From Pseudomonas abieticivorans (lineage in GTDB: Bacteria > Pseudomonadota > Gammaproteobacteria > Pseudomonadales > Pseudomonadaceae), in NCBI RefSeq assembly GCF_023509015.1, contig NZ_CP094975.1, positions 2,675,501 through 2,739,500 of the forward strand: DNA of 64,000 bases, read 5' to 3'. Positions 1-64,000 of this stretch are shown piece after piece. The number at the start of each line of letters is the position of its first letter. Within the stretch, counting starts at the first letter, position 1. Below the pieces are notes generated by a model that saw nothing but the letters and a program-made list of their open reading frames with translations, had not been told where the DNA came from and searched no databases. A program made the translations under genes and the position numbers.

Positions 1-281
1 CCGTTGAGCGCGTAAATATCATCGCGCAACGCTTGCCAGACTTGCTCCTCGGTCTTTTCCAGCTCCATCGACAGGCCCAGTTCGGGGTCTGAGACGATGG
101 TCAGTGCCGGTGCGTCGAGATCGCCGCGAAAGGCTGCGCCCAGGCGGCGGCGGTTCTCTCCAAGCAGCTTGGCCCACATATCCATACCGGCTTCGGGACC
201 CGAGCCGGTAATGATCCCGAGCCTGGGCCGGGCGACATAGTCGCTGCGGCTCAGGTCGGTGGGCAGGTATGCCCCGGCCAC
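1..281 (-). CDS. aspartate/glutamate racemase family protein (partial, runs off left edge)
   Basis: An open reverse-strand frame continues past the left edge, so only about 93 N-terminal residues are visible. It opens VAGAYLPTDLSRSD and then gives LGIITGSGPEAGMDMW, the glycine-rich N-terminal signature of the aspartate/glutamate/hydantoin racemase superfamily, cofactor-independent enzymes that use two cysteines. The catalytic cysteines lie outside the visible part. The proposed GTG start directly follows the TAA of the symporter gene (TAAGTG) with no Shine-Dalgarno, so translation is probably coupled; a later ATG (MDMW) is less likely because it would cut the glycine-rich motif. Association with an amino-acid symporter suggests amino-acid interconversion, but the true substrate is not shown. 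Confidence 0.7.
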   Translation of the reverse strand, partial: MAGAYLPTDLSRSDYVARPRLGIITGSGPEAGMDMWAKLLGENRRRLGAAFRGDLDAPALTIVSDPELGLSMELEKTEEQVWQALRDDIYALN

Positions 282-1730
282 TTAGCGCTGGGTCTGAACC
301 ACGCCGTGCGGCAGTGGTTCGGCAGTGGCAGCGGTGGCTGGCAGTGCAGGCCAGGCTTTGGTGTCCAGGTCCAGGTCAGCGAACTGGCTGGAATCGAACA
401 CCGGGGTTTTTACACCGGCTTTACGCTGGGCGTCGTAGTCCTTGAGCAGGCGCAGGCCAATCTTGAACAGCATCGCCAGGGCGATCAGGTTGACGAAGGC
501 CAGCAGGGTCATGGTGATGTCGGCGAAGGCGAACACGGTGCCCAGGTCTTCCACGGCGCCCCACAGGATCAGTGCCAACACCAGGCCGCGGTAGCCGATC
601 AGTGCCTTGCGGTTTTCACCGAGGATAAAGCGCAGGCTGTTCTCGCCCAGGTAGTAGTTGTAGAGGATCGAGGTGAACACGAACAGGGCCAGGGCCACGC
701 TGATGAACATCCGGCCCCAATCGCCCACTACGGCCGCCAGGGAGTTCTGGGTCAGGGCGATGCCGTCACCTTCGAAGCCCGGGGTGTAAAAGCCTGACAA
801 CAGGATCAGCAGGGCGGTACAGGTGCAGATCACGAAGGTGTCCAGGAACACGCTAAACGCTTGCACCACGCCTTGTGCCACCGGGTGCTCGACCTGGGCC
901 ACGGCAGCCACGTTAGGCGCGCTGCCCAGGCCGGCTTCGTTGGCGAAAACACCACGTTTCACGCCCATCACGATGGCGCTGCCCACCAGGCCACCGAAGG
1001 CCTGGTCCAGGCCAAAGGCGCTTTTCACGATGGTTTCCAGCATGGCGGGCACGTGATCGAACTGCAGCACGATGACGTACAGGGTCACGCCGATGTACAC
1101 CAGGGTTTTGACCGGTACCAGCAGGTCCGCCACCTTGGCGATACGCTTAATGCCGCCGACGAACACCAGCCCCAGCAGCACGGCCAGGCCGATACCGGTG
1201 TAGGTGGTGTTCAGGCCGAATGCATTGTTCAGCGAGTGGGTAACGGCGTGGGACTGCAGGCCGTTGAAGGCGAAGCCGAAGGTCACCAGCAGCAACACTG
1301 CCATGACCATGCCTAACCAGCGTTTACCCAGGCCATGCTGGATGTAGTACGACGGGCCGCCGCGGTATTGCCCTTGCGAGTCGCAGCGTTTGTATAGCTG
1401 GCCCAGGGAGCATTCGAAGAAGCTACTGGACATGCCGACCAGCGCGGTCACCCACATCCAGAACACTGCGCCCGGGCCACCCAAGGTCACGGCGATGCCC
1501 ACACCTGCGATGTTGCCGGCGCCTACGCGGCCAGCCAGGCTGAGCATCAGTGCCTGGAACGAGCTGAGTTGCCCGGCGCTGCTTTTCAGGCTGTCGCGGA
1601 ATACCGCGAACATGTGGAAAAAGTGGCGAAGTTGAACGAAACGCGAGCGAATCGTGAAGTAGCTGCCCAGCCCGACGATGAGCAGGATCAGTACTTTGCC
1701 CGAGAGGAAGTCGTTGATGACTTCAAGCAT
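282..1730 (-). CDS. AGCS-family alanine/glycine:cation symporter
   Basis: This inner-membrane protein of 482 residues is a sodium- or proton-coupled amino-acid importer of the AGCS family. Family signatures are visible: LSLAGRVGAGNIAGVGIAVTLGGPGAVFWMW near residues 60-95, GGPSYYIQHGLGKRW around 125, and GVKRGVFANEAGLGSAPN around 260, plus about ten hydrophobic helices. I chose the ATG at 1730 because AGCGAGGAAATATCC places a good AGGA ribosome site before it, whereas the longer frame starts with a non-hydrophobic extension lacking a site. The racemase-family gene follows without any gap, and an HTH regulator is divergently transcribed. Together these suggest a small amino-acid uptake and conversion unit. 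The exact amino acid cannot be read from sequence. Confidence 0.9.
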   Translation of the reverse strand: MLEVINDFLSGKVLILLIVGLGSYFTIRSRFVQLRHFFHMFAVFRDSLKSSAGQLSSFQALMLSLAGRVGAGNIAGVGIAVTLGGPGAVFWMWVTALVGMSSSFFECSLGQLYKRCDSQGQYRGGPSYYIQHGLGKRWLGMVMAVLLLVTFGFAFNGLQSHAVTHSLNNAFGLNTTYTGIGLAVLLGLVFVGGIKRIAKVADLLVPVKTLVYIGVTLYVIVLQFDHVPAMLETIVKSAFGLDQAFGGLVGSAIVMGVKRGVFANEAGLGSAPNVAAVAQVEHPVAQGVVQAFSVFLDTFVICTCTALLILLSGFYTPGFEGDGIALTQNSLAAVVGDWGRMFISVALALFVFTSILYNYYLGENSLRFILGENRKALIGYRGLVLALILWGAVEDLGTVFAFADITMTLLAFVNLIALAMLFKIGLRLLKDYDAQRKAGVKTPVFDSSQFADLDLDTKAWPALPATAATAEPLPHGVVQTQR

Positions 1731-1918
1731 GGATATTTCCTCGCTGTTTTTCTTTTGATGGCGAATTTGACTGGCTCGGATGCAATCGGCAGCGTCCAGT
1801 TTCCAGGGCGCAAATGGTTCGCGATTGATCAAGCTGGAGCAATTTCGCTGGTTGTTAGAAAATGATGCTAGTTGATGCTACCTTCGCGCTCTCTAGCGCC
1901 AATCCGACGAGCAGTGCC

Positions 1919-2731
1919 ATGCGTGAATACCTCCCCGCCAATTTGCAGCTGCTTTGTCGGCATTACCCATCGATCGCCGAGGTGTGCCGGCGCCTGGACA
2001 TCAACCGCGCCCAGTTCAACAAATACCTGAACGGGCAAAGCCTGCCGACGCCTTACAACCTCAAGCGCATCTGTGATTTCTTCGGTGTAGAGGAATATGA
2101 GATCGGCTTGCCGGCCGAACAGTTCGCTCGCCTGATCGGCGTGCGTTCAAAGCCTTCTACCGAGCAGTCCGAAGCCACGGCCCCGCAGCGTATTCTCGAT
2201 CACCTGCGCCAACGCTCGTCGTCCGAGCTTGCGGCCCACGTGGGGTACTACCACGAGTACTACCACTCGATGTCGGCACCCGGACACATCCTGTGTTCAT
2301 TGGTCCACTTGCGCGAAGAGGGCGGGCACTATACCTACGAGCGCAGCGAACGTCTGCAAACCCGTACCGGCAAGGGCGAGGAATACGAGCGCTACCGCTA
2401 TTTGGGCGTGGCGTACTACCTGCAAAATCGGCTGTTTTTCATGGATTACGAGTCGCTGACTTCGAATGAAATCTGCCAGACGGTTTTGATCCCCAGCTAC
2501 AAAAGCCGCATCACCCGGCTCAACGGCCTGAAGATCGGCGTGTCTTCCAACGACCAGCGCACGCCTGCATGCTCAAGGGTGGTGTGGGAGTACCTGGGCG
2601 AGCAGGTCAACCGGGTCAGCGCCTACCGCAAAGTGCGCCTGTACCGCCCGGATGACCCGGAGATCGATGCCGACCTGCGTGAGCGGCTGGCGCAGACGCA
2701 GGTGGTGGATGGGTTGTTTCAGATCGGTTGA
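1919..2731 (+). CDS. XRE-like helix-turn-helix transcriptional regulator
   Basis: The 270-residue product begins MREYLPANLQLLCRHYPS and has an XRE/Cro-type helix-turn-helix in the first 70 residues (IAEVCRRLDINRAQFNKYL, then PTPYNLKRICDFFGV). The remaining 200 residues match no domain I recognise and are probably a ligand-sensing or oligomerisation region; they are rich in Tyr and Arg. It diverges from the AGCS symporter across 188 bp, so control of the symporter/racemase pair is the obvious inference. An upstream in-frame ATG at 1862 would add 19 residues; I prefer 1919 because the HTH then starts normally, but neither start has a strong ribosome site. Confidence 0.75.
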   Translation: MREYLPANLQLLCRHYPSIAEVCRRLDINRAQFNKYLNGQSLPTPYNLKRICDFFGVEEYEIGLPAEQFARLIGVRSKPSTEQSEATAPQRILDHLRQRSSSELAAHVGYYHEYYHSMSAPGHILCSLVHLREEGGHYTYERSERLQTRTGKGEEYERYRYLGVAYYLQNRLFFMDYESLTSNEICQTVLIPSYKSRITRLNGLKIGVSSNDQRTPACSRVVWEYLGEQVNRVSAYRKVRLYRPDDPEIDADLRERLAQTQVVDGLFQIG

Positions 2732-2772
2732 TGTACCGCGCCGCAATTCGCCTGATGCACCGCGGTGTGCTT

Positions 2773-2795
2773 TTCGCGGATGAATCCGCTCCTAC
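2773..2795. repeat. REP-type repeat, single copy
   Basis: A 23-base unit TTCGCGG-ATGAAT-CCGCTCCTAC containing the dyad GCGGAT/ATCCGC. The same unit recurs in this window near 23424, 23486, 26258, 46009, 46071, 58289 and 63047. It lies just after the HTH gene and the convergent porin gene and may help end transcription. Confidence 0.8.
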
Positions 2796-2829
2796 TGGTA
2801 TTTGTGCGCCTGACGCACCGCCGTTTCGA

Positions 2830-4059
2830 TCAGAAGTAATACCCAATGTTAACGTTGGTGCGGTAATACCATTCATTGCTGCCAACCGACGAGGTGCTCG
2901 TCCACCCGGTGCCGTTCTCCGCGCCACCAAAGGGGTTGGCGTTTTTCGCCCAGGTGAAGTCCACCCACGCCATGATCGGCATCGCAATGAATTGCGCGCC
3001 CACGGTGAACATCTGCGAGTCGTCCCAGCCGCTTTTGTCTTTCATCATGCGGCTGTAGTCGTTGTAGAGCTTGATCTTCTTCAACTGGCCCAGGCTTGGG
3101 GTGTAGATGTCGTAGCCCACGTTAAGCGAGGCAATGGTGGCCTTGGCCGCGATCAGGTACGCCGGGGTCAGGCCATTACCGCCCATCAGCACTGAGTCGT
3201 TGCTGGTGCCGGTGGGGTTTTTCGGGTCGTACTCGTAGCGGATGCCCTGGGTGGTGACGGTCCAGGGGCCGGTGTTGAAGATCGCATGCACGCCGCCAGC
3301 CCAGTAGCTGCCGTTATCGTGGGTGGTGTCGTTGTACAGTTGTGAGGCCGCCAGGGAGGCGCCGATTTCGCTGGACCAGTCCTCACCCTTGAAGGTGCGT
3401 GCCACGCGGGCGTTGACCTGGTTGCGTTTCTCGTTGTCCTGGCGCGACTGGGTGAAGGCCACGGCGTTATCTTTAAGGTCGGCGTACCGGCCGATCTCCG
3501 GCGAGTAGCGGATGTCGGTGGGCAACATGCGCGGGAAGAAACCCAGTTGCACGTCCCAATCCTTGTCTTTGTAGGAATACTTGAGGCCCGCGCCAGCGCT
3601 GACGCCGTAACCCATAAAAAAGGGGATGTGGTAGCTCCAGCCGAACTGTGGGTAAGGTTCCAGGCCGAACGGTTTGAACGGGGCACCCAGTTGCAGGTTG
3701 GACGCGCTGTTCAGTTTGTAACCGGCGAACCCGTGGTCCACCGAATGTTTACCGTCGTCCTGGAACCAATAGCTGATATCGCCATAGGCCTGCTTGTAAG
3801 TGGCTTTGACATCCAGGCGGAAGGTGTCGAACAGGAAACGGCCATTGTTCTCGGTGGTGGTCCAATGTTCGTCGCGGTAGTTGGTGCGCAGTGCGCCGCC
3901 GATGTCCAGGCTGCTGTCGCCATCATCACTGCGCCAGGCAATGTGCGGGAAAGGCTTTTTTACACTGGCCGGTTGATCCGGCGCGGCAGGGCCAGGTTCG
4001 GATGCGAAACTGGCGACACTGCTGACCATCAGACCCAGACACACTACAAACTTGTTCAT
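2830..4059 (-). CDS. outer-membrane beta-barrel porin
   Basis: The 409-residue product has a Sec signal peptide (MNKFVVCLGLMVSSVASFA|SEPG) and then alternating short amphipathic strands separated by Gly/Asn/Asp turns. It ends NVNIGYYF, the terminal Phe that the BAM complex recognises. It resembles outer-membrane porins used for uptake of anions or aromatic acids, but I cannot assign a named family (OprD, OprP and related groups were considered). The ATG at 4059 is preferred over the overlapping GTG at 4062 because GAGG lies 5 bases upstream. Its promoter has the same sigma54/IHF/dyad architecture as the large catabolic operon, so it probably brings that operon's substrate through the outer membrane. 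Confidence 0.8.
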   Translation of the reverse strand: MNKFVVCLGLMVSSVASFASEPGPAAPDQPASVKKPFPHIAWRSDDGDSSLDIGGALRTNYRDEHWTTTENNGRFLFDTFRLDVKATYKQAYGDISYWFQDDGKHSVDHGFAGYKLNSASNLQLGAPFKPFGLEPYPQFGWSYHIPFFMGYGVSAGAGLKYSYKDKDWDVQLGFFPRMLPTDIRYSPEIGRYADLKDNAVAFTQSRQDNEKRNQVNARVARTFKGEDWSSEIGASLAASQLYNDTTHDNGSYWAGGVHAIFNTGPWTVTTQGIRYEYDPKNPTGTSNDSVLMGGNGLTPAYLIAAKATIASLNVGYDIYTPSLGQLKKIKLYNDYSRMMKDKSGWDDSQMFTVGAQFIAMPIMAWVDFTWAKNANPFGGAENGTGWTSTSSVGSNEWYYRTNVNIGYYF

Positions 4060-4187
4060 CACGACCTCACCGGGTTAATCGAATGTATCAAGTGATTGGC
4101 AACACTTTCCCGTCTGCGTAAATACTCGCAATGACTGAAGTGTTTTATAGGTGGCACACTGTGTTAAGTGTGAACTCAATTAGAAAT

Positions 4188-4203
4188 AGCAGGAACTATG
4201 CCA
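4188..4203 (-). promoter_or_regulatory. candidate sigma54 (-24/-12) promoter of the porin
   Basis: Read leftward the sequence is TGGCATAGTTCCTGCT: GG and GC are separated by exactly 10 bases as required by RpoN, and the -24 TGGCA is intact. The -14 T of the consensus TTGC is C here. The predicted start lies near 4177, giving a leader of about 118 bases before the ATG. Confidence 0.65.
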
Positions 4204-4242
4204 GCTCTGGCATTGGCTATTTTATTAAAATAAAGTCTTTAT

Positions 4243-4255
4243 TATCAGTGGATTA
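4243..4255. promoter_or_regulatory. candidate IHF-binding site
   Basis: TATCAGTGGATTA fits the IHF consensus WATCARNNNNTTR at every position. Its centre is 47.5 bp upstream of the -24 GG of the porin promoter, the same distance as the IHF-like site in the operon promoter. IHF normally bends DNA between enhancer and sigma54 promoter. Confidence 0.5.
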
Positions 4256-4275
4256 TATGTGGAACGCGGCCGTCC

Positions 4276-4291
4276 GTGTCACCCGTGAAAC
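4276..4291. promoter_or_regulatory. candidate upstream activator dyad of the porin
   Basis: GTGTCACCCGTGAAAC is an imperfect copy of the dyad GTTTCA-N4-TGAAAC found twice upstream of the catabolic operon (19011 and 19138). It is centred 82 bp upstream of the -24 GG, compared with 86 bp at the operon. Confidence 0.5.
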
Positions 4292-4383
4292 GCCCGCAAC
4301 CCTTGGTAACAGCGGTGCCCAGCGCCGGTGCGCACTGTGTGCGCCATGGACACTTATGGGCCGTCTCATTAAACAGCGCCCAT

Positions 4384-4410
4384 GAAAAAGCCGGCTGGAA
4401 GGGCCGGCTT
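4384..4410 (-). terminator. intrinsic terminator of the catabolic operon
   Basis: Leftward transcription meets AAGCCGGC, a 7-base loop and GCCGGCTT followed by a short T run. It lies 18 bases after the reductase stop codon and separates the operon from the porin promoter. Confidence 0.8.
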
Positions 4411-4427
4411 ATTAATAACGCCAGCGG

Positions 4428-5387
4428 TTATATATCAAGTACCAACCGACGGCTCTTGCAACCGGAAACACACACCATCATTGATTTATTGGCCGCGCGC
4501 TCCGCTTTGGTCAATACACCGTCGCGATGGTCGATATCGCCGTCCAGTACTTTTGTTTCGCACGAGCCGCAGACCCCTTCGCGACAGCTGTATTCAATAT
4601 CGCAACCGGCCTGCAGCAAAACATCTAGCAGATTAAGACCCGGTTCCACGTTGAGTGTCTTGCCGGACTTCTTCAGCTCCACGCTGTAACTGCTGTGTGC
4701 ATCGTCTGCTGGCGGCAGTTCGGCTGCCGTGAAGCGTTCGATATGGGCATGTGGATAACCCAGGCCTTCGCAGGTGTTTTCAAAGGCATCGAGCATCGGC
4801 GTGGGGCCGCAGCAATAAAAGTGCGTATCGCTCGGCTGGCCCGCAAGGTAGGCGGCCAAGTCCGGCGCCAGGCCTTTCTCGTCGTTGAAGTGGTAAACCA
4901 CCTTGGCCTCCACACCGCTCAGGTGCTCCAGCAGGGCGGCTTCCTTGCGCGACCGGGCGCAGTAGATCAGCTCGGCGGATTTACCCAGCGCCAGCAATTG
5001 GCGGAACATGCAGTAGATCGGCGTGATACCAATGCCGCCTGCCACCAGCACGCTGTGCTTGGCGTTCAGGTCCAGGGCAAAATTGTTGCGTGGCTGCGAG
5101 ATGCTCAGTTGCATGCCCACGCGCAGTTGCCCGTGTACGTACTCCGAGCCGCCGCGGCTTTTGCGGTCGCGCAAAATGCCGACCACATAGCGGCCTTGGT
5201 CGCTCGGCGAATTGAGCAGCGAGTAACTGCGCACCAACCCATTGGGCAGGTGCAGGTCGATGTGCGAGCCGGCTTCGAACGGCGTGAAAACCGTATCACC
5301 GTAAGGCCGCAGTTCCACGCTGATGATCCCTTCGGCTTCGTAGCGCAGGGTGTGCACCAGCGCTGTGATGGTAGTTGCATTGGACAT
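4428..5387 (-). CDS. PDR/VanB-type oxidoreductase (Rieske oxygenase reductase)
   Basis: The 319-residue product has the phthalate-dioxygenase-reductase order: FMN/FAD-binding barrel at residues 1-100 (GSHIDLHLPNGLVRSYSL), NAD(P)H-binding domain (LVAGGIGITPIYCM, FYCCGPTPML) and a C-terminal plant-type [2Fe-2S] ferredoxin (CREGVCGSC and a distal VCVSGC). It would pass electrons from NAD(P)H to the Rieske oxygenase encoded two genes upstream, as VanB does for VanA. It is the last gene of the leftward operon, starting 3 bases after the RidA gene's stop. The family is certain; the oxygenase partner is inferred from the operon. Confidence 0.92.
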   Translation of the reverse strand: MSNATTITALVHTLRYEAEGIISVELRPYGDTVFTPFEAGSHIDLHLPNGLVRSYSLLNSPSDQGRYVVGILRDRKSRGGSEYVHGQLRVGMQLSISQPRNNFALDLNAKHSVLVAGGIGITPIYCMFRQLLALGKSAELIYCARSRKEAALLEHLSGVEAKVVYHFNDEKGLAPDLAAYLAGQPSDTHFYCCGPTPMLDAFENTCEGLGYPHAHIERFTAAELPPADDAHSSYSVELKKSGKTLNVEPGLNLLDVLLQAGCDIEYSCREGVCGSCETKVLDGDIDHRDGVLTKAERAANKSMMVCVSGCKSRRLVLDI

Positions 5388-5390
5388 CGG

Positions 5391-5828
5391 TCAGCTCTCC
5401 TGCGCAGTGCGCAAATCAACATCGAGCCGGGCGCTGGCTTCGATTTCCACCCGCAGTTCCGGGAACACCAGGGCGCTCACTTCAACCAGGGTGGAGGTAG
5501 GGTAGGCGGCAAAGCCGTGGAAAAAATCGCGGCGGGCACGGCCCACTTCATCCTTGTCGGCGATGGCTGTGAGGTAAATCGTCAGCCGGTAGATATTGCC
5601 CACATGCCCGCCAGCCGCTTCCACCAGCGAGCGCGCTTTGTTCAGCACTACCAGCGTTTGCGCATAGGCGTCCAGCGGCGCGCCGGCCAGGGCTGCGGTG
5701 CGGGTGGCGGGATGCCCGGTCATGCCGGACATCACCACCTCGTTGCCGATCAGCAGGGCGTTGGACCAGGTGGCGGTGGCCAGTTCGGTCAACTGCGACG
5801 CCTTGATGCGCTGAACGGCGGTACTCAT
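5391..5828 (-). CDS. RidA/YjgF-family protein
   Basis: The 145-residue protein belongs to the Rid (YjgF/YER057c/UK114) family, trimeric enzymes that hydrolyse enamines and imines or act as specialised deaminases. Visible family features are NALLIGNEVVMSGMTGHP, QTLVVLNKARSLVEAAGG, and YRLTIYLTAIADKDEV with the terminal SALVFPELRVEIEASARL. The conserved Arg of canonical RidA (near the VKTTVF region) is not obvious, so it may be a divergent subfamily. Its ATG overlaps the Rieske stop (ATGA). In 2-aminophenol pathways a Rid-family 2-aminomuconate deaminase follows a semialdehyde dehydrogenase; a similar role here is plausible but unproven. Confidence 0.85.
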   Translation of the reverse strand: MSTAVQRIKASQLTELATATWSNALLIGNEVVMSGMTGHPATRTAALAGAPLDAYAQTLVVLNKARSLVEAAGGHVGNIYRLTIYLTAIADKDEVGRARRDFFHGFAAYPTSTLVEVSALVFPELRVEIEASARLDVDLRTAQES

Positions 5829-6859
5829 GACAGCTGCTTCGCGTCGATCAGTTCCAGCTGGGCCTTTGCCTTGCCTTTCAGGTAACGGCGCAGGCGCACC
5901 ACGCCCAGGTCGTGGGCGTAGAGGTTTTCGCGCTGGTTGGCGTCGGCTTCCATGAACTCCAGCAGCACACGGTCCTGTTCCAGCACGGCCCAGTGGCGGG
6001 CTTCCAGGCGGTTCTTGTAGAGGAAGCGCCAGGTGTCACGCTGCCAGCCGGTCAGTGGGCGGCAACGCCAGTGGAACACTGCAGCCAAGTTGCGGCTGCT
6101 GGGGGTGTAGCTGCCGATGATGGTGAAGTTGCCGCCCGGGCCACCGGTTTTCGGGTAAGGGATTTCCAGACGCAACCAGTGGCAGCCATTGTCGACGAAC
6201 TCGGTCCAGTCAAAGTTCACGCCACGCTGGCCTTCTTTCTCGAAGAAGAAACCCTGCTCGGTGTCACGGGTGACGAACTTGGCGGTGGCTTCACCTTCAC
6301 TCATCGAGTGCGACATCTTGTGCAGGTAGGTGCCGTGCATCGGGTCCATGACGTTGTCGAGCACGTAGCGGTAGTCGCCTTTCCACTCGGTATAGCAAAC
6401 GAAGCTGCTCCACTCGGGCGAGGTCAACTGTTCGGGCAATTCAAGCTGCGGCGGCGTTTCCAGGTGCGGGTCGGTGGCGTTGAACAGAAAAATCGCACCG
6501 GCGGCTTCACGGGTGTGGAACATGCGGGTAGGGCGGGCACCCTCAAGTTTGCAGCCTGGGCTGCCGGGCACCTTGGTGACGGTGCCGTCGCAGCGCACTT
6601 CCACGCCGTGGTAAGGGCATTGCAGGCGATCGCCCAATACCGGTCCTTGGGACAGCGGGGCACCGCGGTGCGGGCAATGGTCTTCCAGGGCATGGACGCT
6701 GCCGTCGTTGTCGCGCCACAGGGCGATCTTGTAGCCCATGCGGCGCACGGAGACAGGTTTTTCGCCCAACTGGTCGGAGGGTAAAACAGGGAACCACAAG
6801 TCTTTCAGGCCGTTGGCCAGGAGGTTCTCAACAGGATCAGCGGTCACGTGCATATTCAT
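5825..6859 (-). CDS. Rieske [2Fe-2S] non-heme iron oxygenase, oxygenase component
   Basis: The 344-residue product has a Rieske domain with CPHRG (Cys62, His64) and CPYHGV (Cys81, His84). It is followed by the mononuclear iron site MDPMHGTYLH (Asp172, His175, His180), matching the D-x2-H-x4-H pattern. Size and order fit VanA-like single-subunit (alpha3) oxygenases that demethylate or hydroxylate aromatic and other compounds. Electrons should come from the PDR-type reductase two genes downstream. The RidA gene overlaps its end by 4 bases. The substrate cannot be deduced; no beta subunit is present in the operon. Confidence 0.93.
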   Translation of the reverse strand: MNMHVTADPVENLLANGLKDLWFPVLPSDQLGEKPVSVRRMGYKIALWRDNDGSVHALEDHCPHRGAPLSQGPVLGDRLQCPYHGVEVRCDGTVTKVPGSPGCKLEGARPTRMFHTREAAGAIFLFNATDPHLETPPQLELPEQLTSPEWSSFVCYTEWKGDYRYVLDNVMDPMHGTYLHKMSHSMSEGEATAKFVTRDTEQGFFFEKEGQRGVNFDWTEFVDNGCHWLRLEIPYPKTGGPGGNFTIIGSYTPSSRNLAAVFHWRCRPLTGWQRDTWRFLYKNRLEARHWAVLEQDRVLLEFMEADANQRENLYAHDLGVVRLRRYLKGKAKAQLELIDAKQLS

Positions 6860-6881
6860 GTCTTATCTACCTTTGGGCGTC

Positions 6882-7109
6882 TTACGCGCCCAGCCGGGCC
6901 ATCAGGGTCTTGTAGGCGTCTTCGGTCCACTCGCCGGTGGTCAGCGGGCAGGGCGGGCCGGCGTGGTTCAGGTGCGCCAGCAGCGCGGGCAGGTCGGCAA
7001 TGCCACTGCCGTAGGCGCGCTCGATGGAGTCGCCCAGCAGTTCTTCAAACTGGGTGTTCGGGCGCTGGCGGGCCTGATGGGGCTCCAGGTAACGTTCGGT
7101 GGTGCTCAT
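6882..7109 (-). CDS. small recombinase-like helix-turn-helix domain protein
   Basis: The 75-residue protein MSTTERYLEPHQARQRPN... is acidic, with ELLGDSIERAYGSGIADLPALLAHLN and a C-terminal GEWTEDAYKTLMARLG. I recall small proteins of this kind named 'recombinase-like HTH domain' next to Rieske oxygenase genes, but the name is structural and no DNA recombination is implied. The start at 7109 is fixed by GGAGG eight bases upstream, which itself overlaps the end of the preceding gene; the upstream ATG would hide this site. It sits 1 base after the 105-residue gene and 22 bases before the Rieske gene. A helper role for the oxygenase is inference. Confidence 0.75.
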   Translation of the reverse strand: MSTTERYLEPHQARQRPNTQFEELLGDSIERAYGSGIADLPALLAHLNHAGPPCPLTTGEWTEDAYKTLMARLGA

Positions 7110-7110
7110 G

Positions 7111-7428
7111 TCATTGACCTCCATTGCGTACCCGTTCGCGGATCATTTCGCGCACGGGGATAAAGTCGTAGGTGGCGTAGCATTCGGTGCGGAACACACC
7201 CCAGGCCGAGCGCTCCAGCTCGACGTTGACCTTGCCCAGCAAGTGCGGCGGCAAGCGCAGGGTGACGATCTGGCCCAGGCCCATGGCGACGGTCCAGGAC
7301 ACCACTTCCACGCCCTGCGGCGGGAAGCTGTCCCACCAGCCCATTTGCTTCATGTGGGCCTGGATCTGTTCCAGGTTCTTGCTCTGGTCGTGCTTGAGCA
7401 CGACCGTCAGCAGCAGGGTTTCGCTCAT
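7111..7428 (-). CDS. conserved protein of unknown function in oxygenase operon
   Basis: This 105-residue protein, MSETLLLTVVLKHDQSKNLEQIQAHM..., is not one I recognise. The alternation of strands and helices (LLLTVVLKHD, EQIQAHMKQMGW, VEVVSWTVAMGLGQIVTLRLP, VNVELERSAW, ECYATYDFIPVREMI) suggests a small alpha/beta sandwich of ferredoxin-like type. No signal peptide or cysteine cluster is present. It overlaps the VOC gene by 4 bases and its end provides the ribosome site of the next small gene, so it is tightly co-translated within the operon. Confidence 0.8.
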   Translation of the reverse strand: MSETLLLTVVLKHDQSKNLEQIQAHMKQMGWWDSFPPQGVEVVSWTVAMGLGQIVTLRLPPHLLGKVNVELERSAWGVFRTECYATYDFIPVREMIRERVRNGGQ

Positions 7429-8390
7429 GGCTTGGGTTTATCCGTAAGGAATTTGCCTTGCGGCGCTTCGACGTTTTGCTGGCGACGGGTGTTGCCATCG
7501 ATGCCGCCGGCAATTGCCCACTCGGCGAAAATAGTCGGGCCTGGCTCGAACTCGCGAGGCTCCCACTCGCCGGTCAGTTGGTCTTCGTCGGCGTAGTATT
7601 CGATCAAGGCGCCGGCCGGGTTTTTGAAGTACCAGAAGAACGCCGACGACACCGGGTGGCGCCCCGGGCCGATCTCTGTGGCCCAACCGCTGCGCGAGAT
7701 GTGCATGCCACCGCCAAACACTTCATGCACGTCGCGCACGGTGAAGGCCACGTGATTAAGGCCGGCACGCGGGGCAGGCAGCTGCAGCATGAACAGGTCG
7801 TGGTGGCCACCTTCCTCGGCGGTGCGTAAAAAGGCGCCGCGGTTGGGGTAGCGGTCCGAGGCCTGGAAGCCGAAGCGCTCGTTGTAGAAGGCTTCGCAGG
7901 CGTTGACGTCCTTGACGAAAAACACCACGTGGCCGACTTCGATGGGTGTGGCGCGCTCGTAGATGGGCGCAGGCTTGTTGATGCGGCCCTTGGTTTGCCA
8001 GGTGTTGTGGCCGCTGCATTCGATGTCCAGCTCGCGTTTGCGGGTTACCTGCAAACGGATCGCCAGGCCATTGGGGTCGGTGCAGCCGATGCGCCCATTG
8101 CCTTCGACAAAGCCTGGGTCGTTGGCGATGCGCTCGCTGTACAGCGCCAAGTCCGCTTCGCTTTCCACGCCCCACACCACTTCGCGCACGGTGGAGCCGG
8201 CTTCGATGGCGTCTGGCAAGCCTGGCTTGTCGATGGCGGCCAATACCACGCGGCAACCGTTGAGGGTTTCGAAGATCACCTCGTCGGGTTGTTCGCTGAC
8301 CTTATTCAGGCCCCAGTCGCTGAAGAAGCGTGCACAGGTGTCGAGGTCCTCGACGCCGTAGGTGACTTCATCAATACCTAAAACGCTCAT
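7425..8390 (-). CDS. VOC-superfamily extradiol-type dioxygenase
   Basis: The 321-residue protein has two vicinal-oxygen-chelate modules (about 5-115 and 150-270), the layout of type I extradiol ring-cleavage dioxygenases such as catechol 2,3-dioxygenase and BphC. The C-terminal module keeps the metal triad: His154 (VGHVVFF), His213 (LNHVAF) and Glu264 (LIEYYAD); the N-terminal module lacks it, as is usual. Ring-opening of a diol or aminophenol-like product made by the Rieske oxygenase is the natural inference. It overlaps the aldehyde dehydrogenase gene upstream and the 105-residue gene downstream by 4 bases each. Confidence 0.88.
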   Translation of the reverse strand: MSVLGIDEVTYGVEDLDTCARFFSDWGLNKVSEQPDEVIFETLNGCRVVLAAIDKPGLPDAIEAGSTVREVVWGVESEADLALYSERIANDPGFVEGNGRIGCTDPNGLAIRLQVTRKRELDIECSGHNTWQTKGRINKPAPIYERATPIEVGHVVFFVKDVNACEAFYNERFGFQASDRYPNRGAFLRTAEEGGHHDLFMLQLPAPRAGLNHVAFTVRDVHEVFGGGMHISRSGWATEIGPGRHPVSSAFFWYFKNPAGALIEYYADEDQLTGEWEPREFEPGPTIFAEWAIAGGIDGNTRRQQNVEAPQGKFLTDKPKP

Positions 8391-9883
8391 GACGCTACCT
8401 CTCGGTGCCCGCTGGCCCAGGCCAGTGGCTGTTCGTTCATGCCCCAGTAGAGGCTCTTCTGTTCCATGTATTGCAGGATCCCCAAGCGGCCTTTTTCACG
8501 GCCCAGGCCGCTGTCGCGCCAGCCGCCAAAGGGTGTGGAAATCGAGAACTGCTTGTAGGTGTTGATCCACACCGTGCCCGCCTGGATCTTGCGGCCCAAG
8601 GCCCAGGCGCGTTTGTAGTCGCGGCTCCAGATACCGGCGGCCAAGGCGTACAAGCTGTCATTGGCCTGCTCGATCAGGTCGGCTTCGTCATCGAACGGCA
8701 TGGCCACCAACACCGGGCCGAAGATCTCTTCCTGGCAGGTTTGCTGGCTGTTGCTCAGGCCCTCAAGGATGGTCGGCGGGTAGAAAAAGCCTTGGTCGTA
8801 GATCCCCCCGGTGGGGCGCTGGCCACCCAGGCGCAAGGTGCCGCCTTCGGCTTGGCCCAGGGCCACGTAGCGTTCCACGGATTCGCGGTGGGCGGCGCTG
8901 ATCAGCGGGCCCATCTGGGTGTGCTCATCGGCTGGGTCGCCAACACGGATCTTGGCGGCCGCAACCGTCAGGCGCTCCATAAAGGTTTCGTATAGCGGGC
9001 GCGCCACGAACAGCCGCGAGCCGGCGATGCAGGCCTCGCCCGATGAGCTGAAAATGCCGTACAACACGCCAGCCACTGCGTGGTCGAGGTCGGCGTCATC
9101 GAGCACGATGGTCGGCGACTTGCCGCCCAGTTCCAACGACACCGGCATCATCTTGTCGGCGGCGATGTGGGCGATGTGCTTGCCGGTCTTGGTGCCACCG
9201 GTAAACGACACACGCTTGATCAGCGGGTGCTGGGTCAGGGCATCACCCAGCAGCGAGCCCTTGCCCGGAAGTACGCTGATCAAGCCTTTGGGCAGGCCCG
9301 CGTCTTCGCAGATTTGCGCCAATTGCAGGGCCATCAGTGGGGTGATTTCCGCCGGTTTAATCACTACCGCGTTGCCGGCTGCCAGGGCAGGGGCGACCTT
9401 TTGCGCTTCGCTGGCAATCGGTGAGTTCCACGGCGTGATGGCCGCGACCACACCCATCGGTTCGTACACGCTCATGGTGACGAAATCACCGCGCGACGGC
9501 GTGATGGTTTCTTCCAGGGTTTCACAGGCAGCGGCAAAAAACTGAAAGGTACCGGCTGCGCTGGCGACCAAGGCGCGGGTTTCGCCGATGGGCTTGCCGT
9601 TGTCCTGGCGCTGCAGTTGGGCGAGTTCTTCGCTGCGTTCACGGATCAAGGTGGCGATACGGTACAACACGCTTGCGCGTTCGTGGGGCTTGCGCTGGGC
9701 CCAGCCACTGTTGAGAAAAGCTTGATGCGCACCTTGCACGGCGTCTTCCACATCGTCCAGGTTGGCGGCGTTGAGCCAAGCCACGGGTTCACCGGTGGCA
9801 GGGTAGCGTGTGGCGTAGCGGTCGCCACGGCCCAGGCGCCAGGTGCCGGCGATGCAGATGGGCAGAGTCTGTTCGAGAGTCAT
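8387..9883 (-). CDS. NAD(P)-dependent aldehyde dehydrogenase
   Basis: The 498-residue protein is a standard ALDH. It shows the NAD-binding segment AAITPWNSPIASEAQKVAPALAAGN-, the glycine motif FTGGTKTG, the general base in SLELGGKSP and the nucleophile Cys in SSSGEACIAGSRL. I take the ATG at 9883, preceded by AAGGGGAAGCCG, rather than the longer frame with a 16-residue extension that overlaps the previous gene. In this operon it could oxidise a ring-cleavage semialdehyde (compare 2-aminomuconic or hydroxymuconic semialdehyde dehydrogenases), which is inference. It starts 10 bases after the aspartate-dehydrogenase-like gene. Confidence 0.93.
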   Translation of the reverse strand: MTLEQTLPICIAGTWRLGRGDRYATRYPATGEPVAWLNAANLDDVEDAVQGAHQAFLNSGWAQRKPHERASVLYRIATLIRERSEELAQLQRQDNGKPIGETRALVASAAGTFQFFAAACETLEETITPSRGDFVTMSVYEPMGVVAAITPWNSPIASEAQKVAPALAAGNAVVIKPAEITPLMALQLAQICEDAGLPKGLISVLPGKGSLLGDALTQHPLIKRVSFTGGTKTGKHIAHIAADKMMPVSLELGGKSPTIVLDDADLDHAVAGVLYGIFSSSGEACIAGSRLFVARPLYETFMERLTVAAAKIRVGDPADEHTQMGPLISAAHRESVERYVALGQAEGGTLRLGGQRPTGGIYDQGFFYPPTILEGLSNSQQTCQEEIFGPVLVAMPFDDEADLIEQANDSLYALAAGIWSRDYKRAWALGRKIQAGTVWINTYKQFSISTPFGGWRDSGLGREKGRLGILQYMEQKSLYWGMNEQPLAWASGHREVAS

Positions 9884-9893
9884 CGGCTTCCCC

Positions 9894-10697
9894 TTAGATG
9901 GAAATCGCATGGGCGTGGTTACCCAGGGCACGGACCACGCTGTAGACGGTCAGGGCCGAGGTCTTGGGGTTGGCTTGCAACGGTTTGCCGCGCAGGCTCA
10001 GCTCGAAACCGCCAAAGGCGCCGCGGGCTTCGAACTGGTGCACGTTTTCGTCGCTCAACGGGTCGGCGATCAGCGTGACTTGGGTGCGATCCAAGCCGAT
10101 GCCCGCCAAGGACAAGGTGGCCGCCACGTTGGCGTTTTTCGGGTACAGCTGCGCAGCTTCGCGGGCGCTGCCCTGGAAAATCACCGTGGCTTCGGTGATG
10201 GTGTCCAGGTCGCAGGCCAGCTCACCCGGCGTGTTTTTCCAGGCGCGGGCCGGTTTGCGGCCGGTGTAGCTGACCGAGTCCAATCCGCCAACCTTGGCCG
10301 CCGACAGCGCATCGATGCCACCGATGGCGCCGGGTAGCAGCTCGATGCGGGTGTTGCCGCGATCTGCCGCAGCCTCCAGCCGCTCAACCAGGCCAACTTC
10401 TGACAGTGCACCCACCGACACGATCAGGCAGGCAATACCGCGTTCCAATGCGGGCAACACGTGCTCTTCAATGGCCTTGTGGCCGGCGCACTCAACCAGC
10501 AGGTCGGGGCGTGCATTGGCCGGCAAGGCAGTGAGTACCTGCGGCGGGTTCTTGAAGCTGGCCAGGCGCTGGCGCACCAGGTCCTCGGACCCGGCCGAGG
10601 CGATGACGTGGTCAACGCACAGGGTAGGGTCCTTCTCCAGCAGTTCCAGCACGCCGACGCCAATGGCGCCGCAGCCGATCATGGTGATATGCAACAT
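9894..10697 (-). CDS. aspartate dehydrogenase-like protein (NadX/DUF108 family)
   Basis: The 267-residue product has an N-terminal Rossmann fold (MIGCGAIGVGVLELL). Its C-terminal catalytic domain carries the family pattern NVAATLSLAGIGLD, DPLSDENVHQFEARGAFGGF and NPKTSALTVYSVVRAL. Known members oxidise L-aspartate to iminoaspartate with NAD(P). Iminoaspartate or a related imine might link to the RidA-family protein made by the same operon. The start is the ATG of MLHITMIGCG at 10697; the much longer in-frame extension belongs to the overlapping ThDP gene. Whether aspartate is the true substrate in this catabolic setting is unknown. Confidence 0.85.
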   Translation of the reverse strand: MLHITMIGCGAIGVGVLELLEKDPTLCVDHVIASAGSEDLVRQRLASFKNPPQVLTALPANARPDLLVECAGHKAIEEHVLPALERGIACLIVSVGALSEVGLVERLEAAADRGNTRIELLPGAIGGIDALSAAKVGGLDSVSYTGRKPARAWKNTPGELACDLDTITEATVIFQGSAREAAQLYPKNANVAATLSLAGIGLDRTQVTLIADPLSDENVHQFEARGAFGGFELSLRGKPLQANPKTSALTVYSVVRALGNHAHAISI

Positions 10698-10707
10698 GGC
10701 GCGGTCC

Positions 10708-12390
10708 TCAGGCAGTGGCCTTCTGAGCCTTGGTTTCGCTGTTGGGCGGGCCGGCGAACTGGGTGGCGAAACCGCCAACCGCAAGCATGTCCACTTCCAG
10801 CAGGAACGGGCCCGGTTGGGCGAGGGCGCCTTCGATAACGCCGCTAAAGTCCTTAAGGTCGCTGACCACTGCGTGGCGCAGGCCCATGGACTCGGCCAAC
10901 TGGGTGTAGTTCGGGGTATGCAACTCCACGTAGGCGTGGCGGGCGCCATAGATCGCGTCCTGGATGTTGCGGATAACGCCATAACGCTGGTCGTTCATTA
11001 GCAGGATCACCACATTGGCCTTCTCCTGCACCAGGGTCGCCATTTCACCCAGGTTGAGGATGAAGCCGCCGTCGCCTGCCAATGCGAACACTTTGCGCTG
11101 GGGTGCGGTTTCTGCCGCTGCCACTGCGGCGCCAATGCCCATGGCCAGCGCTTGGCCGATACCGCCGCCCAAGGCGTGAACACCGGCTTGCGGGTGGTAC
11201 AGGTTAATCAAGCGGTTGCCCCAGATGCTGTTGGACAGCGTGACGTCGCGCACCCAGGAAAAGTTGCGGCCGGTCACGGCTTGCAGTTGTTCCACCAAGG
11301 CAGAGTAGGGCCCCAAGTCGGCCGTCAGTTGCTCACGGGACTTGGCACGCACCGCATTTAGTTCCACGTGGAACATTGGGTCTATATTCAGGCGACCTGC
11401 CAATCGATCGGCCAAGCCGTCCAGTGCCAGGGCGGTATCGCCACAAACGAACAAGTCGCTGGAGTAGCTGCGGCCTTCGATTGCGGGGTTGGCGTCGATG
11501 CGCAGGGTGGTTTGCGGCAGTTTCAGCGCGTACTTGAAGGTCTCGTTGGAGCGCAGGCGCGAGCCGGCCACCAGCAGCACGTCGCACGACTGCATGAACT
11601 GTTCCACGGCGCGGTTCTGCGAGAAGGCGCCCAGGCAGCGCAGGTCATCTTCGTTGACCACGCCGCGGCCTTGGGTAGAGGTGATCACACCGACGCCCAT
11701 GTCCAGCAAGCGCTTAACTTGCTTGCCGGCGTGACGAGCACCGCCGCCCAACCAGAGCATCGGGCGCTTGGCACCGGCCATGCGCTCGGCTAAAGCGTCC
11801 AGCGCCTCAGTTGCGGGTACGGCCACCGGGATCGGCAGCGGCGCGAGGTCGGTCGGCATGGTGATGAAGGTGGATTGGATGTCGATCGGGATTTCGACGC
11901 TCACGGGGCCAGTCGGTGCCGTGAGGGCCGTTTGCACCGCCAGCTTCATGGTGCTCAGCGCGGTTTCCACGCTACGCACGCGGAAGGCCGCTTTGGACAC
12001 GGCTTTAAGCATGGTCAGCTGATCACGGGCTTCGTGGATGTAAGCGAACTCCTGATCCAGATACTGGGTTTCGATCTGGCCGGTGATGTGCAGCAGCGGG
12101 GTGCCTGCGGTCTGTGCTTCGACCATGGCACCTGCGGCGTTGCCTGCCGCCGTGCCGGTAGAGGTCAGGCACACGCCCAGGCCGCCAGTGGTGCGAGCAT
12201 AGGCATCGGCCATGTTGGTGGCGCCGGCTTCGCCGCGAGCCATCACGAAGCGGATGTTGCCACGTACGGCGAAGGCGTCGAGGATTGGCATGTTGTGGAT
12301 CGAGATCACCCCGAACGCCGCCTTGACGTCGCATTGTTCGAGGAACGCGGTAATAGCAGCACCTACGGTGACTTGGTTGTCGTTACGCAT
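10708..12390 (-). CDS. thiamine-diphosphate-dependent enzyme (benzoylformate decarboxylase/acetolactate synthase-like)
   Basis: The 560-residue protein has the three-domain ThDP fold. It shows the N-terminal Pyr domain with catalytic Glu in FVMARGEAGATNMADAYAR, the central domain (ARHAGKQVKRLLDMGVGVI) and the C-terminal PP domain with the ThDP motif GDGGFILNLGEM ... LLMNDQ. The family includes acetolactate synthases, benzoylformate and other 2-oxoacid decarboxylases. The ATG at 12390 (MRNDNQVT) has a CGGAGG 11 bases upstream and overlaps the preceding SDR gene by 8 bases. Decarboxylation of an oxo-acid intermediate or carboligation are both possible; neither can be chosen from sequence. Confidence 0.88.
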   Translation of the reverse strand: MRNDNQVTVGAAITAFLEQCDVKAAFGVISIHNMPILDAFAVRGNIRFVMARGEAGATNMADAYARTTGGLGVCLTSTGTAAGNAAGAMVEAQTAGTPLLHITGQIETQYLDQEFAYIHEARDQLTMLKAVSKAAFRVRSVETALSTMKLAVQTALTAPTGPVSVEIPIDIQSTFITMPTDLAPLPIPVAVPATEALDALAERMAGAKRPMLWLGGGARHAGKQVKRLLDMGVGVITSTQGRGVVNEDDLRCLGAFSQNRAVEQFMQSCDVLLVAGSRLRSNETFKYALKLPQTTLRIDANPAIEGRSYSSDLFVCGDTALALDGLADRLAGRLNIDPMFHVELNAVRAKSREQLTADLGPYSALVEQLQAVTGRNFSWVRDVTLSNSIWGNRLINLYHPQAGVHALGGGIGQALAMGIGAAVAAAETAPQRKVFALAGDGGFILNLGEMATLVQEKANVVILLMNDQRYGVIRNIQDAIYGARHAYVELHTPNYTQLAESMGLRHAVVSDLKDFSGVIEGALAQPGPFLLEVDMLAVGGFATQFAGPPNSETKAQKATA

Positions 12391-13180
12391 GGCGGGACAG
12401 GCCTCCGGAAACATCGATATGGCTGCCTGTGGTGTAAGCCGACAAGGGCGAAGCCAGGAACAGGATCGCGCGGGCTGCCTCTACGGGCAGGCCCAGGCGG
12501 CCCAGGGGAATGTGTTTGCGTTGCGCCAGTTGGGCGGTCCATTGCGACCAGTCGAGTTCGCGCTCTTCACGGGCTTCGAAGCGCCGGCGCCACTGGCCGG
12601 ATTCCACCAGGCCAATGAGGATGCCGTTGACTCGGATGCCATTTCCGGCGAACTCGGTAGCCATGGAACGCACCAGGTTTTTAAGCCCGGCGCGGGCGGC
12701 CGAGGTGGCGACCATGTGCGGCTCGGGTTGGCTGGCCAGCAGCGAGTTGACGCAGACAATGGCCGCGCTCGCTTGGCTCTCAAGCTGGCCCATGAAGGCG
12801 CGGACCGGGTTGATCACCGAGAAGAACTTCAGGTTCAGCTCTTCGGTCCAGGCTGCATCGGTGGTGTCGGCAAAGGTTGATACGCGCCCTTGGCCGGCGT
12901 TGTTGATCAGCATTTGTGCCGGGCCGAACGCGGCCAGGCTGGCGGTGGCGAAAGCCTGTACTGATGCTGCGTCGAGCACATCGCAGCGCTGGGCCAACAG
13001 GTGGGCGTTGGGAAAGCGCTCGCGCAGTTGCGCTTCGGCGCTGCGCAGGCGGTCTTCGTTACGGCCACAGAAGGCGACTTTGGCGCCGGCTTCCAGTAAC
13101 AGTTCCACGCAGGCCAAGCCGATACCGGAGGAGCCCCCGGTCACAATCGCGGTGCGGCCGTCGATTTGATAAAGGCTCAT
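12383..13180 (-). CDS. SDR-family protein with an atypical active site
   Basis: The 265-residue protein has the SDR cofactor motif TGGSSGIG, DV (DVLDAAS), INNAGQG and the Ser of VNSLLAS. The catalytic Tyr-x-x-x-Lys is replaced: the segment HMVATSAARAGLKNL aligns T for Tyr and R for Lys. The end (HIDVSGGLSRHA) is normal. It may be a reductase with relocated chemistry, or an enzyme of a different reaction. Its first gene neighbour upstream is the IclR regulator, 1 base away. A second, canonical SDR lies three genes further upstream in the same operon. Confidence 0.85.
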   Translation of the reverse strand: MSLYQIDGRTAIVTGGSSGIGLACVELLLEAGAKVAFCGRNEDRLRSAEAQLRERFPNAHLLAQRCDVLDAASVQAFATASLAAFGPAQMLINNAGQGRVSTFADTTDAAWTEELNLKFFSVINPVRAFMGQLESQASAAIVCVNSLLASQPEPHMVATSAARAGLKNLVRSMATEFAGNGIRVNGILIGLVESGQWRRRFEAREERELDWSQWTAQLAQRKHIPLGRLGLPVEAARAILFLASPLSAYTTGSHIDVSGGLSRHA

Positions 13181-13181
13181 C

Positions 13182-14009
13182 TCAATCCCTCATCAGCGCA
13201 GTGACGCGGTTGTGGTGTTGGTGGGGCGTGTAGTTGAGCAGGCGCGAGAGTTCATCGGCGCTGCGGCGAACCTGGGCCAGGGTTTCTTCAAAGTTGACGT
13301 GGCCGATCTGCGAGGTCGGAATGGTTACGCCCAAGGCCGCGACCACGCCACCGGTGTGGTCACGTACCGGTGCCGCAACTGTGGAAATGGCCGATTCAAA
13401 AAAGCCTTCGCCGCTGACAAAACCGCGCTGACGGTCTTTCTGTACCAGGTCGAACAGGTCGAGCACGGTGCTTGGGGTGCAGTCGGAGTGGCGTTCCAGA
13501 TGCTCTTCCGGGTACAGCTCGCGCAGGTCGGCCAGGGACAGATCTTCCAGCAGGATGCGGCCCAGCACGGTGGCGTGGGCGGGCAGGCGGGTGCCCACGT
13601 TGACGGCGCTGGAGAACACCGACGGTGGCGAAACCTTGGCCACGTAAACGATCGAGCGGCCGTCGCGCACCACTAGGTTGCTGGGGTAGTTGAGCTTGTC
13701 GCACAGGCGCGCCAGCAACGGTTGGCCCAGCTCGGTGAGTTCCAGCGAAGCGAGGTATTCGAAGCCCAGACGCAACACCGACATGCCCAGGCGGTATTCG
13801 TTGCCGGTACGGGTGACGAAGCCCATGGTCTCCAGCGTGGTCAGCAGGCGGAAGATGGTCGAGCGCGGCAGCTCCAGGCGACGGGCCAGTTCGGGCGCTG
13901 TGAGGGTGCGGTTTTGCCGGCTGAATTCACACAGCAGCAACAGGCCGCGTTCCAGGCCGGGCACGATGTACTTGTCCTGGGCGTCTTTGGTCAGATCCGA
14001 GTCATTCAT
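13182..14009 (-). CDS. IclR-family transcriptional regulator
   Basis: The 275-residue protein has an N-terminal winged HTH (LTAPELARRLELPRSTIFRLLTTLETMGF, residues 36-64) and the IclR effector-binding domain (SVFSSAVNVGTRLPAHATVLGR, GFVSGEGFFESAISTVAAPV, GVVAALGVTIP). IclR proteins bind small aromatic or carboxylic ligands and repress or activate catabolic genes. It is unusual that it lies inside the operon rather than divergently, being co-transcribed with the hydrolase (4-base overlap) and the SDR (1-base gap). It lacks an AAA+ domain, so it cannot by itself activate the sigma54 promoter inferred for this operon. Confidence 0.93.
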   Translation of the reverse strand: MNDSDLTKDAQDKYIVPGLERGLLLLCEFSRQNRTLTAPELARRLELPRSTIFRLLTTLETMGFVTRTGNEYRLGMSVLRLGFEYLASLELTELGQPLLARLCDKLNYPSNLVVRDGRSIVYVAKVSPPSVFSSAVNVGTRLPAHATVLGRILLEDLSLADLRELYPEEHLERHSDCTPSTVLDLFDLVQKDRQRGFVSGEGFFESAISTVAAPVRDHTGGVVAALGVTIPTSQIGHVNFEETLAQVRRSADELSRLLNYTPHQHHNRVTALMRD

Positions 14010-14875
14010 TGAGCGCTACCTGTCATGGATTGCTGGACGGCAAAGGCCAGGCGGCCTGCCACCACGTAGGGTTGTTCGATGGGGCTGGCGTGCCCGGCAT
14101 CGGGAATCAGGGTGAAGCTCACGCCCAAGGCTTTGGCCAGGCTGTGGCACGTCTCGGGGGTGGTGATGGAATCGGCTTCGCCGCAGTGCACTTCGCACGG
14201 CACGCTGAGTGGGGTGTGGCGCAACAGGTCATCACCGCACAGCAACTCGATGGCTTGGCGATAGCCCTGGTGGTTTAGCCGCGCCATGTTCCAACGCACC
14301 CAGGCCAGGGCCTTGGCGCTGGCGCGAGTGGACAGCATGTGGCTGCTGCGTTGCTCGGCCATGGCCGGGATACCAAGGGTTTCCAAGCTGTGCAGGCGTT
14401 TGGCACGAACCTGCAGGCGCTGGGTTTCGCGCGCTGGGTCGCCGTAGCCTCGGGCTGGGCTGAGCAACACCAGGCGGTTGACGCGTTGCGGGTACAGTTG
14501 GCTGAACGCAGCGGCGGTGATGGCCCCCAGTGAATGGCCTACCAGCACGCAGCGTTCAATATTCAGGGCGTCGAGGGTTTGCAGCAGTCGCGCGGCGTAG
14601 TCCTCGGCAGTGGGTGCAGCGGGCGCCAATGGCGTGGAGTCGCCATAGCCGGGGGCGTCCCAGGCAATCACCCGGGCGCCCTGGCTAAGCTGCAATGCCA
14701 CTTCCAACCACGACGCCGCGCCCGAGCCGATGCCGTGCAGCAAGACGATCACGGGGCCGTCGCCGGCTTCACGTACGGCTTGTTGGCAGCCATCAAGCTT
14801 GAGTGTGCGCTGGGCAAAGCGGCTGTCCAGCAGGCCTTGCAGTGCAACGGTCGGGTTTTCAGTGGCGTTGAGCAT
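14006..14875 (-). CDS. alpha/beta hydrolase
   Basis: The 289-residue protein has the oxyanion HG motif (LLHGIGSGAASW), the nucleophile elbow GHSLGA and a late catalytic His (DAGHASPIEQP), in family order. Meta-cleavage-product hydrolases, lactonases and esterases share this fold. I place the start at 14875 (MLNATENPT), preceded by GGATAAG; the longer frame overlaps the cupin gene. In the operon, hydrolysis of a C-C or ester bond after ring cleavage is possible but not proven. Confidence 0.88.
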   Translation of the reverse strand: MLNATENPTVALQGLLDSRFAQRTLKLDGCQQAVREAGDGPVIVLLHGIGSGAASWLEVALQLSQGARVIAWDAPGYGDSTPLAPAAPTAEDYAARLLQTLDALNIERCVLVGHSLGAITAAAFSQLYPQRVNRLVLLSPARGYGDPARETQRLQVRAKRLHSLETLGIPAMAEQRSSHMLSTRASAKALAWVRWNMARLNHQGYRQAIELLCGDDLLRHTPLSVPCEVHCGEADSITTPETCHSLAKALGVSFTLIPDAGHASPIEQPYVVAGRLAFAVQQSMTGSAQ

Positions 14876-14879
14876 GGTC

Positions 14880-15419
14880 TTATCCGCGCTTGATCGAGGC
14901 CAGGGGGTGTTCTGGCGGATAGGTCGGGGTAACGGGCTTTTTCGCGCCAAGCATCACGCACATCAGTGCGTCCTCATCGCCGATGTTGATCTCTTCGCGG
15001 TACACGCCTGGCGGCACCGAAATCACATCACGGTCGGTGAGGATGGTTTCGTAGCGCTCGCCGTTCTGCTCGATCACTACTTTGAGCTTGCCGCGCAGCA
15101 CGAAAAACACTTCTTCCACGTCGGTGTGCAGGTGCGGTGGGCCTTCGTGGCCGGCCGGGATCACCATGGTGGAGAAGGTAAAGTTCTCTGACGGGATGGT
15201 GTTCATGTCGGTGCTGACGCCCGTACCGCCGGTGCCGATGTAGCGCATTTGCGCGCGGCGGAACTTGGGGTCGTAGTCGGCCTGGAACTTCAGCGCGTTC
15301 CAGTCGTACTTGCGCGTCTGGTAACGGGCGACGCGGCTCTGCATCCAGCTTTCCAGGCTGGCGCCTTCTGGGCGTTCCCAGCTTTTCGGGGCATCTTGTT
15401 GCACGGATAGATCAGTCAT
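14880..15419 (-). CDS. cupin-domain protein
   Basis: The 179-residue product has one cupin barrel with two metal-binding motifs, PPHLHTDVEEVFFVLRG and VISVPPGVYREE. The His-His-Glu of motif 1 is present (HLH and E), and the second-motif His is replaced in VPPGVYRE. Cupins in catabolic clusters act as dioxygenases, isomerases or regulators. The ATG at 15419 has AAGGAGACAGCC upstream; an upstream in-frame extension would reach into the SDR gene. It begins 13 bases after the SDR stop. Without the full His set its role as a metal enzyme is uncertain. Confidence 0.82.
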   Translation of the reverse strand: MTDLSVQQDAPKSWERPEGASLESWMQSRVARYQTRKYDWNALKFQADYDPKFRRAQMRYIGTGGTGVSTDMNTIPSENFTFSTMVIPAGHEGPPHLHTDVEEVFFVLRGKLKVVIEQNGERYETILTDRDVISVPPGVYREEINIGDEDALMCVMLGAKKPVTPTYPPEHPLASIKRG

Positions 15420-15432
15420 GGCTGTCTCCTTA

Positions 15433-16194
15433 TCAAGGCATGACAAACCCGCCGTTGACCGGCAGGGTTTGTCCAGTAATGAAGCGGGCAAGGTCGGAAA
15501 GGGCGAAGATCACCGCGCCGCTGACGTCGTCGGGCAATTGCGCGCGTTGCAGGGCGCGTTGTTCGGTGTACAGGCGGTGGCGTGCTTCGGGCACGTAGGC
15601 AGTGGCCTCCACCAACACCAGGCCGGGGGCGATGGCGTTGACGGTGATGTTGTCCTTGCCCAGCTCGCGGGCCAGGCTGCGGGTCATGGCAATGACCGCG
15701 CCCTTGCTGGCGACATAGGCCAGCAGGTTGGTTGCGCCCCACAAGGGGGTGTCCGACGCCAGGTTGACCACTGCGCCGCGGCCGCTTTCACGCAGTGCCG
15801 GTAGGCAGGCGACGGTCATCAGCCAGGTGCCGCGCACGTTCACCTGCATCACCTGGTCGAAGGTGTCGATGCTCAGCTCTTCGCACGTTTTGCCGCCGGA
15901 GTTAGTGATCGAGGCGTTGTTCACCAGGCCATCCAGGCCGCCCAGGCGCTGCACGGTTTCGGCCGCGCAGGCAGTAATGGAGGCCGGGTTGGCGAGGTCG
16001 ACGGTTACGCCACTCACGTCCAGGTCCTGGGCTTGCAGTTCGGCTGCCGCTTGTTGCACGCGCTCGGAAAGGATGTCGGCGATCACCACGCGAGCACCGG
16101 CCGTGGCCAGCGCCTGGGCAAAGGCGAAGCCCAGGCCGCGGGCGCCACCGGTGACCAGCACGCGGCGGCCTTCGAGTAGTCGATGGGTTGTCAT
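15433..16194 (-). CDS. SDR-family NAD(P)-dependent oxidoreductase
   Basis: The 253-residue protein is a classical SDR: TGGARGLG at residue 16, NNAS, VNLAS as the Ser motif, and YVASKGAV as the catalytic Tyr-Lys. It ends LPVNGGFVMP. Its ATG shares one base with the stop codon of the permease gene (TAATG), so it is translationally coupled to the importer. A dehydrogenase of a diol or hydroxy-intermediate is likely from context. Compare the atypical SDR at 12383-13180 in the same operon. Confidence 0.92.
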   Translation of the reverse strand: MTTHRLLEGRRVLVTGGARGLGFAFAQALATAGARVVIADILSERVQQAAAELQAQDLDVSGVTVDLANPASITACAAETVQRLGGLDGLVNNASITNSGGKTCEELSIDTFDQVMQVNVRGTWLMTVACLPALRESGRGAVVNLASDTPLWGATNLLAYVASKGAVIAMTRSLARELGKDNITVNAIAPGLVLVEATAYVPEARHRLYTEQRALQRAQLPDDVSGAVIFALSDLARFITGQTLPVNGGFVMP

Positions 16195-16970
16195 TATTGG
16201 GTACTCAGCATGGCTTTGGGCATGTAGTGCAGGACGCGCTTCTCGGCCCAGACCACTGCGCCGTAGGCCAGTACGCCAATCACGGTGAGCATCACGATGG
16301 CGACGAACACGCCACTGGTGTTGCCTTGGCCTTCAGCGTCCACCAGCAGGAAGCCCAGGCCCTGATTGCCGCCAACCAACTCGCCGACGGTCACGCCGAT
16401 TACCGCCAGGGTGGAGGCAATGCGCAGGCCGGAGAACAGTGCGGCCATGGCCGAGGGGAACTCCACCAGGCGGAAGATCTGCCAGCGGCTGGCGTTCATG
16501 GTGCGCACCAGGTTGATCATGTCCGGGTCCACGGTACGGATCGCCGACAGCACGTTGATCATTACCGGGAAGAACACGATCAATACGGCGATCAGGATCT
16601 TCGGGTAAATGGTGTAACCCAGCCACATTACGAACAGCGGCGCGAAGGCCACCTTAGGGGCGATTTGCAGGGCCAGGATGTAGGGCGAAAGCATCGCTTC
16701 GGCGGCAGGCGACAAGCCCAGCGACACGCCGATCATCACGCCTAGCAGGGCGCCAAGGCCGAAGCCAACGATGATTTCAAACGCGGTGATCAGGGTGTGT
16801 TGCAGCAGGCTGCTGGACTGCCACATCACCACGCTTTCTTGCGCCACGCGGCTGAGCTTGGGCATCACGAACTCCGGCATGCCCAGCAGGCCAGGGCCCC
16901 ATTGCCAGGCGGCGAGGAACAGGATCATCAGGGCCGTGCTGCCGAGCACGGAATTGTTCAGGCTTTTCAT
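16194..16970 (-). CDS. ABC transporter permease (NitT/TauT type)
   Basis: The 258-residue membrane protein has about six hydrophobic helices and the cytoplasmic EAA-type loop (TMNASRWQIFRLVEFPSAMAALFSGLRI), typical of SsuC/TauC permeases. It forms the membrane component with the ATPase (18023-18874) and the binding protein (16998-17984). Together they should import a small anionic or aromatic substrate across the inner membrane. Its stop shares a base with the next SDR's ATG. Confidence 0.9.
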   Translation of the reverse strand: MKSLNNSVLGSTALMILFLAAWQWGPGLLGMPEFVMPKLSRVAQESVVMWQSSSLLQHTLITAFEIIVGFGLGALLGVMIGVSLGLSPAAEAMLSPYILALQIAPKVAFAPLFVMWLGYTIYPKILIAVLIVFFPVMINVLSAIRTVDPDMINLVRTMNASRWQIFRLVEFPSAMAALFSGLRIASTLAVIGVTVGELVGGNQGLGFLLVDAEGQGNTSGVFVAIVMLTVIGVLAYGAVVWAEKRVLHYMPKAMLSTQ

Positions 16971-16997
16971 CGGTTGCGTACCTTCTATGTCCCGCGG

Positions 16998-17984
16998 CTA
17001 CTTGGCGGCCGTCGTGGTTTCGATGAATTGGTTGGTGTACAGGTCGTCCAGCTTGGGCTCCTTGCTGACGATGCCTTCGCTGACGTAGAACTGGCGGACC
17101 TTGTCCAGGCGCGCCGGGTCGATCTGGCCGAGCACGGTCTGGTTGGCGTAGACGTGGTCGATGTAGAGTTTGAAGGTGCGCTCAAGCGCCGCTTCCTTGC
17201 CGGCGTAGGCCGGTACTGCTTTGGCGAAGGTGGCCGCGGCAGCGTGTGGGTCCTGGATGATGTCGCGCATGCCTTGCAGGGTCGCTTGCACCACGCCGCG
17301 CACTACGTCCGGGTGGTTTTTGATGGCGTCGTCGGAAGCCAGGATCGCCTGGGCCATGCTTTCAAAAATTTGCTCCTGAGGGATCAGGCTGACCTTGAGG
17401 CCGGCATCCTGGGCATCGATGATCCAGTCCGGCACGCCGGCCATGGCTTCGGCTTTTTTCGCCGAGAACAACTGCCACACGCCGGCAGGCCCGGCAGCCT
17501 GGATGTTCACGTCGGTCTTGCTCAGGCCGGCTTTGCGCAGCGAGGCCAGCAGGGCGTAGTAGGTGGTATCTGAGTAGGACATCACCGTCAGCGTCTTGCC
17601 TTTGAGGTCGGTGATGGCGTTGATGTGCTCGTCGGCATTGGTGGCAATCATGGTCACGCCACCGGCGCCCAACACGGCCACCGCGCGCACCGGGATGCCG
17701 TTGGGGCGTACCACGATCGGGGTATCGCCAATGGCGCCGCCCACCATGGCGTTACCGGCGCCAATCTGCTTGGCCACGTCGACCCCGCCCCTGGCGGCAA
17801 TAAACTCTACGTTCAGGTCCTTGCTGGTGTAGTAGCCCTTTTCCTTGGCGATGATCCACGGCGCGAACGCCGGCGAGTTCGGCGGCGCCGGCAACAGGTA
17901 GGTGACGTCGGTCTGGGCCTGGGCCTGCAGCGCTACGCTGAAGGCCAGCGCGGCAAGTGAAGTGGTGAGCAAGGACTTGAACAT
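16998..17984 (-). CDS. ABC transporter substrate-binding protein (NMT1/SsuA type)
   Basis: The 328-residue product carries a signal peptide (MFKSLLTTSLAALAFSVALQAQAQ) and the periplasmic binding fold of the NMT1/SsuA family (FAPWIIAKEKGYYTSKDLNV, GGVDVAKQIGAGNAMVGG). Homologues bind sulfonates, taurine, nitrate, pyrimidines or phthalate, so the ligand is unknown. The ATG at 17984 is preferred over the longer frame because AGGAG lies 7 bases before it. It follows the ATPase gene by 38 bases. Confidence 0.92.
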   Translation of the reverse strand: MFKSLLTTSLAALAFSVALQAQAQTDVTYLLPAPPNSPAFAPWIIAKEKGYYTSKDLNVEFIAARGGVDVAKQIGAGNAMVGGAIGDTPIVVRPNGIPVRAVAVLGAGGVTMIATNADEHINAITDLKGKTLTVMSYSDTTYYALLASLRKAGLSKTDVNIQAAGPAGVWQLFSAKKAEAMAGVPDWIIDAQDAGLKVSLIPQEQIFESMAQAILASDDAIKNHPDVVRGVVQATLQGMRDIIQDPHAAAATFAKAVPAYAGKEAALERTFKLYIDHVYANQTVLGQIDPARLDKVRQFYVSEGIVSKEPKLDDLYTNQFIETTTAAK

Positions 17985-18022
17985 ACTGACTCCTGAATTC
18001 GTTGATGGCCGTGTGGCGTGGA

Positions 18023-18874
18023 TCAATGCAGGTCGCTGTCTTCGCCGACTTTTAAAAGCTCCATCAGGCGCCCGGCCAGCGGGCCGATTTCCGGCAGCTT
18101 GCGGCGCTCCAGCGGGTTCTCACGGAAGGGCAGGTCGACAACGATTTCTTCGACGATGGTGCCGGGGCGGGCACTCATCACCAGCAGGCGGTCGGACATG
18201 GCGATGGCTTCCACCAGGTCATGGGTAATGAACAGCGCAGTTTTCTTTTCCTGGTGGAGCATCTGCGCCATGTCCTGCTGCAGGATCATCTTGGTTTGCG
18301 CATCGAGGGCCGAGAACGGCTCGTCGAGGAACAGCACCTGCGGATCAATGGCCAAAGTCCGCGCCAGGGCTGCCCGCTGGCGCATGCCACCCGACAACTG
18401 GAAGGGGTAGTGGTCGGCGAAGCCTTGCAGGTGGCAGCGGTTGAGCAGATCTTCAGCGATGACCTTGCGCTGATCCCTGGGCATGCCTTGGATCTCCAGC
18501 CCCAGCTCCACGTTGCGGCGGATGGTGCGCCAAGGCATCAGCAGGTCCTTTTGCAGCATGAAAGCCACCTTGCGCACGGGGCCTGTTACCGGCTCACCGC
18601 CCACAAAGACTTCGCCTTCACTCGGGCGATAGAGCCCCGAGCCCATGTTCAGGATGGTGCTTTTGCCGCAGCCCGATGGGCCGATGATGGACACCACTTC
18701 GCCACGGCGAATCTTGAAATTCACACCACGGATGGCGAAAGGAGCTTCTTTCTGCCCTTTGGCCGGGAAGCATTTGCCGACGTTACGGAACTCGATCTCG
18801 GTCGGTTCCAGGTGTTCCTTTGGAGTGGGGTCATTCCATTGCGGGGTGATGGCGAACAACTCTTTCACAGCCAT
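18023..18874 (-). CDS. ABC transporter ATP-binding protein (NitT/TauT type)
   Basis: The 283-residue ATPase has Walker [11 protein letters not shown]-loop (VAFMLQKDLLMPWRTI), signature LSGGMRQR, Walker B VLFLDEPFSALD and the H-loop (FITHDLVEA). It is the first gene of the leftward operon, about 34 bases downstream of the predicted sigma54 transcription start, and drives the importer formed with the next two genes. Placing the importer first fits a substrate-inducible uptake and degradation operon. Confidence 0.93.
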   Translation of the reverse strand: MAVKELFAITPQWNDPTPKEHLEPTEIEFRNVGKCFPAKGQKEAPFAIRGVNFKIRRGEVVSIIGPSGCGKSTILNMGSGLYRPSEGEVFVGGEPVTGPVRKVAFMLQKDLLMPWRTIRRNVELGLEIQGMPRDQRKVIAEDLLNRCHLQGFADHYPFQLSGGMRQRAALARTLAIDPQVLFLDEPFSALDAQTKMILQQDMAQMLHQEKKTALFITHDLVEAIAMSDRLLVMSARPGTIVEEIVVDLPFRENPLERRKLPEIGPLAGRLMELLKVGEDSDLH

Positions 18875-18892
18875 TGGGTAAGTTCTCTGGTC

Positions 18893-18905
18893 TGTTTTAT
18901 AGGTG
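18893..18905 (-). promoter_or_regulatory. leader block shared with the porin
   Basis: Leftward the sequence CACCTATAAAACA is identical in the porin leader at 4141-4153. An AACAC-GT-T half-dyad lies just upstream in both. It is downstream of both sigma54 elements and may be a repressor or RNA-level control site; the IclR protein is one candidate binder. Confidence 0.35.
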
Positions 18906-18918
18906 ATACGGTGTTTAG

Positions 18919-18934
18919 TGCATGAACAATGCCA
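18919..18934 (-). promoter_or_regulatory. candidate sigma54 (-24/-12) promoter of the catabolic operon
   Basis: Leftward the sequence reads TGGCATTGTTCATGCA. GG and GC are 10 bases apart and the -24 TGGCA is intact, as in the porin promoter. The predicted start lies near 18908, about 34 bases before the ATPase ATG. Confidence 0.68.
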
Positions 18935-18973
18935 GCTCGTTTAATAGCCAGATTAATTAAAAAACCTGTCTTT

Positions 18974-18986
18974 AATCATATGGTTA
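18974..18986. promoter_or_regulatory. candidate IHF-binding site
   Basis: AATCATATGGTTA fits WATCARNNNNTTR except one base. Its centre is 47.5 bp upstream of the -24 GG, identical to the porin promoter spacing. Confidence 0.45.
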
Positions 18987-19010
18987 TAAGAAAACGGTTG
19001 TTTAATGAGC

Positions 19011-19026
19011 GTTTCATATATGAAAC
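19011..19026. promoter_or_regulatory. perfect dyad, candidate enhancer/operator
   Basis: GTTTCATATATGAAAC is a perfect 16-base palindrome centred 86 bp upstream of the sigma54 -24 GG. Imperfect copies occur at 19138 and, before the porin, at 4276. The distance fits a sigma54 activator site; an IclR-type operator is the alternative. Confidence 0.65.
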
Positions 19027-19137
19027 AAGGTTTTCTATATGGCACGAAACTGCACAGTCCTCGGGCGTGGAATGTGTAGTTGCGAGAAAAGAGTGCTTTT
19101 TGAAGTAACGGCGGGGATGGCGGCTAAGTGCCAGTTT

Positions 19138-19153
19138 GTTTCATGGGTGAAAA
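19138..19153. promoter_or_regulatory. second copy of the dyad
   Basis: GTTTCATGGGTGAAAA differs from the ideal GTTTCA-N4-TGAAAC only in its last base. It is 127 bp from the first copy (about 12 helical turns), so both could be bound on one face of the DNA. The rest of 18935-19206 is A+T-rich and carries no gene that I can support. Confidence 0.5.
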
Positions 19154-19206
19154 ATGAAAGGTTTTGCCCTTTTTCATCTACCCAGATCCTGGCCAATAAC
19201 AGGCAT

Positions 19207-19240
19207 AAAAAAAGGGCCCGCGGCTATTAACCGGGGCCCT
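19207..19240 (-). terminator. intrinsic terminator of aspA
   Basis: Leftward transcription forms GGGCCCC...GGGGCCC-type pairing (with a single bulge) followed by a run of seven T. It lies about 50 bases beyond the aspA stop codon. Confidence 0.8.
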
Positions 19241-19289
19241 CAAAAGGTGAGAGGTGTCTAGTCCCTCGACCTGGTGAGCGTGGTACCGC

Positions 19290-20714
19290 TTAGGCCTTCA
19301 AAGGCACCAAGCGTGGAGCAATCATGTTTTCCGGGCGCAGGATGTCGGCGAGCATGGCGTCGTCGAGCAAGCCTTCTTCACGGACCAGTTCCAGAACGCC
19401 GCGGCCGGTTTCCAGCGCGATGCGGGCCACGCGGGTGGCGTTCTCGTAACCGATATACGGGTTCAGTGCGGTGACCAGGCCGATGGAGTGTTCCACCAGC
19501 TCGCGGCAGCGTGCTTCGTTGGCGGTGATGCCGACGATGCAGTGCTCGCGCAGCATGTCCATGGCGCGTTGCAACAGGCGGATCGAGTCGAAGATCTTGT
19601 AGGCGATCAGCGGCTCCATCACGTTCAACTGCAATTGGCCGCCTTCGGCCGCGATGGTTAGCGCCAGGTCGTTGCCCATGATTTCGAAGGCGCACATGTT
19701 CACGGCTTCCGGGATCACCGGGTTGACCTTGCCTGGCATGATCGAGCTGCCTGGCTGGCGAGCCGGCAGGTTGATCTCGTTGATGCCGGTGCGTGGGCCG
19801 CTGGACAGCAAGCGCAGGTCGTTGCAGATCTTCGACAGCTTGACCGCGGTGCGCTTGAGCATGCCGGAGAACAGCACGAAGGCGCCCATGTCGGAGGTGG
19901 CTTCGATCAGGTCGGCGGCGGGTACCAGCGGCTGGCCGCTGATGGTGGCCAGGCGCGACACGGCCAGGGCTTGGTAGCCCGGGTCGGCGTTGATGCCAGT
20001 ACCGATGGCGGTACCGCCCAGGTTCACTTCGGTCAGCAGTTCCGGTGCCAGGCTGCGCAGACGGTTGAGGTCTTCGGTCAGCGTGGTGGCGAAAGCGCGG
20101 AACTCCTGGCCCAGGGTCATCGGCACGGCGTCTTGCAGTTGGGTACGGCCCATCTTCAATACGTGTGCGAATTCTTCACCTTTGCCGGCGAATGCCTGAA
20201 TCAGGCTGTCGAGGCTGGCCAGCAGCGCATCGTGGCCCAACAACAGGCCCAGGCGGATGGCAGTGGGGTAGGCGTCGTTGGTCGACTGCGCCATGTTCAC
20301 GTCGTTGTTGGGGTGCAGGTACTGGTACTCACCCTTCTGGTGGCCCATGGCCTCCAACGCGATGTTGGCAATGACTTCGTTGGCATTCATGTTGGTTGAA
20401 GTGCCAGCGCCGCCTTGAATCATGTCCACTACGAACTGCTCGTGGAAGTCACCGCGGATCAGCCGTGCACAGGCTTCGCTGATGGCGGCGTGCTTGGCTG
20501 CGCTGAGGTGGCCCAGCTCGCGGTTGGCATCGGCGGCGGCCTGTTTGACCATCGCCAGGCCCACGACCAGCTTGGGGTAGTGCGAGATCGGTACGCCCGA
20601 GAGACGGAAGTTGTGAACCGCTCGCAGGGTCTGGATGCCGTAGTACGCTTCAGCGGGGACTTCGAGAACGCCAAGCAGGTCTTTTTCGATGCGCAGTGAT
20701 GCAGCAGAGGACAT
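19290..20714 (-). CDS. aspA: aspartate ammonia-lyase
   Basis: The 474-residue enzyme deaminates L-aspartate to fumarate plus ammonia. Fumarase/aspartase-family signatures are present: GGAGTSTNMNANEV, PNNDVNMAQSTND, and the SS-loop GSSIMPGKVNP with the catalytic Ser. The length fits aspartases (about 470). The start ATG at 20714 opens directly in the divergent region shared with a LysR-type regulator. Confusion with class II fumarase is the main alternative; the overall sequence looks like aspartase, but I could not align it. Confidence 0.9.
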   Translation of the reverse strand: MSSAASLRIEKDLLGVLEVPAEAYYGIQTLRAVHNFRLSGVPISHYPKLVVGLAMVKQAAADANRELGHLSAAKHAAISEACARLIRGDFHEQFVVDMIQGGAGTSTNMNANEVIANIALEAMGHQKGEYQYLHPNNDVNMAQSTNDAYPTAIRLGLLLGHDALLASLDSLIQAFAGKGEEFAHVLKMGRTQLQDAVPMTLGQEFRAFATTLTEDLNRLRSLAPELLTEVNLGGTAIGTGINADPGYQALAVSRLATISGQPLVPAADLIEATSDMGAFVLFSGMLKRTAVKLSKICNDLRLLSSGPRTGINEINLPARQPGSSIMPGKVNPVIPEAVNMCAFEIMGNDLALTIAAEGGQLQLNVMEPLIAYKIFDSIRLLQRAMDMLREHCIVGITANEARCRELVEHSIGLVTALNPYIGYENATRVARIALETGRGVLELVREEGLLDDAMLADILRPENMIAPRLVPLKA

Positions 20715-20842
20715 GATAGAGATTATCTCAATGTGGACCCGGCATTTGCCGGAACACTGCCAATGCTAGGCCTGTGGCCGATTGGCGGCCAATGCTGTTG
20801 CACACTACCGTATGCATAAACGGCATAATAGCTGCTGTGACG

Positions 20843-20856
20843 CGATCAGCTGATCG
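20843..20856. promoter_or_regulatory. palindrome in the aspA-lysR intergenic region
   Basis: CGATCAGCTGATCG is a perfect 14-base palindrome, 25 bases before the LysR ATG. A weaker dyad ATTGGC-G-GCCAAT lies at about 20783. Both are candidate regulator sites. Confidence 0.4.
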
Positions 20857-20881
20857 AACGTATGGCGCCCCGGAGGTCGCA

Positions 20882-21802
20882 ATGAATCTTGAGAGCAAAT
20901 GGCTGGAGGACTTCAGTGCCCTGGCCGCAACCCGCAGCTTTTCGCAGGCCGCCGAGCGGCGCTTCGTGACGCAGCCCGCCTTCAGCCGGCGGATCCGCAG
21001 TCTGGAAACCGCCCTTGGCCTACAACTGGTGAACCGCTCGCGCACGCCGATCGAACTGACGGCGGCGGGGCAACTGTTCCTGGTCACGGCGCGCACGGTA
21101 GTCGAGCAACTGGGCGAAGTACTGCGCCACCTGCATCACCTTGAAGGCGGGCAGGGCGAGGTCATGCAAGTCGCCGCAGCGCACTCCTTGGCACTGGGCT
21201 TCTTCCCTCGCTGGATCGCCCAGTTGCGCAATGAAGGCCTGAACATCGCCACGCGGTTGGTGGCGACCAACGTCGGCGATGCCGTGCATGCGCTGCGTGA
21301 AGGCGGCTGTGACTTGATGCTGGCCTTCTACGACCCGGATGCCGCGTTGCAAATGGACGCAGAAATCTTCCCTTCGCTGCACCTGGGCCATACCGAGATG
21401 CTCCCCGTATGCGCCGCCGATGCCGACGGCAAGCCGCTGTTCGACCTGGAAGGCGATGCCAGCGTGCCGCTGCTGGCCTACAGCGCCGGCGCGTTCCTGG
21501 GCCGCTCGGTTAATCTGTTGCTGCGCCAGCGCAACCTGCGTTTTACCACCGTGTATGAAACGGCCATGGCCGATAGCCTGAAAAGCATGGCCCTGGAAGG
21601 CCTGGGCATTGCCTGGGTGCCTCAGTTGAGTGCCCGTGCGGAGCTGGAGCGGGGTGAACTGGTGGTGTGCGGGGGCCCGCAATGGCACGTGCCGCTGGAA
21701 ATTCGCTTGTATCGCTGTGCGTTGGTGCGCAAGGCCAACGTGCGGTTGTTGTGGCGCAAGCTTGAGGGTGGGGCTGCGCAAACGCCGGTCCAGGTAGCGT
21801 GA
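20882..21802 (+). CDS. LysR-family transcriptional regulator (HypT-like)
   Basis: The 306-residue protein has an N-terminal winged HTH (SALAATRSFSQAAERRFVTQPAFSRRIRSLE) and an effector domain (AAAHSLALGFFPRWIAQL, DLMLAFYDPDA, LGIAWVPQLSA). The N-terminal order MNLESKWLEDFSALA resembles the HypT/YjiE group, which in E. coli responds to hypochlorite by Met oxidation, but that function should not be assumed here. The ATG at 20882 has GGAGG 7 bases before it. It diverges from aspA, so control of aspA is a reasonable inference. Confidence 0.9.
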   Translation: MNLESKWLEDFSALAATRSFSQAAERRFVTQPAFSRRIRSLETALGLQLVNRSRTPIELTAAGQLFLVTARTVVEQLGEVLRHLHHLEGGQGEVMQVAAAHSLALGFFPRWIAQLRNEGLNIATRLVATNVGDAVHALREGGCDLMLAFYDPDAALQMDAEIFPSLHLGHTEMLPVCAADADGKPLFDLEGDASVPLLAYSAGAFLGRSVNLLLRQRNLRFTTVYETAMADSLKSMALEGLGIAWVPQLSARAELERGELVVCGGPQWHVPLEIRLYRCALVRKANVRLLWRKLEGGAAQTPVQVA

Positions 21803-21807
21803 AACTC

Positions 21808-21857
21808 TCGCAAGCGTCGCCCGCAAACAGGCCGCTGTGTGCGGGCGACGCTTGCGA
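21808..21857. terminator. long hairpin after the LysR gene
   Basis: An 18-base perfect inverted repeat (TCGCAAGCGTCGCCCGCA) flanks a 14-base loop, starting 5 bases after the LysR stop. There is no T run, so it may be a REP-like or attenuating hairpin instead of a classical terminator. Confidence 0.6.
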
Positions 21858-21910
21858 ACTACAGCCACGCCGCACATTGCAATAACGTAGGATTTATCAG
21901 GGGTCACAGC

Positions 21911-23143
21911 TTACCGATCGGCCGTAACTGCGCCCATTTTTGCCCGTTTCTGAGTGTTATAAAACACCCATAAAGAAAGCAGCGCCAGCCCGTACCAACC
22001 ATACGAGTAGGTCCCAAGAGCATCCTTGGCCAAACCGATGGTTGGCGGCACCAGTACCACGCCAATCTGGTTGGCGGTCATTGCCATTCCGAGTGCAAAA
22101 CCTTTCCGGTCTGCTGGTGCCGAATCGGCTATATAGGCAACCCAAGGGCCATACCACCCATACGTAAAAAAACCAGTAAATGCCATGTATAACGCTAAAA
22201 TCAACGAATTTGAAGTATGCAATATCGGCAGTAAAAGTAATGCAATCGCAGCACCACATAAACAGGTGAGTACGGGAAAAAAACGACCGTGTCGACACTG
22301 GTCGCTCCACGCAGCCAAGACAATTCTGCCGATCACACCAAAGCCCAGTACAATGAAAAACATTGTCGTTGCCAAGGAGCTAGTTAATTCCAGGGAGGTG
22401 TATAGATAGAGGACTAAAAATACCGATATGCCGTACTGCGACGCCGTTAAGCATACACCCGACATCATTATATTTATCATTGAAGGTTCTTTCGCCATTG
22501 AAAGCCTCGCAACGACAGCTGCTTTCAAATTAACCGACTTTTTGGCCTGCGCCGACTTGAGCGGCGGCGGCCGATACAGAAGCATAAAAAACAGCCCCCC
22601 GGCGATCGCGATTAATCCACTGTAGAAAAATGCTGACTGCAAAGAAAAGCGCTGCGCAATGTAGGGTAAGAGCAACGTGGCTACGGCGCCACCAAGGGGC
22701 AAGCCGGCTTGGCGAATGCCCATGGCAAAGCCTAAATGCTTGTTTGCGAACCAACCCGAGACAGACTTGCTACCACCTGGCTGAGCAGTGCTATAGCCTA
22801 ACCCTAATATCACAAATAACATCAGCAATATACTGTAGTCACTGGCAATTGAAGCGCCACACAAACTGGCGCCAACAATTAACGTACCGATGCCTACGAC
22901 AAATCTCTCGCTGTAACGATCAAGCAATTCACCCGCCACAAGTAATCCCGCTAACGGAACGAGCTGAGCGGCGGATACCAATAAGCCGATTTGCCAATCA
23001 CTCAATAACATCGCCTGCTTGATGTTCAAGGCAATTGAACCAAAACCTTGCACAAAGAAACAGGCGCACGCTTGCGCCAGCGTTGCCACTGCAAGGACAA
23101 CCCATTTGTATTGAGTGTCGCCAGCAAGTGCTTTAATTGTCAT
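21911..23143 (-). CDS. MFS transporter
   Basis: The 410-residue protein has about 12 hydrophobic helices and MFS loop motifs such as GELLDRYSERFVVGIGT (loop 2-3) and GIRQAGLPLGGAVAT. A small-substrate exporter or uptake permease is likely; the ligand is unknown. Its composition differs from its neighbours: two sampled 60-base lines (22201-22260 and 22441-22500) contain 23 and 24 G+C, against 46 in purK line 24301-24360. Codons such as ATA, TTA, AAA and AAT are frequent. Recent horizontal acquisition is likely but no mobility gene is next to it. Confidence 0.85.
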   Translation of the reverse strand: MTIKALAGDTQYKWVVLAVATLAQACACFFVQGFGSIALNIKQAMLLSDWQIGLLVSAAQLVPLAGLLVAGELLDRYSERFVVGIGTLIVGASLCGASIASDYSILLMLFVILGLGYSTAQPGGSKSVSGWFANKHLGFAMGIRQAGLPLGGAVATLLLPYIAQRFSLQSAFFYSGLIAIAGGLFFMLLYRPPPLKSAQAKKSVNLKAAVVARLSMAKEPSMINIMMSGVCLTASQYGISVFLVLYLYTSLELTSSLATTMFFIVLGFGVIGRIVLAAWSDQCRHGRFFPVLTCLCGAAIALLLLPILHTSNSLILALYMAFTGFFTYGWYGPWVAYIADSAPADRKGFALGMAMTANQIGVVLVPPTIGLAKDALGTYSYGWYGLALLSLWVFYNTQKRAKMGAVTADR

Positions 23144-23423
23144 TTTGACGTACTCAGTTTCGGGTAGTAAAACGCGTCATACGGATGGTCGTACAAGCCA
23201 TGTTTAAAGGCTCCAAAAATCGACCGCTCAAGGGACAGCGACGAATGGAGGGTAGGATGTCCCGCGCAAGGGGTACAAGTACCAAGGCAAGCCAGTAGGG
23301 TTTTTCAGAAAATTCCTACAAGTGGCCGCGGTGAACTGGCCGTGGCCTGGCAGGTTTGGCATGGTATTGCCTCTCAGTCCGCTGTATTGCTGCGCGCAAG
23401 TCGAAAGCGCCGCACAGCCCCCG

Positions 23424-23508
23424 GTAGGAGCGGATTTATCCGCGAAAAGCGCGCCTGCGAATTCCTGACGCCGCGCGGTGCAATTTTCGCGGATCAATCC
23501 GCTCCTAC
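23424..23508. repeat. inverted pair of REP units
   Basis: GTAGGAGCGGATTTATCCGCGAA at 23424-23446 faces TTCGCGGATCAATCCGCTCCTAC at 23486-23508, the two-unit inverted arrangement (REPIN) common in fluorescent pseudomonads. The rest of 23144-23570 has no gene I can support. Confidence 0.75.
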
Positions 23509-23615
23509 AGGCTGACTTTCGGGTCAGTTAAATCGCTGTTTCGGGGGCTGATGGAAGGTGCATTCAACCCCCATCTTTGCGGTATACTGCGCGGCCTTTG
23601 GCCGGCTCGACCGGC

Positions 23616-23668
23616 TATAATTCGCATAACAAGCCACGCCGGTCTTCCCGCGTGGCTTGTTGTTTTTT
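23616..23668 (+). promoter_or_regulatory. purE leader: -10 box and terminator-like hairpin
   Basis: TATAAT at 23616-23621 would start transcription near 23628. At that point a 12-base stem (AACAAGCCACGC with GCGTGGCTTGTT, loop about 10 bases) is followed by GTTTTTT. This looks like an intrinsic terminator at the very 5' end of the purE transcript, 37 bases before the ATG. A good -35 is not visible. Confidence 0.5.
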
Positions 23669-23705
23669 GACGCGCCTGCGGGCGCCCAAGAGAAGAGGCT
23701 CGACG

Positions 23706-24197
23706 ATGAGTGCATTGGTTGGCGTGATCATGGGCTCCAAGTCCGATTGGTCCACCCTTAGCCACACCGCCGATATGCTGGAAAAGCTCGGTATCCCTTA
23801 CGAAGTCAAGGTGGTCTCTGCCCACCGGACGCCGGACCTGCTTTTCCAGTATGCCGAGGAAGCTGAAGGCCGCGGCATCGAGGTGATCATTGCCGGTGCC
23901 GGTGGCGCTGCCCACCTGCCAGGCATGTGCGCCGCCAAGACCCACCTGCCGGTGCTGGGCGTTCCGGTGCAGTCGTCGATGCTTTCGGGCGTCGACTCGC
24001 TGCTGTCGATCGTGCAGATGCCTGCGGGCATCCCGGTGGCTACCCTGGCCATCGGCAAGGCCGGCGCGATTAACGCCGCGCTGCTTTCGGCGAGCATCCT
24101 GGGCGCCAAGCACCCGCAGTTCCACGCCGTGCTCAAGCAATTTCGCGCAGAGCAGACAGACAGCGTGCTGGACAATCCAGACCCGCGTCAGGCCTGA
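23706..24197 (+). CDS. purE: 5-(carboxyamino)imidazole ribonucleotide mutase, class I PurE
   Basis: The 163-residue enzyme converts N5-CAIR to CAIR in purine synthesis. It shows the class I PurE signature GSKSDWSTL at the N terminus, [20 protein letters not shown] and [35 protein letters not shown] and [13 protein letters not shown]. Bacterial class I PurE is about 160 residues, as here. The ATG at 23706 is preceded by AGAAGAGGCTCGACG. purK follows 9 bases after the stop, so the two partners form one operon. Confidence 0.97.
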
Positions 24198-24206
24198 GGT
24201 TTCGAC

Positions 24207-25289
24207 ATGAAGATCGGTGTAATCGGTGGCGGCCAACTGGGCCGCATGTTGGCCCTGGCGGGCACCCCGCTGGGCATGAACTTCGCGTTCCTGGACCCGG
24301 CGCCTGACGCTTGCGCCGCCGCCTTGGGCGAGCACCTGCGCGCCGACTACGGCGACCAGGACCACCTGCGCCAGCTGGCCGACGAAGTCGACCTGGTGAC
24401 GTTCGAGTTTGAAAGCGTGCCGGCCGAGACCGTGGCCTTTTTGTCGCAGTTCGTGCCGGTGTACCCGAGCGCCGAAGCCTTGCGCATCGCGCGTGACCGC
24501 TGGTTCGAAAAGAGCATGTTCAAGGACTTGGGCGTGCCGACGCCGACCTTCGCCGACATCCAGTCGCAGGCTGACCTGGACGCCGCGGTGGCCAGCATCG
24601 GCCTGCCGGCGGTGCTGAAAACCCGCACCCTGGGTTACGACGGCAAGGGCCAAAAGGTCTTGCGCACTGCCGCAGACGTTGAGGGCACCTTCGCAGAGCT
24701 TGGCAGCGTGCCTTGCCTGCTGGAAGGCTTCGTGCCGTTCACTGGTGAAGTCTCGCTGATTGCCGTGCGCGCCCGTGATGGCGAAACGCGCTTCTACCCA
24801 CTGGTGCACAACACTCACGAAAGCGGCATCTTGCGCCTCTCGGTTGCCAGCACCGACCACCCGCTGCAAGGCCTGGCCGAAGACTACGCCTTGCGCGTGC
24901 TCAAGCAGCTGGACTACGTGGGCGTGCTGGCGTTCGAGTTCTTTGAAGTGGACGGCGGCCTGAAGGCCAACGAAATCGCCCCGCGTGTGCACAACTCCGG
25001 GCACTGGACCATTGAAGGCTCCGAGTGCAGCCAGTTCGAGAACCACCTGCGCGCCGTTGCCGGCCTGCCGCTGGGCTCCACTGCCAAGGTTGGCGAGAGC
25101 GCTATGCTCAACTTTATTGGCGAAGTGCCGGCAGTCGATAAAGTGATCAGCATCGACGATTGCCACCTGCATCACTACGGCAAAGCCTTCAAGGTCGGCC
25201 GCAAGGTCGGTCATGCAACTGTCCGCAGCGCCGACCTGCAAATCTTGCAGGCACAGATCAAGAAAGTGGAAACACTGATCAACGCCTGA
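24207..25289 (+). CDS. purK: 5-(carboxyamino)imidazole ribonucleotide synthase
   Basis: The 360-residue ATP-grasp enzyme makes N5-CAIR from AIR, bicarbonate and ATP. It has the N-terminal glycine motif IGVIGGGQLGRML, the ATP-grasp segments LPAVLKTRTLGYDGKGQKVLR and FEFFEVDGGLKANEIAPRVHNSGHWTIEG, and the purK C-terminal tail. It follows purE by 9 bases. No attenuator is seen within the operon apart from the leader hairpin upstream of purE. Confidence 0.97.
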   Translation: MKIGVIGGGQLGRMLALAGTPLGMNFAFLDPAPDACAAALGEHLRADYGDQDHLRQLADEVDLVTFEFESVPAETVAFLSQFVPVYPSAEALRIARDRWFEKSMFKDLGVPTPTFADIQSQADLDAAVASIGLPAVLKTRTLGYDGKGQKVLRTAADVEGTFAELGSVPCLLEGFVPFTGEVSLIAVRARDGETRFYPLVHNTHESGILRLSVASTDHPLQGLAEDYALRVLKQLDYVGVLAFEFFEVDGGLKANEIAPRVHNSGHWTIEGSECSQFENHLRAVAGLPLGSTAKVGESAMLNFIGEVPAVDKVISIDDCHLHHYGKAFKVGRKVGHATVRSADLQILQAQIKKVETLINA

Positions 25290-25377
25290 GGGAACGATTA
25301 TTTCCTGTAACCCTCAGATGGCAGGATGCCAAAGCGCTGACTAGGCTTTGGCAATTCATCCAGATAGAGGAAATCAC

Positions 25378-25623
25378 ATGGGAATTATCGGCACCATTTT
25401 CATCGGCTTGATCGTGGGCCTGCTGGCTCGATTCCTGAAGCCTGGCGATGACAGCATGGGTTGGATCATGACCATCCTGCTGGGTATCGGCGGCTCGCTG
25501 GCGGCTACCTACGGCGGCCAAGCCCTGGGTATCTACCAGGCCGGGCAGGGCGCTGGCTTCCTGGGTGCGCTGATCGGCGCAATTGTGCTGCTGGTGATCT
25601 ACGGCATGATCAAAAAAGACTGA
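25378..25623 (+). CDS. GlsB/YeaQ/YmgE family small membrane protein
   Basis: The 81-residue protein has three predicted helices with the family motif GLLARFLKPGDDSMGWIMTILLGIGGSLAATYGG and a C-terminal GAIVLLVIYGMIKKD. This family is associated with stress and envelope functions; its exact role is unknown. The start at 25378 is supported by AGAGGAAATCAC; the longer frame has no ribosome site. It lies 88 bases after purK and is followed by a hairpin. Confidence 0.85.
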   Translation: MGIIGTIFIGLIVGLLARFLKPGDDSMGWIMTILLGIGGSLAATYGGQALGIYQAGQGAGFLGALIGAIVLLVIYGMIKKD

Positions 25624-25635
25624 CTTTTGGTCTGG

Positions 25636-25663
25636 GCCCTCTCTGCTGCGCCGCAGAGAGGGC
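25636..25663 (+). terminator. hairpin after the GlsB-like gene
   Basis: A perfect 11-base stem (GCCCTCTCTGC with GCAGAGAGGGC) begins 12 bases after the stop codon. No T run follows, so efficient termination is uncertain. Confidence 0.55.
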
Positions 25664-25707
25664 TAGAATGCTCGACTCTTTCCAAGTCATATTTTGTCGA
25701 GTCCTCC

Positions 25708-26241
25708 ATGCGCCGCCTTTTATTCATTGCTCTTGCCCTGTGCAGCAGCCTGGCCCATGCCCAGCTGCCAGAAACCGATTGGCTGACGCTGATGCCCAAG
25801 TCAGATCAGAAAGCCCTCGAAGCCATGCCGGAAATCACTCACAACACCCCCGAAGGCGACGGCAACTTCACCCATAAAGGTGGGCTGAAGCAAAGCAAGG
25901 GCTTGGCGCCGGTGATGTATTCGACCAAGACCGTGCCAGAAATGGACGGCAAGGAAATCCGCATTGGCGGCTACCCAGTGCCGTTGGAAACCGACGCCAA
26001 GGGCCGCGCTACCTCGTTCTTCCTAGTGCCTTACCCAGGCGCCTGCATCCACGTGCCGCCACCGCCACCCAACCAGATGATCCTGATCCGCTACCCCAAG
26101 GGGCTGAAGCTGGACGACATCTACACGCCGCTGTGGGCAATCGGTAAGTTGAAGGTCGAGAAAGTCAGCAATGACATGGCCGATGCGGCCTATGCGATGG
26201 ATGCGGAGAAGGTGCGAGTGGTCGTCGAATCAGATTTGTAA
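25708..26241 (+). CDS. secreted DUF3299 domain protein
   Basis: The 177-residue protein has a signal peptide (MRRLLFIALALCSSLAHA) and the DUF3299 features YSTKTVPEMDGKEIRIGGYPVPLE and FFLVPYPGACIHVPPPPPNQMI, a likely periplasmic fold of unknown function. The start at 25708 has only a weak ribosome site (GTCCTCC); the longer frame reads through the terminator hairpin and is unlikely. It points convergently at the mutarotase gene across a 65-base perfect palindrome. Confidence 0.82.
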   Translation: MRRLLFIALALCSSLAHAQLPETDWLTLMPKSDQKALEAMPEITHNTPEGDGNFTHKGGLKQSKGLAPVMYSTKTVPEMDGKEIRIGGYPVPLETDAKGRATSFFLVPYPGACIHVPPPPPNQMILIRYPKGLKLDDIYTPLWAIGKLKVEKVSNDMADAAYAMDAEKVRVVVESDL

Positions 26242-26257
26242 TCGCCGGGCAAGCCTT

Positions 26258-26322
26258 GGCGCCTGGTTCGCGGATGAATCCGCTCCTACTGTAGGAGCGG
26301 ATTCATCCGCGAACCAGGCGCC
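26258..26322. repeat. perfect 65-base REP palindrome (REPIN)
   Basis: Two 32-base arms starting GGCGCCTGGTTCGCGGATGA are perfect reverse complements around a single T (26290). The element lies between convergent stops at 26241 and 26327. It is a doubled REP unit and can act as a bidirectional transcription end. Confidence 0.9.
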
Positions 26323-26326
26323 GCGA

Positions 26327-27226
26327 TCAAAGCGGATAGCTGGTCAACGTAAACCCAAGCGTATGCGACCCACCGGGCAGCAACGTGACGATGTCATCCA
26401 TCACGTTGGCCGTCTCGATGCACAGCATGCGCTGCCAGCCGTCGTCGGCCATGTCGCTCAATTGCGCGGCGCGATCGATCCACGGGTTCCAGATAACCGC
26501 AGAATTCGAGCCTTCGCTGGTGATCTCGATGCGTCGCTTCCAAGTCGGGTCGATGATGCTCAGTTGCTTCGGCGCCTTTTGGTAGATGCGGTCGGTTTCG
26601 CCGCTGAAGCGCAGGTCGCCAGTTTGCGTGCGGGTTTGCCAGCCTTCCAGGGTCTCGATGTAGTTCAGCCCATCCACGCCCTGCACGCTCACGTCACGCA
26701 CGTCGCTCACGGCAAAATAGCTGTGTAGCGCCTGGCTTAGGCTCACGTCGCTGTCGCCCAGGTTGGTGGTGCTCAGCTTGACCACTAGCTTGTCACCCAA
26801 CTCGATGCTTAGTTTGAGCTCTACCGAGTGCGGCCAGCCCGGCAGTTTGCCCTTGGTTTCGGGCAAGGTCAGGTCCACGCGCAGGTTGCCATCGGAGCTG
26901 TCGATGCCCAGCAATTGCCATTCCTGCGCCCGCACCAGGCCATGGGCCGGCGCTTCGTCATTGGCGGTACGCATGGCCTGCACGGCCTGCGGGTTGCGGG
27001 CAAAGTTGCCAAACCACGGCCAGCACACTGGCACGCCGGTACGGATCGGCGTGCCCTGCTTGAACACGGCCTGCTCGTTGAGCCAGATCAGCGGTTGGTC
27101 GCCGTCGCGCTGGTAACTGAGGATCTGGGCACCTTGCTGGGCAATCAACAGTTCCGCACCGCCATGGCTGATACGCCAGCAGTTCAGTTCATCGAGTTTG
27201 ACCGATTCGACCTGGGGGTTAGACAT
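26327..27226 (-). CDS. D-hexose-6-phosphate mutarotase (aldose 1-epimerase family)
   Basis: The 299-residue protein has the galactose-mutarotase fold of YeaD-type enzymes: GAQILSYQRDGDQPLIWLNE, GVPVCWPWFGNF, APAHGLVRAQEW with the catalytic His, and NPWIDRAAQLSDM near the C terminus. It interconverts anomers of hexose 6-phosphates. The thioesterase gene lies 90 bases upstream on the same strand. I do not assign a three-letter symbol. Confidence 0.85.
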   Translation of the reverse strand: MSNPQVESVKLDELNCWRISHGGAELLIAQQGAQILSYQRDGDQPLIWLNEQAVFKQGTPIRTGVPVCWPWFGNFARNPQAVQAMRTANDEAPAHGLVRAQEWQLLGIDSSDGNLRVDLTLPETKGKLPGWPHSVELKLSIELGDKLVVKLSTTNLGDSDVSLSQALHSYFAVSDVRDVSVQGVDGLNYIETLEGWQTRTQTGDLRFSGETDRIYQKAPKQLSIIDPTWKRRIEITSEGSNSAVIWNPWIDRAAQLSDMADDGWQRMLCIETANVMDDIVTLLPGGSHTLGFTLTSYPL

Positions 27227-27316
27227 GCGCGCTTCTCGCTTCCTGACGACAATATATAAGACATGAGACCGGCAAACCGCCGCCGGGTTTCCGCGTGCGA
27301 TTTGCCGAAGGCCAGG

Positions 27317-27718
27317 TCAGCGGCGCGCCGGCACCGAGCGGGTGCGGCCGCTGCCATCGATGGCGACGAACACGAACACGGCTTCGGTCACTTTGCGCCA
27401 CTCGCTGGACAGCGGGTCGTCGCTCCATACTTCCACCATCATCTGGATCGAACTGCGGCCGATTTCCAGGGTTTGGGTGTAGAACGACAATTGTGCACCG
27501 ACTGCAACTGGAACCAGGAAGGCCATGCGGTCGATCGCGACGGTGGCAACACGCCCACCCGCCACCTTGCTCGCCATGGCTGTGCCCGCCAGATCCATCT
27601 GCGCAACCAGCCAACCGCCGAATATATCGCCGAAGCCATTGGTTTCGCGGGGTAAAGCCGTAATCTGCAAGGCCAGGTCGCCTTGTGGAATCGGGTCTTC
27701 TTGTTCGAGTTCAATCAT
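27317..27718 (-). CDS. acyl-CoA thioesterase, hotdog fold (YciA type)
   Basis: The 133-residue hotdog protein shows NGFGDIFGGWLVAQMDLAG with the helix and catalytic Asp of YciA, and a strand pattern RVATVAIDRMAFLVPVAVGA and IGRSSIQMMVEVWS. Such enzymes hydrolyse acyl-CoAs of various lengths. Its ATG at 27718 opens onto the 326-base region before the MHS transporter. Confidence 0.85.
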   Translation of the reverse strand: MIELEQEDPIPQGDLALQITALPRETNGFGDIFGGWLVAQMDLAGTAMASKVAGGRVATVAIDRMAFLVPVAVGAQLSFYTQTLEIGRSSIQMMVEVWSDDPLSSEWRKVTEAVFVFVAIDGSGRTRSVPARR

Positions 27719-28044
27719 GCCTGGGGTGCCTCTGACCCATGACTCTTCATTGGTTGGCGCGGTTCATTGACGTCCCGTGGGAGACGCTCCAAGGGTAACT
27801 CTGCGAAATCGGCTATCTAACTAGCGACGTCTTCGCACAATACCCTACGCCCTTTCTCTACTATCTCTGTTACCGCCCAGTATATAGAGCCCGTCTAACA
27901 AGAACGACCGTTCGGTGCCCATATTGACCGCCGATTAAGTCTATCCATGTGCATTTTCAAGCAATTTGCTATGGTGCCGCACCTGCCAAGCCGCACGCAG
28001 CCCGGGTGAGGGCTGCCGAAACGCCTATAAAGAGAAAGACGCCC
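27719..28044. other. intergenic region, no gene supported
   Basis: This divergent 326-base region is more A+T-rich than its surroundings. The only feature I support is the GAACG-AC-CGTTC dyad at 27902-27913; I saw no convincing small ORF with ribosome site. Confidence 0.5.
27902..27913. promoter_or_regulatory. TetR-type dyad upstream of the MHS transporter
   Basis: GAACGACCGTTC has 5-base arms (GAACG/CGTTC) around AC, a form common in TetR-family operators. It lies 131 bases before the transporter ATG. No TetR gene is in the window. Confidence 0.35.
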
Positions 28045-29334
28045 ATGACTTCCATGCCCTCAAGCATTGCGCAGCCGCCGCGCCCCTTGACCCGCAACGA
28101 CTACAAGACCTTGTCGCTTTCCGCGCTAGGTGGCGCACTGGAGTTTTACGACTTCATTATCTTCGTGTTCTTTGCCGCCGTGGTCGGCAAGCTGTTTTTC
28201 CCGGCCGACATGCCCGAGTGGCTACGATTGATGCAAACCTTCGGCATTTTTGCCGCCGGTTACCTGGCCCGGCCGTTGGGCGGCATCGTGATGGCCCACT
28301 TCGGCGACCTGCTGGGGCGCAAGAAGATGTTCACCTTGAGCATTTTCATGATGGCGGTGCCAACCCTGATCATGGGCTTGCTGCCAACCTATGCGCAGAT
28401 CGGCCTATGGGCGCCGATCCTGTTATTGCTGATGCGTGTGATCCAGGGCGCTGCCATTGGTGGTGAGGTACCCGGCGCCTGGGTGTTTGTGTCCGAGCAT
28501 GTGCCGGCGCGCCATGTTGGCTATGCCTGCGGCACGCTGACATCGGGTTTGACGGCGGGGATCCTGCTCGGTTCCCTGGTGGCGACACTGATTAACAGCC
28601 TTTACAGCGCCACCGAGGTGGCCGATTACGCCTGGCGTATTCCTTTCTTGCTGGGCGGTGTATTCGGGCTGATGTCGGTGTACCTGCGCCGCTGGTTGCA
28701 CGAGACCCCGGTGTTCGCCGAGTTGCAGCAACGCAAGGCTTTGGCCGAAGAGATCCCGTTGCGCGCCGTACTGCGCGATCACCGCGGGGCAATCCTGATC
28801 TCGATGCTGCTGACCTGGTTGCTGTCGGCCGGCATCATCGTGGTCATCCTGATGACCCCGACCGTGCTGCAAACCGTTTACGGGTTCACCCCGCGCGAAG
28901 CGTTGCAGGCCAACAGCCTGGCCATCGTATTTTTGAGCATCGGTTGCGTGGCCGCAGGTGCCCTGGCCGATCGGCTGGGGGCTGGGCGGGTATTCGTGAT
29001 AGGCAGCCTGTTGCTGATGGCCAGCTCCTGGGTGTTCTACCACAGCCTGCATGAGCATCCCAATTGGCTGTACCCGCTGTACGCCTTGACCGGTTTGTTT
29101 GTGGGTACCATCGGCGCGGTGCCTTACGTAATGGTCAAGGCCTTCCCGGCTGTCGTGCGGTTCACCGGGCTTTCGTTCTCGTACAACCTGGCCTACGCCA
29201 TTTTCGGCGGCCTGACCCCGATGGCCGTGACCCTGCTGCTCAAGTCCGACCCCATGGGCCCGGCTTATTACGTGGCCGGTATCTGCCTGATCGGCCTGTT
29301 CGTGGGCCTGTACCTGATGGCGAAGAAACGCTGA
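28045..29334 (+). CDS. MHS-family MFS transporter
   Basis: The 429-residue permease has about 12 helices and metabolite:proton symporter motifs: LGGALEFYDFIIFVFFAAVVGK at helix 1, GYLARPLGGIVMAHFGDLLGRKKMF at the loop 2-3, and EVPGAWVFVSEHVP around helix 5. The family includes uptake of proline/betaine, alpha-ketoglutarate or aromatic acids; no substrate is assigned. I use the ATG at 28045; the upstream frame reads through non-hydrophobic sequence. It is a single gene facing away from the thioesterase. Confidence 0.88.
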   Translation: MTSMPSSIAQPPRPLTRNDYKTLSLSALGGALEFYDFIIFVFFAAVVGKLFFPADMPEWLRLMQTFGIFAAGYLARPLGGIVMAHFGDLLGRKKMFTLSIFMMAVPTLIMGLLPTYAQIGLWAPILLLLMRVIQGAAIGGEVPGAWVFVSEHVPARHVGYACGTLTSGLTAGILLGSLVATLINSLYSATEVADYAWRIPFLLGGVFGLMSVYLRRWLHETPVFAELQQRKALAEEIPLRAVLRDHRGAILISMLLTWLLSAGIIVVILMTPTVLQTVYGFTPREALQANSLAIVFLSIGCVAAGALADRLGAGRVFVIGSLLLMASSWVFYHSLHEHPNWLYPLYALTGLFVGTIGAVPYVMVKAFPAVVRFTGLSFSYNLAYAIFGGLTPMAVTLLLKSDPMGPAYYVAGICLIGLFVGLYLMAKKR

Positions 29335-29395
29335 CCCCTCCACGCGGGCGCCATGCCCGCGTTTGCTGGCCATTCCTGAAATATCTGGTAATGGC

Positions 29396-29424
29396 CAGTC
29401 ATCCTTTTGTCACATTCCTTTCAT
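29396..29424 (+). promoter_or_regulatory. Pho box of pstS
   Basis: CAGTCAT-CCTT-TTGTCAC followed by ATTC-CTTTCAT gives three 7-base units at 11-base spacing, matching the PhoB box CTGTCAT-N4-CTGTCAY. It starts 98 bases before the ATG. Confidence 0.85.
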
Positions 29425-29493
29425 AGAGTGTTCACGCGGCCGAAACATACTCAGGCCCGTTCCATCCAACACACCCTTTGCCAGGAGCAAGGT

Positions 29494-30495
29494 ATGACAA
29501 TCAAACGTTTGATGGCGGCCCTGACCTTTGTCGCCGCCGGCGTAGCCACTGCCAACGCGGTAGCGGCAGTTGACCCCAGCATTCCCGCCTACGTGAAAAC
29601 CACCGGCGTCTCGGGCAACCTCTCCAGTGTCGGCTCCGACACCCTGGCAAACCTGATGACCTTGTGGGCCGAGGCCTACAAAAAAGAATACCCGAACGTA
29701 AACATCCAGATTCAGGCCGCCGGTTCTTCCACCGCGCCGCCAGCGTTGACTGAAGGCACTTCCAACCTGGGCCCGATGAGCCGCAAGATGAAGGATGTGG
29801 AACTGCAGGCGTTCGAACAGAAGTACGGCTACAAGCCCACCGCCATTCCGGTGGCCGTCGATGCACTGGCCGTGTTCGTGCACAAGGACAACCCCATCCA
29901 GCACCTGACCATGGAGCAAGTGGACGCGGTGTTCTCCTCCACCCGCCTGTGCGGTGCCAAGGCTGAAGTCAAGACCTGGGGCGACCTGGGCGTGACCGGC
30001 GACCTGGCCAACAAGCCGGTGCAGCTGTTTGGCCGCAACTCGGTATCGGGCACCTACGGCTACTTCAAGGAAGAGGCCCTGTGCAAAGGCGACTTCAGGC
30101 CTAACGTCAACGAGCAGCCAGGTTCGGCCTCGGTGGTGCAGTCCATCAGCAGCTCGTTGAACGGCATCGGCTACTCGGGCATCGGCTACAAGACCGCCAG
30201 CGTGAAAACCGTGGCACTGTCGAAAAAAGGTAGCACCGAGTTCATCGAGGACACCGAGGAAAACGCCCTGAACGGCAAGTACCCGCTGTCGCGCTTCCTC
30301 TATGTGTACGTGAACAAGGCGCCGAACAAGCCGCTGGCACCGCTGGAAGCGGAGTTCGTGAAGCTGGTGTTGTCGCAAGCTGGTCAACAAGTTGTAGTAA
30401 AAGATGGTTACATTCCATTGCCTGCCAAAGTGGCAGCCAAGGCCCTGGCTGATCTGGGCCTGGCCGAAGGTAATGCAGGCGTTGTGAAGAACTGA
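29494..30495 (+). CDS. pstS: phosphate ABC transporter substrate-binding protein
   Basis: The 333-residue periplasmic protein has a signal peptide ([24 protein letters not shown]) and the phosphate-binding pattern [35 protein letters not shown] and [12 protein letters not shown]. It captures phosphate for the Pst importer and begins the pst-pho block. The start at 29494 has AGGAGCAAGGT upstream; longer frames read through the Pho box. A second Pho box precedes pstC, so pstCABU can also be transcribed on its own. Confidence 0.95.
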
Positions 30496-30594
30496 GATTG
30501 ACCCAGGATCGGGCCCTGAAAGGGGTCTGATTCACCCCGCGTGAGCGTTTGCTGCCAGGAATACTTGGGCGGCAGACATTGTTGCGTCAGCTCA

Positions 30595-30612
30595 CTGTCA
30601 TGTTTCTGTAAT
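30595..30612 (+). promoter_or_regulatory. Pho box of pstC
   Basis: CTGTCAT-GTTT-CTGTAAT is a near-perfect PhoB box between pstS and pstC, 23 bases before the pstC ATG. It indicates a separate PhoB-dependent promoter for pstCAB-phoU. Confidence 0.8.
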
Positions 30613-30634
30613 ACGAGGCCGCTAGGGTGTGCCC

Positions 30635-32920
30635 ATGAATGATCTGGCCAACTCCGCAATGACCCCGAAATCTCCGCCGGCGCGTATCGACTTCAATACG
30701 CCCGAGCTGCAACGCAAGCGCCGCATGCGGGCGCTCAAAGACCGCCTCACCCGCTGGTACGTGCTGGTGGGCGGCTTGGCCGTGCTCGCGGCCATCACGT
30801 TGATCTTCTTCTACCTGGCCTACGTGGTATTGCCGCTGTTCAAGGGCGCGCACCTGGAACAGGAAGCGGCCATGACCCCGGCCTGGATGCAGGATGCCGG
30901 CAAGCCGCTGATGATTGCCCTGGAAGAGCAGAACATGGTCGGCCTGCGGATTTCCGACAAGGGCCAGGCATTGTTCTTCGCCACCGAAGACGGCAAGGAA
31001 CTCAAGCGCGTCGACCTGCCGATCCCGGCCGGTGTCAGCATTGCCTCGATCGGTGAAGACCAGCCTGGCACGCCGCTGGTGACCGTCGGCCTGTCCAATG
31101 GCAGCGCGTTGATCCTGCATTACAGCTACAAGGTCACCTACCCGGACAACGTCAAAACCATCACCCCGGCCATTGACTACCCCTACGGTGAAACGCCGCT
31201 GAGCCTGGATGAACAAGGCCGGCCACTGGAGCATGTCAGTGCCAGCATCGCTGATTCCAGCCTGATCCTGGCCGGCTCCACCGGTTCGCAACTGCATGTG
31301 CTGTCGCTCAAGCAGGAAGAGAACATGCTGACCGGCGAGACCACCAACGAGCAGGCCCGCATCGAGCTGCCACAGATGACCGAGGCAGTGAAGGCAATCT
31401 TCATCGACCCGCGCCAGCAGTGGTTGTACGTGATAAACGGGCGTGCCCAGGCCGATGTATTCAGCCTGCGCGACAAGAGCCTGAACGGTCGTTACAAGCT
31501 GTTGGAAGATGCCAACGCCGAAGTGACGGCCAGCACCCAGTTGGTGGGTGGCATCTCGTTGGTGATCGGCAACTCCAAAGGCGGCCTGGCCCAGTGGTTC
31601 ATGGCCCGTGACACCGATGGCGAGTTGCGCCTGCAGCACATCCGCGACTTCCAGATGGGCACCGCGCCCATCGTCGATATCACCGCCGAACAGCGTCGCA
31701 AAGGCTTCATTGCCCTGGACGCCACTGGCCACCTGGGCGTGTTCCACAGCACCGCGCACCGCACCTTGCTGGTCGAGCCGGTAGCGCAAGGCCCAGGCGT
31801 ATTGGCCATGTCGCCGCGGGCCAACCGTATATTCATCGAAGAAGGCGGCAAGCTGCTGCCCATGGGCCTCGACAACCCGCACCCGGAGGTTTCCTGGAGC
31901 GCGTTGTGGGACAAGGTGTGGTACGAAAACTACGATTCGCCCAAATACGTGTGGCAGTCGACCGCGTCCAACACCGACTTCGAGCCCAAGCTGAGCCTGG
32001 CGCCGCTGACGTTCGGTACGCTCAAGGCGGCGTTCTACGCCATGCTGCTGGCAGCACCCATCGCCATTGCGGCCGCCATCTACACTGCCTACTTCATGGC
32101 CCCCGGCATGCGCCGCAAGGTCAAGCCAGTGATCGAGCTGATGGAAGCGATGCCTACGGTAATCCTGGGCTTCTTCGCCGGGCTGTTTCTGGCGCCGTAC
32201 CTTGAAGGGCACCTGCCGGGCATCTTCAGCCTGTTGCTGATGACGCCGATTGGCATCCTGGTCGCCGGTTTCGCCTGGAGTCGCCTGCCGGAAGGTATTC
32301 GCCTACGCGTGCCGGACGGCTGGGAAAGCGCGATTTTGATTCCGGTGATCCTGCTGGTGGGCTGGTTTTCGCTGTTCATGAGCCCGCACCTGGAAAACTG
32401 GTTCTTCCAGGGCGACATGCGCCTGTGGATCACCAACGACCTGGGTATCACCTATGACCAGCGCAACGCTCTGGTGGTGGGCCTGGCCATGGGCTTCGCG
32501 GTCATCCCGAACATCTACTCCATTGCCGAAGACGCCGTGTTCAGCGTGCCCCGTGGCCTGACCCTGGGCTCCCTGGCGCTGGGCGCCACGCCGTGGCAGA
32601 CCCTGACGCGGGTGGTGATCCTGACCGCCAGCCCAGGCATTTTCTCGGCGCTGATGATCGGCATGGGCCGTGCGGTAGGCGAGACCATGATCGTGCTGAT
32701 GGCCACCGGCAACACGCCGATCATGGACATGAACCTGTTCGAAGGCATGCGCACCCTGGCCGCCAACGTGGCGGTGGAAATGCCCGAGTCGGAAGTCGGC
32801 GGCAGCCACTATCGCGTGCTGTTCCTGGCCGCTCTGGTACTGCTGATGTTCACCTTCGTGATGAACACCGTGGCCGAGCTGATCCGTCAGCGGCTGCGCA
32901 AGAAATACTCGTCGCTTTAG
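30635..32920 (+). CDS. pstC: phosphate ABC transporter permease, long form
   Basis: The 761-residue protein is much longer than enteric PstC (about 320). Residues 35-65 hold a first helix, about 75-440 form a periplasmic region rich in strands (SNGSALILHYSY, LAGSTGSQLHVL, VINGRAQADVFSL), probably a beta-propeller-like domain, and 445-755 form the MetI-type permease with [17 protein letters not shown] as the EAA-type loop. This long form is normal in Pseudomonas. The ATG is at 30635, with a GTG two codons earlier. pstA follows after 17 bases. Confidence 0.93.
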   Translation: MNDLANSAMTPKSPPARIDFNTPELQRKRRMRALKDRLTRWYVLVGGLAVLAAITLIFFYLAYVVLPLFKGAHLEQEAAMTPAWMQDAGKPLMIALEEQNMVGLRISDKGQALFFATEDGKELKRVDLPIPAGVSIASIGEDQPGTPLVTVGLSNGSALILHYSYKVTYPDNVKTITPAIDYPYGETPLSLDEQGRPLEHVSASIADSSLILAGSTGSQLHVLSLKQEENMLTGETTNEQARIELPQMTEAVKAIFIDPRQQWLYVINGRAQADVFSLRDKSLNGRYKLLEDANAEVTASTQLVGGISLVIGNSKGGLAQWFMARDTDGELRLQHIRDFQMGTAPIVDITAEQRRKGFIALDATGHLGVFHSTAHRTLLVEPVAQGPGVLAMSPRANRIFIEEGGKLLPMGLDNPHPEVSWSALWDKVWYENYDSPKYVWQSTASNTDFEPKLSLAPLTFGTLKAAFYAMLLAAPIAIAAAIYTAYFMAPGMRRKVKPVIELMEAMPTVILGFFAGLFLAPYLEGHLPGIFSLLLMTPIGILVAGFAWSRLPEGIRLRVPDGWESAILIPVILLVGWFSLFMSPHLENWFFQGDMRLWITNDLGITYDQRNALVVGLAMGFAVIPNIYSIAEDAVFSVPRGLTLGSLALGATPWQTLTRVVILTASPGIFSALMIGMGRAVGETMIVLMATGNTPIMDMNLFEGMRTLAANVAVEMPESEVGGSHYRVLFLAALVLLMFTFVMNTVAELIRQRLRKKYSSL

Positions 32921-32937
32921 TAAAAAGGTAGAGATCC

Positions 32938-34608
32938 GTGAAACAGGATTCCCTGAAAAGCTGGTTCAAGAGCGGCGCCCCCGGTGTCTGGATGAGCGGT
33001 GGCGCAGTGTCCATCGCCGTCATCATGACCGTCGGCCTGCTCGCCGTGATCGCCGTGCGCGGCCTGGGCCACTTCTGGCCGGCCGACATCCTGCACGCCA
33101 CCTACGATGTGCCGAATGCGGCCAGCCAGGTGGTCGTGGGTGAAGTGGTACAGCGTGAAGAAGTACCCCGTGCACAGCTCAAGGGCGCCGGTTTGCCGGT
33201 GCCCCAGCAAGGCCCGGAGTTCATGACCCGTGAGCTGATCAAGGTCGGCAACCGCGACCTCTACGGCAGTGACTTCACCTGGGTGGTGGGCGACTGGCTG
33301 AACAACCAGACCAAGCCTGCCGAGCTGATGACCCTGGAACGCCGCGAGTGGGGCAACTTCTACGGCTACCTGGTCAACGTAAAAGAAAACGGCAAGGTGG
33401 TGGGCGAGGGCGAAGCAGCCTGGCCTGAGTTGCAGGCGCGGCTCAAGCGCAATGCCGCCCTGGCCAGCCAACTGAGCACGCTGGAGAAGAAAGACATCGG
33501 CGCCATCAACCATGGCCTCGAACGCCTGCGCCTGCATGGCCGCAAGCTGGAACTGGAGGGCAAGCTGGATGCCGCCGCCCAGGCCGACATGGACGCCGAA
33601 CGCGCCGAGCTCAATGGCCGCTACAAAGACATCGAAGCGCGCCTGGGCGACCTGCACCAGCAGTTTGCTCGCGACAGCCTGACCGCCCGCGATGGCACCG
33701 GCAAAGAGGTGGAGATCAACCTGAGCAAGGTGGTGCACGCCTACCAGCCGAACGCCATGGGGACTTTCACCAAGGTGGGTTTCTACTTCAGCAAGGTGTG
33801 GGAGTTCTTGAGTGACGACCCGCGTGAAGCCAACACCGAGGGCGGCATTTTCCCGGCCATTTTCGGCACCGTGATGATGACCCTGATCATGGCCGTGATC
33901 GTCACCCCGTTTGGCGTGCTGGCGGCAGTCTACCTGCGTGAATACGCCCGCCAAGGCCCTGTCACGCGGCTGATCCGCATTGCCGTGAACAACCTGGCCG
34001 GGGTACCGGCGATTGTCTACGGGGTGTTCGGCCTGGGCTTCTTCGTCTACGTGCTAGGCGGCTCCATCGACCGGCTGTTCTTCCCCGAAGCCTTGCCGGC
34101 GCCGACCTTTGGTACGCCGGGGCTGCTGTGGGCCTCGCTGACCCTGGCGCTGCTGGCGGTGCCAGTGGTGATCGTGGCCACCGAAGAAGGCCTGGCGCGT
34201 ATCCCGCGTACCGTGCGCGAAGGTTCGCTGGCCCTGGGCGCCACCAAGGCCGAGACGCTGTGGAAGATCGTGTTGCCCATGGCAAGCCCGGCGATGATGA
34301 CCGGCATGATCCTGGCCGTGGCCCGTGCTGCCGGCGAGGTGGCGCCGCTGATGTTGGTAGGCGTGGTGAAACTGGCGCCGTCGCTGCCGGTGGACGGTAA
34401 CTACCCCTACCTGCACCTGGACCAGAAAATCATGCACCTGGGCTTCCATATCTACGACGTCGGCTTCCAGAGCCCCAACGTCGAAGCCGCACGGCCGCTG
34501 GTGTACGCCACGGCGCTGCTGCTGGTGATGGTGATCGCGACGCTGAACCTGTCGGCGGTGGCCCTGCGTAACCACCTGCGCGAGAAGTACAAGGCGCTGG
34601 ATAGCTGA
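32938..34608 (+). CDS. pstA: phosphate ABC transporter permease, long form
   Basis: The 556-residue partner of PstC also has a large insertion. After one helix (about 20-45) comes a periplasmic region with coiled-coil-like helices ([21 protein letters not shown]) to about residue 280. The PstA permease domain follows ([43 protein letters not shown]). A GTG start at 32938 is supported by AAAAGGTAGAGATCC. It should assemble with PstC and PstB. The functional reason for both extra periplasmic regions is not known to me. Confidence 0.93.
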
Positions 34609-34621
34609 TCGAATTGCAAGC

Positions 34622-34647
34622 ACCGCCCCCTTGCGAAGGAGGGCGGT
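34622..34647 (+). repeat. pstA-pstB intercistronic hairpin
   Basis: ACCGCCC-CCTT pairs with AAGG-A-GGGCGGT around GCG, with one bulged A. It lies 14 bases after the pstA stop and has no T run, so it may stabilise the upstream mRNA segment instead of ending it. Confidence 0.55.
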
Positions 34648-34682
34648 CAACTGAAACGAATTGTGAGCGTATGGAGCAACCC

Positions 34683-35516
34683 ATGCAGAACGAACCACAC
34701 ACCCACGGCATCAACATGAGCGCCCTGGGCCGCAGCAAGCAGAGCCTGAACATGGCCGACGAAACCGTCGCCATCGATGTGCCGGGCCTTAACCTGTTCT
34801 ACGGCGACAAGCAGGCCTTGTTCGACGTGGGCATGACCATCCCCAAGCAGCGCGTCACGGCGTTCATCGGCCCGTCGGGTTGCGGCAAGTCGACCCTGCT
34901 GCGTACCTTCAACCGCATGAACGATTTGGTGGACGGTTGCCGGGTGGAAGGCGAGATCAACCTGTACGGCCACAACATCTACCGCAAGGGCGAAGACGTG
35001 GCCGAGTTGCGTCGTCGCGTGGGCATGGTGTTCCAGAAGCCCAACCCGTTCCCCAAGACCATCTACGAGAACGTGGTGTACGGCCTGCGTATCCAAGGCA
35101 TCAACAAAAAGCGCGTGCTCGACGAGGCCGTGGAATGGGCGCTCAAGGGCGCGGCGCTGTGGGAAGAGGTCAAGGACCGCCTGCACGATTCGGCCCTGGG
35201 CCTGTCTGGCGGCCAGCAACAGCGCCTGGTGATTGCCCGCACCATCGCCGTGGAACCGGAAGTACTGCTGCTGGATGAGCCATGTTCGGCACTCGATCCG
35301 ATTTCTACGTTGAAAGTTGAAGAACTGATCTACGAACTGAAATCCAAATACACCATTGTGATCGTTACCCACAACATGCAGCAGGCCGCGCGGGTTTCCG
35401 ACTACACGGCTTTTATGTACATGGGCAAACTGATCGAGTTCGGTGACACGGATACGTTGTTCACCAACCCGGCGAAAAAGCAGACCGAAGACTACATTAC
35501 CGGCCGCTATGGATAG
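34683..35516 (+). CDS. pstB: phosphate ABC transporter ATP-binding protein
   Basis: The 277-residue ATPase has Walker [10 protein letters not shown], the PstB hallmark [20 protein letters not shown], signature LSGGQQQR, Walker [14 protein letters not shown] and the H-loop VTHNMQQA. The start at 34683 ([17 protein letters not shown]) has TGGAGC 7 bases upstream. An in-frame ATG four codons earlier is also possible. phoU follows after 117 bases that hold a repeat. Confidence 0.97.
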
Positions 35517-35519
35517 CGG

Positions 35520-35618
35520 CAGCTTCGAGCTGTAAGCCGCAAGCTGCAAGTTGGAGCTGCGCGGAGTTCTGAATCACTACATCACCACTTGCAGCTTGTA
35601 GCTTGAAGCTCAAAGCTG
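35520..35618. repeat. imperfect inverted repeat between pstB and phoU
   Basis: A 31-base arm at 35520-35550 and its partner at 35588-35618 match at about 25 of 31 positions when one is reversed (both contain CAAGCTGCAAG). The units resemble a second REP family of the genome. Confidence 0.6.
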
Positions 35619-35633
35619 TCGCGGAGCGACCCC

Positions 35634-36392
35634 ATGATTGATAAAGACAGCCTCACGCACCACATCTCCCAGCAATTCAACGCCGAACTCGAAGAGGTCC
35701 GCAGCCACCTCCTGGCCATGGGCGGCCTGGTCGAGAAGCAAGTCAATGACGCTGTTACGGCGCTGATCGAGGCCGATTCGGGCCTGGCCCAACAGGTGCG
35801 CGACGTTGATGAGCAAATCAACCAGATGGAGCGCAACATCGACGAAGAATGCCTGCGCATTCTGGCCCGGCGCCAGCCGGCCGCGTCTGACCTGCGTTTG
35901 ATCATCAGCATTTCCAAGTCGGTGATCGACCTTGAGCGCATCGGCGACGAGTCGACCAAGATCGCCCGCCGTGCCATCCAGCTGTGCGAAGAGGGTGAAT
36001 CGCCACGTGGCTACGTGGAAGTGCGGCACATTGGCGACCAGGTACGCAGCATGGTCCGTGATGCGCTGGACGCCTTTGCCCGATTCGACGCTGACTTGGC
36101 CCTGTCGGTGGCCCAATACGACAAGACCATCGACCGTGAGTACAAGACCGCGCTGCGCGAGCTAGTCACCTACATGATGGAAGATCCCCGCTCGATCTCG
36201 CGCGTTCTCAACGTGATCTGGGTGCTGCGTTCGTTGGAGCGCATCGGCGATCACGCGCGCAACATCTCGGAGCTGGTGATCTACCTGGTACGCGGCACCG
36301 ACGTGCGCCACCTGGGCCTCAAACGCATGAGCGAAGAGGTTCAGGGCATTGCCAAAAAGGCTAATGTTCTGGGTGGTCCGGGCGATAAGTAA
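35634..36392 (+). CDS. phoU: phosphate signalling regulator PhoU
   Basis: The 252-residue all-helical protein consists of two three-helix bundles with metal-binding motifs of the form DEQINQMERNIDEECLRILARRQPAASDLR and ERIGDHARNISELVIYLVRG. PhoU links the Pst transporter to the sensor PhoR and keeps the regulon off when phosphate is sufficient. It ends with a strong terminator. PhoR and PhoB are encoded downstream on the opposite strand. Confidence 0.96.
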   Translation: MIDKDSLTHHISQQFNAELEEVRSHLLAMGGLVEKQVNDAVTALIEADSGLAQQVRDVDEQINQMERNIDEECLRILARRQPAASDLRLIISISKSVIDLERIGDESTKIARRAIQLCEEGESPRGYVEVRHIGDQVRSMVRDALDAFARFDADLALSVAQYDKTIDREYKTALRELVTYMMEDPRSISRVLNVIWVLRSLERIGDHARNISELVIYLVRGTDVRHLGLKRMSEEVQGIAKKANVLGGPGDK

Positions 36393-36408
36393 GACTGCCC
36401 GAGAATAA

Positions 36409-36440
36409 ATGCCCGGCCCCGTGCCGGGCATTTTCGTTTT
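36409..36440 (+). terminator. intrinsic terminator of phoU
   Basis: ATGCCCGGC pairs perfectly with GCCGGGCAT around a 5-base loop, then TTTCGTTTT. It begins 16 bases after the phoU stop codon. Confidence 0.88.
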
Positions 36441-36555
36441 GCGGCGCACGTATTCAAGGCACCCGCGAGCGAATTAAAAGTCCCGGCGTGACCCAAGATT
36501 TGGCAAATGGCCATCAGTCAGCGCTATGCTTGCCGGGATTTTAGAGGAGTGGTCG

Positions 36556-37443
36556 ATGAGTAAGGTCAGTATTCTGGTAGTGGACGACGCGCCATTCATT
36601 CGCGATCTGATTAAGAAATGCCTGCGCAACTACTTCCCCGGCGTAGTGATCGAAGACGCAGTGAACGGCCGCAAGGCCCAGGCCTTGATGATGCGCGATA
36701 GCTTCGACCTGGTGTTGTGCGACTGGGAAATGCCAGAAATGTCGGGCCTTGAACTGCTGACCTGGTGCCGCGAGCAGGACGCGATGAAAACCCTGCCGTT
36801 CATCATGGTGACCAGCCGGGGCGATAAGGAAAACGTGGTGCAGGCCATTCAGGCCGGCGTTTCTGATTTCGTCGGCAAGCCCTTCACCAACGAACAGCTG
36901 CTGACCAAGGTCAAAAAAGCGCTGACCAAGTCCGGCAAGCTCGACACCCTGCTGGCCAGCGCGCCTACCCGCGCCAACTCGGCGTTCGCCAATGATTCCC
37001 TGAGTGCGTTGACCGGTGGCAAGGCCGAGGCCGTGCGCCCGGCTGCGGCCCCTGTTGCAGCTGCACGCCCTGCGAGCGTTGCGCCAACATCGGCGCCCGT
37101 GTCAGGTGGGCGCGGCCAGGGCCAGTTGCGGTTGTCCAGCGGCAACCAGCAATGCGTCATCAAGGCTTTGAGCCTCAAGGAAGCGCTGTTGGTAGTACGT
37201 CGCAGCGAGGTCCTGCCACAGGTATTGGAAGGCGCCGTGCTGGACCTGGAACAGGGCGATAACGCCGAAATCGCTCGCCTGAACGGTTACCTGCACGCGG
37301 TGGTGGCCTTCGAGCCCAAGCCCGATAGCGACTGGTTACAGCTGACGTTCCGCTTTGTGGACCAGGATGCGCAGAAGCTCGATTACCTGTCGCGGTTGAT
37401 TGCCCGGGGTACGGTGCAGAAGCACTTTGTGCCTGGGGCTTGA
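36556..37443 (+). CDS. response regulator with C-terminal PilZ-like region
   Basis: The 295-residue protein has a complete receiver domain: acidic pair VVDDAP, phosphoacceptor Asp56 in LCDWEMP, Thr in MVTSRGDKEN and Lys in GKPFTN. An Ala/Pro-rich linker (about residues 140-190) precedes a C-terminal region (about 195-295) with no HTH. It looks like a small beta-rich domain, perhaps PilZ-like, but I cannot see the RxxxR/DxSxxG motif clearly. Its place between phoU and phoRB matches Pseudomonas genomes. The ATG at 36556 has AGAGGAG upstream. Confidence 0.82.
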   Translation: MSKVSILVVDDAPFIRDLIKKCLRNYFPGVVIEDAVNGRKAQALMMRDSFDLVLCDWEMPEMSGLELLTWCREQDAMKTLPFIMVTSRGDKENVVQAIQAGVSDFVGKPFTNEQLLTKVKKALTKSGKLDTLLASAPTRANSAFANDSLSALTGGKAEAVRPAAAPVAAARPASVAPTSAPVSGGRGQGQLRLSSGNQQCVIKALSLKEALLVVRRSEVLPQVLEGAVLDLEQGDNAEIARLNGYLHAVVAFEPKPDSDWLQLTFRFVDQDAQKLDYLSRLIARGTVQKHFVPGA

Positions 37444-37459
37444 TCGGGGGCGCCTGCTG

Positions 37460-37500
37460 GCCCTCACCCCAGCCCTTTCCCAGAGGGCTGGGGTGAGGGC
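37460..37500. terminator. hairpin after the response regulator
   Basis: A perfect 16-base stem (GCCCTCACCCCAGCCC with its reverse complement) surrounds a 9-base loop, starting 17 bases after the stop. Because it lacks a T run it may also be a repeat element. Confidence 0.6.
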
Positions 37501-37554
37501 AACTGCCTCACCCGTGCTACGCTTGGCACAGCTCGCTACTCAGAACCCAACGCC

Positions 37555-38454
37555 ATGCCGCTGCGCACACTCCTGATCTGTGGTCTTTTCCTGGCCTCCA
37601 GCCATGCTGCGGCCGCGACCATCTACAAATACACCGACGCCAATGGTGTAACCACTTACACCGACCGCCCCACCCGCAACGCGCAGGTATTCGTGTTCCG
37701 CGACCAGATGGTTGAGCACTTGGAGCAACAGGTGCACCTGGACGTGCAAAAACACAATGGTGCCACCACCTTTGCCGCCCGTAACGAGCTGTTCGCCCCG
37801 GTCGAGGTCCAGTTGCGCCTGGACGGCCTGGGCAATGTGCGCGGCAGCCAGCCCAAGGTCATCCACCGCATCGTGCCAGCGCGCGCCACGGTGGCCCTGG
37901 CCACGCTGACGGCGCAGCAGCCCGGACAGCCGGTGCGTTACGCACAAAAGTTTCGCTACGCCCTGGGCGACCCCTCAGCCACCCCGCGGGCCTATCGCTA
38001 CCCCTTGCCGTGGCTGGGCGGGCCGTTCCGGCTGACTCAGGGGCCTAACGGCAAGTACAGCCATTTTGGCCCCAAGGGCCGCTATGCCATGGACATCGCC
38101 ATGCCTGAAGGCACGCCGATCGTCGCGGCGCGGGCCGGCACGGTGGTCAAGGTCGAGAACAATCAGATGGCCGGGCAGGGTGGTGAACCCTCGGGCAACT
38201 TCGTGCGCGTGTTGCACGACGACGGCACCATGGGCGTGTACCTGCACCTGATGCACGGCTCGGTCAGCGTTCGCGAAGGCCAGCACGTGAACATCGGGAC
38301 TGCGCTGGCGCGCTCGGGCAACACTGGCAACAGCAGCGGGCCGCACCTGCATTTCGTGATCCAGCGCAACGTAGGCCTGGCGCTGGAGTCCATCCCGTAT
38401 GATTTCAACCAGCCGGTAGGGACGTTGCCCAACTTTGCGCTGGGCAACCAATAA
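37555..38454 (+). CDS. M23-family (LytM) metallopeptidase with N-terminal DUF4124
   Basis: The 299-residue envelope protein has a signal peptide (MPLRTLLICGLFLASSHAAAA), a DUF4124 module (TIYKYTDANGVTTYTDRPT) and an M23 endopeptidase domain at about 160-280. Zinc motifs are present as SHFGPKGRYAMDIA (His and Asp) and GPHLHF (HxH). M23 enzymes cut peptidoglycan cross-links. It is conserved next to phoRB in pseudomonads, but a link to phosphate is not shown. The ATG at 37555 is the only start with a plausible signal peptide. Confidence 0.88.
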   Translation: MPLRTLLICGLFLASSHAAAATIYKYTDANGVTTYTDRPTRNAQVFVFRDQMVEHLEQQVHLDVQKHNGATTFAARNELFAPVEVQLRLDGLGNVRGSQPKVIHRIVPARATVALATLTAQQPGQPVRYAQKFRYALGDPSATPRAYRYPLPWLGGPFRLTQGPNGKYSHFGPKGRYAMDIAMPEGTPIVAARAGTVVKVENNQMAGQGGEPSGNFVRVLHDDGTMGVYLHLMHGSVSVREGQHVNIGTALARSGNTGNSSGPHLHFVIQRNVGLALESIPYDFNQPVGTLPNFALGNQ

Positions 38455-38465
38455 CAGGGCTCATG

Positions 38466-38486
38466 TGGGAGCAGAGCTTGCTCCCA
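38466..38486. terminator. hairpin between convergent genes
   Basis: TGGGAGC and GCTCCCA pair around AGAGCTT in the 45-base gap between the convergent M23 and CorC-like genes. It may serve as a weak bidirectional end. Confidence 0.5.
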
Positions 38487-38499
38487 TAAGAGCGTGGAG

Positions 38500-39840
38500 T
38501 TATTCCTGCAGCAGCACCTTGGCGAGGATGATCTTCGGGCCTTTCATCTTTTTGATGATGATGCGCAAGCCTTCCACATCCAGCACTTCTTCCTCTTCCG
38601 GCACGCGCTTGAGCGTCTCGTACACCAGGCCCGCCAGGGTTTCCGCCTCGATGTGGTCAAGGTCCACGCCCAGCAGGCGCTCCACCTTGAACAGCGGCGT
38701 ATCGCCACGCACCAGCAATTTGCCCGGCTGGTAGGCCAGGATGCCGCGCTCGGCCTTGCGGTGTTCGTCCTGGATATCACCTACCAGCACTTCCAGCACG
38801 TCTTCCATGGTCAGGTAGCCAATCACCTTGCCATCGGCTTCCTCGACCAGCGCAAAGTGCGCGCCGCCCTTGCGGAACTGCTCCAGCAGGCGTGACAGCG
38901 GCATGTGCCGCGACACGCTTTCCAGCGGGCGGGTCAGCTCGGCCAGGTTGAAGGTTTCCGGCAGGTGGTCCAGCGCGGCCAGTTCCAGCAGCAGGTCCTT
39001 GATGTGCAACAGGCCCACGAACTCGTTGCGCTCGGCGTCATACACCGGGTAGCGGCTGAACTTGTGGCGGCGGAACATCGCCAGGATTTCCTTGAGCGGT
39101 GCCCTGGAATCCAGGGTTACCAGGTCTTCCCGGGAGTTGGCCCAGTCCACCACTTCCAGTTCGCCCATCTCCACGGCCGAAGCCAGCACGCGCATGCCTT
39201 GGTCGCTGGGATCCTGGCCGCGGCTGGAGTGCAGGATCAGTTTCAATTCTTCACGGCTGTAGTGGTGCTCGTGATGCGGGCCAGGCTCGCCTTGGCCGGC
39301 GATACGCAAAATGGCGTTGGCGCTGGCGTTGAGCAGGTAGATGGCCGGGTACATGCTCCAGTAGAACAGGTACAGCGGCACCGCGGTCCACAGCGACAGC
39401 AGTTCGGGCTTGCGGATGGCCCAGGATTTTGGCGCCAGTTCGCCCACCACGATGTGCAGGTACGAGATCACGAAGAAGGCGCTGAAGAACGAGACACCCT
39501 TGATCACTTCTGGCGACTGCACGCCCAAGGCGCCCAGCAGCGGCTCCAGCAGGTGCGCGAAAGCCGGCTCACCGACCCAGCCCAGGCCCAGCGAGGCCAG
39601 GGTGATACCCAGTTGGCACGCAGAGAGGTAGGCGTCGAGTTGGCTGTGCACGGTACGCAGAATGTGCCCGCGCCAGCCGTTCTTTTCGGCGATGGATTCA
39701 ACGCGCGTTGAGCGCAGTTTGACCATGGCGAACTCGGCGGCTACGAAGAAGCCGTTCAGTACAACCAGCAGCAGAGCAAAAAGAATCATGCCGAAATCGG
39801 CGAAGATGGAAGCGAGGGTAATGCCGGGGGAAGGGTCCAT
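38500..39840 (-). CDS. CNNM/CorC-type hemolysin-family membrane protein
   Basis: The 446-residue protein has three parts. The first is an N-terminal CNNM (DUF21) transmembrane domain (MILFALLLVVLNGFFVAAEFAMVK, residues 18-200). Then comes a pair of CBS domains (about 215-335, with FRRHKFSRYPVYDAERNEFVGLL and IGYLTMEDVLEVLVG). Last is a CorC/HlyC ion-binding domain. The family is linked to Mg/Co resistance or efflux and is unrelated to pore-forming hemolysins. Start choice at 39840 lacks a ribosome site; an ATG at 39789 is an alternative. It runs convergently with the M23 gene. Confidence 0.88.
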   Translation of the reverse strand: MDPSPGITLASIFADFGMILFALLLVVLNGFFVAAEFAMVKLRSTRVESIAEKNGWRGHILRTVHSQLDAYLSACQLGITLASLGLGWVGEPAFAHLLEPLLGALGVQSPEVIKGVSFFSAFFVISYLHIVVGELAPKSWAIRKPELLSLWTAVPLYLFYWSMYPAIYLLNASANAILRIAGQGEPGPHHEHHYSREELKLILHSSRGQDPSDQGMRVLASAVEMGELEVVDWANSREDLVTLDSRAPLKEILAMFRRHKFSRYPVYDAERNEFVGLLHIKDLLLELAALDHLPETFNLAELTRPLESVSRHMPLSRLLEQFRKGGAHFALVEEADGKVIGYLTMEDVLEVLVGDIQDEHRKAERGILAYQPGKLLVRGDTPLFKVERLLGVDLDHIEAETLAGLVYETLKRVPEEEEVLDVEGLRIIIKKMKGPKIILAKVLLQE

Positions 39841-39932
39841 GATGGAGTTTTACGGGTTCCGTTTTCAGAAATAAGGGGGTGGTGCCGTGCCTGAAGTGCA
39901 GGCACAAGACACCCAATGTAGCGGCTGCAAGG

Positions 39933-41276
39933 TCACTTGCCTAGTGGCTTGGCCGTGGTCGGCTCTGCCGGGCGACTGCTGGAAACTCGTTGCGCCGGTG
40001 GGAAGTGGCAGGTGAAGGTGCTGCCCTGGCCCGGGACACTGCTGATTTCCAGGGTGGCGCGGTGGCGCAGCAGCACGTGTTTGACGATCGCCAGGCCCAG
40101 CCCGGTGCCGCCAGTATTGGAGGCGCGGCTGGAATCCACCCGGTAAAAGCGCTCGGTCAGGCGCGGCAGGTGCTTGGGGTCGATGCCTATTCCCGAGTCC
40201 TGCACGCTGAGGTGCGCGCCTTGGCTGTCGCTCCACCAGCGAATACGGACTTGGCCTTCGTCCGGCGTGTATTTTACGGCATTGAATACCAGGTTGGAGA
40301 AGGCGCTGCGCAGCTCGCCCTCGCTGCCCTTGAGCCGCAGGCTGTCGTCTGCTTCCAGAATGATCTGGTGGTTGCGTTGCCCTGAAAGCGCCTTGGCGTC
40401 GCTCTTGATCGACTGCAAAAGCGTGGGTACCGCCACGGGCTGGCTATCCGAGGGGTAGTCGGTGGCTTCCAGTTTGGCCAACAGCAACAGGTCGTTGAGC
40501 AGCGTCTGCATGCGCCCACCCTGCTGGTGCATTTGCTTGAGGGCGCGGACCCAGCGCGGGTTCACCTCTTCGACGTTATCCAGCAATGTTTCAAGGTAAC
40601 CCGATATGACGGTGAGCGGCGTGCGCAGCTCGTGGGACACGTTGGCGACGAAATCCTTGCGCATCTGTTCCAACTGGTGAATACGCGTCACGTCGCGCAC
40701 CAGCATCAAGTGCTCGTTGTTGCCATAGCGGGTGATCAGCAGTTGCACGCGCAAGTGGTCGTTGATCGGCGATGGGATCTCCAGCGGTTCGGCGTAGTTT
40801 TCGTTCTCGAAATACTCCTTGAAACGCGGGTGGCGCACCAGGTTGGTCACCGGCTGGCCGCTGTCCTGGGGCGTCTTGAGGCCCAGCAGGGTCTCGGCGG
40901 CGCGGTTCCACCATTCCAGGTTGCCGTCGCTGTCGAGCATGATCACCGCGTCTTTCAGGGCCGCGGTAGATTCCTGCACGCGGTCGATCACCGCCTGCAG
41001 GCGGCCACGCACGCGTTGGTCGCGCCGTTGCAAGTGGTAGATGCTGTCGAACACGTCACCCCACAGGCCACGGCCGTCGGGCGGTGCTTCGTCGGGTTGG
41101 TGGTTTTTCAGCCACTGGTGCAGGCGCAGCAGCTGTTTGAGGGTCCAGGCCAGGTACAGCCCAAGGCCAATGGCCAGGCTCCATCCATAATGGCCGCTGA
41201 CCAATCCAATCAGCAGGCAGGCCGTCACCAGGAGCAGCATGTGGCGGATCAATATGCTGTGCCAGTTCTGGTTCAA
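39933..41276 (-). CDS. phoR: phosphate regulon sensor histidine kinase
   Basis: The 447-residue kinase has two N-terminal helices (about 10-45), a PAS region (about 105-200: DAVIMLDSDGNLEWWNRAAETLLG), the HisKA motif VSHELRTPLTVISGYL and the ATPase N and G boxes (FSNLVFNAVKYTPDEGQ, DSGIGIDPKHL, GGTGLGLAIVKHVL). TTG is the probable start, since homologues begin MNQNW-like; an AAAGGA lies 12 bases before it. It lies downstream of phoB with a 42-base gap. PhoU and Pst hold it in the phosphatase state when phosphate is plentiful. Confidence 0.95.
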   Translation of the reverse strand: MNQNWHSILIRHMLLLVTACLLIGLVSGHYGWSLAIGLGLYLAWTLKQLLRLHQWLKNHQPDEAPPDGRGLWGDVFDSIYHLQRRDQRVRGRLQAVIDRVQESTAALKDAVIMLDSDGNLEWWNRAAETLLGLKTPQDSGQPVTNLVRHPRFKEYFENENYAEPLEIPSPINDHLRVQLLITRYGNNEHLMLVRDVTRIHQLEQMRKDFVANVSHELRTPLTVISGYLETLLDNVEEVNPRWVRALKQMHQQGGRMQTLLNDLLLLAKLEATDYPSDSQPVAVPTLLQSIKSDAKALSGQRNHQIILEADDSLRLKGSEGELRSAFSNLVFNAVKYTPDEGQVRIRWWSDSQGAHLSVQDSGIGIDPKHLPRLTERFYRVDSSRASNTGGTGLGLAIVKHVLLRHRATLEISSVPGQGSTFTCHFPPAQRVSSSRPAEPTTAKPLGK

Positions 41277-41318
41277 TTAACGTCGCGTCCTTTCGAGTTA
41301 TGGCAGTGTCGGTGCAGC

Positions 41319-42008
41319 TCAGCTCTTGGTGGAGAACCGGTAGCCTGTACCGCGCACGGTTTGTACCAGATTCTCGTAGGCCGTGCCGAGGGCCTTGCGC
41401 AGGCGGCGGATATGAACATCGACAGTGCGCTCCTCGACGTAGACATTGCCGCCCCACACTTGGTCCAGCAACTGGCCGCGGGTGTAGGCGCGCTCTTGAT
41501 GGGTCATGAAGAATTGCAGCAAACGGTATTCGGTGGGGCCCATCTCGGCCGGCTTGCCGTCGATGGTCACGCGGTGGCTGATCGGGTCCAGCAGCAGGCC
41601 ACCCACTTCGATCTGTGCTTCACCGTCGCTGGGGCCGGCGCGGCGCAGCACCGCCTTCAGGCGCGCCACCAGCTCACGCGGCGAGAACGGCTTGGTGATG
41701 TAGTCGTCGGCGCCCACTTCCAGGCCCTGGATCTTGTTATCTTCCTCGCCCTTGGCGGTGAGCATGATGATCGGAATGTCGCCGGTCAACTCGTCGCGTT
41801 TGAGGCGACGGGCCAGTTCGATGCCCGAGGTGCCGGGCAGCATCCAGTCCAGCAAGATGAGGTCGGGCTTGCGATCGACGATGATCGCGTGGGCCTGCTG
41901 GGAGTTTTCCGCTTCCAGGCAGTCATAGCCAGCCATTTCCAACGCAACGGCGATCATTTCGCGAATTGGCGCTTCGTCGTCAACGATCAGAATGTTCCTG
42001 CCAACCAT
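41319..42008 (-). CDS. phoB: phosphate regulon response regulator
   Basis: The 229-residue regulator has a receiver ([10 protein letters not shown], Asp54 in [25 protein letters not shown]) and an OmpR-type winged HTH ([45 protein letters not shown]). It activates genes through Pho boxes such as those seen before pstS and pstC. A Pho box lies in its own upstream region, giving autoactivation. Confidence 0.97.
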
Positions 42009-42050
42009 GCTGCAAACCTCTTGTCATTCAAGTGTCTTGGGCCGCATTAG

Positions 42051-42079
42051 ATAACGGAATTATTGCAGTCGTGTGACAG
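42051..42079 (-). promoter_or_regulatory. Pho box of phoB
   Basis: Leftward CTGTCAC-ACGA-CTGCAAT-AATT-CCGTTAT gives three units at 11-base spacing upstream of phoB. The box starts 71 bases before the ATG, and TATCTAAT downstream could be the -10. Confidence 0.75.
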
Positions 42080-42158
42080 CCGCATGCCAGCCTAACAAGT
42101 TCGGGGGTCTCGTCTAAGCTGTAATTTCACTTACCAAGAACAACAAGAGGTAAATCCA

Positions 42159-42536
42159 ATGACACGACATACGCTGAAATGGATGGCCTTATGCGGCGCT
42201 GCCGCCCTTAGCTTCCCAGCCCTGGTACAAGCCGCGGAGCCGGCCATGACCAAAGACGGCATGTTGGTGGACCACCACGGCATGACGCTTTACACCTACG
42301 ACAAGGACAAGGAGGGCATGTCCAACTGCATGGACAAGTGCGCCGAGAACTGGCCGCCGCTCAAGGCTGATGCCATGGCCAAGGACGATGGCAAATGGAC
42401 CGTGCTCAAGCGCGCCGATGGGACCATGCAGTGGGTGTATGACGAAAAACCCCTGTACACCTTCAAGATGGACAAGGCCGCCGGCGACAAGATGGGCGAC
42501 GGCAAGATGGACGTCTGGCACATCGCCAAGCCTTAA
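42159..42536 (+). CDS. small periplasmic COG4315-type repeat protein
   Basis: The 125-residue protein has a signal peptide (MTRHTLKWMALCGAAALSFPALVQA) and the secreted-repeat pattern of this family: DGMLVDHHGMTLYTYDKDKEG...CMDKCAENWPPL and ADGTMQWVYDEKPLYTF. These proteins are common in Pseudomonas and their function is not known. AAGAGGTAAATCC precedes the ATG. It faces away from phoB and converges with ubiA. Confidence 0.8.
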   Translation: MTRHTLKWMALCGAAALSFPALVQAAEPAMTKDGMLVDHHGMTLYTYDKDKEGMSNCMDKCAENWPPLKADAMAKDDGKWTVLKRADGTMQWVYDEKPLYTFKMDKAAGDKMGDGKMDVWHIAKP

Positions 42537-42566
42537 CCGCTCGTTTTTGCGCTGGCCGCCTGGCGG

Positions 42567-43457
42567 TCAGCGCATCGCGTAATCAGCGACGATGCCGAGG
42601 AAAATCGACAGCCCCGCCCAATGGTTGTGCAAAAACGCCTTGAAGCACGCCATGCGCTCGCGCTCGCGGGTTTTCCATGATTGCCACACAAAGCACAGCG
42701 CCGCTCCCAGCAGGCCCAAGTGGAACCAACCACCCAGGTCGAAGCGCGCGCCGGCCAGCAACAGGCAGCACAGGGCCAGGCCTTGCAGCAGGCCGATGAT
42801 CACCCGGTCCGAGTCACCAAACAGAATCGCCGTGGACTTGACCCCGATGCGCAGGTCGTCATCGCGGTCGCACATGGCGTAATAGGTGTCGTAGCCTACG
42901 GTCCACAGCAGGTTGGCGATCCACAGCAGCCAGGCGGCTGCCGGCAGTTCGCCGGTTTGCGCGGTGAATGCCATCGGCATGCCCCAGGAAAACGCCGCGC
43001 CCAGCACCACTTGCGGGTAATAGGTGTAGCGCTTCATGAATGGGTAAGTGGCCGCCAGTGCCAGGCCGCCAAACGACAACCAAATGGTGCTGGCATTGGT
43101 GCACAGCACCAGGGCGAAACTCAGCGCGATCAGCACGGCAAAAAACACCAGCGCCTCTTTCGAGCTGATCTTGCCACTGGCCAAGGGCCGCTGGGCCGTG
43201 CGCTTGACGTGGCCGTCGACCTTGCGGTCGGCATAGTCGTTGATCACGCAGCCCGCCGCGCGCATCAATACCACGCCCAACACGAAGATCACTATGTTGG
43301 CCAGCGACGGCGAGCCTTTGCCGGCAATCCACAGCGCCCACAGGGTAGGCCACAGCAACAGGTAGATGCCGATGGGTTTGTCCATGCGGGTCAACTGCAC
43401 GAAGTCCCAGGCACGCGGATTGATGCGGTTCAGCGATTTGAGCAAATTCTGGTACAT
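42567..43457 (-). CDS. ubiA: 4-hydroxybenzoate polyprenyltransferase
   Basis: The 296-residue inner-membrane enzyme prenylates 4-hydroxybenzoate in ubiquinone synthesis. It has about nine hydrophobic helices and the two Asp-rich motifs: [15 protein letters not shown] and [20 protein letters not shown], which bind Mg-diphosphate. ubiC lies 18 bases upstream in the same direction, so the two steps from chorismate are co-transcribed. Confidence 0.96.
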
Positions 43458-43475
43458 CGTCGGGCACTCTCCGAA

Positions 43476-44018
43476 TCAGTGGCGGGCGGCCTGCCACAGG
43501 CTGGGCAAAAATACTTCGGCCACCAACACGCTCAGCGGGCCGCGATCAAAGCGCGAGCGCCGGCCCCATAACCCCTCGGTGGCCTGGTCGGCGGGCAACC
43601 AGGCAGCGGGGTAGCGGCATACTTCGATGGGCTGGCGCTGGAATGCCTGGTCGCAAAACAGCAACTCGCCCAGCGAGCGGCTGCCCAGGGCATCCAGCGC
43701 CAGGCCGCCTTCCAGCAAAGCCTGATGGCCGGCCACGCTGCGGGCAAACACCCAGGCCTGGCCGTGGCCGCGCAAGTACACCTCGCGCACCCAGCCCAGG
43801 CTACCCTGCGGCAGGCCGAGGGTTTCGCACTCCTCGGCGCGCAGGGTTTCCCAGTCTTCGTAAAGGGGTGTCACGCTGAAGTGATCGGCGGATAATTGCG
43901 TCAGGCGGCGGGTCAGCGAGCCTTGGTCGAACAGCCAGTCACGGGTGGTAGGGTCGGCCGCCGAAGGCGTTTCGAGGGACCATTGCGCGGTGATGGCAGC
44001 GGGAGAGGGATGCGACAC
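43476..44018 (-). CDS. ubiC: chorismate lyase
   Basis: The 180-residue cytosolic enzyme converts chorismate to 4-hydroxybenzoate and pyruvate. It shows UbiC features: WLFDQGSLTRRL, LGWVREVYLRGHGQAWVFARSVAG and LGSRSLGELLF. Length fits the family (about 165-185). It begins the leftward ubiCA unit. Confidence 0.93.
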   Translation of the reverse strand: MSHPSPAAITAQWSLETPSAADPTTRDWLFDQGSLTRRLTQLSADHFSVTPLYEDWETLRAEECETLGLPQGSLGWVREVYLRGHGQAWVFARSVAGHQALLEGGLALDALGSRSLGELLFCDQAFQRQPIEVCRYPAAWLPADQATEGLWGRRSRFDRGPLSVLVAEVFLPSLWQAARH

Positions 44019-44182
44019 GGTAGGCGTTTTTCGTCAGCCACAGAGGCGGCGAGCTTAGCATGTTTGCACTTGGGTTTTGACCTGCGCGGGCCGATGCCAC
44101 TTGCATCCGCCGCCATGGGTCAGTACAAAACGCCCTGAGCCGGCGATCGACCGGCCAGAGCCTGGTTATTAGAGGAACAGCA

Positions 44183-44350
44183 ATGAAAAAGTGGCAGTGT
44201 GTGGTGTGTGGCCTGATCTATGACGAAAAAGACGGTTGGCCGGACGATGGCATTGCCCCTGGCACCCTCTGGCAAGATGTTCCAGAAGACTGGCTATGCC
44301 CTGATTGCGGCGTGGGCAAGATGGATTTCGAAATGATTGAAATCAACTGA
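44183..44350 (+). CDS. rubA: rubredoxin
   Basis: This 55-residue protein (168 bases) has two CxxC iron sites: Cys6/Cys9 in WQCVVCG and Cys39/Cys42 in LCPDCG, plus the rubredoxin core [16 protein letters not shown] and DVPEDW. AGAGGAACAGCA precedes the ATG. It transfers electrons to alkane hydroxylases or peroxidatic acceptors and receives them from the reductase encoded 28 bases downstream. Confidence 0.95.
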
Positions 44351-44378
44351 TACCTCAACATTCAAAGGAACAGCAGGC

Positions 44379-45527
44379 ATGACGGCACCGGTGGTGATAG
44401 TGGGCACGGGCCTGGCGGGCTACAACCTCGCCCGGGAATTTCGCAAGCTGGATGGCGAAACGCCGTTGCTGCTGATTACCGCCGATGATGGGCGCAGCTA
44501 TTCCAAGCCGATGCTGTCTACCGGCTTTGGCAAAAACAAGGGCGCCGATGGCCTGAGCATGGCCGAGGCCGGCGCCATGGCCGTGCAACTCAACGCCGAG
44601 GTACGCACCCATACCCGCATCAGCGGCATCGACCCGGGCCACAAGCGCCTGTGGATCGGTGAAGAGCCGGTGTATTACCGCGACCTGGTGCTGGCCTGGG
44701 GCGCCGAGACCGTCAAGGTTCCGGTGGCGGGCGATGCTGGCGAGCTGATCTTCCCGATCAATGACTTGGAAGATTACGCGCGCTTTCGCCTGGCCGCCGA
44801 GGGCAAGCAGCGGGTGCTGATCCTGGGGGCGGGCCTGATTGGCTGCGAGTTCGCCAACGACCTGATACTGGGCGGCATCGCCGTCGAATTGGTCGCGCCG
44901 TGCGAGCAGGTCATGCCGACCTTACTGCACCCGGCCGCGGCCGCTGCTGTGCAAGCCGGGCTGGAAGGGCTGGGTGCAGTCTTCCATTTGGGTCCGGTGC
45001 TCACCCGGTTGCTGCGCGCAGGCGATGGCCTGCAAGCGCACTTGTCCGACGGTACCGTCATCCCTTGCGACCTGGTGGTCTCGGCCATCGGCTTGCGCCC
45101 ACGTATCGACCTGGCTACTGCCGCAGGCTTGCAAGTGGGCCGTGGCGTCAGCGTGAACCGCCAGCTCAAGACCAGCCACGACAGCATCTACGCCTTGGGC
45201 GACTGCGCCGAGGTCGACGGGCTTAACCTGCTGTACGTGATGCCACTGATGAGCTGTGCCCGTGCCTTGGCGCAAACGCTGGCCGGCAACCCCACCCATG
45301 TGGCTTACGGCCCTATGCCTATCACCGTTAAAACGCCGGTGTGCCCATTGGTCGTCTCGCCGGTGCCCCGCGGCCTTGAGGGCCAGTGGACGGTGGAAGG
45401 CGAGGGCGCCAACATTAAGGCGTTATGCCATGACCCCGACGGCAATCTGCTGGGCTACGCCCTGACTGGCAGCGCGGTGATGGAGAAATTGGCCCTGAAC
45501 AAGCAGTTGCCCGCCCTGTTGGCGTGA
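44379..45527 (+). CDS. rubredoxin reductase
   Basis: The 382-residue flavoprotein has the FAD motif [16 protein letters not shown], the NAD-binding motif [21 protein letters not shown] and the second FAD motif [14 protein letters not shown] of pyridine nucleotide-disulfide oxidoreductases. Its position right after rubredoxin supports the rubredoxin reductase call. The start at 44379 (MTAPVV) is chosen because AAAGGAACAGC precedes it; a TTG start 14 codons earlier would overlap rubA. Confidence 0.93.
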
Positions 45528-45713
45528 TTAAAGGACTTTCTGTCGGAATAACCCTGATTTTGCCCCTACAAAGGTGACCCAGAGGCTGGCGCCGCCCCCG
45601 GAGCCGTGCCATCCTCACTCGGTCTGCCGCAGCGTAGAGCCTGCGGCGCGCTGGGCACTGTTCCGGAAGAACAGTTCGGACATAAAAACAAAAAACCTCA
45701 AAGAGGCTTCACT

Positions 45714-45989
45714 ATGCGTAAACCAGAACTCGCAGCCGCCATCGCTGAAAAAGCGGACCTGACCAAAGAACAAGCCAACCGCGTGCTCAACGCCGTACTG
45801 GAAGAAATCACCAACGCGTTGCACAAGAAAGACAGCGTTACCTTGGTCGGCTTCGGCACTTTCCTGCAACGCCACCGCGGCGCGCGCACTGGCAAAAACC
45901 CGCAAACCGGCGAGCCGGTTAAAATCAAGGCAAGCAACACTGTTGCGTTCAAGCCTGGGAAATTCCTGAAAGACAGCGTAAACCCGTAA
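45714..45989 (+). CDS. HU-family DNA-binding protein (HupN-like)
   Basis: The 91-residue protein MRKPELAAAIAEKADLTKEQANRVLN... has the HU/IHF body and the arm region VTLVGFGTFLQRHRGARTGKNPQTGEPVKIKASNTVAFKPG. Conserved Pro and Arg of the beta-arm are present. Position after the rubredoxin genes fits the Pseudomonas HU paralogue HupN. AAGAGG lies about 8 bases upstream of the ATG. Two short hairpins (about 45630-45680) lie in its leader. Confidence 0.92.
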   Translation: MRKPELAAAIAEKADLTKEQANRVLNAVLEEITNALHKKDSVTLVGFGTFLQRHRGARTGKNPQTGEPVKIKASNTVAFKPGKFLKDSVNP

Positions 45990-46008
45990 ACGGCGTTTTC
46001 GCCCTCCT

Positions 46009-46093
46009 GTAGGAGCGGATTTTTCCGCGAAAAGCACGATGCGGTCTTTCAGTTATATCGTGTTGTGATTTTCGCGGATAAATCCGCTCCTGC
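46009..46093. repeat. inverted pair of REP units
   Basis: GTAGGAGCGGATTTTTCCGCG (46009-46031) faces TTCGCGGATAAATCCGCTCC (46071-46093), the REPIN arrangement, between the HU gene and the next ORF. Confidence 0.75.
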
Positions 46094-46167
46094 TAGATCG
46101 CGCCTATCGCTATCTGCCTCATCCTCCCGCTACACTTTCGCCTCTTTTCCCCCCTCGAGGCGCCTAC

Positions 46168-46542
46168 ATGAAGTTCCGCTTTCTCCTCTGGGCCATGGGC
46201 CTGCTGATGGCCAAGGCCAGCCGCATCAACCCGGCGTTCCAGCAGCAACTCAAGGACCGGGACCTGGTGTTCCAACTGCAAACCCTGGACGGCAAGGTCG
46301 CGCGGCACTTCATCGTCAAAGACATGCGCATCACCAGTAAAGGCGGCAGCGTGGCTGAGCCTGCGTTTGCCATCGCGTTCAAGGATGCAGCGTTTGGCTA
46401 CCAGACGATGCAGGCCAAGAACAAGCAACTGGCGTTTATGCAGGGGATTCAGGACAAGACCATCCAAATCAAGGGCAACCCGGCGCTGGTGATCTGGTTT
46501 CAGGGGCTGACCAAGTATTTGAAGCCTAAGAAGAAAGGGTGA
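46168..46542 (+). CDS. conserved small protein, possible SCP2-like fold
   Basis: The 124-residue protein is conserved next to the HU gene in this genus, but I do not recognise a function. It begins MKFRFLLWAMGLLMAKASRIN and has a beta/alpha pattern (VFQLQTLDGKVARHFIVKD, FAIAFKDAAFG, GIQDKTIQIKGNPALVIWFQGL) that resembles sterol-carrier-type lipid-binding folds; this is weak. A Lys-rich tail (KPKKKG) ends it. GAGGCGCCTAC precedes the ATG. Confidence 0.8.
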   Translation: MKFRFLLWAMGLLMAKASRINPAFQQQLKDRDLVFQLQTLDGKVARHFIVKDMRITSKGGSVAEPAFAIAFKDAAFGYQTMQAKNKQLAFMQGIQDKTIQIKGNPALVIWFQGLTKYLKPKKKG

Positions 46543-46557
46543 CTGTCTAACTACCTC

Positions 46558-46593
46558 TGCAAAATTCGGCTAATACTCTGCACCTAACGGATA
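46558..46593 (+). promoter_or_regulatory. two BenR/XylS-type operators of benA
   Basis: TGCA-AAATTC-GGCTA (46558-46572) and TGCA-CCTAAC-GGATA (46579-46593) both match the TGCA-N6-GGNTA site of XylS/BenR activators, and their starts are 21 bp apart as in the Pm promoter. TAACCT near 46615-46620 could be the -10. They lie 65 bases before the benA ATG. Confidence 0.85.
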
Positions 46594-46657
46594 TCGCCGC
46601 ACCTTGAGCCTCCCTAACCTCGTTATTGCCTGAACAATAACAACGGAGGCCCCGGCC

Positions 46658-48022
46658 ATGTCCCTGGGAATCGAGTACCTGAATGCCTTGCTAGAGGAAG
46701 ATCGGGAGAAGGGCGTTTACCGCTGCAAGCGGGAAATGTTCACCGATCCGCGGCTGTTCGACCTTGAGATGAAGCACATCTTCGAAGGGAACTGGCTGTA
46801 CCTCGCCCACGAAAGCCAAATCCCCAACGTCAACGACTACTACACCACGCAAATGGGCCGCCAACCCATTTTCATCGCCCGCAACAAGGCCGGCGAGCTG
46901 AATGCCTTCCTTAACGCCTGCAGCCACCGTGGCGCGATGTTGTGCCGGCACAAGACCGGCAATCGGGCGTCTTACACGTGCCCGTTTCACGGCTGGACGT
47001 TCAACAACTCCGGCAAGCTGCTCAAGGTCAAAGACCCGGCCGAGGCCGGCTATCCGGCCAGTTTCAACTGTGAAGGCTCGCACGACCTGACCAAGGTGGC
47101 GCGGTTCGAGTCTTATCGCGGCTTTCTGTTTGGCTCGCTCAACCCCGACGTGCCGTCGTTGGTAGAACACTTGGGTGAGTCGGCGAAGATCATCGACATG
47201 ATCGTCGACCAGTCCCCCGAGGGCCTGGAAGTGCTGCGCGGTTCCAGCAGTTACATCTACGAGGGTAACTGGAAGCTGACCGCCGAGAACGGCGCCGACG
47301 GCTACCACGTGAGTTCTGTGCACTGGAACTACGCCGCCACCCAGCAGCAGCGCAAACAGCGCGCCGCCGGTGAAGGCACCAAGACCATGAGCGCTGGTGG
47401 CTGGGCCAAGCAGGGCGGTGGTTTCTATTCGTTCGACAAGGGCCACATGTTGCTGTGGACGCGCTGGTCCAACCCCGAGGACCGCCCGTTGTACGAGCGC
47501 CGCGACGAGTTGGCGCAGAACTTCGGCTCGGCCCGCGCCGACTGGATGATCGAGAATTCGCGCAACCTGTGCCTGTACCCCAACGTGTACCTGATGGACC
47601 AGTTCAGTTCGCAGATCCGCATCGCCCGGCCCATCGACGTGAACCGCACCGAAATCACCATTTACTGCATCGCGCCCAAGGGCGAGAGCGATGCGGCGCG
47701 CAGCCAGCGGATCCGCCAGTACGAAGACTTCTTTAACGTCAGCGGCATGGCCACGCCCGATGACCTGGAAGAGTTCCGCTCTTGCCAGGTGGGTTACCAG
47801 GGCAGCACCACGGCGTGGAACGACATGTCCCGCGGTGCCGAGCATTGGGTGGAAGGCGCCGACGCGGCCGCGCAAGAAATCGACCTGCATCCGCTGTTGA
47901 GCGGCGTACGCACCGAAGACGAAGGGCTGTTTGTGCTGCAGCACAAGTATTGGCAGGAAACCATGCTCAAGGCGCTGCAAAAATCCCTGGCCCAGCGTAT
48001 CGACGTGGAGGTGGTGCTATGA
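46658..48022 (+). CDS. benA: benzoate 1,2-dioxygenase large (alpha) subunit
   Basis: The 454-residue alpha subunit has Rieske ligands Cys88/His90 (ACSHRG) and Cys108/His111 (CPFHGW), then a mononuclear iron site near residues 215-230 ([16 protein letters not shown]). It hydroxylates benzoate to the cis-dihydrodiol acid. Sequence runs [18 protein letters not shown] and [17 protein letters not shown] match my recollection of Pseudomonas BenA. The family also includes toluate dioxygenase XylX, but the BenR-type promoter and gene order favour ben. The stop overlaps benB by 4 bases. Confidence 0.92.
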
Positions 48023-48507
48023 CGATCACCTACGAACAAGCCCGGGATTTTCTGTACCGCGAAGCGCGCTACCTGGACGACAAGGACTGGGACAACTGGC
48101 TGGAGCTGTACGCCCCCGAAGCGACTTTCTGGATGCCCAGTTGGGACGACAGCGACACCCTGACCGAAGACCCGCAGCGCGAGATTTCGCTGATCTGGTA
48201 CGGCGGCCGCGATGGCTTGGAAGATCGGGTGTTCCGCATCAAGACCGAGCGCTCCAGCGCCAGCATCCCCGACACCCGCACCTCGCATAACCTGAGCAAT
48301 ATCGAGCTTTTGGAACAAACCGATGGGCAGTGCACCCTGCGTTTCAACTGGCACACCCTCAGCTTTCGCTACAAGACGGTGGACAGCTATTTCGGCACCA
48401 GCTTCTACACCCTGGACACCCGGGGCGAACAACCGCTGATCACTGCCAAGAAGGTGGTCCTGAAGAACGATTACGTTCGCCAGGTCATCGACATCTACCA
48501 CCTCTGA
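48019..48507 (+). CDS. benB: benzoate 1,2-dioxygenase small (beta) subunit
   Basis: The 162-residue beta subunit has the NTF2-like fold typical of ring-hydroxylating dioxygenases: [40 protein letters not shown] at the N terminus and [19 protein letters not shown] later. It supports the alpha3beta3 oxygenase. The ATG overlaps the benA stop (ATGA) and benC follows after 11 bases. Confidence 0.92.
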
Positions 48508-48518
48508 GGGCCGCCATC

Positions 48519-49532
48519 ATGACCTACAAGATCGCGCTCAACTTCGAAGACGGCGTTACCCGCTTCATCGACAGTAGCGCCGCCGAAACCGTGGCAGACG
48601 CCGCTTACCGGCAAGGCATCAACATCCCGCTGGACTGCCGCGATGGCGCCTGCGGTACTTGCAAGTGTTTTGCCGAGGCGGGCCAGTACGACCTGGGCCA
48701 GGAGTACATCGAAGACGCCCTGACCGAGGACGAAGCCAGTGAAGGCTACGTGCTTACTTGCCAGATGCGCGCGCAAAGCGACTGCGTGATCCGGGTGCCA
48801 GCCTCGTCCGATGTCTGCCGCACTCAGCGGGCCAGTTTTAGCGGTGAAATCACCGCGGTACAGCAGCTGTCCGACAGCACCATCGCGTTGAAGATCAAGG
48901 GCGACTCCCTGAGCAAGCTGGCTTTTCTGCCGGGCCAGTATGTGAACTTGCAGGTGCCGGGTAGCGAGCAAACCCGGGCGTATTCATTCAGTTCGTTGCA
49001 ACGCGATGGCGAAGTCAGCTTTTTGATCCGCAACGTGCCTGGCGGGCTGATGAGCAGTTTTCTCACGGGGCTGGCCAAAGCCGGCGACAGTATGAACCTG
49101 GCCGGCCCTTTGGGCAGCTTCTACCTGCGGGAGATCCGCCGGCCGCTGCTGTTGCTGGCAGGCGGCACGGGGCTGGCACCGTTCACGGCGATGCTCGAGC
49201 GGATTGCCGAGCAGGGCAGTGAACACCCGCTGCATTTGATCTACGGGGTGACCAATGACTTCGACCTGGTGGAGCTTGACCGGCTTGAGGCACTGGCTGC
49301 GAGCATCCCCAACTTCACCTTCAGCGCTTGCGTGGCCAACCCGGACAGCGCCTACCCGCGCAAAGGCTACGTGACCCAGCATATCGAGCCTGCGCACCTG
49401 AACCAGGGTGACGTGGACGTGTACCTGTGCGGGCCGCCGCCGATGGTTGAGGCGGTCAGCCAGTACATCCGCGAGCAAGGCATCACACCGGCGAATTTCT
49501 ATTTCGAAAAATTCGCCGCCAGCGCCGCCTGA
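48519..49532 (+). CDS. benC: benzoate dioxygenase reductase component
   Basis: The 337-residue protein has an N-terminal plant-type [2Fe-2S] ferredoxin (Cys40, Cys45, Cys48, Cys81 in LDCRDGACGTC...LTCQMR). An FAD-binding barrel follows (PGQYVNLQVPGSEQTRAYSFSS), then an NAD(H) domain (LLLAGGTGLAPFTAM, YLCGPPPMVEAV). It passes electrons from NADH to BenA. The start at 48519 follows GAGGGCCGCC. Confidence 0.92.
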   Translation: MTYKIALNFEDGVTRFIDSSAAETVADAAYRQGINIPLDCRDGACGTCKCFAEAGQYDLGQEYIEDALTEDEASEGYVLTCQMRAQSDCVIRVPASSDVCRTQRASFSGEITAVQQLSDSTIALKIKGDSLSKLAFLPGQYVNLQVPGSEQTRAYSFSSLQRDGEVSFLIRNVPGGLMSSFLTGLAKAGDSMNLAGPLGSFYLREIRRPLLLLAGGTGLAPFTAMLERIAEQGSEHPLHLIYGVTNDFDLVELDRLEALAASIPNFTFSACVANPDSAYPRKGYVTQHIEPAHLNQGDVDVYLCGPPPMVEAVSQYIREQGITPANFYFEKFAASAA

Positions 49533-49538
49533 CCGCGC

Positions 49539-49566
49539 TTGTGGGAGGCAAGCCTGGCTCCCACAA
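49539..49566. repeat. benC-benD intergenic hairpin
   Basis: TTGTGGGA pairs with TCCCACAA, with an inner loop, in the 67-base gap. It has no T run and may only modulate expression of benD. Confidence 0.55.
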
Positions 49567-49599
49567 AATCCCGTTCAACCTTAAATCGGGTTAACCATC

Positions 49600-50364
49600 A
49601 TGCAACGATTCCAATCCAAAACCGCCCTGGTTACCGGCGCCGCCCAGGGCATTGGTCGCCGTGTGGCCGAGCGCCTGGCCGAAGAAGGCGCGCAGCTCAT
49701 TTTGGTCGATCGCTCGGAACTGGTCTTCGAGCTGCAAAGCCTACCGGGCAACCCCTTGATCCTCACCGCCGACCTTGAACAATACGCCGAGTGCGAGCGC
49801 GTGGTGCAGGCCGGTGTCGAGCGTTTCAAGCGCCTGGACATTCTGATTAACAACGTTGGTGGCACCATCTGGGCCAAGCCCTACGAGCATTACGAGCCCG
49901 CGCAAATCGAAGCCGAAGTCCGCCGCTCGCTATTCCCCACGCTGTGGTGCTGCCACGCCGCGTTACCGCACATGCTGGCGCAAGGGCAGGGCGCCATCGT
50001 CAATGTCTCGTCGATTGCCACCCGCAGTATCAACCGCGTGCCTTATGGCGCGGCAAAGGGTGGGGTGAATGCCTTGACCGCATGCCTGGCTTTTGAAAAT
50101 GCCGGGCGTGGCATCCGGGTCAATGCCACGGCCCCGGGTGGTACCGAGGCGCCGCCACGGCGTATCCCGCGTAACGCAGCGCTGCAAAGCAGCGAGGAGA
50201 AAGTCTGGTACCAGCAAATCGTCGATCAGACCCTGGATACCAGCCTGATGCATCGCTACGGCAGCATCGAGGAGCAAGTGGGCGCGATCCTGTTCCTGGC
50301 GTCTGATGAGGCCTCGTATATCACCGGCGTAACACTGCCCGTGGGGGGCGGTGACCTCGGCTGA
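49600..50364 (+). CDS. benD: cis-1,2-dihydroxycyclohexa-3,5-diene-1-carboxylate dehydrogenase
   Basis: The 254-residue SDR oxidises the benzoate dihydrodiol to catechol with loss of CO2. It shows TGAAQGIG, NNVGG, NVSSIA and YGAAKGG with the catalytic Tyr-Lys. The sequence and its place after benABC support the call. No catechol ring-cleavage genes (catBCA) and no benK or benR lie in the window, so the later steps must be encoded elsewhere. It is the last gene of the unit. Confidence 0.92.
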   Translation: MQRFQSKTALVTGAAQGIGRRVAERLAEEGAQLILVDRSELVFELQSLPGNPLILTADLEQYAECERVVQAGVERFKRLDILINNVGGTIWAKPYEHYEPAQIEAEVRRSLFPTLWCCHAALPHMLAQGQGAIVNVSSIATRSINRVPYGAAKGGVNALTACLAFENAGRGIRVNATAPGGTEAPPRRIPRNAALQSSEEKVWYQQIVDQTLDTSLMHRYGSIEEQVGAILFLASDEASYITGVTLPVGGGDLG

Positions 50365-50820
50365 CAAGACCGGTTTGTCCTGAAAACCACTGTTCGCGAA
50401 TGATAGCGATATGCCGCCAAGGCGCAACCGGGTTGCGCCTGGTCACTTTTGCGTTGGTTTTAAAAATTAAAAGGTTCTACTTAGTTGCCCCTTTTTAGGG
50501 GCAAGCAAAATCTCTCAAAAAGAGCAACTAGGTTGCGCCTTGAGTCTGGAGGTAAAGCAACTTTGTGCTTAAATTCCTGTAATTAAGCATTATAATTCAT
50601 AAAAATCGTTGAATGTGCGCTTATCGTGCAAATTTTAACGCTCGTTGACTCACTCCTCAAAAAGCATCCCAGGCCAGGCCCGTCTATAAACAACGGAGCC
50701 CAATCGGCCATTGCGTGGTCAATAAACGTGCACATGGCCCATTACAACTATTGACGCCCGGCACTGCTTGGTCGAACATAGATAGTTAGCAAACTATGAA
50801 TATAAGGTGCTACTGTCCGG
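50365..50820. other. intergenic region with GTTGC repeats and dyads
   Basis: No coding frame with a ribosome site is visible in these 456 bases. GGTTGCGCCT at 50431-50440, AGTTGCCCCT at 50483-50492 and GGTTGCGCCT at 50531-50540 form direct repeats about 50 bases apart. Dyads lie at 50420-50440 (9-base arms), 50485-50504 (8-base arms) and 50524-50536 (GCAAC-TAG-GTTGC). A TGCTTAA/TTAAGCA inverted repeat is at 50566-50589. The following 200 bases are A+T-rich. Confidence 0.6.
50782..50797. promoter_or_regulatory. MarR-type operator
   Basis: ATAGTT-AGCA-AACTAT is a 16-base dyad with 6-base arms, 24 bases before the MarR ATG. It overlaps the expected promoter and suggests autorepression of the efflux operon. 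Confidence 0.65.
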
Positions 50821-51273
50821 ATGAATCTCGACAAGCTCCACCAGAACATCAGCAGCGGAATGGTCACGGCGGCCCGCCATTGGCGGCGCATCTGCCAGAC
50901 AACGCTGGCCAACTACGGCATTTCCGAAGCGTGCGCGGTGCCTTTGCTGATCATCGTGCGCCTGGGCGACGGTGTGCGTCAGGTCACTGTGGCCCAGGCC
51001 GCAGGTCTGGAAAGCCCGTCTCTGGTGCGCCTGCTCGACCAGCTGTGCAATTCGGGCTTTGTGTGCCGCACCGAAGACCCCACCGACCGCCGCGCCAAGG
51101 CCCTGAGCCTGACCGAAAAAGGCCGGGAGCTTGCCGAAGCCATCGAAGGCGAGCTGGTGCGCCTGCGCCGCGAGGTGCTCACCGACATCGCCCCAGCCGA
51201 CCTTGAGGCGGCACTGCGCGTGGTGCGGGCGTTTGAGGAAGCGGGGCAGGGCACGGCGGGCTTGCCATCTTGA
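50821..51273 (+). CDS. MarR-family transcriptional regulator
   Basis: The 150-residue protein has a central winged HTH (VTVAQAAGLESPSLVRLLDQLCNSGFVCRTEDPTDRRAKALSLTEKG). It heads an operon with a FUSC-type protein, DUF1656, HlyD and an outer-membrane factor; the dyad upstream of its start suggests it represses that operon until an aromatic acid or similar ligand binds. Its stop overlaps the TTG start of the next gene. Confidence 0.9.
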   Translation: MNLDKLHQNISSGMVTAARHWRRICQTTLANYGISEACAVPLLIIVRLGDGVRQVTVAQAAGLESPSLVRLLDQLCNSGFVCRTEDPTDRRAKALSLTEKGRELAEAIEGELVRLRREVLTDIAPADLEAALRVVRAFEEAGQGTAGLPS

Positions 51274-53357
51274 AAGGCTTTTTCAGTGATATCCCGCCGG
51301 CGCGGGATTGGTTTTACGGGTTGCGTACCTTTATTGCGTCCATGCTGGCGCTGTATGTGGCGATGAAACTGGAAATGCCACGGCCTTACTGGGCCATGGC
51401 CACGGTGTACATCGTTTCCAGCCCCTTCGTCGGCCCTACCGTTTCCAAGGCGGTTTACCGTGCGGTGGGCACTTTCGTCGGTGCCGCCGCGGCGGTGCTG
51501 TTCGTGCCGCTGTTCGTGCAGACGCCCATGCTGCTGGCGGTGGTGGTCGCGGTATGGACCGGCACCTTACTGTTCCTTTCTTTGCACCTGCGCACCGCCA
51601 ACAGTTATGCGCTGATGCTGGCCGGCTACACCCTGCCGCTGATTGCGCTGCCGGTGGTGGACAACCCGCTCAACGTGTTCGAGATCGCCTCGGCGCGTAC
51701 CCAAGAGATTTTCCTCGGCATCATCAGTGCGGCCCTGATCGGCTCGATATTCTGGCCCCGGCGCCTGGCCCCCGTGCTGGCCGACGCCACCGGCAAGTGG
51801 TTTGGCGAAGCGGGCACCTACTGCGAGCGCTTCCTGTCGCGCACCGTCACCCCCGAAGAAATCGGCACCCTGCGCGCGTCCATGGTGGTGACGTTCAACT
51901 CGTTGGAAATGATGATCGGGCAGATCCCCCACGAGGGCGCGCACGTGCAGACGGTGCGCAACGCCAAGGAGTTGCGCGGGCGCATGATCCACTTGCTGCC
52001 CACCATCGACGCACTGGACGATGCCTTGATTGCCCTGGAACGGCGCACCCCGGACCTGGAGGCGCAGATCAAGCCCTTGCTGGCAGACGCCATCGCCTGG
52101 CTCAAGCTGGGCCATGAGGCGCCGCTGGCCACCTGGACCCAATTGCACAACCGCCTGGAGGCCCTGCAACCCAGCGCCGAAGCCCTGGATGATCGCCGCC
52201 AGTTGCTGCTGTCCAACGCGCTGTACCGCCTGGGTGAGTGGATCGACCTGTGGCAGGATATGCGCAGCCTGCAACTGGCGATCCTGACCGAAGACCAGTC
52301 GCAGTGGCGGGCGGTGTACCGGCATTGGCGCCTGGGCCGGCTGTCACCGTTCTATGACCGCGGCATGATGCTGTACTCGGCGTTTTCCACCATCAGCGCG
52401 ATTGTCGTGGCTTCGCTGATCTGGATTCTCACCGGCTGGTCCGATGGCGGTGGCGGGGTGATCCTGGCAGCCGTGGCCTGTAGCTTTTTCGCCGCCATGG
52501 ACGACCCGGCCCCGCAGATCTACCGGTTCTTTTTCTGGACCCTGATCGCGGTGATCTTCGCCAGCCTTTATCTGTTTCTGATCCTGCCCAACCTGCATGA
52601 CTTTCCGATGCTGGTGCTGGCGTTCGCGGTGCCCTTCATCATTGTCGGCACCCTGACCCTGCAGCCGCGCTTCAACCTTGGGATGATGCTGACGCTGGTC
52701 AACGCCTCCACCTTTATCAGCTTGCAAACGGCCTACGATGCCGACTTCCTGGCGTTCCTGAACTCCAACATCGCCGGCCCCGCAGGCTTGCTGTTTGCCT
52801 TTGTCTGGACGCTGATCATGCGCCCATTCGGCGTGCAACTGGCGGCCAAGCGCCTGACTCGGTTCAGCTGGCACGACATCGTGCGCCTCAGCGAACCGGC
52901 CACCCTGGCCGAACATCGCGGCATGGGCGTGCTGATGCTCGACCGCCTGATGCAGCACCTGCCTCGCTTGGCGCAAACCGGCCAGGACACCGGTGCCGCC
53001 CTGCGCGACTTGCGCGTGGCGCTGAACATGCTCGACCTGCTGGCCTACGCACCGCGCCTGCCGGCAGGCCCGCGGACCTTGCTGCGCCAGGTGGTGGATG
53101 AAGTAGGCGCTTATTTCAAGGCGTGCCTGAAGGCGCGTGAACGCCTGGGCGCACCCATGGGCCTGTTGATGAGCATGGACCGGGCCCGCCGCGCCTTGAA
53201 CGTAGAAACCATGAATGACGCACGGGACGCTCGCCCCCACGTGCTGCACGCCCTGAGCGGCCTGCGCCTGGCGCTGTTGCCGGGCGTGGAAGTGGTGATC
53301 GAGCCGGCCGAAGCCGAAGAACTACCGCCCCAAGGCCTGGACGGAGCGCCCCTATGA
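51270..53357 (+). CDS. FUSC-family inner-membrane protein (AaeB-like efflux component)
   Basis: The 695-residue protein has two blocks of helices (about 10-160 and 365-530) with the FUSC motif RPYWAMATVYIVSSPFVGPTVSKAVYRAVGTFVGA. A cytoplasmic region lies between and after them. AaeB homologues export aromatic carboxylic acids with AaeA. A TTG start at 51270 is required to overlap the MarR stop; homologues commonly begin here. The DUF1656 gene overlaps its end by 4 bases. Confidence 0.9.
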   Translation: MKGFFSDIPPARDWFYGLRTFIASMLALYVAMKLEMPRPYWAMATVYIVSSPFVGPTVSKAVYRAVGTFVGAAAAVLFVPLFVQTPMLLAVVVAVWTGTLLFLSLHLRTANSYALMLAGYTLPLIALPVVDNPLNVFEIASARTQEIFLGIISAALIGSIFWPRRLAPVLADATGKWFGEAGTYCERFLSRTVTPEEIGTLRASMVVTFNSLEMMIGQIPHEGAHVQTVRNAKELRGRMIHLLPTIDALDDALIALERRTPDLEAQIKPLLADAIAWLKLGHEAPLATWTQLHNRLEALQPSAEALDDRRQLLLSNALYRLGEWIDLWQDMRSLQLAILTEDQSQWRAVYRHWRLGRLSPFYDRGMMLYSAFSTISAIVVASLIWILTGWSDGGGGVILAAVACSFFAAMDDPAPQIYRFFFWTLIAVIFASLYLFLILPNLHDFPMLVLAFAVPFIIVGTLTLQPRFNLGMMLTLVNASTFISLQTAYDADFLAFLNSNIAGPAGLLFAFVWTLIMRPFGVQLAAKRLTRFSWHDIVRLSEPATLAEHRGMGVLMLDRLMQHLPRLAQTGQDTGAALRDLRVALNMLDLLAYAPRLPAGPRTLLRQVVDEVGAYFKACLKARERLGAPMGLLMSMDRARRALNVETMNDARDARPHVLHALSGLRLALLPGVEVVIEPAEAEELPPQGLDGAPL

Positions 53358-53563
53358 TTGGTGAACTGGATGTCAGTGGGATCTTCCTGCCGACCCTATT
53401 GGTGATGATGGGTATCACCTACGTGCTGTTTTTGTTGGTGCATGCGGTGCTTAACCGTGTGCATTTCTATCGCCTGGTCTGGCACCGGGCTCTTTTCAAC
53501 GTTGCGCTCTACGCCGTGTTGCTCGGCGCAGTCGACATCATCTGCCGAAACCTGATGCCATGA
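53354..53563 (+). CDS. DUF1656 small membrane protein (AaeX-like)
   Basis: The 69-residue protein has two helices (LPTLLVMMGITYVLFLLVHAVL and LFNVALYAVLLGAVDIICR) typical of AaeX/DUF1656, which accompany AaeB-type efflux. It overlaps both neighbours by 4 bases, so all four efflux genes are translationally coupled. Confidence 0.9.
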   Translation: MIGELDVSGIFLPTLLVMMGITYVLFLLVHAVLNRVHFYRLVWHRALFNVALYAVLLGAVDIICRNLMP

Positions 53564-54450
53564 AAAAACCTTTGCTGACTTTAGGCCGTATCGTTTTGAC
53601 CTTGCTGGTGGTGGTGCTGGCCAGCTTCGTGGTGTGGCGCATGGTGATGTACTACATGTTCGCGCCCTGGACCCGTGACGGTCATATCCGCGCCGACGTG
53701 GTGCAGATCGCCCCCGACGTATCCGGCTTGATCCAGAACGTTTCGGTGCACGACAACGATGTGGTCACCCGTGGCCAGGTGTTGTTCACCATCGACCAGG
53801 ACCGCTTCCAACTGGCGCTGCGCCAGGCCCAGGCCACCGTGGCCGACCGCAAGGAAACCGTGGCCCAGGCCCAGCGTGAAGCCAAGCGTAACAAGGGCCT
53901 GGGCAACCTGGTGGCCAAGGAGCAACTGGAGGAAAGCGACTCCAAGCTGACCCGAGCGCAATCGGCCTTGGTCGAAGCGCAGGTGGCGGTGGACGCGGCC
54001 CAATTGAACCTGGACCGCTCGGTAATTCGCAGCCCCGTGGACGGCTACCTCAACGACCGCGCACCGCGTGAGCATGAGTTTGTCAGCGCTGGCCGGCCGG
54101 TGTTGGCCGTGGTCGACGGTGCCTCGTTTCACATCGACGGCTATTTCGAAGAAACAAAACTGCCGCTGATTCACGTCGGGCAAAAAGTCGATATTCGCGT
54201 GATGGGCGACAACGCCCGCCTCACCGGCCACGTGCAAAGCATCGTCGCTGGCATTGAAGACCGCGACCGCAGCAGTGGCAGCAACCTGTTGCCCAACGTC
54301 AACCCGGCCTTCAGCTGGGTACGCCTGGCGCAACGGATTCCGGTGCGCATCGCCTTCGACGAAGTGCCGGCGGACTTTCGCATGATCGCCGGGCGTACCG
54401 CCACGGTCTCGATCATCGACGACGCCCCCCCGCAGGAGACCGCGCGATGA
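53560..54450 (+). CDS. HlyD-family periplasmic adaptor (AaeA-like)
   Basis: The 296-residue membrane-fusion protein has an N-terminal anchor helix (IVLTLLVVVLASFVVWRMVM), lipoyl half-domains (IAPDVSGLIQNVSVHDNDVVTRGQVLFTID and VIRSPVDGYLNDRAP), a coiled-coil hairpin between them and a beta-barrel. It joins the FUSC protein to the outer-membrane factor encoded next. The 4-base overlaps on both sides indicate tight coupling. Confidence 0.92.
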   Translation: MKKPLLTLGRIVLTLLVVVLASFVVWRMVMYYMFAPWTRDGHIRADVVQIAPDVSGLIQNVSVHDNDVVTRGQVLFTIDQDRFQLALRQAQATVADRKETVAQAQREAKRNKGLGNLVAKEQLEESDSKLTRAQSALVEAQVAVDAAQLNLDRSVIRSPVDGYLNDRAPREHEFVSAGRPVLAVVDGASFHIDGYFEETKLPLIHVGQKVDIRVMGDNARLTGHVQSIVAGIEDRDRSSGSNLLPNVNPAFSWVRLAQRIPVRIAFDEVPADFRMIAGRTATVSIIDDAPPQETAR

Positions 54451-55868
54451 AACCCGCTGCGCGCCTGTCGGTATTGACCCTGGGCCTGATGCTGTCGGCC
54501 TGCCAGATGGTCGGCCCCGATTACCATTCGCCCAAGGATGGCGCCATCAACCGTCCGGATTTCCAGGGCAACCTTGCCGAGCAGAACAGCAACGTGGTGT
54601 CGGCGCCGGTGCCGCAAGACTGGTGGCGGCTATACCAGGACCCGCGCCTGGACCAACTGGTACGCCAAGCAATCGCCTCCAGCACCGACCTGCGCGTGGC
54701 GGCCGCCAACCTGAGCCGCGCCCGCGCGCAAATCGAAGAAGCCCAGGCCGAAGGCGGTTTCACCACCAAGGCAGAGGCCGGCGCACAGCGTTTGCAGGAG
54801 TCCGGTGAAGCCTACCTGCTGGCCGACAAGGTGCCGGTGGCCACGGTGGGCAACGTGTCGCTGAGCACCTCTTACCAGTTCGATTTTTGGGGCACGCTCA
54901 AGCGTGGCGTGGAAGCGTCCCAGGCCAACGCCGACGCAGCCCAGGCGGCGGCCGATACGGCGCGCATAACCCTGGTGGCCGAGGTAGTGCGCTCCTACAC
55001 CCAAATCTGCGCGGCCAACGAAGAGCGCAACATTGCGCAGAAGTCGCTAGACCTGCAGATGGAAGGCGTGAAGTTGACCCAACGTCTGCGCGACGCCGGC
55101 CGCGGCGACGAAACCCAGGTCACGCGTACGCAAACCCAGTTCAAGTCGTTGCGCGCCGACATGCCGCGCTTCGAGGCCGAACGCCAGGCCGGGCTGTACA
55201 CGCTGTCGATGCTGCTGGCCAAGCCGGTCGAGCAACTGCCGGCCGGTACCGGCGAGTGTGCCGAGCTGCCGCACATGGCCCAGCTGTTGCCAGTGGGCGA
55301 TGGTGCCGAACTGCTCAAGCGCCGCCCGGACATCCGCCAGGCCGAGCGCAAGCTGGCCGCCGCCACTGCCGAAATCGGCGTGGCCACCGGTCAGCTGTAC
55401 CCGAACATCAGCTTTGGTGCGACGGTTGGGTCCGTGGGCTTTCTCAAGCACCTGGGCGACCAATCGGCCAACCGCTGGGGCTTTGGCCCGCTAATCAGTT
55501 GGACCATCCCCACCAATGGCTCGCGCGCGCGGATTCGTGAGGCGGATGCTGCAACCCAGGCCGCACTGGCGCATTTTGATGGTGTGGTGTTGAGCGCGGT
55601 ACGTGAAACCCAGACGGGCCTGGCGCAATACACCGCCTTGCTGGACCGGCGCGATGCCCTGGCCGATGCCGACGAATCGGCGAAACAGGCGGCCGACCAG
55701 ACCCACCGCTTCTACCAGGCGGGCCGTGCGTCGTTCCTCGCGGACTTGCAGGCGACCAAGACCTATACCGATGTGCAAGCGCAGTTGTCGGCGGCCAACA
55801 CCCAGGTGGCGATGCAGCAGATCAAGCTGTTCCAGGCGTTGGGTGGTGGTTGGGAGAGTGGTCGCTGA
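54447..55868 (+). CDS. NodT-type outer-membrane efflux lipoprotein
   Basis: The 473-residue protein has a lipobox (LMLSAC|Q at residues 15-20) and two OEP repeats (about 60-250 and 265-460) typical of TolC-like channels. The strand GQLYPNISFGATVGSVGF and the GRGDETQVTRTQTQFK helix fit the family. It completes a full tripartite exporter for presumably aromatic acids. Co-location with benABCD suggests control of intracellular benzoate-type acids, but that is inference. Confidence 0.92.
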   Translation: MKPAARLSVLTLGLMLSACQMVGPDYHSPKDGAINRPDFQGNLAEQNSNVVSAPVPQDWWRLYQDPRLDQLVRQAIASSTDLRVAAANLSRARAQIEEAQAEGGFTTKAEAGAQRLQESGEAYLLADKVPVATVGNVSLSTSYQFDFWGTLKRGVEASQANADAAQAAADTARITLVAEVVRSYTQICAANEERNIAQKSLDLQMEGVKLTQRLRDAGRGDETQVTRTQTQFKSLRADMPRFEAERQAGLYTLSMLLAKPVEQLPAGTGECAELPHMAQLLPVGDGAELLKRRPDIRQAERKLAAATAEIGVATGQLYPNISFGATVGSVGFLKHLGDQSANRWGFGPLISWTIPTNGSRARIREADAATQAALAHFDGVVLSAVRETQTGLAQYTALLDRRDALADADESAKQAADQTHRFYQAGRASFLADLQATKTYTDVQAQLSAANTQVAMQQIKLFQALGGGWESGR

Positions 55869-55875
55869 AACCTTT

Positions 55876-55896
55876 GGGGGCGGATTTATCCGCTCC
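55876..55896. repeat. partial REP repeat
   Basis: GGGCGGATTTATCCGCTCCTA keeps the GCGGAT...ATCCGC core of the REP unit, in the gap between convergent genes. Confidence 0.5.
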
Positions 55897-56651
55897 TATT
55901 TGCGCGACAAATCCGCCATCCCCTTCAGCAATTCGATGGGCAGCGGGAACACGATGGTCGACGACTTGTCGCCGGCAATCGAACTGAGCGTCTGCATGTA
56001 GCGCAACTGCATCGCGCCCGGCTGGCGCCCGAGCATCTCGGCGGCTTGCATCAGTTTTTCCGAAGCCTGCAATTCACCTTCGGCATGGATCACCTTAGCC
56101 CGCCGTTCGCGCTCGGCCTCGGCCTGCTTGGCAATCGCCCTTACCATCGACTCGTTCAGGTCGACATGCTTGATCTCGACATTGGCGACCTTGATGCCCC
56201 ACACGTCGGTTTGCGCATCCAGCACCTGCTGGATGTCCATGTTCAGCCGTTCGCGTTCGGCCAGCAGCTCGTCCAGCTCATGCTTGCCGAGTACCGCGCG
56301 CAGGGTGGTCTGCGCCAGTTGGCTGGTGGCCATCAGGAAGTTCTCGACCTGGATAATCGCTTTTTGTGGGTCTAGCACGCGGAAGTACAGCACCGCATTG
56401 ACCTTGACCGAGACGTTGTCGCGGGTGATCACGTCTTGCGGCGGGATATCCAGCACCACGGTGCGCAGGTCCACCCGCACCATCTGCTGCACCACCGGGA
56501 TCAGAATGATCAGGCCGGGGCCTTTTACCTGCCAGAAGCGCCCCAGTTGGAACACGACCCCGCGTTCGTATTCGCGCAAGATGCGGAACGTCGACATCGC
56601 GACGGCCACCACCAGTACCAGCAGTACCGGGAAACCCAGTTGCACGAACAT
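55896..56651 (-). CDS. slipin/SPFH-family membrane protein (stomatin-like)
   Basis: The 251-residue protein has one N-terminal helix ([18 protein letters not shown]) and an SPFH domain ([41 protein letters not shown] and [30 protein letters not shown]). I use the ATG at 56651; AAGGAG lies 7 bases upstream and its A overlaps the stop of the nfeD frame (ATGA), so it is coupled. NfeD partners of slipins form membrane complexes, and here nfeD is frameshifted. Confidence 0.9.
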
Positions 56652-57134
56652 CATTTGTCTCCTTGGCGAGGTGTCGCTTCGAGCGCCCCGACTTCCAATT
56701 GAACCCCGCGGCGCGCCAGTACCTTGACCGGTTGCCCGGTGTGCAAAGGGGCGGCGCTCAGCACTTGCCATTGCTCGCCTTGCAAGTGCACCCAGCCGGC
56801 GCAGGGGTTACCCTCGCGCAGTGCCGATACCGTGGCCACGGCACCCATCAAGGCGCTGTCGAAACCCACCGGTTTACGCTTGCGGGCCTTGAAGGCCATG
56901 TTTACCACCAACACCAGCAAAGCCACCCCCAGTATCGCGATCGCCACTATCAACGGCGCCGACACCAGGATCCCTGGCCCCTGCACGTCTACCATGACCA
57001 CCAGGCCCCACCAACAGCGCGAGCAACCCGCAGGCACCCACCACGCCGAAGCTGGGCAACAGCGCCTCCAGGGCGATCAGCACCAGGCCGAACACGATCA
57101 TCCCGAACGCGGCCTGGTGAACACTTAGTACCAT
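56651..57134 (-). pseudogene. frameshifted nfeD (short NfeD-type membrane protein)
   Basis: Two overlapping frames together give one short NfeD. The first frame (from 57134) gives MVLSVHQAAFGMIVFGLVLIALEALLPSFGVVGACGLLALLVG and the second continues LVVMVDVQGPGILVSAPLIVAIAILGVALLVLVVNMAF with a C-terminal OB-like domain to 56651. The break is near 57003-57010, where the reverse strand reads GTGGGGCCTGG; one extra C (or a missing pair) would restore the frame. A sequencing error is possible, so the gene may be intact. It overlaps the slipin start. Confidence 0.7.
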
Positions 57135-57220
57135 GATGCTGTCCACATGATCTCCGTACTGCACTTGAGCTAGACGTGCAGGGCTATCCTTACAGTTTAG
57201 TTGACCCCCAGGAGCACACC

Positions 57221-57460
57221 ATGCAATTGCAAGCCAACACCCTGCCTGCGCTGTTCGAACAGCTCGGCCTGGATTCGGACATGACCAGCATCGAGAAATT
57301 CGTCACCACCCATTCGCCGCTGAAAAAGGATGAGTACCTGCACCAGGCCGAATTCTGGTCTGAAGGCCAGCGGGCCTTTTTGAAGGAGGGCATCAAGCAG
57401 GATTCCGATTGGGCCGTGGCCATCGACGAACTGAACCTGATGCTGCACAAGGTGCGTTAA
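57221..57460 (+). CDS. DUF2789 domain protein
   Basis: The 79-residue protein matches DUF2789: LFEQLGLDSDMTSIEKFVTTHSPL and AEFWSEGQRAFLKEGIKQDSDWAVAIDELNLML. It is soluble, with unknown function and no membrane segment. CCAGGAGCACACC precedes the ATG; the upstream frame has no ribosome site. Confidence 0.85.
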   Translation: MQLQANTLPALFEQLGLDSDMTSIEKFVTTHSPLKKDEYLHQAEFWSEGQRAFLKEGIKQDSDWAVAIDELNLMLHKVR

Positions 57461-57632
57461 ACGCGCCGCTTATCTGCTGCTCTGAACCATTTGCCACACC
57501 CGGACATTTTATTTCAAAGCATTGCTATGCTCTGATCTATCGGGTTCTAGTGGTCTGTTCATGACTGCGCGGCAACACACACGCGGAGCTTTCAGTCATC
57601 GCTGACCATGGGTCAATGGGATGATAATAATT

Positions 57633-58271
57633 ATGAAAGACTCCTATGCTCCTGGGTTCTGGTGCGCCACATCGGCACTGGGTTTGCTGGTTGGCACCTA
57701 CCTGTACGAAGTCATTCAAGCGCACCAGATCGAGAAGGCCCTGGTCTTCCTCAACAGCGCGCTGGCCATGATCGGGGTACTGGCATTCGCAGTGCTGGCC
57801 TGGTCTAAATACGAAACTGCCCAAGTCAAGAAACGACAGGAAAACCAAGGCCACACCCTGGTGCGCATCTGGGACACCAAGGTGGCCCTGCGCAAAGTCG
57901 AAACCGTGTTCGACCGCTACTTCTGGGGCACTTACTGGCAACCGGGCCGCACCTTCCAGGAGGTGATGGGCGAACTGACCGGCACCCCGTTGGAAAAATC
58001 CCTCGAAGCCCTCAAGCGCCACTGCCAGATGCTCGACGAAGAACTGCACAGCAACGACCCGCGCTGGCTGGTCAACGCGCGCGAACTGTCCAGCGTGGCC
58101 ACGGCGATGGCGCGCCAGCGTTACCTGTTGGACTTTTGCGACCCCGGCACGGCCAACCGCAAGGGCGGGGCGGTGATCGATCGGGAATTGGAGACGCTGG
58201 TGTATACGTGGTCGGCGCGGCTACGGGCGTTTGATCATCAGTTAGATGAGTTGGAGAGTGAGTACAGCTGA
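57633..58271 (+). CDS. hypothetical inner-membrane protein
   Basis: The 212-residue product has two N-terminal helices (about 8-25 and 35-55) and a soluble part of about 150 residues with helices ([40 protein letters not shown]). I recognise no family. The start at 57633 (MKDSYAP) or the ATG four codons earlier are both possible; neither has a clear ribosome site. Confidence 0.7.
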
Positions 58272-58288
58272 GCGCCGGTGGGGGCTGC

Positions 58289-58311
58289 TTCGCGGATCAA
58301 TCCGCTCCTAC
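58289..58311. repeat. REP-type repeat, single copy
   Basis: TTCGCGGATCAATCCGCTCC-TAC, same unit as at 2773, 18 bases after the hypothetical gene. Confidence 0.75.
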
Positions 58312-58335
58312 AGTCGCTGCGAACCAAACGCCCAC

Positions 58336-58370
58336 AAAAAAGCCCCAAGGCATACGCCCCGGGGCTTTTT
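58336..58370. terminator. bidirectional terminator between hypothetical gene and tRNA
   Basis: AAAAAGCCCC and GGGGCTTTTT enclose a 15-base loop. Leftward it would end tRNA-Arg transcription; rightward it would end the hypothetical gene. Confidence 0.8.
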
Positions 58371-58378
58371 CGTTTATA

Positions 58379-58455
58379 TGGTGCACCAGGCGGGATTCGA
58401 ACCCACGACCCCTGCCTTCGGAGGGCAGTACTCTATCCAGCTGAGCTACTGGTGC
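58379..58455 (-). tRNA. tRNA-Arg (CCG anticodon)
   Basis: The reverse strand gives GCACCAG acceptor, D-arm AGCTCAGCTGGATAGAGTA, anticodon loop CTCCGAA within CTGCC/GGCAG (anticodon CCG), T-arm with GTTCGAATC, and CTGGTGC-A-CCA. CCA is encoded. No integrase or duplicated 3' end was found, so there is no sign of an inserted element. Confidence 0.95.
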
Positions 58456-58456
58456 A

Positions 58457-58803
58457 GCGCGGGCGCCATGATACCCATCTAGGCGGTGGGCGTCTATTGC
58501 GACGAACGTGTGAGGCATTTCGCACAGTTTGCGGTCAAAACTCCACGCTGATCCGAAAAGGACCGCGCCAAGGGCTTTTTTGTTCTTTTTTTCGAACAGA
58601 CTATTGTCCTTTACCCCGGTTGACCCTAGGATTCGTTTGAGATTTCAAACGCTCTTGTCTGGGTGCTGATCCGCGCGGGTTACATTTTGTGCGCTATTGA
58701 TGCTCAAGCCCGGTGGATGAATCCTGACGGCAGTCCTGGAGACGCCCTTACTACAAATCAACAATATGCCCCGTGCGTGCACGGTGCTGTTAAGGAAGCC
58801 GAC
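58457..58803. other. region upstream of gabD, no gene supported
   Basis: This 347-base stretch between the tRNA and gabD contains the CGTTTGA-GATT-TCAAACG dyad at 58634 and a T-rich run near 58578. No small ORF with ribosome site is convincing. Confidence 0.5.
58634..58651. promoter_or_regulatory. perfect dyad upstream of gabD
   Basis: CGTTTGA-GATT-TCAAACG has 7-base arms and lies 153 bases before the gabD ATG. A GABA- or glutarate-responsive regulator is a plausible but unproven binder. Confidence 0.5.
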
Positions 58804-60246
58804 ATGCAGCTTAAAGACACCCAGTTGTTCCGTCAAAAAGCCTACCTGGACGGGGTTTGGGCAGACGCGGACAGCGGCCAGACCATCAAGGTCAACAACC
58901 CGGCAACGGGTGAGATCCTCGGCACCGTGCCTAAGATGGGCGCAGCCGAAACCCGCCGCGCCATCGAAGCTGCGGACAAGGCCCTACCGGCCTGGCGTGC
59001 ACTGACCGCCAAAGAGCGCTCCAACAAACTGCGTCGCTGGTTCGAACTGATGATCGAGAACCAGGACGATCTGGCGCGCCTGATGACCCTGGAACAGGGC
59101 AAGCCGCTGGCCGAAGCCAAAGGCGAAATCACCTACGCCGCCTCTTTTATCGAGTGGTTCGCCGAAGAAGCCAAGCGCGTCTATGGCGACACCATCCCCG
59201 GCCACCAGCCAGACAAGCGCCTGATCGTGATCAAGCAGCCGATCGGCGTGACCGCGGCCATTACCCCGTGGAACTTCCCGGCGGCAATGATCACCCGTAA
59301 AGCCGGCCCGGCCCTGGCCGCTGGCTGCACCATGGTGCTCAAGCCTGCTTCGCAGACGCCGTTCTCGGCACTGGCCCTGGCGGAACTGGCCGAGCGCGCC
59401 GGCATTCCGAAAGGCGTGTTCAGCGTTGTAACCGGCAGCGCCGGCGACATCGGCAGCGAGCTGACCGGCAACCCGATCGTACGCAAGCTGAGCTTCACCG
59501 GCTCCACTGAGATCGGTCGCCAACTGATGGCCGAATGCGCCAAGGACATTAAGAAAGTGTCCCTGGAACTGGGCGGCAACGCGCCGTTCATCGTGTTCGA
59601 CGACGCTGACCTGGATAAGGCCGTCGAAGGTGCGATCATCTCCAAGTACCGCAACAACGGCCAGACCTGCGTATGCGCCAACCGCATCTACGTGCAGGAC
59701 GGCGTGTACGATGCGTTTGCCGAGAAGCTCAAAGCCGCCGTGCTGAAGCTCAAGATCGGCAACGGTCTGGAAGAAGGCACCACCACCGGCCCGCTGATCG
59801 ACGACAAGGCCGTGGCCAAGGTCAAGGAACACATCGCCGATGCCCTGAGCAAAGGCGCCACCGTGCTGACCGGTGGCAACAGCCTGGAAGGCAACTTCTT
59901 CGAGCCAACCGTATTGGTGAACGTGCCGAAGAACGCTGCCGTGGCCAAGGAAGAAACCTTCGGCCCACTGGCGCCGCTGTTCCGTTTCAAAGACGAAGCC
60001 GAAGTGATCGCGATGTCCAACGACACCGAGTTCGGCCTGGCTTCGTACTTCTATGCCCGTGACATGAGCCGCGTGTTCCGCGTGGCCGAGGCGTTGGAAT
60101 ACGGCATGGTGGGTATCAACACCGGCCTGATCTCCAACGAAGTGGCGCCGTTTGGCGGCATCAAGGCCTCCGGCCTGGGCCGTGAAGGCTCCAAGTACGG
60201 CATCGAAGACTATCTGGAAATCAAATACCTGTGCATCTCGGTCTGA
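58804..60246 (+). CDS. gabD: succinate-semialdehyde dehydrogenase
   Basis: The 480-residue ALDH has the NADP-binding segment TPWNFPAAMITRKAGPALAAGC, glycine motif FTGSTEIG, base Glu in SLELGGNAPF and the nucleophile in NNGQTCVCANRIY. It oxidises succinate (or glutarate) semialdehyde from GABA and 5-aminovalerate breakdown. AAGGAAGCCGAC precedes the ATG. gabT follows after 173 bases, giving the gabDT pair. Confidence 0.95.
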   Translation: MQLKDTQLFRQKAYLDGVWADADSGQTIKVNNPATGEILGTVPKMGAAETRRAIEAADKALPAWRALTAKERSNKLRRWFELMIENQDDLARLMTLEQGKPLAEAKGEITYAASFIEWFAEEAKRVYGDTIPGHQPDKRLIVIKQPIGVTAAITPWNFPAAMITRKAGPALAAGCTMVLKPASQTPFSALALAELAERAGIPKGVFSVVTGSAGDIGSELTGNPIVRKLSFTGSTEIGRQLMAECAKDIKKVSLELGGNAPFIVFDDADLDKAVEGAIISKYRNNGQTCVCANRIYVQDGVYDAFAEKLKAAVLKLKIGNGLEEGTTTGPLIDDKAVAKVKEHIADALSKGATVLTGGNSLEGNFFEPTVLVNVPKNAAVAKEETFGPLAPLFRFKDEAEVIAMSNDTEFGLASYFYARDMSRVFRVAEALEYGMVGINTGLISNEVAPFGGIKASGLGREGSKYGIEDYLEIKYLCISV

Positions 60247-60419
60247 GAGCCAGGTAAACCACCGGCGGGGCGCGAGAGCGTCGTCTCGCCGGTTTTGTAA
60301 TGCAAGAACCCCTTGGTGGCCGGGACGCCGCAGCAGTCGATCATCGTATGCTGTTGCCGCAGATTCCGCCGCTTGATCCTTGAACCACGCCGACCGATGA
60401 GCGGCGAATGAGGAAACCC

Positions 60420-61697
60420 ATGAGCAAGACAAACGAATCCTTGATGCAACGCCGCCAGGCAGCCGTTCCACGTGGCGTTGGTCAAATCCACCCGATCTTC
60501 GCCGAATCGGCAAAGAACGCTACGGTTACCGACGTTGAAGGTCGTGAATTCATCGACTTCGCCGGCGGCATCGCGGTACTCAACACCGGCCACGTTCACC
60601 CTAAAGTGATCGCCGCCGTTGAAGCGCAACTGCACAAGCTCACCCACACCTGCTTCCAGGTGCTGGCGTACGAGCCCTACGTTGAAGTGTGCGAGAAGAT
60701 CAACGCTCGCGTACCGGGTGCTTTCGACAAGAAAACCCTGCTGGTGACCACCGGTTCCGAAGCCGTTGAAAACGCCGTGAAGATCGCCCGTGCTGCCACT
60801 GGCCGTGCTGGCGTGATCGCCTTCACCGGCGCTTACCATGGCCGTACCATGATGACCTTGGGCCTGACCGGTAAAGTCGTGCCTTACTCGGCCGGCATGG
60901 GCCTGATGCCAGGCGGCGTGTTCCGCGCCCTGTACCCGAACGAACTGCACGGTGTGAGCATCGACGATTCGATCGCCAGCATCGAGCGCGTGTTCAAGAA
61001 CGATGCCGAGCCGCGTGACATCGCTGCCATCATCATCGAGCCAGTGCAGGGCGAAGGCGGTTTCTACGTCGCGCCTAAAGAGTTCATGAAGCGCCTGCGT
61101 GCCCTGTGCGACCAGCACGGCATCCTGCTGATCGCCGACGAAGTGCAGACTGGCGCTGGCCGTACCGGTACTTTCTTTGCGATGGAACAGATGGGCGTTG
61201 CTGCCGACCTGACCACCTTCGCCAAGTCCATCGCTGGCGGCTTCCCGTTGGCCGGTGTGTGCGGCAAGGCCGAGTACATGGACGCCATCGCACCGGGTGG
61301 CCTGGGCGGCACCTACGCCGGTAGCCCGATCGCCTGCGCCGCGGCCCTGGCCGTGATGGAAGTGTTCGAAGAAGAAAACCTGCTGGACCGCAGCAAGGCC
61401 GTGGGCGAGCGCCTGGTGACTGGCCTGCGCGCCATCCAGGCCAAGTACCCGGTAATCGGTGAAGTGCGTGCCTTGGGCGCGATGATCGCGGTCGAGCTGT
61501 TCGAAGGCGGCGACAGCCACAAGCCAAACGCGGCTGCCGTGGCATCGGTTGTGGCCAAGGCGCGTGACAAGGGCCTGATCCTGCTGTCGTGCGGCACTTA
61601 CGGCAACGTATTGCGCGTGCTGGTCCCGCTGACCGCAGAAGACACCCTGCTGGACAAAGGCCTGGCCATCATCGAAGAGTGCTTCTCCGAACTCTGA
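60420..61697 (+). CDS. gabT: 4-aminobutyrate aminotransferase
   Basis: The 425-residue class III PLP aminotransferase has TTGSEAVENAVKIARAATGR, YHGRTMMTLGLTGK, IIEPVQGEGGFYVAP, DEVQTGAGRTGTFFAM and the PLP lysine in TFAKSIAGGFPLAG. It transfers the amino group of GABA or 5-aminovalerate to 2-oxoglutarate. The ATG at 60420 has GAGGAAACCC upstream; a start 4 codons earlier is in frame but less likely. Confidence 0.95.
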   Translation: MSKTNESLMQRRQAAVPRGVGQIHPIFAESAKNATVTDVEGREFIDFAGGIAVLNTGHVHPKVIAAVEAQLHKLTHTCFQVLAYEPYVEVCEKINARVPGAFDKKTLLVTTGSEAVENAVKIARAATGRAGVIAFTGAYHGRTMMTLGLTGKVVPYSAGMGLMPGGVFRALYPNELHGVSIDDSIASIERVFKNDAEPRDIAAIIIEPVQGEGGFYVAPKEFMKRLRALCDQHGILLIADEVQTGAGRTGTFFAMEQMGVAADLTTFAKSIAGGFPLAGVCGKAEYMDAIAPGGLGGTYAGSPIACAAALAVMEVFEEENLLDRSKAVGERLVTGLRAIQAKYPVIGEVRALGAMIAVELFEGGDSHKPNAAAVASVVAKARDKGLILLSCGTYGNVLRVLVPLTAEDTLLDKGLAIIEECFSEL

Positions 61698-61713
61698 GAT
61701 GTGATGGGCTAGA

Positions 61714-61742
61714 CAAAAAACCCGCTTCGGCGGGTTTTTTTT
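61714..61742 (+). terminator. intrinsic terminator of gabT
   Basis: AAACCCGC pairs with GCGGGTTT around TTCG, followed by T residues, 17 bases after the stop codon. Confidence 0.9.
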
Positions 61743-61828
61743 CATCTATGGGAAAGTCTGGCCGTTAACCTGTAGGTCTACAGCCTGAGGTTGACTATGG
61801 TGAAGGTAATGCCCAAGGAGCGAGCTCA

Positions 61829-63037
61829 ATGACTGCAGAGCAAAAGCCGGTGGTGCCGCGCGTGTTGATCGCCGAAGCGGAACCCTGGATGCGCGACCTG
61901 CTCAGCCAGTTGCTGTTGAGCGTACGCTGCGATGCCGTGTTGGACGTGTGCGGGGACGGCCGCCAGGCCCTGGCCTTGCTCGACCAGCAGCCTGACCTGA
62001 TCATCGCGGCCCGCGAACTGCCCGGTATTGATGGCCTGGACCTGCTGCGCAATGTGCGTTTGCGCCCAGCGGCCGCGCCCGTACCATTCATCATGCTCAG
62101 CGACCGTGGCGATATCGCCAGCGTGCGCGAGGCCTTGCCGTACCACCCCACGGCGTACCTGACCAAGCCGCTGAACATGGAGACGCTCAAGCAGCGCCTG
62201 CACGACCTGCTGCTGGAAGTCGGCCAGGAGGTAGCCTGCGAGATTCCGGCGTTAACCCCTGGCATCCAGCTGCCCCGCTACTTGGAGCACCGTCGCGAGC
62301 ATTCCGACGGTGGCCCTCTGCTGGCGGACGTGCACACGGCGGTCAAGCGTAGCCTCCACCCCCAGGGCCTGAACCTGAAGTTGCTGGAAGAGGACTTGCG
62401 CAAAGACCCGCAGATAACCGCCGTGTTGATCGCCGCAGCCAACAGTGCCGCGCACCATCGCGACGGCGCCGTGCAAACGCTGATGCAGGCGCTGAACAAG
62501 CTGGGTGCCACGCAAAGCATGAACCTGGTGCTGGGCCTGACGCTCAAACGCAGCGCCAAGCTCAGCGACCCTGACCTTGGCGTGCACGCCGAGCGTTTCT
62601 GGCAGCAATCGCTGCACACCGCCGAATATGCGCGCACCTTTGCCCGCTTGCTGGAGCTGGACCAGGAGCGTTGTTACTGCGCGGGGCTGTTGCACTGCCT
62701 GGGCGACCTGGCGCTGCTGCGCGCGTTGCAGGAATGGAAATTGGCCGGTGGCGCACTGGAGGCCGCGCAGGTCAGCCAGTCACTGGCCGACTTTGGCGCG
62801 GCCTACGGCTCGGCCCTGCGCACCCGCTGGCGCTTGCCGCTGGAGCTGCGCGAGCTGATCGCCTCGATCTACCAGTTGGGGGGTGGGGTGTATTCGCGAG
62901 AAGCCTTGGCGATGAACCTGGCCGGGCAATTGGCGCGGATGAAGCCTGAGGACAGCCTTGAGTTAATCGCCAAGGGCAAGACGGCGAGGCTGTTGAAGGT
63001 GGGCCTGCCGGAGTTGGTGCGGTTGCGTCGGGTTTGA
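61829..63037 (+). CDS. HDOD protein with degenerate receiver domain
   Basis: The 402-residue protein has an N-terminal receiver-like domain (10-125) and a C-terminal HDOD region (about 150-400). The receiver has lost key residues: the acidic pair aligns as EA in LIAEAEPW and the phosphoacceptor position is Ala61 in IIAARELPGIDG. Lys is retained in LTKPLN. HDOD proteins bind partners or nucleotides and often affect motility or biofilm. It should act without phosphorylation. It follows gabT but is separated by a terminator. Confidence 0.85.
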   Translation: MTAEQKPVVPRVLIAEAEPWMRDLLSQLLLSVRCDAVLDVCGDGRQALALLDQQPDLIIAARELPGIDGLDLLRNVRLRPAAAPVPFIMLSDRGDIASVREALPYHPTAYLTKPLNMETLKQRLHDLLLEVGQEVACEIPALTPGIQLPRYLEHRREHSDGGPLLADVHTAVKRSLHPQGLNLKLLEEDLRKDPQITAVLIAAANSAAHHRDGAVQTLMQALNKLGATQSMNLVLGLTLKRSAKLSDPDLGVHAERFWQQSLHTAEYARTFARLLELDQERCYCAGLLHCLGDLALLRALQEWKLAGGALEAAQVSQSLADFGAAYGSALRTRWRLPLELRELIASIYQLGGGVYSREALAMNLAGQLARMKPEDSLELIAKGKTARLLKVGLPELVRLRRV

Positions 63038-63046
63038 GGTGTGCTT

Positions 63047-63069
63047 TTCGCGGATAAATCCGCTGCTAC
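63047..63069. repeat. REP-type repeat
   Basis: TTCGCGGATAAATCC-GCTGCTAC, with a partial partner TCATCCGCGAAAG near 63099, forming a degenerate inverted pair. Confidence 0.65.
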
Positions 63070-63117
63070 CGGAACGGCGGTCCGGCGTCCCGGCTCATCC
63101 GCGAAAGGGGCCTACGC

Positions 63118-64000
63118 TCAAGCCAAAACAATCTGATTCTTGCCCCGCCGCTTGGCCTGATACATCGCCGCATCCGCCCGCGAAAACAACGTGTCCAATA
63201 TCTCGTCCTGCGGCTGTATGCCGGTCAGCCCCTGGCTCACCGTCACGCCAAACACCTGCCCGTCATGGGTAAAACTCAAGCGCTGAATCTCGCGTTGCAG
63301 GCGCTCGGCGATCTGCTTGGCCATTTCCGGTGCGCAGCCCGGGAACACCGCGGCGAACTCCTCGCCACCGATACGCCCGAACAGGTCGCCACGACGTAAT
63401 ACGGCCTTGCCACTGTCGGCGATGCGTTGCAGCACCAGGTCGCCTTCCTGGTGGCCATAGGTGTCGTTGATGATCTTGAAGTCATCGATGTCCAGCAGCA
63501 GGAAGCCGATGGGCGAACCTTGCAAGCGCGCCTGTTCGAACTCGCGGTGGGCGCATTCGAAAAAGTGCCGGCGGTTGCTGCTTTGCGTGAGCACGTCGGT
63601 GGTGGCCAGACGCTGCAGTTCGCCTTCCAATTGCTTCTTTTCGGTGATGTCCTCAGCAATGCCGACCACGATTACTCGTTGGCCAGGATCATTCTGCTGG
63701 CTGACGAAGCACTTGTCGCTGAGCCAGCGGATTTGCCCGTCGGCGCTGATAATGCGGTACTCGCGGTCTTCGATGGCGCCTTTTTCCAGTACTTCGGCCA
63801 GGCTGCGCTCGGCGTAGTCCAGGTCGTCGGGGTAAATACTGTCGCGCCATTCGTTGTAGTCAGCCAACAGCAGCCCGGCCGAGCGCCCGAAAATGCGCTC
63901 ATAGGCAGGGCTTACGTAGATCATTTGCTGGCTTTCCCAGTCGAACGCCCATAGCACTGCGTTGACGCTGACCAACAGCGAGCTGAACAATTGCTCGCGC
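63118..64000 (-). CDS. PAS-GGDEF diguanylate cyclase (partial, 5' end beyond the window)
   Basis: The open frame runs off the right edge, so the N terminus is missing; the visible part includes REQLFSSLLVSVNAVLWAFD, a PAS domain (MIYVSPAYERIFGRSAG, EYRIISADGQIRWLSDKC), and a GGDEF domain. The active motif is GGEEF, and RRGD five residues upstream is a product-inhibition I-site, so the cyclase should be active. It synthesises c-di-GMP. Its 3' end is 126 bases left of the HDOD gene's REP repeat. Confidence 0.9.
   Translation of the reverse strand, partial: REQLFSSLLVSVNAVLWAFDWESQQMIYVSPAYERIFGRSAGLLLADYNEWRDSIYPDDLDYAERSLAEVLEKGAIEDREYRIISADGQIRWLSDKCFVSQQNDPGQRVIVVGIAEDITEKKQLEGELQRLATTDVLTQSSNRRHFFECAHREFEQARLQGSPIGFLLLDIDDFKIINDTYGHQEGDLVLQRIADSGKAVLRRGDLFGRIGGEEFAAVFPGCAPEMAKQIAERLQREIQRLSFTHDGQVFGVTVSQGLTGIQPQDEILDTLFSRADAAMYQAKRRGKNQIVLA

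Follow-up and report, generated by a model that had tools for sequence, protein, structure and literature searches.

RNA polymerase carrying sigma54 requires a bEBP, of which NtrC is one, and IHF aids the process by bending the DNA. The rut operon combines NtrC with the pathway repressor RutR. The promoter that we describe here would share with rut-like operons the union of a nitrogen signal with a specific regulator, but RutR is of the TetR type and the regulator found here belongs to the IclR family. In the excerpted text of PMC8443478, an NtrC site of Pseudomonas stutzeri consists of a pair of GC elements separated by 11 nt; loss of ntrC lowers glnK, which has a putative NtrC site. Our promoter resembles such NtrC-dependent, glnK-type Pseudomonas promoters (as they appear in the excerpts of PMC8443478) in having a -24/-12 element with a GC-N11-GC box about 90-130 bp upstream. 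Yet IclR-type operators overlie its core promoter and adjoin its NtrC box, of which it usually has one, whereas glnK promoters have two. For the IclR family, the portion of Suvorova and Gelfand consulted (PMC8222616) gives sites of the form GTTYCRYW3RYGRAAC, with tandem centres 18-22 nt apart in 94 groups. Relative to the group 1 subgroup GTT-11-AAC in that portion, the operators described below share the half-sites GTTYCRY/RYGRAAC and the tandem spacing, but their core is 10 bp rather than 11 and they are placed on a sigma54 promoter. PcaR/PcaU/PobR are the best NCBIfam match of the regulator, yet the operators listed for them in the same portion have CGATNATCG-like centres. In the excerpts of PMC11778176, sigma54 is assigned to a gas-vesicle operon and IclR sites to another promoter with -10/-35 elements. 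The parts of our promoter are of known kinds; IclR-type tandem operators with a 10-bp core on an NtrC/sigma54 promoter are an arrangement that we did not meet in our searches of the open-access literature.

The locus lies in a 64-kb window (the whole stretch of DNA analysed, 64,000 nt) of the 6.7-Mb genome of Pseudomonas abieticivorans. Its predicted catabolic operon comprises transporter genes and genes for two SDRs, a cupin, a hydrolase, an IclR-family regulator, a TPP enzyme, an aspartate dehydrogenase, an ALDH, a glyoxalase/dioxygenase-type protein, a Rieske protein and a reductase; the transporter genes, the first SDR and the reductase were named by reading their sequences alone. In the open-access literature, we found no paper evidently treating this operon. 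With the first operon protein as query, we retrieved related loci and kept the best 80 of 288. The best operon matches among named genomes are nearly all from Pseudomonas, the top match being an unclassified gammaproteobacterium. Promoters were compared in a Pseudomonas set of 54 (the window, L044-L095 and L098), of which 40 show pairwise differences of over 25% across 320 bp; L096, L097 and L099-L103, which are more distant, were inspected separately from this set. Relative to the other loci, L045 has about 2.2 kb of extra DNA (9900-12065) between the substrate-binding and permease genes.

Table 1. Predicted features of the operon and porin promoters and of the associated genes, in window coordinates.
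Feature	Position	Strand	Remarks
Predicted catabolic operon	4428..18874	-	Single transcript deduced from gene order
Operon gene 1, ABC transporter ATP-binding protein	18023..18874	-	Named by reading, without family search
IclR-family regulator	13182..14009	-	Best NCBIfam match PcaR/PcaU/PobR, below cut-off
Promoter-proximal pair, second half GTATCACCTATAAAAC	18894..18909	-	10/12; predicted start to about +15
Promoter-proximal pair, first half TGTTCATGCACTAAAC	18913..18928	-	8/12; overlaps the -12 GC
Sigma54 -24/-12 element TGGCATTGTTCATGCA	18919..18934	-	GG-N10-GC; 9/12 consensus positions
IHF-like site AATCATATGGTTA	18974..18986	+	8/9 consensus bases; centre 47.5 bp from GG
Main dyad GTTTCATATATGAAAC, predicted IclR operator	19011..19026	-	Perfect; centre 86 bp from GG
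Partner dyad GTGCCATATAGAAAAC	19030..19045	-	8/12; 19 bp upstream of main dyad
NtrC-like box CGCCCGAGGACTGTGCA, predicted enhancer	19051..19067	-	GC-N11-GC; 41 bp upstream of main dyad
Upstream dyad TTTTCACCCATGAAAC, near-copy	19138..19153	-	127 bp beyond main dyad; 213 bp from GG
Porin tandem pair AGTTCACACTTAACAC + GTGCCACCTATAAAAC	4142..4176	-	Downstream of the -24/-12 site
Porin sigma54 site TGGCATAGTTCCTGCT	4188..4203	-	Porin gene at 2830-4062
Porin-promoter dyad GTTTCACGGGTGACAC	4276..4291	-	At most one mismatch
Porin NtrC-like box CGCACCGGCGCTGGGCA	4316..4332	-	41 bp from dyad; rank 50 in window

The initial annotation of this DNA placed a GG-N10-GC element on the reverse strand before the operon, an IHF-like site centred 47.5 bp from its GG, a perfect dyad 86 bp upstream of the GG and a near-copy 127 bp further; all are present, the first at 18934-18919. 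Taken alone, the -24/-12 match is within chance, as the two strands of the window together contain 62 GG-N10-GC sites that score 9/12 or more. Though a match of this kind is common, the site is significant because it is conserved across Pseudomonas promoters: the 16-mer TGGCATTGTTCATGCA is identical in 51 of the 54, all 54 retain GG-N10-GC, and the site stands in a TGGCAC-N5-TTGC-like context. Among the distant loci L104-L123, 18 of 20 have -24/-12 sites of 10-12/12, a range that includes those of Herbaspirillum and Pigmentiphaga; the Oceanobacter site scores 9/12, and Thauera has none of at least 9/12. The predicted sigma54 promoter is thus borne out by its conservation and by the sites in Herbaspirillum and Pigmentiphaga. 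We regard as highly improbable the alternative that the operon has a sigma70 promoter and that the -24/-12 match is an accident, kept through the overlapping IclR dyad. One sigma70-like site of 9/12 does lie at 19004-18975, where 0.5 would be expected, and the abundance of sigma54-like matches in the window agrees with such an accident, but the -24 half, which is outside the dyad, is equally invariant, the sites of the distant loci score 10-12/12, and a porin promoter repeats the layout.

Over the 40 divergent promoters, mean column conservation is 0.99 at the -24/-12 element, 0.95 at the start-site pair, 0.93 at the main dyad, 0.87 at the partner dyad, 0.76 at the IHF-like site and 0.71 at the NtrC box, against 0.47-0.57 in the spacer and upstream stretches. 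An IHF match of at least 8/9 lies between the dyad and the -24 site in 43 of the 54 promoters; in 39, such a match falls 50-54 bp upstream of the -24 site; the mean best match, 7.9/9 versus 7.1 in shuffles, is mildly above expectation in the same 54. The putative IHF site is supported by its constant position, less strongly than the sigma54 promoter.

The dyads stand out by their rarity. Three with at most one mismatch occur in the window, two at the operon promoter and one before the porin gene, where shuffling predicts 0.16. Across the genome, exact copies number 2 versus 0 for a reversed control pattern, and copies with at most one mismatch number 11 versus 5, three of the 11 being in this gene cluster. 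They also occur in tandem: in 79 promoters, a second dyad (at least 8/12) lies exactly 19 bp upstream of 97 of the 189 dyads of at least 10/12, versus a mean of 0.3% at other offsets, in a count that includes many related promoters repeatedly. Because of this repetition, we also tested 16 regions, taken from several lineages, one by one. For 13 of them, none of 400 shuffles attained the offset-19 score, and for the other three 0.25-0.75% of shuffles did; the best pair offset was 19 in 12 of the 16 (two tied), and another offset was better in four. In Pseudomonas, tandem pairs lie over the -12 element and the predicted start, and the second half of this promoter-proximal pair is the best dyad at a constant distance of 25 from the -24 site in all 54 promoters, with 9-10/12 matches in 53. 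In the window, the predicted start is near 18908, some 12 nt beyond the -12 GC. In 53 of 54 promoters there is also an upstream dyad of at least 9/12, separated from the main dyad by 99-127 bp. These 53 distances form three groups, 99-104, 111-116 and 123-127 bp, at intervals of about 12 bp.

The main dyad agrees with the IclR group 1 half-sites GKTYCRY ... RYGRAMC at each of the 14 positions, and the 19 nt between tandem centres fall within the 18-22 nt range of that family. Group 1 cores are 11 or 12 bp with a W3-4 centre; the dyad core is 10 bp, and the dyad is therefore a spacing variant rather than a strict member of the published IclR subgroup. A gene for a protein of this family is part of the operon in 78 of the 80 loci (the best 80 of 288). 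In the 79th, from Oceanobacter, some 13 kb separate it from the transporter gene, apparently on the same contig; the L068 genome gave no close IclR match (34% identity at best), possibly because the locus ends with the contig. Over 79 sequences, conservation is higher in the DNA-binding part of the protein (0.91) than in the remainder (0.82). The window's protein scores 173.6 bits against PcaR/PcaU/PobR (TIGR02431), below the curated cut-off of 284.75 bits. A search for homologues across the class returned only the genome itself among 369, and one across the family returned 13 of 248. Most likely, judging from motif and gene linkage, the dyads are landing sites of the operon-encoded IclR-type regulator.

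More distant lineages place the pairs differently. In L099, L100, L102 and Oceanobacter, a tandem pair directly follows the -24/-12 site, and in Herbaspirillum and Pigmentiphaga the pairs lie further downstream of it. In Oceanobacter, one tandem pair is located between the IclR gene and a divergent porin gene, at about 280 bp from the nearest 9/12 -24/-12 site; another immediately follows a 9/12 site. Tandem pairs are also present in the Thauera MAG (L113), in whose intergenic region no -24/-12 site reaches 9/12; this locus is weak evidence because an 8/12 GG-N10-GC site overlaps a dyad. A further stretch of Oceanobacter, L255:8719-8890, combines a 9/12 sigma54 site and an IclR-type pair with a subsequent hairpin-like sequence; no same-strand ORF of at least 150 aa is close by, and it is possibly a small RNA.

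The initial annotation had read the whole arrangement as a classical RpoN enhancer architecture. The sigma54 promoter and the IHF site of that reading are supported, but not the dyads as enhancer: a classical bEBP enhancer lies upstream and not over the start, and we rejected this role given the 19-bp pairing, the overlap with core promoter and start, the downstream siting in Herbaspirillum and the Oceanobacter pair beside the IclR gene without a good -24/-12 site. For the same reasons, we find it decidedly unlikely that the dyads are upstream activating sites of an unlinked bEBP, with the IclR protein acting elsewhere or having no role at this promoter. That reading does account for the classical enhancer distance of dyads in Pseudomonas (86 and 213 bp from the GG for the main and upstream dyads, with the IHF-like site between), for the 20 bEBP-like genes of the genome, none of them in the window, and for the eight of 11 near-exact dyads outside the gene cluster. 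Against it stand, besides the pairing and the dyads over or downstream of promoter elements, the results for linked genes: neither the window nor the 80 loci (the best 80 of 288, covered for up to 8 kb per side, 68 of them over at least 16 kb) yielded a bEBP signature. A slightly broader bEBP pattern recovers 20 of the 24 PF00158 loci of the genome itself. Two bEBP-like proteins of this genome, L142 and L143, have altered GAFTGA loops (GAFEGA in one, none recognisable in the other) and may not cooperate with sigma54 in the ordinary way.

A better candidate for the enhancer, absent from the initial annotation, is found just beyond the partner dyad. Columns upstream of the main dyad form a palindrome, YGCMC-N7-GKGCA (GC-N11-GC), with a variable centre; the window's version, CGCCCGAGGACTGTGCA, is imperfect and ranks 6 of 63,984 window positions. 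Each of the 12 glnK promoters read has the same box twice, at 91 and at 124 bp upstream of its -24/-12 site and with 9-10 of 10 positions matched, glnK being the P-II gene assigned by sequence in 12 genomes. We built an NtrC matrix solely from these 24 glnK boxes and applied a threshold of p<1e-3. A box passing this threshold lies exactly 41 bp upstream of the dyad, and thus upstream of the -24/-12 element, in 45 of the 54 operon promoters, including 33 of the divergent 40, as compared with 11 of 54 at the best competing offset of 93 tried; the threshold was failed by 9 of 54 operon promoters and by 9 of 28 porin promoters. Similar boxes precede the -24/-12 sites of Pigmentiphaga; they are weaker in part of Herbaspirillum, and the Oceanobacter operon has no convincing one. 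The GC-N11-GC box at 19051-19067 is a likelier enhancer than the dyads. It is unlikely, in our view, that this box serves another bEBP with NtrC-like specificity. Other bEBPs may recognise palindromes like that of NtrC, and the box is degenerate in the window, but it matches the glnK promoter boxes of the same and related genomes. A second NtrC-like box, 30 bp away from the first and 71 bp upstream of the main dyad, occurs in 11 of the 54 promoters. In the glnK promoters (L237-L248), a CATGCACTGATGCAGT-like stretch is also conserved, some 33 bp past the point where the -24/-12 site begins.

The layout is repeated 15 kb from the operon promoter. At 4142-4332 of the window, an NtrC-like box, a dyad, a sigma54 site and a tandem pair precede a porin gene. 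The porin is present in all 35 operon-bearing genomes searched, and we read the promoters of 30 of the 35 matches. A -24/-12 site of at least 9/12 is found in 26 of the 30 and a tandem pair with a summed score of at least 16/24 in 27; the module of box plus dyad (at least 9/10 and 8/12, respectively) is present in 20 and incomplete in 10. With the glnK matrix, 19 of 28 anchored porin promoters have an NtrC box with p<1e-3 at 41 bp upstream of the dyad, versus 5 of 28 at the best competing offset (73 tried).

As regards the protein assignments, we consider it probable that this is a sigma54 promoter activated by NtrC, with pathway control by the operon-encoded IclR protein. Under nitrogen limitation, phosphorylated NtrC would occupy the GC-N11-GC box, some 127 bp before the GG, and, aided by IHF-induced bending, would activate sigma54-RNA polymerase at the -24/-12 element. 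The IclR protein would bind the tandem dyads as a dimer of dimers, occupying the pair over the -12 element and start, the pair abutting the NtrC box and the lone dyad further up. Without inducer, it would block the promoter, perhaps by joining the two pairs, which are 117 bp apart; with inducer, it would release the DNA or itself change shape. The porin gene would be driven by the same two inputs, nitrogen limitation and the pathway signal. Control by NtrC, if correct, suggests that the substrate of the operon yields nitrogen.

The sequence itself shows the elements with their order, positions and conservation, the duplicate layout at the porin gene and the linkage of the IclR gene. We infer that NtrC and the IclR protein are the acting proteins and that the latter adds the substrate signal; it more likely represses, over the -12 element and start, but is possibly a partner of NtrC. 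The second option keeps both proteins and is compatible with the main reading; it differs in that IclR bound beside the NtrC box would assist activation. IclR members of the PcaU/PcaR type can be activators, the 41-bp spacing of box and dyad is fixed in two separate promoters, and the upstream pair begins 5 bp from the operon's NtrC box. We nevertheless hold assistance to be the less likely role, though a possible one, and favour blocking because the most widely kept pair covers the -12 element and start site. More tentatively, and at somewhat less than even chances, we suggest that an IclR tetramer and NtrC form one unit of fixed 41-bp spacing on the sigma54 promoter, with IclR clamping the -12 element and start. 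If true, an IclR-family protein would directly govern open-complex formation by sigma54 polymerase. No IclR protein acting so on a sigma54 promoter was found in the open-access literature, subscription papers being outside the scope of this statement. Candidate proteins can now be named for every part of the promoter, an uncharacterised pathway is predicted to be a nitrogen source in many Pseudomonas and some betaproteobacteria, and the two promoters offer a system for testing IclR-family control of sigma54 polymerase.

Genome-wide searches gave a first view of the possible extent of this control. A strict dyad with a -24/-12 site at 60-90 bp matched the operon promoter in 28 of 35 operon-bearing genomes and nothing in seven; G052, G365 and G446 each gave one extra match, resembling coding sequence. 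Exact TGCAC-N7-GTGCA sites number seven in the P. abieticivorans genome versus one for a reversed control, and for four of the seven a sigma54-like match scoring 9/12 or better lies within 400 bp. Exact palindromy is a poor predictor of NtrC binding, because these seven sites gave no clear nitrogen regulon across that genome. Among the near-exact dyads outside the gene cluster, the one at L149:1501-1535 (G000:C1:825270), GATTCAAACCTGAAAC, lies some 17 bp ahead of the start of a gene that was judged permease-like by reading. This dyad is a possible further IclR target, and a wider IclR regulon is possible because it has an 8/12 partner 19 bp on.
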